41,817 bases of DNA from an uncultured Clostridia bacterium. Lineage in GTDB: Bacteria; Bacillota; Clostridia; Christensenellales; Borkfalkiaceae. The notes under the pieces were generated by a model that saw only the letters and a program-made list of their open reading frames with translations, did no database searches and was not told where the DNA came from. Location: the NCBI GenBank assembly GCA_944359365.1, contig CALVST010000017.1, positions 1 to 41,817 on the forward strand, given 5' to 3'. Each line of letters begins with the position of its first letter. Position 1 is the first letter of the stretch. A program made the position numbers and the translations under genes. Positions 1 through 41,817 of this stretch are shown piece by piece.

Positions 1-77
1 CGCAGGAAAACGGCGAAGAGAGCCTTCGTATCGTCGCAGAACTGGACGGGAAAACGATTTGTTTCATTCCCGCATAA
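1..77 (+). CDS. C-terminal end of an unidentified protein (partial)
   Basis: An open frame enters from the left edge and ends at TAA 75-77; the last residues read ...ELDGKTICFIPA. It stops 43 bp before metAA on the same strand, so the two may be co-transcribed. The 24 visible codons are too few to name a family; a methionine or sulfur metabolism gene would fit the position, but that is only inference from context. Confidence 0.5.
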   Translation, partial: QENGEESLRIVAELDGKTICFIPA

Positions 78-120
78 ACATTGCAACAATAAGTTCGGCA
101 CAAAAGGAGAAAAATAGCAA

Positions 121-1026
121 ATGCCTATCGTGATACCGCAGGATATACCTGCTTTTTCCGTACTGAAAGAGGAAAACATCTTTGTGATGAACGACGAGCG
201 CGCCTTTTCGCAGGATATCCGCCCGCTCGAGATCGCCATTCTCAATCTGATGCCCACCAAGGTGGAAACGGAAACGCAGTTCATGCGCCTTCTCTCCAAT
301 TCGCCCTTGCAGGTCAACGTCACGCTCGTCTATACCGAATCTTATAAGAGCAAGAACACGGCGGCGGCGCATCTGGAGCGCTTTTATAAAAAGTTCGACG
401 ATATAAAGGATAAGCACTTCGACGGCATGATCATCACGGGCGCGCCCGTCGAAACGATGCCTTTCGAAGAGGTCGCCTATTGGGAAGAGCTGAAAAAGCT
501 GTTCGACTTTGCAGATAAAAAGGTGACCAGCACCATTTATATCTGTTGGGGCGCGCAGGCGGCGCTGTACTACCATTACGGCATACAAAAACACCTTTTG
601 CCCGAAAAGCTGTTCGGCGTGTTTCCGCACAGAAAATACCTCGAACAGCACGATCCGCTTTTGAAGGGCATCGACGACGTGTTCTACGTTCCCCATTCCC
701 GCCATACCACCGTTTATTTGGACGACGTGAAGAAGAGGGAAGACCTTGTCGTTTTGTGTGAAGCAGACGAAGTGGGGCTTTCCATCGCCAGGTCAAAGGA
801 CGGAAGGAAGATCTTTTTGATGGGGCATATGGAATACGACCGCAACACCTTGAAAACGGAATACGAGCGCGATTTGGCAAAGGGGCTGCCCATAAAGCCT
901 CCGTGCAACTACTTTGCAGACGAAACCCGCACGGCCGTAAACGTGAATTGGACGAGCGCGGCAAACCTTTTTTATACCAATTGGCTCAACTACTATGTAT
1001 ATCAGGTGACGCCGTTCAAATTTTAA
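121..1026 (+). CDS. metAA: Homoserine O-acetyltransferase (MetA family)
   Basis: This cytoplasmic enzyme acylates the hydroxyl of L-homoserine, the first committed step of methionine synthesis. The 301-residue length is normal for the family. Visible catalytic residues are Cys142 (in YICWGAQ), His236 and Glu238 (in MGHMEYD). Residue 111 is Glu, in the motif GAPVE; in characterised MetA enzymes Glu111 goes with acetyl-CoA use and Gly111 (GAPLG in E. coli) with succinyl-CoA, so acetyl-CoA is predicted despite the common annotation as succinyltransferase. The ATG at 121 is preceded by an aaaggaga ribosome binding site around 103-110. No SAM riboswitch is visible in the short upstream stretch, but any leader would lie outside the window. 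Confidence 0.95.
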   Translation: MPIVIPQDIPAFSVLKEENIFVMNDERAFSQDIRPLEIAILNLMPTKVETETQFMRLLSNSPLQVNVTLVYTESYKSKNTAAAHLERFYKKFDDIKDKHFDGMIITGAPVETMPFEEVAYWEELKKLFDFADKKVTSTIYICWGAQAALYYHYGIQKHLLPEKLFGVFPHRKYLEQHDPLLKGIDDVFYVPHSRHTTVYLDDVKKREDLVVLCEADEVGLSIARSKDGRKIFLMGHMEYDRNTLKTEYERDLAKGLPIKPPCNYFADETRTAVNVNWTSAANLFYTNWLNYYVYQVTPFKF

Positions 1027-1039
1027 TTGTCGGCGGCGG

Positions 1040-1068
1040 TTGATTTTTTCGGAAAAATATCATATAAT
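1040..1068 (+). promoter_or_regulatory. Predicted sigma-A promoter of ssrA
   Basis: TTGATT (1040-1045), a 17-bp spacer and TATAAT (1063-1068). Transcription would start near 1075, about 28 nt before the mature tmRNA 5' end, as expected for a precursor trimmed by RNase P. Confidence 0.75.
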
Positions 1069-1102
1069 ATAAGGGCGAAGGCGAAAGCCGAAGCTCTTTT
1101 AC

Positions 1103-1476
1103 GGGGTAGCACCGGGTTCGATTGCCGGTGCGCGGAAGGGTAAGCACGCAGAGGAACGAGTGGCCTCTATAAAACATTCGGCTTAAATTTAAATGCAGAT
1201 AACAATGCAAACTACAACGCTCCTGTAGCGTTGGCTGCCTAATCAACGATTAAGCAGTTCGTCCGTACCTCTTTCCCGTCGGGAGGATACGGGCGTCATG
1301 CAGGCGGGGAACTGCCGTTTTGAAGTGAAGTCGGCAAAGCGGCGGACTTTCAGATTTCTGCCGATACGTTCTTTCGGCCGCAGAGGCGCGTATCGTAAGA
1401 CAATTGCGGCATAAGCGTGTAGAAAGCCTTTTGGCAATCCGGTAAGACGCGAGTTCAATTCTCGCCTACTCCACCA
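1103..1476 (+). ncRNA. ssrA: Transfer-messenger RNA (tmRNA)
   Basis: tmRNA rescues ribosomes stalled on mRNAs lacking a stop codon and tags the unfinished protein for proteolysis. The acceptor stem pairs GGGGTAG (1103-1109) with CTACTCC (1466-1472), followed by encoded ACCA (1473-1476). The T arm is gcgag-ttcaatt-ctcgc (1449-1465). The tag reading frame starts with the resume codon GCA at 1195 and ends at TAA 1240-1242, giving ADNNANYNAPVALAA, with the hydrophobic ALAA end recognised by ClpXP-type proteases. At 374 nt it is a normal one-piece tmRNA. Confidence 0.96.
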
Positions 1477-1486
1477 AACCGAGGAT

Positions 1487-1510
1487 AAGGGCGCATCTTG
1501 CGCCCTTTCT
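1487..1510 (+). terminator. Rho-independent terminator of ssrA
   Basis: A GC-rich stem, gggcgca (1489-1495) with tgcgccc (1499-1505), a 3-nt loop and a trailing TTTCTTC run, 11 nt after the tmRNA CCA end. Confidence 0.85.
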
Positions 1511-1807
1511 TCATGTCTTGGGCTTCGGTCATTTACGTTTTAGTAAACTCCATCGCCCTCGCAATTGAAAGAACGCAATCTGCAACCCTTCTGCTCGGTT
1601 TGCGGCAGCATTTTTATTCGTTAAACCCAGTAACCGACCGGTCGTACCGAATCAGGGTACGGCCGGTCGATTTATATTTATAGAGCGACCGCTGTAGGCG
1701 CCTTTTTTCTAAGCAGCGGATGGCTTTTGCCGAGTCGTGTTGTGCCGGAATATATTTTTGTCGGCATCTTTCAGAAAATAAGTAGAAAAAAATTTTTAAA
1801 AAATGTA
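1511..1807. other. Intergenic region with one GC-rich hairpin
   Basis: About 300 bp with no credible gene. Its one clear structure is a 13-bp hairpin, gaccggtcgtacc (1636-1648) with ggtacggccggtc (1656-1668), followed by gatttatattta. It could be a weak terminator on the plus strand or a relic; no gene that ends here can be identified. Confidence 0.5.
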
Positions 1808-1835
1808 TTGACAAATGATTATTTTGTGTTATAAT
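1808..1835 (+). promoter_or_regulatory. Predicted strong promoter of the surface lipoprotein gene
   Basis: Perfect TTGACA (1808-1813), a 16-bp spacer and perfect TATAAT (1830-1835), with the start near 1842. The leader to the ATG at 1958 is about 115 nt. The start point lies inside the palindrome at 1839-1860, which suggests repression by a bound regulator. Confidence 0.8.
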
Positions 1836-1838
1836 AAA

Positions 1839-1860
1839 ATTGCTTAATCAATTAAGCAAT
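1839..1860. promoter_or_regulatory. 22-bp palindrome over the transcription start (candidate operator)
   Basis: The arms attgcttaat (1839-1848) and attaagcaat (1851-1860) are perfect inverted repeats around CA. The site sits directly on the predicted +1, the classical place for a repressor. The neighbouring LacI-family gene is the obvious candidate, but the centre lacks the CG step usual in LacI-family operators and I see no second copy upstream of the GH13 gene, so the pairing is uncertain. Confidence 0.55.
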
Positions 1861-1957
1861 CATTTTTTGTGCGTTTTTATCAAAATGTAAAGTTTTTACA
1901 GTGCAAAAAATTTTTGTGTGATCGATTTGAGCGTAAAAAGATAAGGAGAAAAGAGCA

Positions 1958-3787
1958 ATGAAAAAGAGGTTGTTTGCAATCATATTTGCTTTGGCGGCGG
2001 CTTTGTGCTGTATAGGACTGTTTGCCGCCTGCAGCGATAACGGCGAAAAAAGCGAACTTATGACTGTAACGTTTTATGACGGTGACTCTGTTCTGTTTAC
2101 ACAGGAAGTGGAAAAGGGAGGTAAGGCGAAACGCCCTGAGAGCGATCCTCAAAAAGACGGTTATATTTTTATCGATTGGTATGGAACGCCTACCTTTACG
2201 CACATTTATGATTTTGACCGTATCATTGACGGCGATGTTTCTGTATTTGCAGGGTTTGCCAAGCACGAGAACGACACGAGAGAATATTATCTTTTGGGGA
2301 ACGGGACCTCTCAGTTATTGTACAAGAGCAACTGGGGCAATTTTTACAATGAAGATTACAAAATGACAAAATCCGCCTCCGATACGGAAAACATATACAC
2401 TTTCACGGTCGATCTTGCCGCGGGAGACGAATTTGTTTTTGCCCTTCCGGGGTGGGGATATAAACACGGTGCCGGATATATTGTGAATCGCACGCTTGAT
2501 GGCAAAGAATGCTTCGACGAAGGGGACAAACTTTCCAATATCAAAGTGCTTGTTTCCGGCAATTATACGTTCACGATGAAAACTTATCCTGCCCATTTAA
2601 ATTGGGGCGAGTACGATCCCGATGACGAGAATGCCGTTTACAATGTTACCGGCTCTTTTGATACGATCGAGGTCGTTCGCAACGGAGATATGATCTCCGG
2701 ACCTGTAGAACTTACGGTCAGCTATTATATTAAAGGCAACGGACTTACGAACTGGCTGGATGTTTATAATCCTTATTTGCAGATGTCCGACGGTGATGGC
2801 GACGGCGTGTATACGTTATCGATATATCTCGAAGAAGGCGAAGAATTTATGTTCGGATCGGCAAATACAGCAACGGACGGAACCGTCGCTGCGGGAACAG
2901 CGTCCATAAAATTTGAAAATCTTGACGAGGCTTCGGGCAAGCTTTTCAGCGAAAGCGGCGGCAATTTAAAGGCGAACGCGGCGGGTATGTATACTTTTAG
3001 TTATAATGACGAAAGCAAGGTGCTGTCCGTTTCTTTCGACGACGGAAAAGCAGCGGTGCAGGAAGACTATTATCTTGACGGAACATTCGGCGACGGGCAA
3101 GACTGGCAACATCGATATGACGACGCGGGGACGCTTGCTTTGTCAGACGCTTTCAAACTTCAGGAAACGGATACAGGATCCGGCGTCTATATGCTGAGCG
3201 GCATTGCCCTGGAAGCGGGAGATGAAATAACGTTGTTCGCATACAAAGCGGGGGCTGAGGCAGAGGGAACATACGACTCCGAAGACTATGCGTTGCTCGG
3301 TTCCTATGATTTCCGGTATCTTCACGGCGCAGGCGAACTGTTTGCGGCGGTCGGCAACAAGAACAACAATATAAGCGTCGTCGTTGCGGGGACATACGAT
3401 ATTACATTCGATTCGTATTCGAAAATAATGACGATAAAATCACAGGAGGCGGGGTATGACGTTTACATTAACGGGCAGGAAATAACCGGATGGAACCATA
3501 ACTTTGCAGAGGAATTTAAGTTCAGCCGCTCGGATGAAAACACGTCCGAATATATACTGACCGTTGCATTGACAAAGGACGATTCATTCGGCCTCGTCAA
3601 ATTCGACGAGGGATCCCGGGAAGGTTACGGAGATTTTATCGGAACGGGATTCGCCGGTGAAGAAGGCGAAACGCAGTCATTCGTACCGTCGCAAGGGAGC
3701 AATTTTGTGGTCCCTGAAGGCGGAACATACAAGATCGTTTTCGATTCGGCGAAAGAAACGGTGCAGATTTATAAAGTCACCGACTAA
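1958..3787 (+). CDS. Modular surface lipoprotein, putative starch/glycan-binding
   Basis: A 609-residue exported lipoprotein. It has a signal peptide with lipobox LFAAC (Cys25), followed at about residues 36-100 by an InlB-type (Listeria-Bacteroides) repeat domain recognisable by KDGYIFIDWY. The rest consists of about four beta-rich modules that share features such as YYL.G, AGDEF or GDEI, and a closing AGTY(T/D)I.F..... segment. The modules look like small carbohydrate-binding domains, as in SusE/F-like proteins. No catalytic motif is seen. The ATG at 1958 has an aaggag site at 1943-1948. Its place beside a LacI regulator, a GH13 enzyme and a maltodextrin importer suggests that it holds alpha-glucans at the cell surface; this is inferred from context. 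Confidence 0.75.
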   Translation: MKKRLFAIIFALAAALCCIGLFAACSDNGEKSELMTVTFYDGDSVLFTQEVEKGGKAKRPESDPQKDGYIFIDWYGTPTFTHIYDFDRIIDGDVSVFAGFAKHENDTREYYLLGNGTSQLLYKSNWGNFYNEDYKMTKSASDTENIYTFTVDLAAGDEFVFALPGWGYKHGAGYIVNRTLDGKECFDEGDKLSNIKVLVSGNYTFTMKTYPAHLNWGEYDPDDENAVYNVTGSFDTIEVVRNGDMISGPVELTVSYYIKGNGLTNWLDVYNPYLQMSDGDGDGVYTLSIYLEEGEEFMFGSANTATDGTVAAGTASIKFENLDEASGKLFSESGGNLKANAAGMYTFSYNDESKVLSVSFDDGKAAVQEDYYLDGTFGDGQDWQHRYDDAGTLALSDAFKLQETDTGSGVYMLSGIALEAGDEITLFAYKAGAEAEGTYDSEDYALLGSYDFRYLHGAGELFAAVGNKNNNISVVVAGTYDITFDSYSKIMTIKSQEAGYDVYINGQEITGWNHNFAEEFKFSRSDENTSEYILTVALTKDDSFGLVKFDEGSREGYGDFIGTGFAGEEGETQSFVPSQGSNFVVPEGGTYKIVFDSAKETVQIYKVTD

Positions 3788-3797
3788 AGGGAACATT

Positions 3798-3832
3798 GAA
3801 AAACACGCCCTGCAAATGCGGGGCGTGTAAAA
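3798..3832 (-). terminator. Terminator of the lacI-family gene
   Basis: An 11-bp stem, acacgccctgc (3803-3813) with gcggggcgtgt (3818-3828) including one G-T pair, and loop aaat. On the minus strand the stem is followed by TTTTTC, a proper U tract. On the plus strand it is followed by A residues, so it mainly serves the minus-strand gene. Confidence 0.8.
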
Positions 3833-3836
3833 ACTC

Positions 3837-4676
3837 TCATGCGGTTATGAAGTGCGATTCGTCGGATACGCTTTCTCGTGAAATGGCTTTCTTAACGGCG
3901 TCCATGACCAAAAGTGGACGTTTTTCCGAATACGATTCGTATAGGAACACGTTTTTCAGCGCAAGGTCGCGGGCAAGCCCGATCAGCGCTTCGTCGGAAA
4001 CAGCAAAGCGTGCAGATCCGTTTGCGGCTTCGATCAGATCTGAAACAGAAGAAACAAAGACGGTGCCGGGCATCTCACTTATTATATGTCTGCGAAGTTC
4101 TTCGTTTTCAGGCTTCGGCGCAATGTAAGTAAACGCACCGATTTCGGATAACACGGCATCTCGCATTTTGATCAGATCTATATTGATTTGGTAAAAAACA
4201 GGATCGTCAATAATGCTGTCAAGCGCGATGACGGGGATGAAGTTCTCGTCGCAAAGGGCATGGAATTCTGTTTTTGACATGCCGATGCATACACAGGCAT
4301 TTGCGGTCAGCCGAGTCGGTCTTTTCTCTGCCGAATAAATCAAATTGAAACCATTCTTTTCGCAAACTTTTGCAAACTCGCGGAAAAAGAACATGGCACC
4401 CATTTCGTTGATCGCCGAAGCGTTTTCCGGCAGTCTTACGGCAATGGTCTGTGCGGGCGGCGTGGCGCGAAGTCCTGCGGCGAAAGTATTAGGCACATAA
4501 TTCAGATAGTTTGCTGCCTGCAGAACTTTTTTACGGGTAGATTCTGATATGCGTTGGTCTGTTCTGCCGTTCATCACATAAGAAACGGTAGCGACCGATA
4601 CTCCCGCAAATTTGGCGACGTCTTTATTGGTGATTTTTTTCCTTTCCGGGGAATTTGTAGGGTTATCCGTGCTCAT
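3837..4676 (-). CDS. LacI-family transcriptional regulator
   Basis: DNA-binding repressor with an N-terminal helix-turn-helix (NKDVAKFAGVSVATVSYVMNG, about residues 18-38) and hinge region (NYVPNTFAAGLR), followed by a periplasmic-binding-protein-like sensor domain. At 279 residues it is about 50 shorter than typical LacI proteins, and its sensor domain is divergent. It is divergent from the GH13/importer operon and convergent with the lipoprotein gene, so it probably controls both in response to a malto-oligosaccharide. There is no ribosome binding site before the ATG at 4676, and the predicted promoter would start transcription only about 3 nt upstream, so the mRNA may be leaderless. Confidence 0.85.
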   Translation of the reverse strand: MSTDNPTNSPERKKITNKDVAKFAGVSVATVSYVMNGRTDQRISESTRKKVLQAANYLNYVPNTFAAGLRATPPAQTIAVRLPENASAINEMGAMFFFREFAKVCEKNGFNLIYSAEKRPTRLTANACVCIGMSKTEFHALCDENFIPVIALDSIIDDPVFYQINIDLIKMRDAVLSEIGAFTYIAPKPENEELRRHIISEMPGTVFVSSVSDLIEAANGSARFAVSDEALIGLARDLALKNVFLYESYSEKRPLLVMDAVKKAISRESVSDESHFITA

Positions 4677-4685
4677 AATGATTTA

Positions 4686-4714
4686 TTTTTATCACATTTT
4701 ATTCAAAAAGTCAA
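4686..4714 (-). promoter_or_regulatory. Predicted promoter of the lacI-family gene
   Basis: On the minus strand: TTGACT (4714-4709), 17-bp spacer, TAAAAA (4691-4686). The predicted start falls near 4679, immediately before the ATG at 4676. Confidence 0.55.
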
Positions 4715-4744
4715 TCGTTTCGTTTAATAACTATAAGGGATATC

Positions 4745-6442
4745 ATGAATAAGCAAGCAGTATTACATATTCCGGACAGCCAGTACTGTTATCCGATCGA
4801 GCGTAACGCAGTGGAACTTCGGCTTCGTGTGTCGTCCGAAGATGAATTTGACGGCGTAACGGTCGTATACGGCAATAAATATGCATATCATTCGATCCGC
4901 AGCGAAGCTCCGCTGAAAAAAAACTATTCGGACGGGAGCTTTGATTATTATACCGTAACGCTGTTGCTGAAAGATGTAAGGTTGGTCTATATTTTCGTCC
5001 TGGAACAGGGGGAAAAGAAGTATTATTTTTCAGAAGACGGAATTACGGAAACATATGATTTCGACAAGGCGTATTATAACGCATTTCAGCTGCCGTTTAT
5101 AAATTCTGCAGACATCATGCCCGTCGTGGATTGGATGCGCGGAGCGGTTTTTTACAATATTTTTGTGGACCGATTTTTTCGCGGGAACAGAGAAAAAGAC
5201 GATTCCTATATAAATATGGAATGGGGAGAAATTCCGCATCCGAAAAGTTTTGCCGGCGGTGATATCAAAGGTATTACGCAAAAACTAGATTATCTTAAAG
5301 GGTTAGGCGTAACGGCGCTTTATCTCACCCCGATCTTTTGCTCCGTTTCAAATCATAAATACGATATTTACGATTATTTTGAGATCGATCCGCAATTTGG
5401 CAGCAAGCATGATCTGCAAGAGCTTATCGGCGGGGCGCACAGCCGCGGTATGCGCGTCATGCTCGACGCCGTGTTCAACCATTGCAGCGAAAAGCTGCCT
5501 CAGTTCGCCGACGTAAAAGAAAAGGGCAGAAGGTCTGCATATTTTGATTGGTTTTTGATCGACGGAGATAAACCCGATCCGGCAAAATATAATTACCAAT
5601 GTTTCAGTTTTTGCAGCTATATGCCAAAGTTTAATACTTCGAATCCGAAAGTTCAGGAATATTTGCGCAAGATCGCTGTGTATTGGGTGGAGAATTTCGA
5701 TATTGACGGTTGGAGATTGGATGTTTCCGATGAGGTGAGCCATGATTTCTGGCGAGGGCTGCGCAAGGCCGTCAAGGCAGTCAAACCCGATTGTGCGATC
5801 ATAGGCGAAAATTGGCACGATGCGCACCCGTTTCTCTGCGGCGATCAATACGACGGCATCATGAATTACGCCCTTACCAAGGCGTGTTTGGATTACTTCG
5901 CTTATGGGGTTTTCGGGGCAAAAGAATTTGCCGATAAGCTGAACGCGCTGTATATGCGGAACAGCGATCAGGTAAACCGCATGATGATGAATCTTTTAGA
6001 CAGTCATGACACCCACAGGTTTTATTCCCTGTCGAATAAAAACATGGATGCGCTTATATGCGCCCTGGCGGTGATATTCATGCATCCAGGCGCAGCCGGA
6101 GTGTATTACGGGACGGAGATCCCTTTGGAAGGCGGATACGATCCTGATTGCAGGCGCACGATGGACTGGAATGCCGTACAGGGGAATACGCGGGTAAAAG
6201 AAATGATGGCGCGTCTGGCACAAATGCGGCGGCATGAGGCGATCCGTTACGGCGGCGTGCGATTTTATGCAAAGGACGACATTTTTGTTTTAGAGCGCAG
6301 TCACGAGAATAAAACGTTGCGTTTAAATGTTTCTGAGCATGGCGGCGCCGATATCCGGCAACGAGGGAAAATATTGCTCTGTTACAATTATAAAGACAAG
6401 ACGGCGGACGGCTTTTCGTTCGTCATAGAGGAGGAATCGTGA
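4745..6442 (+). CDS. GH13 alpha-glucan hydrolase (neopullulanase/cyclomaltodextrinase type)
   Basis: A 565-residue intracellular glycoside hydrolase without signal peptide. An N-terminal beta domain (about 1-125, CBM34-like) is followed by the catalytic TIM barrel. The four conserved GH13 regions are visible: DAVFNH (241-246), GWRLDVSDE with nucleophile Asp326, IIGENWH with acid/base Glu355, and LLDSHDTHR with Asp422. This pattern fits neopullulanase, maltogenic amylase or cyclomaltodextrinase (GH13_20 group), which cut alpha-1,4 and some alpha-1,6 bonds in short imported glucans. The ATG at 4745 follows an aaggga site. It is the first gene of the importer operon, and the next gene starts within its stop codon (TGATG). 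Confidence 0.9.
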   Translation: MNKQAVLHIPDSQYCYPIERNAVELRLRVSSEDEFDGVTVVYGNKYAYHSIRSEAPLKKNYSDGSFDYYTVTLLLKDVRLVYIFVLEQGEKKYYFSEDGITETYDFDKAYYNAFQLPFINSADIMPVVDWMRGAVFYNIFVDRFFRGNREKDDSYINMEWGEIPHPKSFAGGDIKGITQKLDYLKGLGVTALYLTPIFCSVSNHKYDIYDYFEIDPQFGSKHDLQELIGGAHSRGMRVMLDAVFNHCSEKLPQFADVKEKGRRSAYFDWFLIDGDKPDPAKYNYQCFSFCSYMPKFNTSNPKVQEYLRKIAVYWVENFDIDGWRLDVSDEVSHDFWRGLRKAVKAVKPDCAIIGENWHDAHPFLCGDQYDGIMNYALTKACLDYFAYGVFGAKEFADKLNALYMRNSDQVNRMMMNLLDSHDTHRFYSLSNKNMDALICALAVIFMHPGAAGVYYGTEIPLEGGYDPDCRRTMDWNAVQGNTRVKEMMARLAQMRRHEAIRYGGVRFYAKDDIFVLERSHENKTLRLNVSEHGGADIRQRGKILLCYNYKDKTADGFSFVIEEES

Positions 6443-7866
6443 TGAAAAAACGTTTATCGGTATTGTGTTTCTCATTGGCGGCTCTTATGGTCCTGCCACT
6501 TTCCGCGTGCGGTGAAAGCAATTCGTCTGGCACGGGCAACAATCGCTTTACGGGGGATCTGGAAAGCGAAAGAGGGGCGGTGATCAAGGTGATGGACAAC
6601 GGCACTGCCATCGAAAAGGGCATCACCGAGGACCTTTTAGCCGCATTCAACGAAGAGTATGCCGAATACGGGATCTCTGCAGTAGACGCAAACATGGACA
6701 GTACGGATCTCGCGCAGGACGGCCCTTACGGCTACGGACCCGATGTATTGTTCGGGGCAAACGACGCGCTTATGCCGTATGCCGCGGACAAGCATATACT
6801 GCCCCTTCCCATCGATCAGCTCGATTGTTACGACGATATCGACGCAAACGCTTGGGCTGCCTACGAGCAAAGCGTTGACGGCGTCGAATATACCTTCGGC
6901 ATACCCGTATTGGTCCAAGCGCCCGTGTTGTATTACAATAAAAGCGTATTGCCCGAGAATTGGCAGAACGAGTGGGACGACGATAAGGACGGCACGCCGG
7001 ATATGGTCCAATACATGAACGATCTTTACGCCTTTTCGGTACAGAGAAAGGAAAGTTCCGGAGGAAAGCAATTTGGCGTGATGGCTTCTTATGTCGGGGC
7101 TTACAATATCGTGGGTTTTTTGTATACCTACGGCGGCTATACCTTCGGGGCGAACAATACTGATCCTTCCGATATCGGGCACAGTGCAGGCAATGCCGAG
7201 AAGGGAGCGTACACGCTTCGCCAGCTTGCTTCTGCAATGGATGAAAGATGTGTCGATGAGTCGCTGGGATTAGTCGCTTATGATAATTTGGGCGACGGGA
7301 CGTTTTTTGCTACGATCAGCACGCCCGACGTATATTCACTGTTTATCGATTCCCTGGTAGATCACGGAATGTCGCAGCAAGAGGCGGAAGCAAATTTAGG
7401 AGTCGCGTCCATTCCCGCGCTTCCCGTGAGCGGCGATCTGACGGATGCAAGCCAAGGTTATCTCGAATCGAAAACGATGGGCGGCATCAACGGATGGGCG
7501 ATCAGTTCCTATACAAAATATCCGAATACCTGTCTGGCGTTTATCGAATTTGCGTCGAACTACGAAATGGTAAAAAACCGCTGTGAAATTTTAGGTTCTG
7601 TATCTGCAAGGACGGACGTCGCCGCAGATACGGGCGGGCTCTCTATGATCGTAAACGAAAATCTTGAAAGAGGGAATATCATCATTCAACCGTCGATAAA
7701 AGCGGTGGAACAAATATGGACTCCGCTTTCCAGCCTGTTTACAGATATAGCAAAAGATCCGTACAGGGGAGCTTCCGAACAGAAATATACAACGCTTCCG
7801 AAACTGAAAAGTGCCCTTGAAAATTGCGATCAGCAAATTTATAACGCGATCTTCACGCTGTCTTAA
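6442..7866 (+). CDS. Maltodextrin-type ABC transporter substrate-binding lipoprotein
   Basis: Extracellular solute-binding protein of 474 residues, anchored by a lipobox (LPLSAC, Cys23). It would capture malto-oligosaccharides and deliver them to the two permeases encoded next. The start ATG at 6442 is preferred over the GTG at 6439, because agaggagg (6427-6434) is then 7 nt away. It overlaps the GH13 stop by one base and the following TAA/ATG by one base, so it is translationally coupled on both sides. Family: extracellular solute-binding protein family 1 (MalE-like), somewhat longer than usual. The ligand is inferred from neighbours. Confidence 0.88.
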   Translation: MKKRLSVLCFSLAALMVLPLSACGESNSSGTGNNRFTGDLESERGAVIKVMDNGTAIEKGITEDLLAAFNEEYAEYGISAVDANMDSTDLAQDGPYGYGPDVLFGANDALMPYAADKHILPLPIDQLDCYDDIDANAWAAYEQSVDGVEYTFGIPVLVQAPVLYYNKSVLPENWQNEWDDDKDGTPDMVQYMNDLYAFSVQRKESSGGKQFGVMASYVGAYNIVGFLYTYGGYTFGANNTDPSDIGHSAGNAEKGAYTLRQLASAMDERCVDESLGLVAYDNLGDGTFFATISTPDVYSLFIDSLVDHGMSQQEAEANLGVASIPALPVSGDLTDASQGYLESKTMGGINGWAISSYTKYPNTCLAFIEFASNYEMVKNRCEILGSVSARTDVAADTGGLSMIVNENLERGNIIIQPSIKAVEQIWTPLSSLFTDIAKDPYRGASEQKYTTLPKLKSALENCDQQIYNAIFTLS

Positions 7867-7880
7867 TGGGAGGGGCAAAA

Positions 7881-9233
7881 ATGAAGTTGGATATGGCAGG
7901 AACAGGGGCACAACGAAAGAAACCGTTCGCCTTGTTGCGCGAAATATGCGCCGAAGGAGATTGGAAATGTCTGCTTTCCGCCTTTATATGGGGCGCCGGA
8001 TGTTTTTGCTACAGGCAATGGATCAAGGGTGCCATATATTTGCTGCTGGAAGCGGCATTCATCCTGTTTTTTGTCTTTTTTGGCGGAGAAGCGCTTGTCG
8101 GTTTCTTTACGCTCGGCGTGCAGGAAGCGAATCCGTGGTTTGGCATAGAAGGCGACAATTCGATCACCATGCTTATTTGGGGCATTTTTGCGATCATCAT
8201 GATCGTGGTGGCGGTCATGGTGGCGTGGGCAAGCGTAAAGAGCACGTATTATGCTCAATGCAGAGTCAAAAAGGGCGAAAAGCCCGAAACATTCAGGCAG
8301 ACGCTTGCGAATTTGCTGGATAAAAACTTTTATAAAACGGCATTGTTTTTGCCCGTAATAAGCGTATGCGTTTTTAATATTTTGCCGATCGTGTTTATGA
8401 TCCTCATCGCGTTTACGAATTACGGCGGGGATATCGTCCCTCCGAAACTCGTCGACTGGATAGGACTGGCAAACTTTGTCAAACTGTTCAATTTAAGCGA
8501 ATTTTCGTCTACATTGTTCAAGATATTGGAATGGAATGTCATGTGGGCGGTCATGGCGACTGCGTTGACCTATTTCGGCGGATTGGGGCTTGCTTTGCTT
8601 TACAACAAAAAATGCGTCAAGGCGAGAGGTTTTTTTAGGATTTTTCCTGTTTTGGCATACGCGTTGCCCGGCTTTATCACGATGCTTGGATTCAAATTCA
8701 TGTTTTCGTATGGCGGGCCGATCAATTATTATATAACCGAAGCGGGAGGAAGCGCCGTGGGGTTCCTCGACATCGATGCAGGTTGGAACGCCCGGTTGGT
8801 CGGACTTTTCGTAAGCGGCTGGATGAGTATACCCTCGTTTATGCTGTATTGCTCGGGCATTCTTTCCAATATGAATCAGGATATCCACGAAGCGGCGATC
8901 ATCGACGGGGCTTCTGCCTTTAAGCGGTTTATCTATTTGACTTTGCCGTTCGTCATATTTGCGACTACGCCTATCCTTATCAGTTCATTCATAGGGAATT
9001 TTAACAATTTCGGCGTATTCTTTTTCCTTAGAGGCGGTCTGTATGTGGATGGATATTTTCTCGCGAGCGATACAGACCTCCTTATAAACTGGCTGTATAA
9101 TTTGTCTATTTCAAACAATTATTATGCCATAGGCGCGGCGATCAGCCTTGTGATTTTCCTGTTTACTTCAACCGTATCGCTTGTCGTCTATATTCTGTCG
9201 CCTTCTTACAGGAAGGAGGAAACTTATCAATGA
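7881..9233 (+). CDS. Maltodextrin ABC transporter permease (MalF-like)
   Basis: Integral membrane subunit of about 450 residues. A long N-terminal extension carries two extra hydrophobic segments before the transport core, as in MalF proteins. The ATPase-contact (EAA) loop is visible as IHEAAIIDGASAFKRF, ending in TLPF. An in-frame ATG at 7866 overlaps the previous stop, but gggagggg at 7869-7876 sits ideally for the ATG at 7881, so that start is chosen. It overlaps malG by 4 bp. No ATP-binding subunit is encoded in the locus. Confidence 0.9.
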   Translation: MKLDMAGTGAQRKKPFALLREICAEGDWKCLLSAFIWGAGCFCYRQWIKGAIYLLLEAAFILFFVFFGGEALVGFFTLGVQEANPWFGIEGDNSITMLIWGIFAIIMIVVAVMVAWASVKSTYYAQCRVKKGEKPETFRQTLANLLDKNFYKTALFLPVISVCVFNILPIVFMILIAFTNYGGDIVPPKLVDWIGLANFVKLFNLSEFSSTLFKILEWNVMWAVMATALTYFGGLGLALLYNKKCVKARGFFRIFPVLAYALPGFITMLGFKFMFSYGGPINYYITEAGGSAVGFLDIDAGWNARLVGLFVSGWMSIPSFMLYCSGILSNMNQDIHEAAIIDGASAFKRFIYLTLPFVIFATTPILISSFIGNFNNFGVFFFLRGGLYVDGYFLASDTDLLINWLYNLSISNNYYAIGAAISLVIFLFTSTVSLVVYILSPSYRKEETYQ

Positions 9234-10078
9234 AAAAAATATCACTCAAAGCCAGCACGGCGAAAATCGCGGATACCGTGGCGACATATCTTATCATCGC
9301 GCTGATCTCTTTTATTTTTTTCGTGCCTTGTATATGGATCGTGCTTGCATCTTTTTCAAAGTCGGGCTCCATATATTCATTCGACGGCTTTTTCCCGAGC
9401 GCGTACAGCTTTGGCAGTTTTATAAAATTGTTTACCGATACGGGGACATATGATTACCCGCTTTGGTTCGGCAACACGTTCAAGATCGCCGCGTGTGCGG
9501 CAGTTTTGGGTACCTTCCTCACGCTTTTAACGGCATACTGTATGTCGAGATATCGTTTCAAAGGGCGTAAAGCGATGATGAAGGCGACGCTGGTGCTCGG
9601 AATGTTTCCTTCGTTCATGAGCATGACCGCCGTTTACCTGCTGATGACGCAATTAAATGCGGTCAATACGCATTGGGGGCTTATTTTCATTTATTCGGCG
9701 GGCGCACCTCTCGGATATATGGTATATAAGGGTTTTTTCGATACGATACCGATTTCGATCGATGAAGCTGCGAAATTGGACGGGGCGACCAATTTTCAGA
9801 TATTTTTGCGCATTACGCTCCCTCTTTCAAAACCCATGATCGTATATGCGATCTTAATGTCGTTCGCCTCGCCGTGGAGCGATTACCTGCTTTCGAGTTT
9901 GTTGTTGAAAGATAAAAGTTTATGGACGGTCGCGCAAGGACTTATGTATATGCCGGATACGGAATTCAGCCGTTATGCCGCAGGTTCCGTGTTTATTGCG
10001 GTGCCGATCATGGCTTTGTATATCTGCCTGATCAAGTATATGGTAAACGGAATGACTTCCGGAGCGGTCAAAGATTAA
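9230..10078 (+). CDS. Maltodextrin ABC transporter permease (MalG-like)
   Basis: Second membrane subunit of the importer, 282 residues, six predicted membrane spans starting at about residue 20 (YLIIALISFIFFVPCIWIVL). The EAA loop reads ISIDEAAKLDGATNFQIF, ending in ITLPLSKP. It starts with ATG inside the end of the preceding gene (4-bp ATGA overlap), after an aaggaggaa site. Confidence 0.92.
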   Translation: MKKISLKASTAKIADTVATYLIIALISFIFFVPCIWIVLASFSKSGSIYSFDGFFPSAYSFGSFIKLFTDTGTYDYPLWFGNTFKIAACAAVLGTFLTLLTAYCMSRYRFKGRKAMMKATLVLGMFPSFMSMTAVYLLMTQLNAVNTHWGLIFIYSAGAPLGYMVYKGFFDTIPISIDEAAKLDGATNFQIFLRITLPLSKPMIVYAILMSFASPWSDYLLSSLLLKDKSLWTVAQGLMYMPDTEFSRYAAGSVFIAVPIMALYICLIKYMVNGMTSGAVKD

Positions 10079-10093
10079 AAACGGAGTGTGGAA

Positions 10094-10897
10094 ATGGCTA
10101 AAATAGAAGTATTTTATATGAAAGCGCCGCAATTGCCGTTGGCTTGCGACAGGGCGGTTTGGGTATGTCTGCCGGACGATTACGATCCGAACGGCGCGCC
10201 GTATCCCGTGATTTGGATGCACGACGGGCAAAATCTTTATGAAAACAGGAATCAGATAGACGGACCGTCGTGGCGGGTGGATGTTGCGTTAGACAGGTTG
10301 CGCGTGCAGACGGGTATGGCGGCGATCGCGGTCGGCGTCGCGTACAGCAATCGGCGCATGACCGATTACGGCCCATGGAAAACGACGCATCCGAAAAATT
10401 TTCGAGATCCGGGTTCTTGCGGCGGCGACGGATGCGCTTACGCGCAGTTTTTTGCGGAGGACCTGCGTCAAGAGATAAAGAAGCGCTATAACATCGCAGA
10501 CGCTCGGGAAGGCTCCGCCGTAATAGGCAGCAGCATGGGAGGATATATAAGCTGTTATATAGGAACAAAATACCAGGACAGGTTTGAAACCGTCGGGCTT
10601 TTTTCTACGGCCGTTTGGGTGTGCGCGGCGCCCTTGCGGAAGTTCGTGGACGAAACGCCGCAAATGTTCCCCCAATATGCGTATGTTTACGTTGGCGGCA
10701 GGGAAGGCGTAAAAAACATGATGACCGATGAAACATATGAAAGGGGTTCGTATGACCTTTATAAACGTCTTGTGAAGAAGGGCATAAACGCCGAATTTGT
10801 CGTGAATTCGTCGGGAAAGCATTATGAAACGGATTGGGCGGTATACTTTGAAGATTTTGCGTTTGGTTTTCTCAAACGTTGGTACAAGAAAAAATAA
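10094..10897 (+). CDS. Alpha/beta-hydrolase esterase (PF00756-type), copy 1
   Basis: A 267-residue cytoplasmic esterase of the enterochelin-esterase/IroE-like group. Seen: the oxyanion-side motif WMHDGQNLYE (41-50), the nucleophile elbow GSSMGG with Ser147, and a C-terminal catalytic His243 in SSGKHYE. The start ATG at 10094 follows ggag with good spacing; a GTG at 10088 is too close. It lies between the maltodextrin permeases and the phosphorylase and is followed directly by a paralogue. A role in removing acyl groups from imported alpha-glucans (acetylated maltodextrins) is a reasonable inference, but the substrate is unknown. Confidence 0.82.
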   Translation: MAKIEVFYMKAPQLPLACDRAVWVCLPDDYDPNGAPYPVIWMHDGQNLYENRNQIDGPSWRVDVALDRLRVQTGMAAIAVGVAYSNRRMTDYGPWKTTHPKNFRDPGSCGGDGCAYAQFFAEDLRQEIKKRYNIADAREGSAVIGSSMGGYISCYIGTKYQDRFETVGLFSTAVWVCAAPLRKFVDETPQMFPQYAYVYVGGREGVKNMMTDETYERGSYDLYKRLVKKGINAEFVVNSSGKHYETDWAVYFEDFAFGFLKRWYKKK

Positions 10898-10916
10898 GAC
10901 GAACAGGAGAAAATGT

Positions 10917-11711
10917 ATGTCTAAAATCGAAAATTTTGAAATGGAAATGAAGCCGTTTCATTGCAAAAGGAAGATTTGGGTTTACCTGCCGGAAGGGTAC
11001 GGTGCTGACGGCAGAGTGTATCCGGTAATTTATATGCAGGACGGGCAAAATCTGTTTTATAAAGAGCTTACTTTATACGGTGACGTATGGCACATAGATA
11101 CCGCGATGGAAAGGATATACAGGCAGTATGGATTTGCGGCGATCGTTGTCGGCGTGGAAAACAGCAAGGATCGCATAACGGAATATGCGCCATGGAGATC
11201 ATCTATGAAAATCGCCGGGATCGAGAGTATGGGCGGCAGAGGCGCTGAATACGCGCAGTTTTTTGCGGAAGATCTGAAAAATGAAATAGACAGGCGTTAT
11301 AATACCGAGCGCGGACGCTGCGGAACAGCCGTTATAGGGAGCAGCGCCGGCGGAATGATCAGCTGTTACATTGGTATCCGCTATCAGGAAATTTACGGTA
11401 CGATGGGACTGTTTTCGACCGCCGTTTCTTTTAATAAAAAGGCGATGGAAGAATTTATATCGCAAACGCCTCAGGTTCACAAGCAGTATGCAATGATCTA
11501 TGCGGGCGGAAAAGAGGATATAGCCGATATTTTCCCTGCAGAGGAAATGGTGGACAATTCGATTTGGCTCTATAAAACGTTCGCTTCGCGAGGTATTTCG
11601 GCTGAGCTTGTCCTGAATTCCGACCTGCTGCATAACGAATATGCATGGAGTATTTACTTTAATAAGTTTGCGCAAGATTTTCTGTTGCGGTATTACAAAG
11701 CAGGGGAATAA
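10917..11711 (+). CDS. Alpha/beta-hydrolase esterase (PF00756-type), copy 2
   Basis: A 264-residue paralogue of the preceding gene. It shares YMQDGQNLF (39-47), the elbow GSSAGG with Ser143, EYAQFFAEDL, and a C-terminal catalytic-type His in SDLLHNEYAWS. The start ATG at 10917 follows caggaga; the open frame extends further upstream, but only over the end of copy 1. The pair arose by tandem duplication followed by marked divergence, which suggests different acyl or sugar specificities. No signal peptide is present, so it acts after import. Confidence 0.82.
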   Translation: MSKIENFEMEMKPFHCKRKIWVYLPEGYGADGRVYPVIYMQDGQNLFYKELTLYGDVWHIDTAMERIYRQYGFAAIVVGVENSKDRITEYAPWRSSMKIAGIESMGGRGAEYAQFFAEDLKNEIDRRYNTERGRCGTAVIGSSAGGMISCYIGIRYQEIYGTMGLFSTAVSFNKKAMEEFISQTPQVHKQYAMIYAGGKEDIADIFPAEEMVDNSIWLYKTFASRGISAELVLNSDLLHNEYAWSIYFNKFAQDFLLRYYKAGE

Positions 11712-11729
11712 TTTTTCGGGCAGCACAAT

Positions 11730-13973
11730 ATGGATAAGGAAAAATATTTTCAAGAACTTGCCGAACTTGCCGCGAACGGCGATACGGTAACAGAACTGTA
11801 CAAAAAAATATCCGCACTTGTCATGAAGCATATCTCTGAGGAAGATAAGCCGAAAAGATGTGTACACTATCTTTCCATAGAATATCTGATCGGTCGGATG
11901 TTTTACAATAACCTTATGGAACTCGGTATTCTGAAAGAAACTGCGGAAATACTGAAAAGCAAAGGCATAGACATCAACGTATTCGAAGAGATCGAAGATG
12001 CCGCTTTGGGCAATGGCGGCTTAGGCAGGCTTGCCGCGTGTTATATGGATTCGGGCGCGGCAGCGGGCATTCCCCTGTATGGTTACGGCATCCGCTACAA
12101 GTACGGGCTGTTCCGTCAAAAATTTGAAGACGGTTTTCAGAAAGAGATGCCTGACGATTGGCAGCGATACGGAGATCCGTGGAGCGTGCGAAAGGACCAC
12201 GAGCGGCTGATCGTTCGGTTTTCAGATTTTACGGCCACGGCGGTCCCGTATGACATGCCCGTTATAGGCAGGCGCATAAATACCCTCAGGTTGTATCAGG
12301 CGGAGGGAAGCGCCGAGGCGGAAAAAATTTGCGGCGTATTATATCCTCCTGACGATACAGAGGAAGGAAAACTGTTGCGAATACGTCAGGAATACTTTTT
12401 GGCGGCGGCAACGGTAGGGGATATATTGCGGGCATACGAAAGCCGGCACGGAAAAAATTATTCGCATTTTGCCGAAGAGAATTCCGTCCAGCTGAACGAT
12501 ACGCATCCGGTTTTTGCCGTACCCGAATTAATCAGGGCGTTAATGCAAAACGGACTGACTTACCGTGCGGCGCTCAAGATCGCGAAACAGGTTTTCAATT
12601 ATACGAATCATACCATTCTGCCGGAAGCGTTGGAATGCTGGGATGCGAAATTGTTAAAGAAAATCCTTCCGGAAATTGCGGATATATTGTACAAAATGAA
12701 TGTTTCGGCATATCATGTACACCGTACAGAAGGATACACTGCCGAAGAGATCTGCCGCTCGGCTATATACAGACGCGGCACATTTTCAATGGCAAACGCC
12801 GCAGTTTTTGCCGCGCGGAAAGTGAACGGAGTTGCCAAGATCCATACGTCGATCATAAAAAAGGAATTGTTTGCGGCAGAAGCGGCGCATCATCCGGAAA
12901 AATTTTTGAACGTAACGAACGGCGTTACGCCTCGGCGGTGGATGGAACTTGCGGATCCGGAACTGTGCAGCCTTATAGATCGCCGAATCGGCAGACAATG
13001 GCGAAGCGAGCTTTCCGAGCTTTCTAAGCTCAGCGCTTTTGCGAAGGATGCCGAAATGCAGGCGGGTTTCACAAACGTAAAAACAGAGAGAAAGAAAAAG
13101 CTGTTTGCATACATTGCCGAAAAAGAGGGCGTTGCACTCAGCGAAAAATGCATGCTGTATGCACAGATCAAACGCCTTCATGAATATAAGCGGCAATTAA
13201 TGACAGCTTTTGCTCTTTTAAGATTATATTACGAATTGAAAGAAGGAAAGATAAAAGATTTTTATCCGAGTGTCTTTTTATTCGGTGCGAAAAGCGCTCC
13301 AACGTATTTTCGGGCAAAAGGCATCATAAAATATCTGAATGAAATCATAAAAAAGATCAATGCGGATCCCGGCACAAATCATCTGCTGGCGGGCGTGTTC
13401 GTAACGGAGTACAATGTTTCGTATGCCGAAAAGATCGTGGCGGCGGCAGATATCTCGCTGCAGGTATCGACGGCGGGAATGGAAGCAAGCGGCACGGGAA
13501 ATATGAAATTTATGATGAACGGCGCCGTTACGCTCGGTACGATGGACGGTGCAAACATAGAGATCGCCGAGGCCGCCGGATAAGATAATGAATATATTTT
13601 CGGCGCGCGTGTCGAGGAGATCGATCGGCTACGCAAAGGCGGCTACGATCCGTGTGCTTACCTGAAAGGACACGCGGAGTGGGAAAGCATCGTAAATACG
13701 CTGATAGACGGTACGTTTACAGATGGAGGGACCGGGTATTTTAAGGAACTTTACGATTCGCTAACGATCGGTGCCAGCTGGCATAAGCCGGACCATTATT
13801 TCATTTTGCGAGATATTGAAGAATATTACCGTGCGATCCTGCAAGCGAACGGAGAATATAAGAATCAGCGGTCATTCGCAAGAAAGCAGATCGAAAATAT
13901 TGCGAAATCTTCTTCTTTTTCTTCGGATCGTTCCGTCAGAGAATATGCGGATTTGATTTGGGAACTGCAATAA
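11730..13973 (+). pseudogene. Glycogen/maltodextrin phosphorylase (GT35), interrupted by an in-frame stop
   Basis: Alpha-glucan phosphorylase releases glucose-1-phosphate from imported or stored alpha-glucans using pyridoxal phosphate. The first 617 codons (11730-13583) carry the family landmarks GNGGLGRLAACYMDS, NDTHP and the signature EASGTGNMKF with cofactor Lys593. TAA at 13581-13583 then interrupts the frame after MDGANIEIAEAAG. The same frame continues without another stop for 129 codons to TAA 13971-13973 (DNEYIFGARVEEI... to ...YADLIWELQ), which is the normal C-terminus. Homologues usually have Glu here, so a GAA to TAA change is likely. Restored length would be 747 residues, normal for the family. 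The ribosome binding site before the ATG at 11730 is poor. Confidence 0.85.
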
Positions 13974-13977
13974 TTGC

Positions 13978-14027
13978 CAAAGCCCTGAATTGCCGGATAC
14001 AGCTGTTCGGTATTTCAGGGCTTTTCT
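13978..14027 (+). terminator. Terminator of the maltodextrin operon
   Basis: Stem agccctgaa (13981-13989) with ttcagggct (14014-14022), the latter running into TTTCT. It lies immediately after the true phosphorylase end, which supports 13973 as the ancestral stop. Confidence 0.8.
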
Positions 14028-14070
14028 ATTGAAATCCTTATCGGGACGCCGCAGAGTTTTGCGTTTTCTG

Positions 14071-14099
14071 TTTACAAAAGTTTTGTTCGGCGGTATAAT
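14071..14099 (+). promoter_or_regulatory. Predicted promoter of endoQ giving a leaderless transcript
   Basis: TTTACA (14071-14076), 17-bp spacer, perfect TATAAT (14094-14099). The expected start, about 7 nt after the -10 box, is 14106, which is the A of the endoQ start codon. Confidence 0.7.
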
Positions 14100-14105
14100 G
14101 AATGT

Positions 14106-15194
14106 ATGTATCTGGCAGACTTACATATTCATTCCAAATATTCGCGGGCAACGGGCAAAAATGCCGACATCCCTAACCTTGATTTGTGGGCAAGGCGGAA
14201 GGGCATAACGCTTGTCGGCACGGGCGACTTCACGCATCCCGCCTGGCGCGAAGAGCTTGCGCAAACGCTCGAACCTGCGGAAGAGGGGCTGTATCGCATC
14301 AAAAAAGAGGCGCGCCTTGCTGATGTGTGCGAACTTCCCGTTTCGCCGCGCTTTGTCGTTTCCGGCGAGATCAGCTGCATATACAAGCAGGACGGCAAGG
14401 TAAGAAAGGTGCATAACCTCATCCTTCTTCCGTCGCTCGACGCCGCAGAACGGCTCTCTTTCAGGTTGGAAACGATCGGCAACATCCGTTCGGACGGGCG
14501 GCCGATCTTGGGACTTTCTTCCAAAGATCTGCTTTCGATCACGCTCGACATGTGCCCTGATGCGGTGTTTATCCCCGCGCATATCTGGACGCCGCACTTT
14601 TCTCTGTTCGGCGCCTTTTCGGGATTCGATACAATAGAAGAATGTTTCGGGGACTTGTCCTCGCAGATACATGCGCTGGAAACGGGGCTGTCTTCCGATC
14701 CTTTGATGAACCGCCGCGTGCCCATGCTCGACGGCTACACGATGATCTCCAATTCGGACGCGCATACTCCCGCCAAGTTCGGGCGGGAGAGCAACCTCAT
14801 CGACGCCGAACTTTCCTACCCCGCGCTGAAAAGTGCGTTGGAAACGGGGGAGGGGTTCGGGGGAACCTTGGAGTTTTATCCTGAAGAGGGCAAATATCAT
14901 CTGGACGGGCACAGGAACTGTCATTTGAGCCTCACCCCGCAGGAAACGGAAAAGTACGGCGGCAGGTGCCCCTTATGCGGCAAAAAGATAACGGTCGGCG
15001 TTTTGCACCGTCTGGAACAGCTTGCCGAACGGCCGGAAGATTTCGTGCCCGAAAACGCGAAACATTTTGAACATTTGATGCCATTGCCCGAAGTGAGCGG
15101 CACGCCTTCTCCGTTTTTGGCGGAATTGCCCGAAGGCGTTGCAAAAGAAATGGCTGCGCCGAAACCGACGTATCAGCAGCTTTCGCTCTTTTGA
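14106..15194 (+). CDS. Endonuclease Q family DNA repair nuclease (PHP domain)
   Basis: EndoQ nicks DNA 5' of deaminated bases such as uracil, hypoxanthine and xanthine. The 362-residue protein starts with PHP metal motif DLHIHSKYS (His7, His9), followed by GTGDFTHP (38-45), the SGEIS segment, PAHIWTPHF (157-165) and SNSDAH (215-220), all typical metal ligands of the family. A Cys-rich element at about 272-291 (Cys272, Cys288, Cys291) matches the zinc module of EndoQ. Family members are best known from Thermococcales, with scattered bacterial homologues. The protein lacks the helicase fusion seen in some bacterial relatives. There is no ribosome binding site; the start codon coincides with the predicted transcription start. 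Confidence 0.88.
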   Translation: MYLADLHIHSKYSRATGKNADIPNLDLWARRKGITLVGTGDFTHPAWREELAQTLEPAEEGLYRIKKEARLADVCELPVSPRFVVSGEISCIYKQDGKVRKVHNLILLPSLDAAERLSFRLETIGNIRSDGRPILGLSSKDLLSITLDMCPDAVFIPAHIWTPHFSLFGAFSGFDTIEECFGDLSSQIHALETGLSSDPLMNRRVPMLDGYTMISNSDAHTPAKFGRESNLIDAELSYPALKSALETGEGFGGTLEFYPEEGKYHLDGHRNCHLSLTPQETEKYGGRCPLCGKKITVGVLHRLEQLAERPEDFVPENAKHFEHLMPLPEVSGTPSPFLAELPEGVAKEMAAPKPTYQQLSLF

Positions 15195-15283
15195 TCCGAC
15201 GGGTTAAGGTAGAACGATTTTGGCAATTGTGCGGAACAAGGAGGATGGCAGGGGAAGAACAAATAAGAGTATCATAAAACAGC

Positions 15284-15332
15284 GAAAAACCGCGGGGCGC
15301 CGTCTTTCAAAGACAGCGCCCCGCGGTTTTTC
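15284..15332. terminator. Strong bidirectional terminator between endoQ and araC
   Basis: A 17-bp perfect stem, gaaaaaccgcggggcgc (15284-15300) with gcgccccgcggtttttc (15316-15332), with A and T tracts on both sides. It serves the convergent genes on either side. The 15195-15283 stretch before it holds no gene. Confidence 0.9.
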
Positions 15333-15416
15333 ATTTTCGTATGTTTGCCGAAAAAGCGGGAAGAGGTCCGAACAGCTCGCCTGCGATCCGTTCGGCAAAC
15401 AGTATGCAATTCAAGG

Positions 15417-16175
15417 CTAAACTTTCGTGTTCACATGGGGGGGGGGGGTGGTCGCTTTACGGTATTGCGCGGGGGTATAGTTTACGCGCTTTTTAAAAAT
15501 ACGGCAAAAGTAGTTATAGTCGGTAAAGCCGACCAATTCCGCAATATCTTTCAGCCGCACGCCTTCGATGATATAGTTCTTCGCTTTGCGTATTTTCTCG
15601 TCGATGACGTATTCGATGATGCCCTTGCCCATTTCCTTTTTAAAAAGAGAGGAACAGTAAACGGGCGAAAAGAATACGGCTTTGCTCACCGATTCCAGAG
15701 TGATCTTTTCTTCGACGTGCGCCTGTATGTAATCTTTTATTTTGATGGTCAGAGGGCTGAGTTTTTTCACCGTCATGTTCTGTTTTATTTGCATGATGAT
15801 GCATTGCAGAAGAAGGTCAAGGCAGCCAAAGTCGTTCAGGTCGGTCATGTTCGCATATATTTCGCCGCTTGCGGAGAGGAGCAGCTTTATCTCGTTGGAA
15901 ATGATCTTGGACATGTGCAGGGGCAGCTCCGGCGGAGCATCTGTGTAAAAATTAAAGCTCACATAGTCGCTTTCGGAAAAAGCCCTGCGTTCGCGGTAGC
16001 AGCCCGGCTTTAAATATATAATGTCGCCCGAATGCAGAACGACGTCTTTTCCGTTGACGATATATTCCATCTGCCCGCGGATGAGAAAAGTCAACTCGTA
16101 AAATTGTATCAGCGTCTTTCTTATATATTCCGCGCGGTTGTATTTGTTGTGTTTAAAATAAAAAAGTTTTATCAT
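15417..16175 (-). CDS. AraC-family transcriptional regulator
   Basis: A 252-residue regulator with an N-terminal cupin-type sugar-sensing domain (about 1-100; GDIIYLKPG is visible) and a C-terminal double helix-turn-helix (about 145-240) ending in the family signature DYNYFCRIFKKRVNYTPAQYRK. It is divergent from the importer operon starting at 16402 and most likely activates it when its sugar is present. The ATG at 16175 is preceded by aaggag 13 nt away, rather long spacing. The last residues after YRK include a run of prolines encoded by a 12-base C tract, just beyond the conserved fold. Confidence 0.9.
   Translation of the reverse strand: MIKLFYFKHNKYNRAEYIRKTLIQFYELTFLIRGQMEYIVNGKDVVLHSGDIIYLKPGCYRERRAFSESDYVSFNFYTDAPPELPLHMSKIISNEIKLLLSASGEIYANMTDLNDFGCLDLLLQCIIMQIKQNMTVKKLSPLTIKIKDYIQAHVEEKITLESVSKAVFFSPVYCSSLFKKEMGKGIIEYVIDEKIRKAKNYIIEGVRLKDIAELVGFTDYNYFCRIFKKRVNYTPAQYRKATTPPPHVNTKV
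15437..15448. repeat. 12-bp G homopolymer near the end of araC
   Basis: Twelve consecutive G on the plus strand (C in the araC coding strand). Such a tract is prone to slippage, either in the cell or in sequencing. A frameshift would alter only the last dozen or so residues, after the DNA-binding domain. Confidence 0.9.
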
Positions 16176-16225
16176 GAGGTATTTCCAACTCCTTCCGCCG
16201 CAGCGAGGCTCCGAGCTGACTTTCG

Positions 16226-16242
16226 GATATTCAGTGAATATC
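16226..16242. promoter_or_regulatory. Perfect 17-bp palindrome between araC and the importer operon
   Basis: GATATTCA (16226-16233), G, TGAATATC (16235-16242). It lies 43 bp upstream of the -35 box of the predicted importer promoter, a usual position for an activator, and could be the AraC-type site or an autoregulatory site. Confidence 0.5.
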
Positions 16243-16284
16243 GGATTGTGCTATAATATACCCCGAATACCCTCGGATTAGCCC

Positions 16285-16312
16285 TTGAAAGTAAATAATT
16301 TTCTGCTATAAT
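16285..16312 (+). promoter_or_regulatory. Predicted promoter of the AraC-controlled importer operon
   Basis: TTGAAA (16285-16290), 16-bp spacer, TATAAT (16307-16312), the start near 16319. The -10 box lies in the 14-bp palindrome tataattaattata (16307-16320). The leader to the ATG is about 80 nt. Confidence 0.65.
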
Positions 16313-16401
16313 TAATTATAAGATAATTTTTTTGAGATGTCAATTACTGTGCGGCTGAATCTTTCGGCAAACCAAACGCGCAGGAAGATAAAGAGGGCAG
16401 A

Positions 16402-18111
16402 ATGATCAAAAAATTGTGCTTCATGCTGGCTGTCATGTTGGGCTTTTCCGTTGTTGCCGTCGGATGCCATCGTGATGAATTGGAAGCGGTAGACTCTTCA
16501 AAAACGCAGCTGTACGTTTCCAACCTGAATGCGGGTATCAGCAACCAGTGGCTGCTCGATATCGAAACGCGGTTCGAAGAGGCGTATGCGGATGTACCTT
16601 TCGAAACGGGCAAAATGGGCGTGCAGGTCATCGTCGATACGGAAAACACGGTCAATGGCAGATGGCTGATCCTTCCCACCGACGATTGGGAGGTGTACTT
16701 TACAGAAAACCTGCCGTATTACGAGTTCGTGTCGCAGAATTATCTGCTCGACATCAGCGACGTGGTTACGGGCAGTGCCTACGGCGAAACGGAAACCATC
16801 GAAAGCAAGCTCGATGCCGCGACACAGTCCGGTCTTACCGCATACGACGGGAAATATTATGCTCTTCCTCATTACGAGGCGTACCGCAGTATTTTCTATG
16901 ACGTAGACGTGTTCGACCGCGAAAATCTTTACTTTGCGGCGGAAGATAACGGGAATTACGGCATAAGCGGCAACAACTGCTTTATCATACGCAAAACCGA
17001 CAAGAAAACGGCAGGCCCCGACGGCAAGACGGGCGTAGATCCCGAAACGGGCATAGATTATTCCTTAGACGACGGACTTCCCGCCACCATAGAACAATTT
17101 TATGACCTTTTATATTACATGAAAAATACCCGCGGCGTAACGCCGTTTGTATGGCCGGGTTCGGCGATCGCGTATACGGAATACATAGTGGACGCCTTTT
17201 CCGATCAGCTCTCGGGGGAAGACGCCGCGCTCAATTACACCTACGACAGCAAGGGCAAACCCGTGCGCGTCGTAACCGGGTTCAGCGGCGGCGAACCGGT
17301 GGTGGAGGAGGTAGCCATCAATAACGAGAACGGTTATCTCGTCGAACGCATGGAGGGCAGGTACTACGGTCTTTCCGTGCTTGAAACGATCATCGACAAT
17401 GTGGGCGAATACGCCTATGAGCTTTCCAACAACAATTCCACGTTCACCCAGCTCGACTCGCAGGAAAAGTTTATTTTCAGCGACCTCGAAAACCAGCCCA
17501 TCGGCATGATCGTGGACGGCAACTATTGGTGGAACGAGGCTTCGGAAGCGTACAGGCGTTCGGTCAATCAGTACGGCGAGCGCGCAGAAACGAGGAACTT
17601 TGCCTATATGCCTCTGCCGACGGCAGTGAACGACGAAGATTTCGTTGCGGGCGAAACGCCCGTTTTGCGCGACGTGATGAGGTCATACTGTTTCGTGAAC
17701 GCGAACATTGCGGACGATCCCGTAAAGGTGCGGCTGGCAAAACTGTTCGTTGCCTTCTGCTATTCCGACGAGGCGCTGCAAGACTTTACCGTGCATACGG
17801 GGCTTGCGAAGGGGCTGAACTACGAGCTGACCGGCGAACAGTATAATGCGCTCGGCTCGCTCGGCAAAAGCTGTTGGGACGTGCGCCAAAGGGCAACGAT
17901 CGTCAGGCAGCTTTCCGCGAACAGGATGCTCATCGAAAACGAAACGGCGCTCACTTACGACGTATATTCTTCCACGGTAGCAAATCAGCCTTACCTAACG
18001 CCGTTTACCGCGTTTAGGTCAGGTGTATCCGCTGCGGATTACTTTATGGGTATGTGGACCACGCCCGAAACCTGGCGCGCTACCTATTCAAAATATTTTA
18101 CCGTAACGTAA
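16402..18111 (+). CDS. ABC transporter substrate-binding lipoprotein
   Basis: A 569-residue extracellular solute-binding protein. The signal peptide ends in lipobox VAVGC (Cys22). It is larger than maltose-type binding proteins and resembles the big binding proteins that accompany LplB/YtcP-type permeases in Clostridia, which often handle oligosaccharides or uronate-containing sugars. The ATG at 16402 follows agaggg. It is the first gene of the operon divergent from araC and is followed by two permeases. The ligand cannot be read from the sequence. Confidence 0.85.
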   Translation: MIKKLCFMLAVMLGFSVVAVGCHRDELEAVDSSKTQLYVSNLNAGISNQWLLDIETRFEEAYADVPFETGKMGVQVIVDTENTVNGRWLILPTDDWEVYFTENLPYYEFVSQNYLLDISDVVTGSAYGETETIESKLDAATQSGLTAYDGKYYALPHYEAYRSIFYDVDVFDRENLYFAAEDNGNYGISGNNCFIIRKTDKKTAGPDGKTGVDPETGIDYSLDDGLPATIEQFYDLLYYMKNTRGVTPFVWPGSAIAYTEYIVDAFSDQLSGEDAALNYTYDSKGKPVRVVTGFSGGEPVVEEVAINNENGYLVERMEGRYYGLSVLETIIDNVGEYAYELSNNNSTFTQLDSQEKFIFSDLENQPIGMIVDGNYWWNEASEAYRRSVNQYGERAETRNFAYMPLPTAVNDEDFVAGETPVLRDVMRSYCFVNANIADDPVKVRLAKLFVAFCYSDEALQDFTVHTGLAKGLNYELTGEQYNALGSLGKSCWDVRQRATIVRQLSANRMLIENETALTYDVYSSTVANQPYLTPFTAFRSGVSAADYFMGMWTTPETWRATYSKYFTVT

Positions 18112-18128
18112 AGCGGGGGTGAAGAGGA

Positions 18129-19037
18129 GTGGCTCAAAAAGCTAAAAAACTCAATTCGCGGCGTAAAATGGTCTTCTACGTCGCGCTCATGGCGCTGCCT
18201 TGCCTGCAATTCGTCGTATTTTGGGTATGCGTGAATGCAAATTCCATTTTACTCGCCTTCCGCACCTACGATTACGACAGGGGATTCCTTTGGGCGGGTT
18301 TCGACAATTTCGTAAAGATATTCAAGGACTTCGGCGCGGTGGAATATCTGCGGGCGTCCATGAAGAACTCGCTCATCGTGTACGCATTTTCGCTCTTATT
18401 GGCAACGCCGCTTTCCGTGCTGTTTGCCTTTTACCTGAGCAAAAAAAGGCGGCTGAGCGGTCTGTTCAAAACGGTGCTTTTTCTGCCGCACATTTTAAGT
18501 GCGCTTATCATGGTCATCCTGTTCAAATACTTCGTCGACAGGGCGATCCCCGGCGTGTATGAACAGATAACGGGGAAATCCATGCAGGGACTTCTCGCCA
18601 ATATGGATACGACGTTCGTAATGATCGTTTTCTACAATATTTGGACGGGATTCGGCACTTCTACCATGATGTATCTCGGCGCGATGAACGGTATATCCGA
18701 TTCCGTCGTGGAGGCAGCCGAGTTGGACGGGATAACGCCGCTGCAAGAAGTTTGGTACATTACCGTTCCGCTGATCTGGCCGACGTTTACGACCTTTGTC
18801 GTGGTGGGTTTTACGGGGCTTTTCACCAACCAGATCAACCTTTACAACTTCTATGGCGACGACGCGGAATACCGCTATTATACCTTCGGTTACTACCTGT
18901 ATGTTTCCATCCGGAACGCGTCCGTCTCGGAATACCCGTACCTCGCGGCGATGGGCTTGCTGCTAACCGCGGTCGCAGCGCCGCTTACGCTGCTTTTGCG
19001 CAAGGGGCTTGACCGTTTCGGACCGAAAACTGTGTGA
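18129..19037 (+). CDS. Sugar ABC transporter permease (LplB/MalF-like)
   Basis: A 302-residue membrane subunit with about six predicted spans, the first at MVFYVALMALPCLQFVVFWVCV. The ATPase-contact loop reads DSVVEAAELDGITPLQEVW, ending in TVPLIWP. The start is GTG at 18129 with a ggggg/agagg region upstream; no better ATG exists in frame. It is 17 bp downstream of the binding-protein gene and nearly abuts the next permease. Confidence 0.88.
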   Translation: MAQKAKKLNSRRKMVFYVALMALPCLQFVVFWVCVNANSILLAFRTYDYDRGFLWAGFDNFVKIFKDFGAVEYLRASMKNSLIVYAFSLLLATPLSVLFAFYLSKKRRLSGLFKTVLFLPHILSALIMVILFKYFVDRAIPGVYEQITGKSMQGLLANMDTTFVMIVFYNIWTGFGTSTMMYLGAMNGISDSVVEAAELDGITPLQEVWYITVPLIWPTFTTFVVVGFTGLFTNQINLYNFYGDDAEYRYYTFGYYLYVSIRNASVSEYPYLAAMGLLLTAVAAPLTLLLRKGLDRFGPKTV

Positions 19038-19045
19038 GGGCTGCC

Positions 19046-19960
19046 ATGACTGCGGAAAAATTGTTGGTTAAAAAACATAAAAACAAGGCGCGGCCGCTGT
19101 ATACGGTCATCTTCTGCATACTGCTGCTGTACGTCATATCCATTTTCCTGCCCGTCCTTTGGGGCGTCATCACGTCGCTGAAAGATCAGACGGATTTCCG
19201 CGTGAACGTATTGGGGCTGCCGGAAGGCTGGCCGTGGGAATGGCACTGGGACAACTTTATCAAGGTATTCAACGGATTTTACGAACAGGTAACTACGGTC
19301 GGGGTAGGCAGGCGGCGCGTCTATTTTTCCGAGATGCTTCTGTATACCATACTCTACGCGGGCGGCGGCGCCATCATTCAGACGCTCGTGCCCTGCGTGG
19401 TCGCCTATCTTACGGCGCGTTTCCGCTATAAATTCAGCGCGGTCATAAACGGGTTGGTCGTGGTGCTGATGGTCGTGCCCATCGTCGGCTCGGCTCCGTC
19501 GGAAATGCAGATACTGCGCGCGCTGAATATGTACGACACGATCTGGGGCAACTATATTCAGAAGTTCAACTTTTTGGGGATGTACTATCTCGTCTTTTAT
19601 GCCGCATTCCGCAGCGTACCGAACGACTTTTTCGAGGCGGCGTATGTGGACGGCGCATCGGAAATGCGCGTCATGGTATCCATCGGGATGCCGATGGTGC
19701 GCAACGTCATCGGCACGGTGCTCCTGATAAAGTTCATCGATTTTTGGAACGACTATCAGACGCCGCTCCTGTATTTGCCCTCATACCCCACGCTCGCACG
19801 CGGCGTGTTCCGTCTGAGCCAGAATTCGCAGGGCGACTTTGCGACTGTTCCGTTCCGTATGGCGGGGTGTATGTTCCTTGCGATACCGATACTCATCCTC
19901 TTCCTTATATTTAAGGAAAAGCTCATGGGCAATCTGTCTATGGGCGGCATCAAAGAATAA
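19046..19960 (+). CDS. Sugar ABC transporter permease (YtcP/MalG-like)
   Basis: Second membrane subunit, 304 residues from the ATG at 19046, which has gaggg just upstream; the frame is also open from a GTG at 19034 that overlaps the previous stop. The EAA loop is PNDFFEAAYVDGASEMRVM, ending in IGMPMVR. As in the maltodextrin locus, no ATPase gene follows, so a shared ATPase must energise the importer. Confidence 0.88.
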   Translation: MTAEKLLVKKHKNKARPLYTVIFCILLLYVISIFLPVLWGVITSLKDQTDFRVNVLGLPEGWPWEWHWDNFIKVFNGFYEQVTTVGVGRRRVYFSEMLLYTILYAGGGAIIQTLVPCVVAYLTARFRYKFSAVINGLVVVLMVVPIVGSAPSEMQILRALNMYDTIWGNYIQKFNFLGMYYLVFYAAFRSVPNDFFEAAYVDGASEMRVMVSIGMPMVRNVIGTVLLIKFIDFWNDYQTPLLYLPSYPTLARGVFRLSQNSQGDFATVPFRMAGCMFLAIPILILFLIFKEKLMGNLSMGGIKE

Positions 19961-19974
19961 AAATGGAGGGAAAA

Positions 19975-22900
19975 ATGACGAAATCAAGACGCTGTGCTCT
20001 ATGTCTGCTCGCCTTGTGCGCCGTGTTGGCGCTTGCCGTTCTTGCGGCGGGATTGCCGCGCGCATCCAGACAGGCAGAGGCAGAAAACGCGCAGCTTTCA
20101 GAAGAGATTGTATTGGAAGATATGTACCTCGTGGGTACCGAACTTACGCTCCCCTCGTCGGGGCTTGTCTGGCAGGGGCAGACTTATGCGGCGGAACGTC
20201 TGCTGCATTTCCCCGGCGGGTATTCCGTTTCGTCGGATACCGTCGTGCTCGAAGAGCGCGGCAAGTACACGCTGGAATACCGCGCGCAGACGCCGGAAGG
20301 TCTGATGCTGTCGCATACGCTCGGATTTGTTGCATCCGAACCGCTGTACAGCCTTTCGGGCGGGCTCTCGTCCGCAAGTTACGGCACTGCCGCGAATGCG
20401 GAAGGGCGCCCCGGCATCGTGGCGTCCATCGCGTCGGGTGAAAGTCTCGTTTTCAATCAGCGCATCGACCTGAGCGGCAACACCGCGAGCGATACCATAG
20501 CGGAGCTGTTCGTAGCCCCGCAGCAGCAGGGGCTGGCGGACGCGCTCAACATCGTGTTCGTGCTTACCGACGCGCAGGACAGCTCCAATACCGTTACCGT
20601 TACGGCAAAGCGGCTTGACCGCACGCCGCTCGAAGCGGCATGGCAGGAACGCAACACTTACGTTACGGCAAACGCCGCGGACCAAATGCCTACGGGACTC
20701 GAATCGAGCGGCAGCGGTTCGTTCGTCTGGGAAGGCGGCACATATAACCTGCACCAGAACAACATTTACGGTGCGGGCGTGCGCTTTTCCATATCGGGCG
20801 TGCCGAATATCAACAACGACTGTTCGGATATAGGTTCCCCCGAAGACATCGCCACACAGTCGCTCACGCTGAGCATGGACTATGCCGAAAGACGCGTGTA
20901 TATGAACGGCGCCATTGTCGCCGATCTCGACGATGTGACCATTTTCCCGCTCGAACAGTGGGGCGGCTTTACCGACGGCGAGTGCTACCTCAGCATCTAC
21001 GCGACTTCTTATAATCAGGAACGGTTCAACTGCGTCGTAACGAATGCGTTCGGCATCGAGGGCGAGGAACTGAAAAACGACGTGATCGTCGACGATACGA
21101 AGCCGCAGATCGAGATGGTGTACGGCGATTACGCGGATACGGGCTATCCCGATGCGGTCGCGGGGATCAATTATCCCATCCCCGAAGCGCGCGCATACGA
21201 CGAAACCGACCGCGAAGTGGATGTGAATGTCCGCGTTTACCGCGACTACGGCGCGCGTTCTGAGGTGAATGTAACGGTGAAAAACGGCGGCTTTGTGCCC
21301 GCCTCGGCAGGCGTTTATACCATCGTGTACAGCGCGAGCGACCTCGCGGGCAATCCGGAAACGCTGGAATATGAAGTGCGGGCGGTAAGCTCTGCCGATG
21401 CGCTGAGCATCAGCCTCGGCGAACATGCGACCGAGGGGACGACGGGCGTGCGCATGCAGGTCGCGGAAGGTACCGTTCAGAATGCAAAGGGCATCGCGGC
21501 GGTCTCCGTCAGGGCGGTGCACGGCGACGTTTCCGTGAATATCCCCACGGAAGGGGAAAATGCCTATTCTTTCATGCCGCTGTATGCGGGCACTTGGGAG
21601 ATCGTGTACGATTATTCCGACTATATGGAACAAAAAACGCACTCTTACGAGGTGGAAATAGAGCCCTCCGCAAAGCCTTACATCGAGGCTGAGGTGGTTT
21701 TCCCGAAATATATCATCAGGGGCGCCGCATATGAGCTTCCCGAACTTTTCGGGTATGTGTTCGAAACGGGCAGCCCCGTGGAAGAGCTTGCCGCCGCATA
21801 TATCTCCGACGACGGCGGTGCGGAGCGCGCCGTTACGGGCAGCCGCTTCACTTCTTATGCGGATACCGCCGTTACCATAACGTACCGCCTCGGCACGGGC
21901 GACAACACGGCTGAAAAGAGCTATACCGTACCCGTCGTCGATGTAGGTTATGACGGGCTGTATCTGGATATATCCGACTATTTCGTCGGCGACGCGTTCG
22001 AAAAGCAACCGCTCAATGCGAGCATTGCCTTCACCACGGACCAGACGGGCGCGCAGTATTTTGAATTCATCAACCCGGTGCAGGTGTTCGATTTCAGAAT
22101 GGCATTCCGCGTTATGGCGTCCGCCAACAACTTCGATACGGTCAACGTGTATCTGACCGACAGCGTCGATCCGTCTGTCACATTAAAAGCGAGCTATATC
22201 CGCAATGTCGCGGGCAATACGAATTTTACCGTAAACGACGGCGACCAGGTGTACAGCTCGTCGGGCGATTTCGTGGGTTCGAGCGGCGACAATTTCTATC
22301 TCTATTACGATAACGACACCCTGCGCATATCCCCCTCGGCGGACTTCAACGTCGCGGTTTCCGAGGACATGAACGGGAAGGCTTTTACGGGCTTTGCGAG
22401 CAACAAAGTTTATATCCGCATAGAGCTTGCGGGCATCGCGGGCAATGCGGGCGTGGAGATGGTTTCCATCAACAATCAGACGCTCACGCGCGTCAGTTAT
22501 GACCTCATCCGCCCCGAAATATCCATGGATCCCGTACAGGGCGAACAGTATTTCGGCGAGCGCATCACCATTTCCGCGACCTATGCGGGCGACGTGCTCG
22601 ATCCGAACATCACTTTCCGCATGCAGGTTACAAAGCCTGACGGAAGTTATGCCGTCAGCGAAGACGGCGTAACGCTCGACGGCTCTGCAGATCCCGGGCG
22701 CGACTACGTTATCGTTACCGACCAATACGGAAGATACAGCATCGTTTACGAATGCGATGATACCGCGGGCAACAGCACCACATATTCGTATGTATTCAAT
22801 GTTGTGGATACCGTTCCGCCCGAAATCGTACTCGGGGATGCGGCAACGTCTGCAAAAGTGGGCGATACGGTCATCGTGGCGCAGGCGAGCGTTACCGACA

Positions 22901-23073
22901 ATTACACCGAATGCACGCTGCAGATCAAGCTGAAATTGCCGGACGGCAAATTTGTCGATCTGCCGGGCAACTCCTTTGTCGCCACGGCTGCGGGCGAGTA
23001 TACCGTGTATTATTTTGCGTATGACGCGGACTTCAACCCCGCGTGCGTGAGCTACGCCATAAGCGTTTCGTAA
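19975..23073 (+). CDS. Large secreted multidomain protein, unknown function
   Basis: A 1032-residue exported protein. The N-terminal signal peptide (LCLLALCAVLALAVLAAGLP) ends near an ASRQAEA cleavage region, with no lipobox and no sortase motif at the C-terminus. The body appears to alternate two jelly-roll or concanavalin-like regions (about 120-340 and 660-840) with Ig-like/cadherin-like domains that share AGxYTIVYSASDLAGN, GRYSIVYECDDTAGN and AGEYTVYYFAYDADFN. No glycosidase catalytic signature is seen. The ATG at 19975 follows ggaggg; it lies in the same operon as the importer. A role in binding or presenting a polysaccharide is inferred from architecture and neighbours. Confidence 0.75.
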   Translation: MTKSRRCALCLLALCAVLALAVLAAGLPRASRQAEAENAQLSEEIVLEDMYLVGTELTLPSSGLVWQGQTYAAERLLHFPGGYSVSSDTVVLEERGKYTLEYRAQTPEGLMLSHTLGFVASEPLYSLSGGLSSASYGTAANAEGRPGIVASIASGESLVFNQRIDLSGNTASDTIAELFVAPQQQGLADALNIVFVLTDAQDSSNTVTVTAKRLDRTPLEAAWQERNTYVTANAADQMPTGLESSGSGSFVWEGGTYNLHQNNIYGAGVRFSISGVPNINNDCSDIGSPEDIATQSLTLSMDYAERRVYMNGAIVADLDDVTIFPLEQWGGFTDGECYLSIYATSYNQERFNCVVTNAFGIEGEELKNDVIVDDTKPQIEMVYGDYADTGYPDAVAGINYPIPEARAYDETDREVDVNVRVYRDYGARSEVNVTVKNGGFVPASAGVYTIVYSASDLAGNPETLEYEVRAVSSADALSISLGEHATEGTTGVRMQVAEGTVQNAKGIAAVSVRAVHGDVSVNIPTEGENAYSFMPLYAGTWEIVYDYSDYMEQKTHSYEVEIEPSAKPYIEAEVVFPKYIIRGAAYELPELFGYVFETGSPVEELAAAYISDDGGAERAVTGSRFTSYADTAVTITYRLGTGDNTAEKSYTVPVVDVGYDGLYLDISDYFVGDAFEKQPLNASIAFTTDQTGAQYFEFINPVQVFDFRMAFRVMASANNFDTVNVYLTDSVDPSVTLKASYIRNVAGNTNFTVNDGDQVYSSSGDFVGSSGDNFYLYYDNDTLRISPSADFNVAVSEDMNGKAFTGFASNKVYIRIELAGIAGNAGVEMVSINNQTLTRVSYDLIRPEISMDPVQGEQYFGERITISATYAGDVLDPNITFRMQVTKPDGSYAVSEDGVTLDGSADPGRDYVIVTDQYGRYSIVYECDDTAGNSTTYSYVFNVVDTVPPEIVLGDAATSAKVGDTVIVAQASVTDNYTECTLQIKLKLPDGKFVDLPGNSFVATAAGEYTVYYFAYDADFNPACVSYAISVS

Positions 23074-23087
23074 AGGAGGGAGTGGCG

Positions 23088-25097
23088 ATGAAAAGAAAAA
23101 TTCTCGGAATATGTGCCGTGCTTCTCGGCGCCTGCCTGCTGCTTACCGCCTGTTCGGGCGGCGGCTCGGGCGGCGGCGGTCAGGCGACAAATACGATCAC
23201 CCCGGGCGTTTCGGGGGAAGTGGAGGGAAATATGCATTCTTACAGCATGAAGGAAACGGGCAAGTACATCGTGCAGGGCGGGAAGAGCGATTATACGATA
23301 CTCATTCCCGAGGGCAAAGCGTCAAACGACTACATTTCGCAGGCGGTGAGCGACCTTCGCCAATTCTTTTTTGAATCGACGGGCATCGAACTTCCCGTCG
23401 AGGAAGACGGCGGAGATCTCAGCGGCGGCAAATACCTCGCCATCGGCGATACCCGTTTGCAGAGCAACGAGGCACTCGGCGCGACGTATGACGTGCTCGG
23501 CAGGGGAGGCGTGCGCATCAGAACGGTGGGCGACTCCGTATGCATGACGGGCGCGACCGACGAGGCTGCAATGTACGCGGTATATGTATTCCTCGAACAG
23601 GCGCTCGGATTCGAATATTACTATACCGATTTTTACGACCTCGACAAGGGCGTCACCGAGCTTGCGCTCATGGATTACGACATCACCGACGTGCCCGACT
23701 TCGAGTACAGGATACAGTCTACCGGCTGGGTGCGCTATAACGACAGGAACCGCAAGCGCATGCGCTGGACGAACGAAACCGACCTGTTCATCCCCGCAGA
23801 CCGCGCCAGCGCCACATGGCATAACACCTTCGTGTATCTGCCGCCCACGAAATACAACAAGCCGGCGGATACGGCAAATTATCATCCGAAGTGGTATTCC
23901 GTGCGCGGCGACCAGCTCTGCTACACGGCGCGCGGCGACAGCGAAGAGCGCGCCCTGATGATCAAGAACATAGCCGACCAGATCATCGATCTGTTCCAGG
24001 ATGAGGCGTATCTGAATTACAATCTTATCAGCGTTTCCATAGAAGACAACCAGAACTGCTGCACCTGCGAAACTTGCACGGCGGAAAAAGAGAAGTACGG
24101 CGCGGATTCCGCCGTCATCGTAAAATTCTGCAACGACATCGCAAAGCAGGTCACCGCATGGATGGAAACGGACGCAGGCAAACCGTATGCGCGCGATTAT
24201 AAGATACTCTTTTTCGCGTACCACGCCACGAACAAGCCGCCCGTCACTTACGACGCGGCGACCGATACCTTCACCCGTGCGGACGATTCCGTCGTGTGCG
24301 ACGAGCACGTCGGCGTGTATTTTGCCGAAACCAACGGCGACTATACGCAAAATTATGAAGACGCGGGCACGGCAAACACCGAGATCGGGCAGAATATGCG
24401 CGGCTGGGCGACGCTGACCGATCAGATCTATTTTTGGTCGTACAGCACCAATTTCACCAACTTTTTGATGCCGTACAACAGTTTCGACGCCGTGCAGGAC
24501 ATCTATAAATTCGCGCTGAAAAACGGCTGCCATTACATCATGACGCAGGACCAGTGGGTGCAGACGGAATCGCAGAGCGGTTTCGGCGTGTTCAAAAATT
24601 GGCTGCATTCCAAACTCGGCTGGAACGTGAACGTGAATGTGGAAGAGCTGACCGATCAGTTCTTTGCATCCTACTTCGGCGCGGCTTCGGAACCCATGCG
24701 TAAACTCTTCGACGAGTGGAGGGTATGGGCGAAGTACCAAACGGACGAACTCGGCTATTCGGGCTACCGTTCCGTGTATATAAACGCCCTTACCGAAACG
24801 TATTGGCCGCAGAGGATGCTCACACATTGGCTCGACCTCATCGATCAGGCATATGCCGCCATAGCGCCGCTTCAAACGAGCGATCCCGCCCTGTACGAGG
24901 CGCTTTCCGAGCATATCAACATTGAAAGCATCTCTTTCCGCTACCTGCTTTTGCAGCTGTACGGCACGAACTATTCGGACGCGGATCTGCAGGCGATGCG
25001 CCGCTCGTTCGTTTCCGACGTGCAGAAAATAGGGCTTACGCGGATGAATGCGAGCAACACCATCGCGGCAGATGTGTTCGTGGGCTGGGGCATGTAA
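23088..25097 (+). CDS. DUF4838-type lipoprotein, putative glycan-active
   Basis: A 669-residue lipoprotein with lipobox LLTAC (Cys22), followed by a Gly/Ser-rich linker. The region at about 60-180 resembles the N-terminal domain of GH67/GH20-type hydrolases (GKYLAIGDTRLQ, YAVYVFLEQALGFEYYYTD), and the rest resembles DUF4838 (VSIEDNQNCCTCETC, then HVGVYFAETNGDY). DUF4838 proteins have a TIM-barrel-like fold and occur with polysaccharide degradation genes, but no activity is established that I can cite. The start ATG at 23088 follows aaggaggg. The neighbouring importer suggests that it acts outside the cell on the same glycan. Confidence 0.78.
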   Translation: MKRKILGICAVLLGACLLLTACSGGGSGGGGQATNTITPGVSGEVEGNMHSYSMKETGKYIVQGGKSDYTILIPEGKASNDYISQAVSDLRQFFFESTGIELPVEEDGGDLSGGKYLAIGDTRLQSNEALGATYDVLGRGGVRIRTVGDSVCMTGATDEAAMYAVYVFLEQALGFEYYYTDFYDLDKGVTELALMDYDITDVPDFEYRIQSTGWVRYNDRNRKRMRWTNETDLFIPADRASATWHNTFVYLPPTKYNKPADTANYHPKWYSVRGDQLCYTARGDSEERALMIKNIADQIIDLFQDEAYLNYNLISVSIEDNQNCCTCETCTAEKEKYGADSAVIVKFCNDIAKQVTAWMETDAGKPYARDYKILFFAYHATNKPPVTYDAATDTFTRADDSVVCDEHVGVYFAETNGDYTQNYEDAGTANTEIGQNMRGWATLTDQIYFWSYSTNFTNFLMPYNSFDAVQDIYKFALKNGCHYIMTQDQWVQTESQSGFGVFKNWLHSKLGWNVNVNVEELTDQFFASYFGAASEPMRKLFDEWRVWAKYQTDELGYSGYRSVYINALTETYWPQRMLTHWLDLIDQAYAAIAPLQTSDPALYEALSEHINIESISFRYLLLQLYGTNYSDADLQAMRRSFVSDVQKIGLTRMNASNTIAADVFVGWGM

Positions 25098-25141
25098 CAA
25101 GGCTTCATAACACCTGAAAATATATAAAGGAGGGAATTTGT

Positions 25142-28100
25142 ATGAAGAAAAGAACAGCTGTCGTGACCATACTTATGGCAATTTGTATGATCATGACCAT
25201 CATCGGGTTTGTCGGCTGTAAAGACGACGGCGGGGGCGAAACGCCCGATCCGGTGCGTAATGTAACTTTGAGCCAAACGCAGGTAACGCTCGACCGTTAC
25301 GAAAACATCACCCTTACGGCGACCGTTACCGACGAAGCGGGCAACGCCGTTTCCGACGCGGTAACGTGGGCGACGAGCAACGCCGCCGTCGCCACCGTAT
25401 CGGGCGGTTTTGTGCAGGCGACGGGCGAAGGCTCTGCCGACATAACGGCGTCGGTAGGCGCCGCCAAGGCGACCTGCAAGGTAACGGTGGAAAGCAGCGG
25501 CATGGAGCCGGTTTTAAGCCTTACCGCAGAGAGCGCATCTGTCGTCGTGGGCGGCGAATTCACCGTTACGGGCGCGGTCATGTATAACCGCGTCGAGCAG
25601 ACGGACGCCGTCATCACCTATACCATGGCTGATACGAGCATCGCCACGGTAGACGGGGAAGGCAGCATTACGGGCGTTTCCTATGGTTCGACGACGCTCA
25701 CCGTCTCCGCGTCGTGGCGCGGCGTGGAGTCGTCCTTCCTTACAAAGCAGATACCCGTTACCGTCAAGGAAGATGTTTCCCTGAACATCACGGGAACAGA
25801 CACGACCATCTATCTGACAAATACGACGGTAGAGGACGAAGTGTTTTCCAACACGGTGACCTATACGGGCACGGTGTTGGTGGCAGGCTCCGAACAGGGT
25901 GTAGACGAATCTAAAATCGCGTGGAAGTCTTCCGACGATACCATCGCCACCGTATCGAACGGCGTCGTTACCGCTACGGGCGACAAGGAAGGCTCTGTGC
26001 AGATAACGTTGACGTATGAAGGAGAGGAAGTTTATACCTCCGCACCCGTGACCGTTACCGTTGCGATGCCCACGCTCGACAAGACGGATGAAATTACGCT
26101 GTATCTCGACGCGAACGCGACGGATAAAACGGTCGGCGGGCAGATAAGCGCGGAGGAAGTGTTCGGCTCGGCTACCGACAAAGCGATAGCGCGCATCGCG
26201 GATGCGGACAATACCGCAACGGATATCTCTGACAATGCAACGTGGATAACCGAGCGCGATACGGGCAGCGAATCTGCCAGAACGTACACCCTCGCCGTGT
26301 ATAACGACGAGTACGGCTGCCTCGTGAACGCGGTGGTCGCAACAAAGGTCATCACCACCTATGCCGAACTTGCGGACATGCAGGAATACGGCGGGGTTAC
26401 GACCTCTACGGTCGATGACGGCGGAACTCAGCGCACATATTACAATTATTCCGGTTATTTTGTGCTCGGCAACGATATCGTTGCGCAACCGAGCGATCCC
26501 GTGATGGCGGCAGACAGTCGCGGCGGATTAAGCTCGCAAGGATCCATAGTAATGAGCAACGGCTTCACAGGCACATTCAACGGTAACGGGCATACTCTTT
26601 ATAATTTTAAGATGGGGTTAGGCAGCATATTTGGCGACCTCGGCAGTGGTTCCGTTGTGAAAAATGTGGCTGTAGTTAATGCAACACTCACCGAATCGAC
26701 TAGCGGCGTGTTTGCGTTTAGCAGTTGTGGCGCAACATTTGAAAATGTATTTGTCAGTATGACGGCTCAGGCTTACCGTAACGGTATCGTCGGCAGATAT
26801 ATGAACGGCGGAAGTTTGAAAGATGTCGTTATATACTGTAATTTGGGCGATTTCGATTTCGTCGGCGCAATTGTCGATTGGATGCCTGTTGCTGCATCGG
26901 CAGATAATGTATACGTTGTCTACTCCTCCGCAACCAAGGAAGAACGCAGAAAGGTCGTCGGTGATCAAGGAACTACGAACGGCACGGTTACCGAGTATGG
27001 CGAAGAAGACCTTGCAACGGCGTCGTTCAGCGGCTTGCCCGAAGGTTGGTACGTTGCGGAAGGCGGCTATCCGATGTTCGAAAGCTCCATCGGCGGCATG
27101 TATATCAGCCAAACCACACTTACGGGCACCGTCGGCGGGCAGGGCTCTTTGCAGGGCTATGTTTACGGCGCGTCGCAGAGCGATAATATAGGGCTTCCCG
27201 TCGTTTGGAAATCTGACGATACGCAAGTGGTTCAGGTCAGCCAGACGGGTGCATATGAGTTTGTCGGCGAAGGGAGCGCGACCATAACGGTAACCTACGG
27301 CAAATTTAAGGCGACCTGTACGGTCGAAGTGGATGCGGCGGCAGTGCAGATCGTGGACAGAACGGGTACCACGCTCGACGTGGAAGCCAATAGTACAACA
27401 GGTCTCGGCACACAAATCGTCAATGCAGGTGTGGGGGCAGAGCTCTTCGATACTTTCACGCCTACGGCTGTATACTTTGAATCGGCGCCCGATACCGACT
27501 ACAACGACGACGCGGGTGCAGAATCCGCATTCTTTGCCGCATACGATACGGGCAATGAAACGGCACGCACGCTTACGCTCATCGTCGCCAATGGCGATAC
27601 GGCATTGTACCGCGTGAAAGTGCTTGTAGTAACTAAAATTATTACCATTTATGACGAGCTTACCAAAATGCAGGAATACGGCGGAGTTACGACGGCTCAG
27701 GTAACAGATGGAACAGCGACTCGTACATATCACAATTATTCCGGTTACTTTGTTCTCGGCGGAAATATCATTGTTGGAGCAGAGGAAGATGCGCTTGAAG
27801 TAGGTAGCCGTGAAGGACTCGGTTCGCAAGCATCTATCAACGAGGATTACGGCTTTAACGGTGTATTTGACGGCAGGGGCTATACAATAAGCGGGCTGAA
27901 AGTGTATCACAGCGGCTTGTTTGGCGACCTTGCGGCAGGCTCTGTTATTAAGAATGTTGCTTTCAATAATGTAACTGTTACGGGAAACTCCGACAATAGC
28001 GGCGCAGGGGTGATTGCCTATACGAGTTGCGGAGCAACTATTGAAAATGTATTCATCAGCATGAGCACTAGTTCCGCTCGTTCGGGTGCTTTCGGTAGAT

Positions 28101-28417
28101 TTATGCGGGGCGGTACATTAAAGGATGTTGTTATTTATTACGAAAAGACAGGCGGCTACTTCTGCGGCGCATTGACTGCATGGACTGCTTCAGCGGTTAC
28201 GGTAGATAATGTTTATGTCATTTATACCACAACTACTCCCGAAGCCGATAGAAAACTTGCAGGTGAGCAGACCTTCCTGTCTAATGGTACGGTTACGGAA
28301 TATCAAGAAGCGAATTTATCCGAAGCTACCTTTACCGGGCTCAGCGATACCTATTGGACGGTTACAGAGGGCGAAATGCCGACTTTCAACAGCATGGCAG
28401 ACATCGAATCGGCATAA
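25142..28417 (+). CDS. Large lipoprotein with Ig-like (Big_2) domains and two beta-helix modules
   Basis: A 1091-residue lipoprotein with lipobox FVGC (Cys26). Three Big_2-type domains (about 38-310; VTLSQTQVTLDRYENITLTATV, WKSSDDTIATVSNGVVTATG) are followed by two long tandem modules, about 390-640 and 830-1085, separated by another Big_2-like domain. Each module contains MQEYGGVTT, YNYSGYFVL or HNYSGYFVL, NGFTGTFNGNGHTL or NGVFDGRGYTI, and FGDLxxGSVxKNVA, a GLUG/pectate-lyase-like beta-helix pattern. The ATG at 25142 follows aaggaggg. It is probably a cell-surface adhesin or glycan-binding protein of the operon; no catalytic residues are recognised. Confidence 0.78.
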   Translation: MKKRTAVVTILMAICMIMTIIGFVGCKDDGGGETPDPVRNVTLSQTQVTLDRYENITLTATVTDEAGNAVSDAVTWATSNAAVATVSGGFVQATGEGSADITASVGAAKATCKVTVESSGMEPVLSLTAESASVVVGGEFTVTGAVMYNRVEQTDAVITYTMADTSIATVDGEGSITGVSYGSTTLTVSASWRGVESSFLTKQIPVTVKEDVSLNITGTDTTIYLTNTTVEDEVFSNTVTYTGTVLVAGSEQGVDESKIAWKSSDDTIATVSNGVVTATGDKEGSVQITLTYEGEEVYTSAPVTVTVAMPTLDKTDEITLYLDANATDKTVGGQISAEEVFGSATDKAIARIADADNTATDISDNATWITERDTGSESARTYTLAVYNDEYGCLVNAVVATKVITTYAELADMQEYGGVTTSTVDDGGTQRTYYNYSGYFVLGNDIVAQPSDPVMAADSRGGLSSQGSIVMSNGFTGTFNGNGHTLYNFKMGLGSIFGDLGSGSVVKNVAVVNATLTESTSGVFAFSSCGATFENVFVSMTAQAYRNGIVGRYMNGGSLKDVVIYCNLGDFDFVGAIVDWMPVAASADNVYVVYSSATKEERRKVVGDQGTTNGTVTEYGEEDLATASFSGLPEGWYVAEGGYPMFESSIGGMYISQTTLTGTVGGQGSLQGYVYGASQSDNIGLPVVWKSDDTQVVQVSQTGAYEFVGEGSATITVTYGKFKATCTVEVDAAAVQIVDRTGTTLDVEANSTTGLGTQIVNAGVGAELFDTFTPTAVYFESAPDTDYNDDAGAESAFFAAYDTGNETARTLTLIVANGDTALYRVKVLVVTKIITIYDELTKMQEYGGVTTAQVTDGTATRTYHNYSGYFVLGGNIIVGAEEDALEVGSREGLGSQASINEDYGFNGVFDGRGYTISGLKVYHSGLFGDLAAGSVIKNVAFNNVTVTGNSDNSGAGVIAYTSCGATIENVFISMSTSSARSGAFGRFMRGGTLKDVVIYYEKTGGYFCGALTAWTASAVTVDNVYVIYTTTTPEADRKLAGEQTFLSNGTVTEYQEANLSEATFTGLSDTYWTVTEGEMPTFNSMADIESA
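26347..28400 (+). repeat. Two tandem copies of a module of about 700 bp within the Ig-like lipoprotein gene
   Basis: Copy 1 spans roughly 26347-27080 and copy 2 roughly 27630-28400. They align over ATYAELADMQEYGG versus IYDELTKMQEYGG, NYSGYFVLG in both, and VTEYGEEDLATASFSGL versus VTEYQEANLSEATFTGL. Divergence between copies is large, so the duplication is old. Boundaries are approximate. Confidence 0.7.
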
Positions 28418-28438
28418 CGAACGTGAAGTAAAGCAAAT

Positions 28439-28462
28439 GCGGCGGCGGATCTCCGCCGCCGC
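28439..28462. other. Very GC-rich hairpin between the lipoprotein and isomerase genes
   Basis: Arms gcggcggcgga (28439-28449) and tccgccgccgc (28452-28462), followed by seven A residues. There is no U tract on the plus strand, so it is a poor terminator in that direction; it may act as an mRNA-stabilising or partial attenuating element that separates expression of secreted and cytoplasmic genes. Confidence 0.6.
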
Positions 28463-28492
28463 AAAAAAATCATCAAAAGGCGGGCTTTTATT

Positions 28493-29266
28493 TTGGATAT
28501 CGGTTTAAATTTATTTTCGCTGCGCAATATGCTTGCAACCGAGCAAAGTTTCCTCGATGCGGTCAACGCTTTGAAGGGCGTCGGCTATGATTATTTTCAG
28601 TTTTCGGGCGCTCCGTTCGACGGCGAGATGATCGCGCGCGTGAGCAGGGCTGCGGGCGTGCCGTTTTGCCTTACGCACGTTCCCATGCAGAGGATACTCG
28701 AAGATGCCGACGCGCTCATGCGCGAGCACGAGCTTTTCGGCTGTAAAAATATCGGGCTGGGCATGATGCCGAAGGAACTTCTTGCCGACGAAACCGCCTT
28801 CAAAAGGCAGGTCGACGCGCTGGAAAAAGCCGCGCAAAAAATGCAGGACAACGGTTTTACCTTCTTTTATCATCACCATCATTTCGAGTTCTATAAAATA
28901 AACGGTATGACCGCGCTCGATTATATGCTGCAAAATACGGCGCATATCCATTTTACCGCTGATATTTATTGGATGCAGTACGGCGGCGTGAACGTGCTCG
29001 ACTGCCTCGAAAAAATGCGGGGGCGCGTCGAGTGCGTACATCTGAAAGATTATAAAATCGTATTCAAAGAAGAGAACGGAGAAACGGTCATGTCGCCCGA
29101 ATTTGCCGCCCTCGGCGACGGCGTCATGAATATTCCCGCCATAACCGCCAAAGCGCGCGAATGCGGCGCAAAATATTTCTTTGTGGAACAAGACAATGCC
29201 GCAGATCTTGCGGACGGATTCGGGCAGGTCGCGCGCAGCGCGGCGTATGCAAAAAAGGAGCTGTAA
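28493..29266 (+). CDS. Sugar isomerase/epimerase-like TIM-barrel protein
   Basis: A 257-residue protein of the xylose-isomerase-like (AP endonuclease 2 fold) superfamily, which interconverts keto sugars or inositol derivatives. Metal-ligand segments are visible: HHHHFEFYK (about 123-131), FTADIYWMQ, CVHLKDYK and FFVEQDNA. The start is TTG at 28493; the ribosome binding site is weak (aaggcggg about 10 nt away). It is followed 1 bp later by the oxidoreductase gene, a frequent pairing in inositol and unusual-sugar catabolism. The exact substrate is unknown. Confidence 0.82.
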   Translation: MDIGLNLFSLRNMLATEQSFLDAVNALKGVGYDYFQFSGAPFDGEMIARVSRAAGVPFCLTHVPMQRILEDADALMREHELFGCKNIGLGMMPKELLADETAFKRQVDALEKAAQKMQDNGFTFFYHHHHFEFYKINGMTALDYMLQNTAHIHFTADIYWMQYGGVNVLDCLEKMRGRVECVHLKDYKIVFKEENGETVMSPEFAALGDGVMNIPAITAKARECGAKYFFVEQDNAADLADGFGQVARSAAYAKKEL

Positions 29267-29267
29267 T

Positions 29268-30431
29268 ATGGAAAAGGTAAGATTCGGCATCGTGGGGTTA
29301 GGCAATCAGGGTACTTATTATACAAGCCTTTTCGACGATGGGCAGATACCTTTCGGCGAAGTGACCGCCATGTGCGACGTCGCTCCCGCGAAAATCAAAG
29401 CGATGCAGGCGCGGGGAGAACGGCAGGTACAGTATTTCAGCAGTTATAAAAGAATGCTCGACGCGGGTTTGTGCGATGCCGTGCTCATCGAAACCCCGCA
29501 TTATCATCACCCCGAAATTGCCATGGAATGCTTAAAGAGGGGCGTGCACGTTCTGTGCGACAAACCTGCGGGCGTCTATACCGCGCAGGTCAAAGAGATG
29601 AACAGAGCGGCTGCGAAAAGCCGCGCACTGTTCGGAATGATGTTCAACCAACGCACGAACTGCGTGTACCGCAAAATGCGCGATATCATCGCTTCGGGCG
29701 AGATAGGGCGGCTGCAAAGAGTGGTGTGGGTGATCACCCATTGGTTCCGCTCTCAAAGGTATTATGATACGGGCAGCTGGCGCGCCACATGGAACGGAGA
29801 GGGCGGCGGTGTGCTGATCAATCAGTGCCCGCATCAGCTCGACCTTGTGGAGTGGGTGGTCGGCGAGCGGCCTTCCGCCGTGCGCGGTTTTTGCAGTTAC
29901 GGAAAATGGCACGATATCGAAGTGGAAGACGATGTGACCGCCTATTTCGAATATGCGAGCGGCGCTACGGGCGTTTTCGTAACCACGACGGGTGAGGCGC
30001 CCGGCGTAAACAGGTTTGAAATTTCGGGAACGAAGGGCAGGCTCGTCTGTGAAGACGAAAAACTTTATTTTTACAAGAACGCGCAGGACAGCCTTACCTT
30101 TTCGCAGACGACGGAAAAGGTGTTCGGCACGCCCGAAGTTATCGTCGAAGAGCCGGAAACGGACGGGAAAAATCCTCAGCATGCGGGCATCATCAACAAT
30201 TTTGCCGCGGCGATATTGGGGCACGGCTCCCTGTTCGTGCGAGGCGAAGAGGGCATACACAGCGTAGAGCTGATGAACGCGATCGAGCTGTCGGGTTGGA
30301 ACGGCGGCGAACGGATAGAGCTGCCCATCGACGATATGCGATACAAACGGGAACTCGACGCGAAGCGCGCGTTGACCAAAGAAAAGAAAAATGTTGTAGC
30401 CGCGGTGGCAGACACTGCAAACACTTTCTGA
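29268..30431 (+). CDS. Gfo/Idh/MocA-family NAD(P)-dependent oxidoreductase
   Basis: A 387-residue cytoplasmic dehydrogenase. The N-terminal Rossmann motif is GIVGLGNQG (about 7-15), the family Lys motif is CDKPAG (about 92-97; EKP in most members) and the catalytic region is NQCPHQLDLVEW with His and Asp. The ATG at 29268 follows aaggag by 7 nt; the frame is open further upstream, but only across the isomerase end. It would oxidise or reduce a sugar hydroxyl in the pathway fed by the importer and isomerase. Substrate not identifiable. Confidence 0.88.
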   Translation: MEKVRFGIVGLGNQGTYYTSLFDDGQIPFGEVTAMCDVAPAKIKAMQARGERQVQYFSSYKRMLDAGLCDAVLIETPHYHHPEIAMECLKRGVHVLCDKPAGVYTAQVKEMNRAAAKSRALFGMMFNQRTNCVYRKMRDIIASGEIGRLQRVVWVITHWFRSQRYYDTGSWRATWNGEGGGVLINQCPHQLDLVEWVVGERPSAVRGFCSYGKWHDIEVEDDVTAYFEYASGATGVFVTTTGEAPGVNRFEISGTKGRLVCEDEKLYFYKNAQDSLTFSQTTEKVFGTPEVIVEEPETDGKNPQHAGIINNFAAAILGHGSLFVRGEEGIHSVELMNAIELSGWNGGERIELPIDDMRYKRELDAKRALTKEKKNVVAAVADTANTF

Positions 30432-30467
30432 TAAAATATTGACGAAATTGCGGCAAACGTATGCGAT

Positions 30468-30505
30468 AAGCAGCGCCGCCCTGAAAAAAGGGCGGCGCTG
30501 CTTTT
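30468..30505 (+). terminator. Terminator of the AraC-controlled operon
   Basis: A 15-bp stem, aagcagcgccgccct (30468-30482) with agggcggcgctgctt (30489-30503), followed by TT and G. It ends the chromosomal sugar operon; DNA composition changes shortly afterwards. Confidence 0.85.
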
Positions 30506-30533
30506 GATTCTGCCATTATCAGTTAATTGCAAA

Positions 30534-30557
30534 AGCGGCACCCGTAAGGGTGCCGCT
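30534..30557. other. Hairpin at the composition boundary
   Basis: Perfect 10-bp arms agcggcaccc (30534-30543) and gggtgccgct (30548-30557) around gtaa, followed by tggtggtggag. From about 30590 onward the sequence becomes clearly AT-rich. The rest of 30506-30713 holds no gene. It could be the end of an inserted element or a second terminator. Confidence 0.5.
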
Positions 30558-30713
30558 TGGTGGTGGAGAAAAGGGAACGTAAATCGAACAAACTTTTAAA
30601 TATTTTGGGGTTATCATGTTTAAAAATTTACAAACAAAGGCCGATTATGGATTATGGAAAATGTAAAGAAAAACTTCTGTTAATATAAATTATTTGGGAA
30701 AACATATAAGTTA

Positions 30714-30742
30714 TTGAAATATATAGATTGATGTGATATAAT
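30714..30742 (+). promoter_or_regulatory. Predicted promoter of the three-gene DUF4238 cassette
   Basis: TTGAAA (30714-30719), 17-bp spacer, TATAAT (30737-30742). Start near 30749, about 90 nt before the first gene. Confidence 0.7.
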
Positions 30743-30837
30743 TATTTGTAATTATAACACTTGCTAAAACGGATAAAAAAATCAGATTCCGTGGATGTTT
30801 TGCTTCGTATTAGTCAGATCCTTGAATGGAGGAAAAA

Positions 30838-31650
30838 ATGTTTGAATATCTGAAATTGATAGACGAAAAGATATATAATCGTTTTCAGACGGTGGTGCGC
30901 AATATCAAAGCGGCCAGCAATTCCTTTTATGATTCCTATCTGGATATGTTGGAGCAGTTTGTAAAGCTGGTGATTGAAAAAGCGGGATCAGAATTTTTCG
31001 GAACGTGCGGGCAGATGCTTATGCGGCCGGAAATTAAAAATTACTTTTTGGAAACTGTGCGGCTGGATGAGTTTAGTTACAACAAAATGCGCGATTACAC
31101 GCAAAAGATAAATGCGCATAAACACAAAAACGAGAAAAATATAATGCCGGACACGATTGTTACATACATGAAAGTTTTCCACGCGGTAACGAGCGCATAT
31201 GTTTTATATAGCGGAGAAGTAGCCTGCGAGTTTGACGCAAATTATTTTCTTGAGATATTCGGGCAATACGAAAAGTTGAACGATCGTCTCCGCAAAAACG
31301 TAGATGACTTAAGGGCGGAGCTTTCCCACTCTATCGAAGAACATAAAATAAAGGAAGAGGATATCAAGACCTATAAAAAATTATTATCTCAATCAGAAAT
31401 CGATCGTATGTCGCTTGAAGAGCAAACATTGGAATTGTATCATCAGATCAGCGTGTTGAAAGATATCAAACTCTCGTCGATGGAGGAGAAACTGAATAAA
31501 ACCATCGATCTTTTAAATGAACTGACAGAAAGTGTCATTGAAAATCGGGCGATTTCATATGCAGTCGGAGATACTATAGTCGGACAGGAGCTGTTCAAAG
31601 GATATATAGAAAAAGCGAGAAAAACAATCCCGAAAATTTCCGACAAATAG
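30838..31650 (+). CDS. Hypothetical coiled-coil protein, first gene of the accessory cassette
   Basis: A 270-residue soluble protein with no signal peptide or membrane span. Residues about 150-235 are rich in Glu, Lys and Leu heptads (LSHSIEEHKIKEEDIKTYKK, then KLNKTIDLLNELTESVIENR), indicating a coiled coil. The N-terminal half is helical and I recognise no family. The ATG at 30838 follows ggagg; an upstream ATG at 30826 overlaps that site. Codon use is AT-richer than in the flanking sugar genes. It is 61 bp upstream of the membrane-protein gene and may be a sensor or scaffold; that is inference. Confidence 0.7.
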   Translation: MFEYLKLIDEKIYNRFQTVVRNIKAASNSFYDSYLDMLEQFVKLVIEKAGSEFFGTCGQMLMRPEIKNYFLETVRLDEFSYNKMRDYTQKINAHKHKNEKNIMPDTIVTYMKVFHAVTSAYVLYSGEVACEFDANYFLEIFGQYEKLNDRLRKNVDDLRAELSHSIEEHKIKEEDIKTYKKLLSQSEIDRMSLEEQTLELYHQISVLKDIKLSSMEEKLNKTIDLLNELTESVIENRAISYAVGDTIVGQELFKGYIEKARKTIPKISDK

Positions 31651-31711
31651 GGCGGAATAAGCCGAAAATCTGAGCAGAAACGATAAAACCGTCATAACCG
31701 AGAGAGGGAAA

Positions 31712-32488
31712 ATGGATAACTTATTTGAACAAATAGAAGACGTGAAAAAAAGTGTTGACGAAACCAACCAGCAATTAGAAAATATACAAAAAAGTATTGA
31801 CGAAATAAAAAATCATCAAGTCAGTAATTTGATTGGAAAAGAGAAAAGTCAACAAGAGATTTTAAGTGATTTTATCAAGTCATCACGAAAAGAGTACGTC
31901 CATTTATCGACGGATACGGATTTTTCCAAAAGCAAAAAACTCACAAGGTTCGTTCTTCTATGCTATATTGGCATTTCCATATCGGTGACGATCTTGACGA
32001 GTATTGGATTAAAAATATATTCGACATTTACTTTATTTGAGAATATCTGGTTAGTATTGTCTTGTTTTATGGCGCATTATACGTCGGTAGCGCCAAAATT
32101 TTATGAAACGGCAGCGTATGCCAAAAAATCGATTGATCTATTTAAGGTAACGAAAGAAAATGTATGGGGCGATACGTATAGGAAGAAGAAAAAATATAAA
32201 GTATTTTTTGTTCTCTGTTTATTTTGTGCTGGGTTAAATATTGTAGCGTCTTTTACTTTTCCGAATGCAATTACAGGACTTGTAATTGTATTTGAGCTGA
32301 TTTATATAGCGGCAACAATATTTTCATATATCACTTATACTAATTTTTTCTCTTCGTATGGTCCGTTAAAATTTACGGGATACAACTTGTCGAAGAGCAA
32401 GATTGTAACGATTTATTATGATAATTTCTTCGGGAAGTATTTAACAGAAGAAGAATTTTTTAAAACGTATCCGTGGATGAAGAAATGA
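31712..32488 (+). CDS. Hypothetical membrane protein with N-terminal coiled coil
   Basis: A 258-residue protein. Residues 1-35 form a short coiled coil (EDVKKSVDETNQQLENIQKS), and four hydrophobic segments are visible at about 79-101, 110-126, 162-181 and 186-208. Between the pairs is a basic, aromatic region (VWGDTYRKKKKYK). The pair-of-helices plan is reminiscent of SLATT/DUF4231-type membrane effectors, which have only one pair, so this is not an assignment. It overlaps the DUF4238 gene by 4 bp (ATGA), implying coupled translation and joint function. The start ATG follows gagaggg. Confidence 0.7.
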   Translation: MDNLFEQIEDVKKSVDETNQQLENIQKSIDEIKNHQVSNLIGKEKSQQEILSDFIKSSRKEYVHLSTDTDFSKSKKLTRFVLLCYIGISISVTILTSIGLKIYSTFTLFENIWLVLSCFMAHYTSVAPKFYETAAYAKKSIDLFKVTKENVWGDTYRKKKKYKVFFVLCLFCAGLNIVASFTFPNAITGLVIVFELIYIAATIFSYITYTNFFSSYGPLKFTGYNLSKSKIVTIYYDNFFGKYLTEEEFFKTYPWMKK

Positions 32489-33897
32489 AAAATCATTATG
32501 TATCACAGCTTATAATTAGAAGATTTTCAAACGCACTCAATATCTTTAACATTCAAACGGGGAAAATCGACGAGAGCAAGAGAGCGGAAAAAATTTTTTA
32601 CAAAAGGGACGCTTTTGATGAGGATATTGAAAAAATACTTAATTTTAATATTGAAAGCAGAGTCGCCAACCTTTTAGATCAGAAAATTTGCGGGAAGTCG
32701 CAAATTATTTTGACGCGAGAAGAGATCCATGTGCTCAAGTGCTATATGCTCATAAACAGTATCAGAAGCATGTGCTGGGATTATGCCGCGTTTGGGGAGA
32801 TGATGCGCGGATTTTTGAAAAATGCATATGAGTATATTTCAATATTTGACGAGTATAAAAAGTTGCCGGATCTAACGCAAGTTTCGATTTCGGATGAAGA
32901 GCTGTTTTCGAGGACGTTGAAAGTATTTGCCTCAGCGAAGAACGTTAAGGGTTTAATCGAAGATCCGTTGGCAACAAAGGAAATGTTGGGGTGGGCGATC
33001 CCGTTTTTCAAATCGTATATCGGATTTTGGGATGCTCCTTCAAATAAAGAATTTATCTTGACCGATAACGGCATGGCAAGCGAGTATGAAGGCTTTCATC
33101 AGATAACCGGAGGGATAGATATATCAAAGATGTCTTATCTTATGAACCGTATCCGAAAAGGAGAGGTGGGGCATTTAGACGTATTTGCAACCGATATGGT
33201 CATGTTTGAGAATTTCGATTGTTTTATAATTAATTCGAAAAGGATGATGGTTATGATCAATCCTTTTTTCAGGTTATATCATAATCAACAAGTCTTTATC
33301 GAAGACAAAACGGAAACGTTGCCCGTGCCCGATATCTGGCCGGCTGTGATACAGGACAGGACATTGTTTGACGTCCCCAACAACCAATACAAAATTTCTC
33401 CTCGTTTTTTTGACGATCAGGATTTATTTATATATAGTGTAAAGACTTTGTCCGAGGAAGATTATATTTATTTGAATGAATTGAATTTAGGGGATGCAAG
33501 GGATACGATTGGATTTAACGATCCGCTTTGTATTATAGATACAATTTATTACCATATTTGGAAAATTGCAAATTATAAATCCGTTAAATCCTTACAGGAT
33601 AGCGTATACGCAGTCGCCTGTCGTTTGATGGAAGAAGTGGCTAAATCACCATATCATTCGTTGATTGCGTATTGCGAAAGCAAGAGCGGGCGCAACGTGA
33701 CAGATTTTATTGATTTGTTTGAGAAGCTAACAAATAATATTTATAAAGATTTTAACGAAAATCCGTATATCTGTGAATATTACTTAGAGCGGAAAGAACA
33801 AACTATAAACTTTCCGTTGCTAGACTTCTTGGGAAAAGGAGAAAAGAAGATAGAATTTTTCAAACGGCATTTACAAGAAATTTTAAACAATAAATAG
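32485..33897 (+). CDS. DUF4238 domain-containing protein
   Basis: A 470-residue soluble protein. The N-terminus KNHYVSQLIIRRFSN matches the hallmark of DUF4238 (typically HYVPQFyLRrF), an uncharacterised family often found in accessory and mobile-element DNA. A second typical feature is the region around MVMINPFFRLY (about residues 250-260). It is longer than many family members. The ATG at 32485 overlaps the preceding stop; a GTG at 32473 would extend it by four residues. No known toxin or nuclease motif is evident, although conserved N-terminal His/Tyr and Arg residues could form an active site. Last gene of a three-gene unit. Confidence 0.75.
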   Translation: MKNHYVSQLIIRRFSNALNIFNIQTGKIDESKRAEKIFYKRDAFDEDIEKILNFNIESRVANLLDQKICGKSQIILTREEIHVLKCYMLINSIRSMCWDYAAFGEMMRGFLKNAYEYISIFDEYKKLPDLTQVSISDEELFSRTLKVFASAKNVKGLIEDPLATKEMLGWAIPFFKSYIGFWDAPSNKEFILTDNGMASEYEGFHQITGGIDISKMSYLMNRIRKGEVGHLDVFATDMVMFENFDCFIINSKRMMVMINPFFRLYHNQQVFIEDKTETLPVPDIWPAVIQDRTLFDVPNNQYKISPRFFDDQDLFIYSVKTLSEEDYIYLNELNLGDARDTIGFNDPLCIIDTIYYHIWKIANYKSVKSLQDSVYAVACRLMEEVAKSPYHSLIAYCESKSGRNVTDFIDLFEKLTNNIYKDFNENPYICEYYLERKEQTINFPLLDFLGKGEKKIEFFKRHLQEILNNK

Positions 33898-33901
33898 AAA
33901 A

Positions 33902-33930
33902 CGACATCCAATCATAAAGAGAGGATGTCG
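33902..33930 (-). terminator. Terminator of the xre gene
   Basis: Stem cgacatcc (33902-33909) with ggatgtcg (33923-33930). The xre stop codon lies in the loop, and on the minus strand the stem is followed by TTTTCTATTT. Confidence 0.65.
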
Positions 33931-34133
33931 GAAACGGCAATACCAAAGAAATCGGCGATTTGTTCGATGGTGGAAAGGCGGTCAATACCGTGATTGATCC
34001 ATCTGCCGACCGTGCGAACGTCAGTACCGAACTCATAAGCGAATTCTTCCTGTGTTTTATAGCTGGATTGTTTGATAAGCCGTTTTAGATTTGCCCCGGC
34101 GACTAAGCCAAGACTTTGATATTTTTGTTCCAT
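33912..34133 (-). CDS. Small Xre-family helix-turn-helix regulator
   Basis: A 73-residue protein that is almost entirely one HTH domain (TQEEFAYEFGTDVRTVGRWI, about 28-47). The ATG at 34133 follows a strong aaggagg site. It is convergent with the DUF4238 gene (14-bp gap) and divergent from the seven-gene nrd/methyltransferase operon, so it is a likely local repressor of one or both units, possibly autoregulated through the palindrome over its ribosome-binding region. Confidence 0.85.
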   Translation of the reverse strand: MEQKYQSLGLVAGANLKRLIKQSSYKTQEEFAYEFGTDVRTVGRWINHGIDRLSTIEQIADFFGIAVSDILSL

Positions 34134-34147
34134 AATATCAACCTCCT

Positions 34148-34164
34148 TTGCTTAGCCTAGGCAA
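34148..34164. promoter_or_regulatory. Imperfect palindrome upstream of xre
   Basis: ttgcttagcctaggcaa: the outer ttgc/gcaa and inner tag/cta are symmetric. It lies just upstream of the xre ribosome binding site, a plausible autoregulatory operator. Confidence 0.35.
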
Positions 34165-34264
34165 ATGCTCCGGAGACTTCTATTAAGAACAATTTGATTA
34201 TATCATAATCAGACAAGGAAGTCAATAAATGCCGAAAAAACGATTCATATCAAACAATGCAAAA

Positions 34265-34283
34265 CAGGACAAAACGTGTCCTG
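34265..34283. promoter_or_regulatory. Perfect inverted repeat upstream of the nrd operon (candidate operator)
   Basis: CAGGACA-aaacg-TGTCCTG. Seven-bp arms with a 5-bp spacer are typical for a dimeric Xre-type or similar regulator. It sits between xre and the first operon gene, about 57 bp upstream of the ATG at 34340 and about 20 bp before an extended -10-like tgttaaaat (34302-34310). Confidence 0.5.
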
Positions 34284-34339
34284 TACCATCGATCATTGTT
34301 ATGTTAAAATATGCTCACAAAAGCAAAAGGAGAGGGACA

Positions 34340-34771
34340 ATGATCGACAACGGAAAAAAGTATTTTGAAGTTGTTGCAAAGTGCGGACATGTAGGAAGGC
34401 GTAATTGTATTATGATTCACTTTGCGGTTGTGGCGTCTGACGGAAAACATGCGGCTGCCGAGGTAAAAAGATATAAGCGTGTGAAGAGAGATCACAAGAA
34501 CTGTATTCAAAGCGTTACCGAAATTTCCTTTGCGCAGTTTATGACGTTGAGAGCAAAGAACGATGCGGATCCGTACCTCCATTGCAAGTCGAAGTGGCAA
34601 CAGAAGCAGATCGAAGGATTTGAGGATCGTTTGGAACCCGACGTGTACAATTTGCTTAGGGCAATAAAAAAAACGGACAGACAAGAGAGCAGGAAGTATC
34701 GAAGAAAAAAACTTTTTTATGCCGAAAAGGCAGACTTTGAAGAGATAGAGGCATATTCATTTGGCGGATAA
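34340..34771 (+). CDS. Conserved small protein of unknown function at the head of the nrd operon
   Basis: A 143-residue soluble, basic protein. It starts with CGHVGRRNCIMIHFAV and contains KRVKRDHKNCIQSVTEIS and DPYLHCKSKWQQKQIEGF. I recall similar proteins as conserved hypotheticals in Bacillota but know of no function. Cys13, Cys20 and Cys105-type residues with His14 could bind metal. The start ATG at 34340 has an aaggagaggg site; the frame is open 37 codons further, but without a better site. It is 10 bp upstream of nrdG. Confidence 0.7.
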   Translation: MIDNGKKYFEVVAKCGHVGRRNCIMIHFAVVASDGKHAAAEVKRYKRVKRDHKNCIQSVTEISFAQFMTLRAKNDADPYLHCKSKWQQKQIEGFEDRLEPDVYNLLRAIKKTDRQESRKYRRKKLFYAEKADFEEIEAYSFGG

Positions 34772-34781
34772 AGGGGAAAAG

Positions 34782-35231
34782 ATGAAAGTTTATATCAATT
34801 CTATCTTGTTTAACAGAAGTCTTGTCGACGGCCCGGGAGTGCGGACTGTAGTGTTCTTTCAAGGATGCGATCTTCATTGCAAGGGTTGCCAGAACCCTTC
34901 TTCCTGGGATATTCGGCAGGGAACGGAAATGGAAGTGGAAGATCTGGCAGCGATACTTGAGCAAAACTGCTTGAATAAAAAAGTGACGATTTCGGGCGGA
35001 GAACCTTTGTTTCAGAAAGAAGCGCTTTTGGAGCTTGCAGAGCGCTTGAAAGGGTTTGATATCGCCGTATATACCGGTCATGAGGAGAAGGACGTTCCTC
35101 AGGATTTATACCGTTACATTACGTATATCAAGACGGGAAAGTTCGTGCAGGAACTTAAGACGACAGTGATGCCATATGTCGGGTCAACTAATCAGCGGTT
35201 CAGGAGGGTGGACGATGCAAAAGTGCAATGA
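34782..35231 (+). CDS. nrdG: Anaerobic ribonucleotide reductase activating protein (radical SAM)
   Basis: NrdG uses an iron-sulfur cluster and S-adenosylmethionine to create the glycyl radical on NrdD. The protein is 149 residues, normal length. The cluster motif is CDLHCKGC (Cys29, Cys33, Cys36), preceded by DGPGVRTVVFFQGC, and the SAM-binding GGEP element is TISGGEPLF. The ATG at 34782 follows aaagggga. The end overlaps nrdD by 17 bp. Confidence 0.93.
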   Translation: MKVYINSILFNRSLVDGPGVRTVVFFQGCDLHCKGCQNPSSWDIRQGTEMEVEDLAAILEQNCLNKKVTISGGEPLFQKEALLELAERLKGFDIAVYTGHEEKDVPQDLYRYITYIKTGKFVQELKTTVMPYVGSTNQRFRRVDDAKVQ

Positions 35232-36903
35232 AAATGCCGCCGACAGATACAGTTATGTCGGCGAAGTGTACTCGATCGGAGAGAGAGCGAGAAAGAACGA
35301 AATTTTGCAGGGGCTGGCTCCTTCCTGGAAAGTGTTGCACGAAAAGGGATACATCCATATTCACGATCTGGATGCTTACGGGCTCACGTATAATTGTCTG
35401 ACCTTCAATCTGCTCAAAGATTTTCCCTACGACAAATTTAAAGAGTATTCGACTGAAAGAAAGATCGTTGCGTATTTTGATTATTTGAAAAGTTTGTTTT
35501 CCGAGATGGGCAACGAGCAGTCGGGCGGTATGGCACTCGCGAATTACGATATCGATACGGCTAAAATCTTTACGGCTCTGCAGGTGGACATTTGTGCGAA
35601 TGAACAACTGATAAAAGCGTGTACAGTTGACCTTATTGAGTGGTGTAACAATACGCACACGAGGATGGGGCAGACGAGTTATTATGTCACACTGAATATC
35701 GGGCTGGCCGATACCGAGGCGGCAAGGGAAATCGCCCGGATCCTGCTGGATGAATTTGCAGACAGCGGCGATCTTGTGTTCAAGCCGAACATTGTTTTTA
35801 AAGTGCATGACGGCGTCAACGCGAAAGAGGGTGACAGAAACTTCGATCTGTTCCGAAAGGCGCTTTTGTGCACGGCAAAGAAAATGATCCCCACCTATCT
35901 GCTGTGCGACTGTACTTGCGATCGGTCGGTCGATCCCGAAAAACTTGCCGTTATGGGGTGCCGTACGCGGGTCGTTGCCAACATTTACGGGGAGGATTCG
36001 TCTGTCGGCAGGGGGAATATCGACAATATTTCCATCAATCTCCCCAGACTTGCGTTGGAAACCGTGCAAGAAAATCCTACGGCGGATGCCGAACGGCTCG
36101 TGCAGTTGTTTACGCAAAAATGGGATGAAGTGGCAAGGGAAACGAAGGACATTTTGCTGGACCGATTTTCAAAAGTCTGCGCGCGGGAGGTGTCTGATTT
36201 TCCCATCAACAGGAACCATCGTTTGTGGCTCCGAAAATTCGATAATGTGCGTGAAGTGTTCAAAAACGGCACTCTTTCGCTCGGATTTATCGGACTTTCC
36301 GAAGCGATGGAAGTGTTGACGGGGAAAAGATTTTACGAGGACGCCGATGTTTACGTGTACGCGCTGGGGTTTGTAAAACATATGCGCGGTTATTGCGACT
36401 TTTTGCGCGAAGAGTATCGACTCAACTTTTCGCTGCTGGCTACGAGCGGCGAACTCATCAGCGGAAGATTCATCGATATCGACAGGACGTTGTTTGCAAA
36501 TGTGAACGGTATTTTCGATAAAGGCTTTTATACAAATTCGTTTCATATCAATGTGGACAGCGATTTGCCTGCATATCGTAAAATTCAGTTGGAAGGGCTG
36601 TTTCACGAACTATGCAACGGCGGGTGCATCACATACATTGAATTGAAAGAGGCGCCTATCGGCAATGACGAAGGGTTGCGCGAACTTGTCGGAATTGCCG
36701 TGAAGTCGGGTACGCATTATCTCGGGTTTAACTTTCCGAAGGACGTATGCGACGATTGCGGAACGTCGGGAGTATTTGACGTTTGCCCCGTCTGCGGCAG
36801 CGATCGCATAACGAGGGTTCGGAGAGTGAGCGGGTATCTGGAAATCCTGGACGGTTTTACCGAAGGCAAGAAAAACGAAGTGAAGGCGCGCAAGGAGAAT
36901 TGA
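35215..36903 (+). CDS. nrdD: Anaerobic (class III) ribonucleoside-triphosphate reductase
   Basis: Makes deoxyribonucleotides from ribonucleoside triphosphates under anoxic conditions. At 562 residues it is shorter than the common form of about 700, because the N-terminal ATP-cone that senses dATP is absent; the protein starts directly with the reductase core (YSYVGEVYSIGERARKNE). The C-terminal zinc site is Cys512, Cys515, Cys524, Cys527, and the radical-bearing glycine is Gly540 in RVSGYL. The ATG at 35215 has an aggaggg site inside the end of nrdG. Loss of the ATP-cone suggests activity without the usual dATP shut-off, as in some phage and mobile-element enzymes. Confidence 0.93.
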   Translation: MQKCNENAADRYSYVGEVYSIGERARKNEILQGLAPSWKVLHEKGYIHIHDLDAYGLTYNCLTFNLLKDFPYDKFKEYSTERKIVAYFDYLKSLFSEMGNEQSGGMALANYDIDTAKIFTALQVDICANEQLIKACTVDLIEWCNNTHTRMGQTSYYVTLNIGLADTEAAREIARILLDEFADSGDLVFKPNIVFKVHDGVNAKEGDRNFDLFRKALLCTAKKMIPTYLLCDCTCDRSVDPEKLAVMGCRTRVVANIYGEDSSVGRGNIDNISINLPRLALETVQENPTADAERLVQLFTQKWDEVARETKDILLDRFSKVCAREVSDFPINRNHRLWLRKFDNVREVFKNGTLSLGFIGLSEAMEVLTGKRFYEDADVYVYALGFVKHMRGYCDFLREEYRLNFSLLATSGELISGRFIDIDRTLFANVNGIFDKGFYTNSFHINVDSDLPAYRKIQLEGLFHELCNGGCITYIELKEAPIGNDEGLRELVGIAVKSGTHYLGFNFPKDVCDDCGTSGVFDVCPVCGSDRITRVRRVSGYLEILDGFTEGKKNEVKARKEN

Positions 36904-36905
36904 CG

Positions 36906-37481
36906 TTGAAACATATTGCAATCGAAGGAATGGACGGCGTCGGAAAGACGACAACGGGAAAATTGCTGGCACAAAAGCTCGGGTATGAATTTGTCGACAA
37001 GAACCTCCGCTTTTTGTTCGACGAAGGGGACAGTTATGAAAACTACTTCCATATCCGCGACAAAGTGAACGCTTCCCCGGACAGATTGTTTACATCCTGG
37101 TTTTACGGGTTGGGGAATATTTATCTTCATACGGTGTTTTCGGATAAAAATATCGTCACGGACAGGTATTTGTTGTCCAACTATGCGTGGAGCGGTACGG
37201 AAGACAATATCGAAGTTTACGACCTGTTGGTGAAGAAACTTGGATTTCCCGATCTGACGGTCATTTTATACGCAGACGATATGGCGATCGCCAACCGCAT
37301 TCTCGGCAGAGACATAGAGGATACGGATATAGAAAAAGTGAAGCTGGCAAGAGAAAAGTATGAGAAAATGATCTGCTTTTGCGAACATTACAAAATGCCG
37401 TATATGGTGATCGACAGCAGCGTGCTCTCACCCGATGAAGTCGTGGAACTGATCTTAAAGCGAATAGAGGGGCGGGAATGA
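36906..37481 (+). CDS. Deoxynucleoside monophosphate (thymidylate-like) kinase
   Basis: A 191-residue P-loop kinase. Walker A is GMDGVGKTT (8-16), the DR motif is TDRYLLSNYAW, and a lid-like region is RILGRDIEDTD. It resembles dTMP kinases and deoxynucleoside kinases. It begins with TTG at 36906, only 2 bp after the nrdD stop, with aaggag upstream. In this operon it would phosphorylate dNMPs, possibly including unusual ones, to supply dNTPs. Exact substrate uncertain; the housekeeping tmk is expected elsewhere. Confidence 0.82.
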   Translation: MKHIAIEGMDGVGKTTTGKLLAQKLGYEFVDKNLRFLFDEGDSYENYFHIRDKVNASPDRLFTSWFYGLGNIYLHTVFSDKNIVTDRYLLSNYAWSGTEDNIEVYDLLVKKLGFPDLTVILYADDMAIANRILGRDIEDTDIEKVKLAREKYEKMICFCEHYKMPYMVIDSSVLSPDEVVELILKRIEGRE

Positions 37482-37993
37482 TTTTTTATACCTCCGACCT
37501 GCATTTTGGGGACGAACGGATCCTGAGATTATCTTGCAGGCCGTTTGCCTCTGTTGAAGAAATGGACGCCGTCCTGATCAGGAATTGGAACCAAACGGTC
37601 TCGGAAGAGGATACCGTTTACATTTTAGGAGATCTTGCCTTTAATGACGAAGCGGCGCAAAAAGTCAAAGAGCTGAAAGGCAGAAAGACCCTGTTGTTGG
37701 GCAATCACGATGCGGGGCTGACGTTGAAGACGCTAAACTGTTTTGAGCGGGTGGATAAAATCATGACGATCACAGACGGAGGATATTCCGTGTGCTTGTG
37801 TCACTATCCGTTGCTCAGCTATGAAAATTCGATTTATGGCGGGTATCATGTATTCGGACATCTGCATAACAATGAGGACGATCCCGCTTCCGTGATTATG
37901 AAAAGTTTTCCGAGATCCCTTCCCTGCGGCGTCGATGTCAACGGTTTTACCCCGAAGACTTTGGCGCAGTTGATCGATGCGCACAGGAGATGA
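37478..37993 (+). CDS. Metallophosphoesterase
   Basis: A 171-residue calcineurin-like phosphoesterase. The motifs are in order: DLH (7-9), GDLAF, GNHD, CHYP and GHLHN. The family hydrolyses phosphomono- or diesters, often nucleotides or 2',3'-cyclic phosphates. It overlaps the kinase gene by 4 bp (ATGA), so production is coupled to nucleotide kinase; opposing kinase and phosphatase activities could tune a nucleotide pool. Confidence 0.88.
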   Translation: MIFYTSDLHFGDERILRLSCRPFASVEEMDAVLIRNWNQTVSEEDTVYILGDLAFNDEAAQKVKELKGRKTLLLGNHDAGLTLKTLNCFERVDKIMTITDGGYSVCLCHYPLLSYENSIYGGYHVFGHLHNNEDDPASVIMKSFPRSLPCGVDVNGFTPKTLAQLIDAHRR

Positions 37994-37997
37994 AAGA

Positions 37998-39653
37998 ATG
38001 ATCAGCAAGGACATGAAATACACTGCGCTCTATTGGGCGCTCGGCTTTGAAGAAGTCGATCAGGATATTTACCGTAAAATATATCCTCAGGCGCAAATTG
38101 TGATTAATGCGAACAAGCAAACGGTTGATTGCGGCGACGGGATCGCCGTGCTCGGCGATACGTGCAGATTTCTGAAAAGGCACAAGGACTTTGTCATTCT
38201 GGAATGTGTGGATCGGCTTTTAAAAAAATGCTATGCTCCCGAAGATGTCGTCGTGGACGGGAGAACTGGGTGTCCCGATCTTCACCTGAAAGGCGCAGAC
38301 ATCATCTGCGAACAATGGGGGAAGGATTATCAGGAAAAATTAAAAATTTTTCATCCGAAAAAAGGAATTGTCGTATTGTATACGTCCAGACTCGTGAGCG
38401 GGTTATTGGAGTACAAAAATTGTATTTCCCGCGATGGGAAATTGTGGGACAAGGGGATCTTCGAGGAAGAAATTCAGCCATACAAATGGAACTTTTCGCA
38501 ATTTAAAACGGAAGCTTTTCCGCAAGCGGAACAAAAAGGCCTTCAGATTTTTGAGAGAGAACTCATATTTTATGGCGGAACGGATCAGTGCGTTGTCGTC
38601 CCAGAAGGAATTACTTCCATTGCGGCAAGTGCTTTCTGGAACAATACCTGCATTGAAGAAGTCGTATTGCCGCAGAGTCTTGAAAAGTTGGGCGGAGATT
38701 GCTTTTACTACTGCAAAAATCTAAAAAAAGTTAACATTCCGAAAAATGTGCGTGTCATGGGCGATAATCCTTTTGCAGGGTGCCCGAAACTGGAAATAAC
38801 AAACGAAAGTCCGAATTTTGTTTTGCAGGACGGCGTTCTGTATAACAAAGAGAAAACGATGATCATCTATTATCCGATGAAAAATTCCGCGGAAAAATTT
38901 ACAATTCCGAACGGGGTCGAAATTGTGGGCAAGCATAGTTTCTTTGCGTGTAACAATTTAAGGAAGATCGTCATTCCTTCTTCCGTTATTCTATTGAAGA
39001 ACAACCCCTTTTCCGGGTGCGAACAGTTGGAAGTGGAAAATCATTCTCCTAACTATATTATCGATGGCGGTGTGATCTATAACAAATATATGACGTCAGT
39101 TATCGGCTGCCTGAACGGGACAAAGGCAGAAGAGATCGTTCTTCCCGAAACACTCACGGCTATCAATCGAAATTCGTTCTGGAATTGTAAAGGTATCAAA
39201 AAACTTGTGATTCCCCGAAGTGTTACGAGGATTGGATACAATCCCTTTGCGGGGTGTGAAAATATGTTACTGTGCGGTGAGCCGACAGGTTATCAGATAC
39301 AGGACGGAATTATTTTTTCTTCCGATAAATCGGCGTTGTGCTGCGCAACGGATCGAGCAGTCGGGGAGAAATACGTTGTGCCCGGTGGAGTAAAGACAAT
39401 CAACCGCGGCGTATTCAGTGGATGCAAAAGACTGAAAAAGATCGACTTGAACGAGGTGACCTGCATCGATAAGAGTGCTTTTACGAATTGCGTAAGCCTG
39501 GAAACAGTATTTATACCGAATGGCGTAACGTATATCGGGGAATGGGTTTTTGCCTATTGTGTCAATCTGAAGCAAGTCTGCATTCGGAGGGGAACGAAGG
39601 TCGATCGGAACGCATTCAACGAATGTCCCGCTGAAATTGTATGGAGAGATTGA
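37998..39653 (+). CDS. Restriction-enzyme-like N-terminal domain fused to BspA-type leucine-rich repeats
   Basis: A 551-residue soluble protein from the ATG at 37998 (aggaga upstream). Residues about 5-190 resemble the N-terminal domain found before the methylase in some SAM-dependent DNA methyltransferases/type I-like restriction proteins: FVILECVDRLLKKCYAPEDV, a PDLHLKGADIICEQWGKDY segment in the place of the nuclease core (normally D...ECKTWGKEY), IVVLYTSRL and GIFEEEIQPY. The expected Glu-x-Lys is degenerate (CEQ), so cleavage may be lost. From about 200 to the end are LRR_5 repeats with three super-repeats of about 80 residues (NPFAGCPKLE, NPFSGCEQLE, NPFAGCENML). No signal peptide, unusual for BspA-type repeats. 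It overlaps the DNA methyltransferase gene by 1 bp. Confidence 0.7.
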   Translation: MISKDMKYTALYWALGFEEVDQDIYRKIYPQAQIVINANKQTVDCGDGIAVLGDTCRFLKRHKDFVILECVDRLLKKCYAPEDVVVDGRTGCPDLHLKGADIICEQWGKDYQEKLKIFHPKKGIVVLYTSRLVSGLLEYKNCISRDGKLWDKGIFEEEIQPYKWNFSQFKTEAFPQAEQKGLQIFERELIFYGGTDQCVVVPEGITSIAASAFWNNTCIEEVVLPQSLEKLGGDCFYYCKNLKKVNIPKNVRVMGDNPFAGCPKLEITNESPNFVLQDGVLYNKEKTMIIYYPMKNSAEKFTIPNGVEIVGKHSFFACNNLRKIVIPSSVILLKNNPFSGCEQLEVENHSPNYIIDGGVIYNKYMTSVIGCLNGTKAEEIVLPETLTAINRNSFWNCKGIKKLVIPRSVTRIGYNPFAGCENMLLCGEPTGYQIQDGIIFSSDKSALCCATDRAVGEKYVVPGGVKTINRGVFSGCKRLKKIDLNEVTCIDKSAFTNCVSLETVFIPNGVTYIGEWVFAYCVNLKQVCIRRGTKVDRNAFNECPAEIVWRD

Positions 39654-40480
39654 TGAAAAATTTGATTATCGAAAGTGAAAATATAATCGCGTTGCAAAGA
39701 CTCTTGCCCGAATATGAAGGGAAAATCGATGTGATCCCCATCGATCCTCCGTACAATACGGATATTTCTTATATCGAGTATCAGGATACAATAGACGATT
39801 GGTTCGCTTTCATGAGAGAAAGACTGTCGCTAGCCTATCGTCTGCTCGCAGAAAAAGGCGTTGCTTTCATTCATATCGATGAAAATGAACTGATCAATCT
39901 TGTCAGGCTCTGCGCGGACATGTTCGGAGCAGAGAATATCATGACCTTGGTATGGAAGAAGACAAATAAACTGTTTGACAAAAACAGGAGAGAAAAGCCG
40001 TTGGAAAGCGGCGTAAAAAGGACGCACGAATACGTTTTACTCTGTTTCAAGGACAGAAAGAACACTGTTTTACATCCGATCAGACAGCCGTATTGGAATG
40101 GAAAAGGATTGTCGGAAGAGGAGAAACCGTTGGAAACAGTGTTCGATTTTCTGGGAACGACCAGTTCTGCAAAGGATGAACTGTACGAATTGTTGGGTAG
40201 TAGGGATATTTTTTCTACGCCGAAACCTGTCAAGCTGATCAAAGAATTCATACGCTCTGCGTCAGATCAAAACTCGATCGTACTGGATTTTTTTGCGGGG
40301 AGCGGTACAACGGGGCACGCCGTAATGGATCTAAACAAAGAGGACGGCGGGCAAAGGAAATTTATTCTTGTCACAAATAGTGAAAACAATATTTGTCGGC
40401 GTGTAACAATCCCGCGCATCAAAGCCGCAATCTTAAAAAACGGTTATGCAGAGGAATTTGAATATTATCAAATAAAATAA
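39653..40480 (+). CDS. Beta-class DNA methyltransferase (N6-adenine or N4-cytosine), orphan
   Basis: A 275-residue enzyme. The catalytic motif DPPYNT (31-36) comes before the SAM-binding motif FAGSGTTG (214-221), the order of the beta class, as in type III Mod proteins. It is much shorter than Mod (usually above 600 residues), and no res gene is nearby. The region at about 100-205 would carry target recognition. The ATG at 39653 overlaps the previous stop, with ggagag upstream. It may partner with the preceding REase-like/LRR protein or act alone to protect the element's DNA. Confidence 0.88.
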   Translation: MKNLIIESENIIALQRLLPEYEGKIDVIPIDPPYNTDISYIEYQDTIDDWFAFMRERLSLAYRLLAEKGVAFIHIDENELINLVRLCADMFGAENIMTLVWKKTNKLFDKNRREKPLESGVKRTHEYVLLCFKDRKNTVLHPIRQPYWNGKGLSEEEKPLETVFDFLGTTSSAKDELYELLGSRDIFSTPKPVKLIKEFIRSASDQNSIVLDFFAGSGTTGHAVMDLNKEDGGQRKFILVTNSENNICRRVTIPRIKAAILKNGYAEEFEYYQIK

Positions 40481-40547
40481 ATATCAAAAAGAGAAAGCGT
40501 TCTTCTTTAGAAAATAGTTGGTTTTGCGGGTTAAATAGGAAAAAACC

Positions 40548-40632
40548 AGTTGGCAGTTAGGCGTGAGCTTGTCATAGACGAGTGCGGCGGCGCTACGCGC
40601 CGCCGCAGACAAGCTCACGCCTAAAGCCAACT
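40548..40632. repeat. Large two-tier inverted repeat (about 85 nt)
   Basis: Outer arms agttggc (40548-40554) and gccaact (40626-40632), then a 17-bp perfect stem ttaggcgtgagcttgtc (40557-40573) with gacaagctcacgcctaa (40608-40624), a 9-nt one-sided bulge atagacgag, and an inner 11-bp stem tgcggcggcgc (40583-40593) with gcgccgccgca (40597-40607). There is no U tract on either side. The shape suits a recombination, transfer-origin or structured-RNA element rather than a simple terminator. Confidence 0.8.
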
Positions 40633-40710
40633 AAAACAAAACAATTCATGCGGTGCGGAAAAGCATCCGTTCCAAACGGACGAAACAAGAAAAACATGCC
40701 GCTACAGCAA

Positions 40711-40780
40711 AGCCCGCCGCGAAAAAGGCATCCGCGCTGACCCGCTTGCGGATTGCCTTTTTTATCGCGGCGGGCGGGCT
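40711..40780. repeat. Nested inverted repeats with an internal terminator-like stem
   Basis: Outer arms agcccgccgcga (40711-40722) and tcgcggcgggcgggct (40765-40780) enclose an inner stem aaaggcatccgc (40724-40735) with gcggattgcctttttt (40748-40763), which ends in a T run. It could terminate transcription from the methyltransferase operon. The flanking 40481-40547, 40633-40710 and 40781-40889 hold no gene. Confidence 0.65.
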
Positions 40781-40889
40781 TTCTTAGCAAGGACTGTGTA
40801 TTTTTGTTCGTTCGCATTGCGTGTTCTCTTGAATTGTGGATAACCGGAAAAATTTTTCTAAATTTTCCTAAAAATATGTGAACATATGT

Positions 40890-40918
40890 TTGACTTTTTC
40901 TTTTGTAAGGTGTATAAT
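40890..40918 (+). promoter_or_regulatory. Predicted strong promoter of the recombinase leader
   Basis: TTGACT (40890-40895), 17-bp spacer, TATAAT (40913-40918). The palindrome aacatatgtt (40881-40890) abuts the -35 box and could be an operator. The predicted start, 40925, is the A of a short reading frame's ATG. Confidence 0.75.
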
Positions 40919-40924
40919 ACCCGT

Positions 40925-40957
40925 ATGCACCTGAAAAGGGGCACTGCAACTGAATAA
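40925..40957 (+). CDS. Putative 10-residue leader peptide
   Basis: ATG at 40925 to TAA at 40955-40957 encodes MHLKRGTATE. The ATG lies exactly at the predicted transcription start, so it would be translated without a leader. Its place at the front of a long leader with a terminator suggests translation-linked attenuation. No protein evidence; the assignment rests on position only. Confidence 0.4.
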   Translation: MHLKRGTATE

Positions 40958-41162
40958 GAGAGCTGATTTATGATTTGATTGAATTGAGTGAAAGAATAGA
41001 TTAGCCGTGAAGCGATACCATTGATATTGTAGCGGGCAAAAAAAGCCGCGCCGTTACCCCGAGCGTAAGAGTCGGGGCGGGGTCGTTATCTTCAAGGGCA
41101 TAACATAAAAGAAAGAAACTAACTGACAGTGATTTCTCTCTTTTGTGCTATGCCCTTTTTTT
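40958..41162 (+). ncRNA. Structured leader RNA with attenuator upstream of a recombinase gene
   Basis: About 200 nt between promoter and gene with no open frame of note. It contains a GC-rich stem, accccga/gtcggggt type (about 41056-41083), and ends in a long terminator hairpin (41094-41162). It probably controls the downstream recombinase by premature termination. No known riboswitch class recognised. Confidence 0.55.
41094..41162 (+). terminator. Attenuator terminator in the recombinase leader
   Basis: Left arm aagggcataacataaaaga (41094-41112) pairs imperfectly with tcttttgtgctatgccctt (41139-41157), followed by an uninterrupted T run to 41162. The long stem and strong U tract make it an efficient terminator. 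Confidence 0.8.
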
Positions 41163-41164
41163 CG

Positions 41165-41198
41165 TGCAAATTTTATCTTCGGAGGACAAAAATTTGCA
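41165..41198 (+). promoter_or_regulatory. Hairpin exposing a ribosome-binding-like loop
   Basis: Perfect 10-bp arms tgcaaatttt (41165-41174) and aaaatttgca (41189-41198); the loop contains cggagg. It follows the attenuator directly. It is too far from the recombinase ATG (41314) to serve it; the frame after the loop has no close ATG. Confidence 0.45.
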
Positions 41199-41313
41199 GG
41201 GAAAAAAGACTCAAGATTTTATTGTAACAGCGATAGGGAAGGGAAAGACTATGCGTTTCCGTTTGTTTGGTCTCCGCCGAAAGACGAAAAATCAAAGAAA
41301 AAGGAGGAGCAAT

Positions 41314-41562
41314 ATGCAGGGTAAAAAAGTAATAAAAACAGCAGTCATCTATGCGAGGTATTCTTCTGACAGTCAGACAGAACAGTCTATCGAGGGGCAG
41401 CTTCGTGTCTGTGAAGAATATGCGCAAAAAAATGATATTTTGATTCTGGATACTTATATCGATCGTGCTATGACGGGCACGAACGATAACCGTCCTGATT
41501 TTCAGCGTATGATTAAGGATAGCAATCGAAAAGAATGGACGTATGTTATTGTAAAGACATAA
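41314..41562 (+). pseudogene. N-terminal fragment of a large serine recombinase
   Basis: 82 residues from the ATG at 41314 (strong aaaggaggag site). The serine-recombinase start is intact: TAVIYARYSSDSQTEQSIEGQL with the catalytic Ser in ARYSSD, then YIDRAMTGTNDNRPDFQRMIKD. The frame stops after YVIVKT, where complete enzymes continue with a (Y)KLDRFSR-type motif; full enzymes have about 500-560 residues. The remainder is missing from this strand, so it cannot recombine DNA. The frame is open further upstream, but the ribosome binding site fixes the start. Confidence 0.85.
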
Positions 41563-41605
41563 ATTTATGGACACTCTCAAAATAAAGGTATCAGAGGCAT
41601 AAAGT

Positions 41606-41636
41606 AAGCGTATGAGTTCGGTCAACCCATACGCTT
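41606..41636. terminator. Hairpin between the two recombinase fragments
   Basis: Arms aagcgtatg (41606-41614) and catacgctt (41628-41636) with a 13-nt loop. It lies just after the end of the minus-strand recombinase and before a GTTGTTATTT stretch on the plus strand, so it may terminate either gene. The U tract is weak. Confidence 0.5.
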
Positions 41637-41640
41637 GTTG

Positions 41641-41817
41641 TTATTTATCGGAATTATTGAGTTTATACCGTAAGACGGAAGCTATATCGACTTTGTACAC
41701 GATATCTATTTCACGTTCTTTGCCCGTGATTTTCGGCAAGCCGCCTACGATGATACGGTCTATCAGCTCATAGCACATCTCGCGGGTAAGTTCCGGCGCT
41801 TCGAGATACTTCTTGAT
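41641..41817 (-). CDS. C-terminal part of a serine recombinase (DUF4368-type tail), partial
   Basis: A minus-strand frame enters from the right edge and ends at 41641. The 58 visible residues include LTREMCYELIDRIIVGG and KEREIDIVYKVDIAS, which match the DUF4368 C-terminal region of large serine recombinases from Clostridial mobile elements. Whether the gene is complete lies beyond the window. Confidence 0.75.
   Translation of the reverse strand: MKKYLEAPELTREMCYELIDRIIVGGLPKITGKEREIDIVYKVDIASVLRYKLNNSDK

What the first reader, a model, noticed from the sequence alone, without database searches (positions are those of the whole stretch)
37998..40480. REase-like domain fused to leucine-rich repeats, coupled to an orphan DNA methyltransferase
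The N-terminal ~190 residues of the LRR protein resemble the restriction-type domain that precedes the methylase in some type I/IIG-like proteins (FVILECVDRLL..., LYTSRL, GIFEEEIQPY), but the nuclease Glu-x-Lys is degenerate and the methylase half is replaced by BspA-type repeats. The next gene, overlapping by 1 bp, is a stand-alone beta-class methyltransferase. LRR_5 repeats are normally found on secreted proteins; this one is cytoplasmic. The pair could be a remodelled restriction-modification or self/non-self recognition system in which LRRs provide a protein-binding surface.
Basis: partly seen in the sequence, partly recalled or inferred. Interest (0 to 1): 0.75.

Follow-up and report, generated by a model that had tools for sequence, protein, structure and literature searches.

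The report
Dead restriction nuclease–LRR–methyltransferase in nucleotide operon
A gut-bacterial protein that joins a burnt-out restriction-enzyme domain to leucine-rich repeats pairs with a DNA methyltransferase (in several relatives the two are one protein) and, in the cases seen, sits behind its own deoxynucleotide-making genes.

Summary
Residues 1-~182 of the LRR protein are a PD-(D/E)xK-type N-terminal domain of type IIG/IIB restriction enzymes: match to a PADLOC type IIG model, hhalign 99.2% to five type IIG-like proteins, and the two confident Foldseek hits among the 50 listed are BsaXI. ExK is lost in 17 of 17 LRR relatives and present in 5 of 5 type IIG-like proteins. The methyltransferase coupling is real: a separate next gene in 5 of 17 loci, fused in one ~810-aa protein in 7, not found nearby in 5. 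Best reading: a nuclease-dead, restriction-derived DNA-modification enzyme carried with its own anaerobic ribonucleotide reductase module on mobile, sometimes prophage-linked, islands. Its biological role (defence, anti-restriction, element upkeep) is unproven.

The parts
37998..38543 (+). N-terminal domain (~residues 1-182): degenerate PD-(D/E)xK domain of type IIG/IIB restriction enzymes
   Evidence: PADLOC REase_MTase_IIG E 1.7e-9; hhalign 99.2% vs five type IIG-like N-termini, ExK lost; AF2 model pLDDT 80.3 with H-E-E-E-H-E core; Foldseek BsaXI prob 1.00/0.97
38544..39653 (+). BspA-type LRR_5 repeats (~residues 183-551)
   Evidence: PF13306 E 1.9e-56; lies between N-domain and MTase in one chain in 7 of 17 loci
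39653..40480 (+). beta-class DNA methyltransferase, type III Mod-like core without the large Mod target-recognition insert
   Evidence: PF01555 E 1.8e-42; PADLOC MTase_III E 2.2e-58; Mbo45V match 5.1e-32, 156 residues between the matched halves of the Mod against 49 here; DPPY and FAGSGT in 12 of 12 aligned relatives
37478..37993 (+). metallophosphoesterase of the operon
   Evidence: phrog_547 phosphoesterase E 3.6e-44; separate gene in 11 of 17 loci, window counted
36906..37481 (+). dTMP kinase-like P-loop kinase of the operon (TTG start set by eye)
   Evidence: PF02223 E 1.1e-12 on the longer ORF; DGxGKxT and DR conserved in alignment of 16; co-occurs with N-LRR
35215..36903 (+). NrdD-like class III ribonucleotide reductase, short (start set by eye)
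   Evidence: PF13597 E 5e-105; full-length alignment with T4 NrdD; GCR, glycyl and Zn-Cys patterns in 17 of 17; one of three NrdDs of this genome
34782..35231 (+). NrdG-like radical-SAM activase
   Evidence: PF13353 E 1.7e-26; CxxxCxxC in the sequence
34229..34771 (+). conserved operon-leading ORF of unknown function (true start may lie further in, near 34340)
   Evidence: relatives upstream of the operon in 9 of 17 loci, window counted, aligning from residue ~37-44; no Pfam match above cut-off
33912..34133 (-). XRE/HTH regulator beside the operon
   Evidence: HTH_26 E 5.9e-5; relatives just upstream in 8 of 17 loci, window counted, divergent in 4 and co-directional in 4
32473..33897 (+). DUF4238 protein, associated upstream gene (not core)
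   Evidence: PF14022 E 1.3e-12; 5 of 17 loci, window counted
41143..41562 (+). truncated serine recombinase N-terminus flanking the operon
   Evidence: PF00239 E 6.6e-14; 73% identical over 74 aa to a 492-aa ORF in L028

Best explanation
The pair is a nuclease-dead modification enzyme rebuilt from restriction-modification parts. A type IIG/IIB-type PD-(D/E)xK domain that has lost its catalytic ExK (shown) is joined to a BspA-type LRR solenoid (shown), which is coupled to a small type III Mod-like methyltransferase (coupling shown by natural fusions; adenine specificity inferred from DPPY and Mod kinship). I infer that the dead nuclease domain now serves as a DNA- or partner-binding module, that the LRR is the fixed scaffold or docking surface in place of the Mod target-recognition insert, and that the complex methylates DNA without cutting it. 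It is probably co-transcribed (inferred from tight packing) with a dedicated anaerobic ribonucleotide reductase, its activase, a dTMP kinase and often a phosphoesterase, so the whole set is inferred to be a mobile module that makes or adjusts deoxynucleotides and marks the DNA made with them.
For: Fold and ancestry: PADLOC type IIG match at residues 1-85; long type IIG-like ORFs are the only other hits of the family profiles at E up to 0.001: 3 of 396, 2 of 391 and 0 of 398 genomes; hhalign 99.2%, E 2.8e-19; Foldseek BsaXI at ranks 1-2 with prob 1.00/0.97, the other 48 listed (of 555) at most 0.18. Dead nuclease: Glu of ExK in 1 of 17 and Lys in 0 of 17 LRR proteins, ECK in 5 of 5 type IIG-like. 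Coupling: fusion in 7 of 17 loci, overlap or adjacency in 5; LRR and MTase diverge in step (r 0.865, 12 loci). MTase motifs intact 12 of 12. Operon: NrdG, NrdD and Tmk upstream on the same strand in 17 of 17; the same 8 genomes hold operon-type Tmk (292-347 bits, next 112) and N-LRR. Window genes ORF180 to MTase are packed with overlaps or gaps of at most 10 bp. NrdD patterns kept 17 of 17. N-domain dN/dS about 0.17-0.23 in four pairs, three of them among the same three loci and with dS near 1.
Against: Five of 17 loci show no MTase in the fetched 11-20 kb; the two scanned have LRR proteins with glycosyltransferase or AAA domains there, so N-LRR has a role that does not always need this MTase. 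No Foldseek E-value for the N-domain is below 0.001 and TM to BsaXI is 0.45; PDB sequence search with its profile found nothing. Small beta-class MTases such as M.MboIIA (260 aa, a hit) suggest that the LRR need not supply targeting. No base-modifying enzyme acting on free nucleotides was seen among the scanned operon genes. The promoter/terminator scan says nothing clear on co-transcription (16 promoter-like sites, 10.7 expected). No activity is shown.
Confidence: 0.58

Rival explanations
1. The whole operon is an anti-phage defence system: the dead nuclease-LRR protein senses invaders, the MTase marks self or the target, and the NrdD/NrdG/Tmk/phosphoesterase set alters the nucleotide pool or makes a nucleotide analogue, in the manner of viperin-kinase pairs.
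For: Sporadic (8 of 396 genomes of the order), AT-rich location (41.9% vs 50.6% GC); DUF4238 gene upstream in 5 of 17 loci, a domain with one tested anti-T7 protein (PMC9122126, passage); Tmk matches PADLOC PDC-M51B (E 2.2e-14) and VakA (4.4e-12), NrdG matches pVip (6.7e-5); some flanking genes match defence models, e.g. type I restriction models in L005 (9.9e-11).
Against: No PADLOC model hits NrdD, the phosphoesterase, w30826, w31712 or this DUF4238 protein; NrdD keeps the patterns of an ordinary reductase; DUF4238 was seen in only 5 of 17 loci.
Confidence: 0.25
2. It is an accessory module of temperate phages and satellites: dNTP supply plus an orphan MTase that shields the element from host restriction.
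For: Complete operon in phage NatCom_17901 between serine recombinases; a viral contig (L057) with recombinase pair-HTH-NrdG-NrdD-MPE-Tmk up to its end; recombinases or their remnants within a few kb in 6 of 18 loci.
Against: NatCom_17901 is the only one of 50,697 phage records with a match to this Tmk and the only one with a match over 80% of the LRR protein. Five IMG/VR scans with N-domain, N-LRR or MTase queries gave no N-LRR locus, only two generic LRR matches and three more distant MTases (seeds are short patterns, so misses are likely). The two genes before the island, 28.5-30.4 kb, look like sugar metabolism. Of ten other window proteins scanned with PHROGs four had hits, to unknown families or Ig-like structural ones, so phage kinship of the wider window is not excluded.
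Confidence: 0.27
3. The N-domain is still a nuclease with shifted catalytic residues, so the pair is a working restriction-modification system.
For: PD-(D/E)xK order in the model; E69 in the first long helix invariant in 17; in a part of the relatives the first Asp is kept.
Against: ExK lost in 17 of 17, and the stretch after it is shortened; first Asp lost in several members.
Confidence: 0.05
4. Chance neighbours: an LRR protein that happens to lie next to an orphan MTase.
For: No MTase near it in 5 of 17 loci.
Against: Seven fusions and five adjacent pairs across Clostridia, Bacilli and Treponema bins.
Confidence: 0.02

Closest known systems
Type IIG / IIB restriction-modification enzymes (BsaXI; PADLOC REase_MTase_IIG)
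   Same: N-terminal PD-(D/E)xK-type domain together with an adenine-type methyltransferase in chain or operon
   Different: ExK lost; MTase is beta-class Mod-like (PF01555), not N6_Mtase (PF02384); LRR repeats stand where spacer and target-recognition parts would be (recalled layout); RNR/kinase genes attached
Type III Mod subunits (Mbo45V, EcoP15I)
   Same: closest solved MTases by sequence and fold
   Different: 275 aa instead of 567-644, large insert between the matched halves missing, no Res gene seen beside it in the window
BspA-type LRR_5 proteins
   Same: repeat type; solved cell-surface LRR proteins match the model
   Different: joined to restriction and methyltransferase domains; N-terminus is not an export signal by eye
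Orphan methyltransferase DnmA of Bacillus subtilis
   Same: MTase with restriction-type neighbours that does not protect from phage (PMC9973331, passages incl. one from the abstract)
   Different: other domain make-up, no LRR, no nucleotide operon
Prokaryotic viperin-kinase and DUF4238 defence genes
   Same: radical-SAM plus nucleotide kinase; DUF4238 gene nearby
   Different: partial profile hits only; NrdG/NrdD looks like an ordinary reductase pair

Membership tests
Type IIG restriction-modification enzyme | N-terminal PD-(D/E)xK nuclease fold | tested here: met
Type IIG restriction-modification enzyme | catalytic D..(D/E)xK residues | tested here: not met
   ExK in 0 of 17
Type IIG restriction-modification enzyme | gamma-class N6_Mtase and target-recognition domain in the same chain | tested here: not met
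   MTase is PF01555 beta-class; LRR_5 follows the N-domain
Type III restriction-modification (Mod) | Mod-like beta-class MTase core | tested here: met
Type III restriction-modification (Mod) | large target-recognition insert | tested here: not met
   49 vs 156 residues against Mbo45V
Type III restriction-modification (Mod) | Res helicase-nuclease partner gene | tested here: inconclusive
   none among the window ORFs listed or scanned around the pair; flanks of the relatives were scanned only in part; L005 has a gene with partial type I restriction matches about 7 kb upstream
DNA adenine methyltransferase | motifs IV (DPPY) and I (FxGxG) | tested here: met
   12 of 12
DNA adenine methyltransferase | methylation of DNA at a motif | not testable with these tools
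   needs methylome or assay
BspA-type secreted LRR protein | export signal / surface location | tested here: inconclusive
   N-terminus is the restriction-type domain and the chain continues into an MTase in 7 of 17 relatives, but no signal-peptide predictor was run
Known anti-phage system (PADLOC 2.0.0) | match of the component set to a listed system | tested here: not met
   only partial hits to single components; models were scanned protein by protein, not as systems
Class III ribonucleotide reductase | NrdD catalytic Cys, glycyl radical site, Zn site; NrdG radical-SAM Cys | tested here: met
   loose patterns in 17 of 17 NrdD, residue alignment with T4 NrdD for the window, CxxxCxxC in the window NrdG

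The most novel reading that the evidence does not exclude
A new kind of system that couples deoxynucleotide synthesis to DNA marking: a dedicated anaerobic ribonucleotide reductase, kinase and phosphatase hand over to a nuclease-dead LRR scaffold with exchangeable modifying partners (methyltransferase in one branch, glycosyltransferase-LRR in the other), used by mobile elements for defence or for protecting their own DNA.
Probability: 0.3. Interest if true: 0.9.

Novelty: new variant of a known kind. Interest (0 to 1): 0.7.

Why it matters
LRR repeats built into a restriction-derived DNA methyltransferase were not described in any paper listed by searches (judged from titles and abstract starts), and the steady link to a private ribonucleotide reductase and dTMP kinase suggests that nucleotide supply and DNA modification are run as one mobile function. 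If true, it offers a testable reason why some gut mobile elements carry an extra class III reductase, and a case in which LRRs act inside a bacterial cell on nucleic-acid enzymes.

Tried and rejected
Pfam, PHROGs and NCBIfam on the N-domain alone: nothing. Family profile against PDB chain sequences: 21 hits at E up to 10, best 0.39, mostly ankyrin designs, taken as chance; the fold search gave BsaXI instead. Foldseek against viral models (BFVD): nothing below E 0.001, best listed E 0.1. Plasmid records: no N-domain match at E up to 1, only LRR matches from residue 167 on among the 8 of 25 records listed for the whole protein. IMG/VR: no N-LRR locus in five scans; L040-L044 were not looked at further; the Tmk query found L057 and five distant kinases. 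Idea that the operon is ordinary phage nucleotide metabolism: apart from NatCom_17901 the listed phage NrdDs are about 29-32% identical (15 of 2,809 records listed), so not the main reading; kept as a rival for element cargo. Attachment-site repeats: no shared direct word of 12-30 bases between 30301-30830 and 40481-41817. NrdD tree with the two other NrdDs of the genome: their branches are too long to place. Literature (listings only: 20 of 25, 2 of 2, 14 of 14 and 12 of 14 papers): none on this gene set by title and abstract start; one search did not find the source paper of the phage.

Limits. The 8 N-LRR genomes come from draws of 396 and 392 genomes of the order, probably but not provably the same; one search scored at most 8 candidates per genome. 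L006-L008 share 77-81% DNA identity over the operon, and L012 (Treponema bin) and L033 (Clostridiales bin) 82% over 10.9 kb, so 17 loci are not 17 independent events and a binning error in one of the latter cannot be excluded. L011, L014 and L002 were taken as the same place as L033, from contig length and position, and counted once. Of the five type IIG-like proteins only that of G073 was domain-scanned; the others are called so from length, ECK and shared sequence. Several starts (relatives, and NrdD and Tmk of the window) were set by me by eye; one search used places one codon inside for those two. In L009 the NrdD frame opens only at about residue 65 of the window's NrdD, so that gene may be broken or mis-sequenced there. 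The NrdD pattern for the second Cys (NC) is so loose that it proves little. L057 is cut after Tmk and says nothing on N-LRR. In L026 and L027 the contig begins at the operon, so missing upstream genes there mean little.
Full report
Observation. The ORF at 37998-39653 (+) encodes 551 aa: about 182 residues without Pfam, PHROG or NCBIfam match, followed by BspA-type LRR_5 repeats (E 1.9e-56); 39653-40480 (+) encodes a 275-aa beta-class methyltransferase (PF01555, E 1.8e-42), stop and start overlapping by one base.

What the N-domain is. PADLOC's type IIG model PDLC03624 matches residues 1-85 at model positions 1-85 with E 1.7e-9, a second one with 4e-5. Profiles of the family hit, besides its own members, only long ORFs of 1061-1273 aa: 3 in 396 genomes of the order, 2 in 391 of the class, 0 in 398 of the phylum. 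The one that was domain-scanned (first 600 aa) carries HSDR_N_2 (24.9 bits, cut-off 25) within the matched stretch, then N6_Mtase and Eco57I domains. hhalign between the 17 LRR-protein N-domains and the five long ORFs gives 99.2%, E 2.8e-19. The AlphaFold model (10 sequences, pLDDT 80.3) runs helix 62-76, strands 84-87, 95-97, 100-106, helix 109-116, strand 124-133, the usual order of a PD-(D/E)xK core (recalled). Foldseek against the PDB ranks two BsaXI entries first with probability 1.00 and 0.97; the other 48 listed of 555 hits have at most 0.18. E-values are modest, 6.6e-3 and 8.5e-3, and TM is 0.45 and 0.44. PDB sequence search with the profile found nothing.

Dead nuclease. All five type IIG-like proteins keep D and ECK. 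Of the 17 LRR proteins, Glu stands at its place in 1 and Lys in 0 (that one, L028, has ExR); a Trp four positions after the lost Glu is invariant in the 17 and present in 2 of the 5; the stretch after the motif is shortened. In relatives the N-domain evolves under purifying selection: NG86 dN/dS about 0.23, 0.23, 0.20 (three pairs among L006-L008, dS near 1) and 0.17 (L012/L033); the fifth pair is saturated. So it is kept for something other than cutting by this motif.

Coupling to the methyltransferase. I collected 17 distinct loci: the window, phage NatCom_17901, eight from the species-genome collection (nine found, one taken as the same place as G100) and seven genomes of the window's order. 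In 5 of 17 the MTase is a separate next gene, in 7 it is fused into one 806-830-aa protein N-domain-LRR-MTase, and in 5 no MTase match lies in the 11-20 kb fetched. The fused L008 protein folds with fair confidence (pLDDT 83.9); its parts match Mbo45V Mod (E 1.4e-14) and surface LRR proteins (4gt6, E 5e-13). LRR and MTase distances correlate at 0.865 over 12 loci (MTase with N-domain 0.587, with NrdD 0.438); mean LRR and MTase identities are close (63.6/63.0, 60.2/63.4, 45.9/46.1%), with the N-domain changing fastest (48.2, 41.7, 36.9%). DPPY and FAGSGT are invariant in 12 of 12. Against Mbo45V Mod the stretch between the two matched halves is 49 instead of 156 residues, so the large insert, where Mod enzymes have their target-recognition domain (recalled), is missing; small beta-class enzymes without it exist.

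In 17 of 17 loci NrdG, NrdD and a dTMP kinase-like gene lie upstream on the same strand, with at most the phosphoesterase between them and N-LRR; the phosphoesterase is a separate gene in 11 of 17. Further up, window counted: ORF180 in 9, an XRE regulator in 8 (divergent in 4, co-directional in 4), w30826 in 7, DUF4238 in 5 and w31712 in 3 of 17. In the window the genes from ORF180 to MTase overlap or are at most 10 bp apart. A dTMP-kinase profile of the operon finds 8 strong hits (292-347 bits) in 392 genomes of the order, the next being 112 bits; they are the 8 genomes that hold the N-LRR protein. In 291 genomes of the class only the window's own genome reached the limit. The operon NrdD keeps GCR, glycyl and zinc patterns in 17 of 17; one of the genome's two other NrdDs is 22% identical to the window's, the other gave no BLAST match at E 1e-5. 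Of the five loci without MTase two were scanned (L025, L033): N-LRR is followed there by proteins with glycosyltransferase, Sel1, LRR_5, phosphoesterase and AAA matches, and NrdG is fused to a HAD hydrolase. Four of the seven fused loci have a DEDDh-type exonuclease gene next (L006 by Pfam, L028 by PADLOC, L008 and L029 by similarity).

Mobility. The stretch 30500-41560 has 41.9% GC against 50.6% for the 30 kb before it. Serine recombinases or remnants lie within a few kb of the operon in the window, L004, L006, L028, L029 and the viral contig L057, that is 6 of 18 loci; the L029 one is a weak C-terminal match (27%). NatCom_17901 carries the whole operon between recombinases at one end of a 57-kb record with terminase, portal, head and tail genes. 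It is the only one of 50,697 phage records with a match to this kinase. L057 carries recombinase pair, HTH gene, NrdG, NrdD, phosphoesterase and kinase, then ends. Bins from Clostridia, Bacilli, Treponema and Acholeplasmataceae hold it, with 82% DNA identity over 10.9 kb between a Treponema and a Clostridiales bin, which fits transfer between phyla or a binning error.

How it most likely works. Shown: the domain ancestry, the loss of ExK, the coupling, the recurring operon, the kept reductase and MTase motifs. Inferred: the complex methylates adenine in DNA; the dead nuclease domain binds DNA or a partner; the LRR is a constant docking scaffold; the reductase and kinase provide or tune dNTPs for the element that carries it. 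Whether the end is defence, shielding from restriction, or element upkeep cannot be settled here. The DUF4238 neighbour hints at defence (one such protein protects against T7, PMC9122126, passage read), but it was seen in 5 of 17 loci only.

Known or new. It fails tested marks of type IIG (catalysis, MTase class) and of type III (insert), so it is not filed as either; it is a restriction-derived variant. PADLOC gives hits to single components only, and literature searches (listings only, open-licence library) showed no description.

Noticed in passing
window 30826-31650 and 31712-32488: Two associated upstream genes without Pfam hit above cut-off or PADLOC hit: 30826 is coiled-coil-like and recurs at 7 of 17 operon loci, 31712 has hydrophobic, probably membrane-spanning stretches by eye and recurs at 3 of 17.
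   Followed up: partly
L033 12899-18630, L025 11610-16983: In the branch without MTase, the N-LRR gene is followed by glycosyltransferase-Sel1-LRR(-phosphoesterase) and AAA-LRR proteins, so several LRR_5 proteins with different enzyme domains share one gene cluster.
   Followed up: partly
L006 10536-11624, L008 10526-11710, L028 11778-12908, L029 11412-12665: A DEDDh/DnaQ-type exonuclease gene follows the fused N-LRR-MTase gene in four of seven fused loci.
   Followed up: partly
L012 and L033: 82% DNA identity over 10.9 kb of this operon between a Treponema bin and a Clostridiales bin: recent transfer between phyla or a binning error.
   Followed up: no
window 41143-41562 (+) and 41640-41817 (-): A truncated serine recombinase N-terminus faces a stretch on the other strand that looks by eye like a recombinase C-terminus, at the contig end.
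   Followed up: no
window 34229-34771: Operon-leading ORF, conserved in 9 of 17 loci, no Pfam match above cut-off; weak PADLOC hit to a type II restriction enzyme model (E 3.2e-4).
   Followed up: no
L005 2-1111, L024 471-1352: Flanking genes with partial PADLOC matches: type I restriction models (9.9e-11) and mad6/PD-T4-6 kinases (2.5e-8).
   Followed up: no
window 11730-13583: 617-aa protein with a strong match to phrog_23782 of unknown function (E 4.6e-180), far from the island.
   Followed up: no
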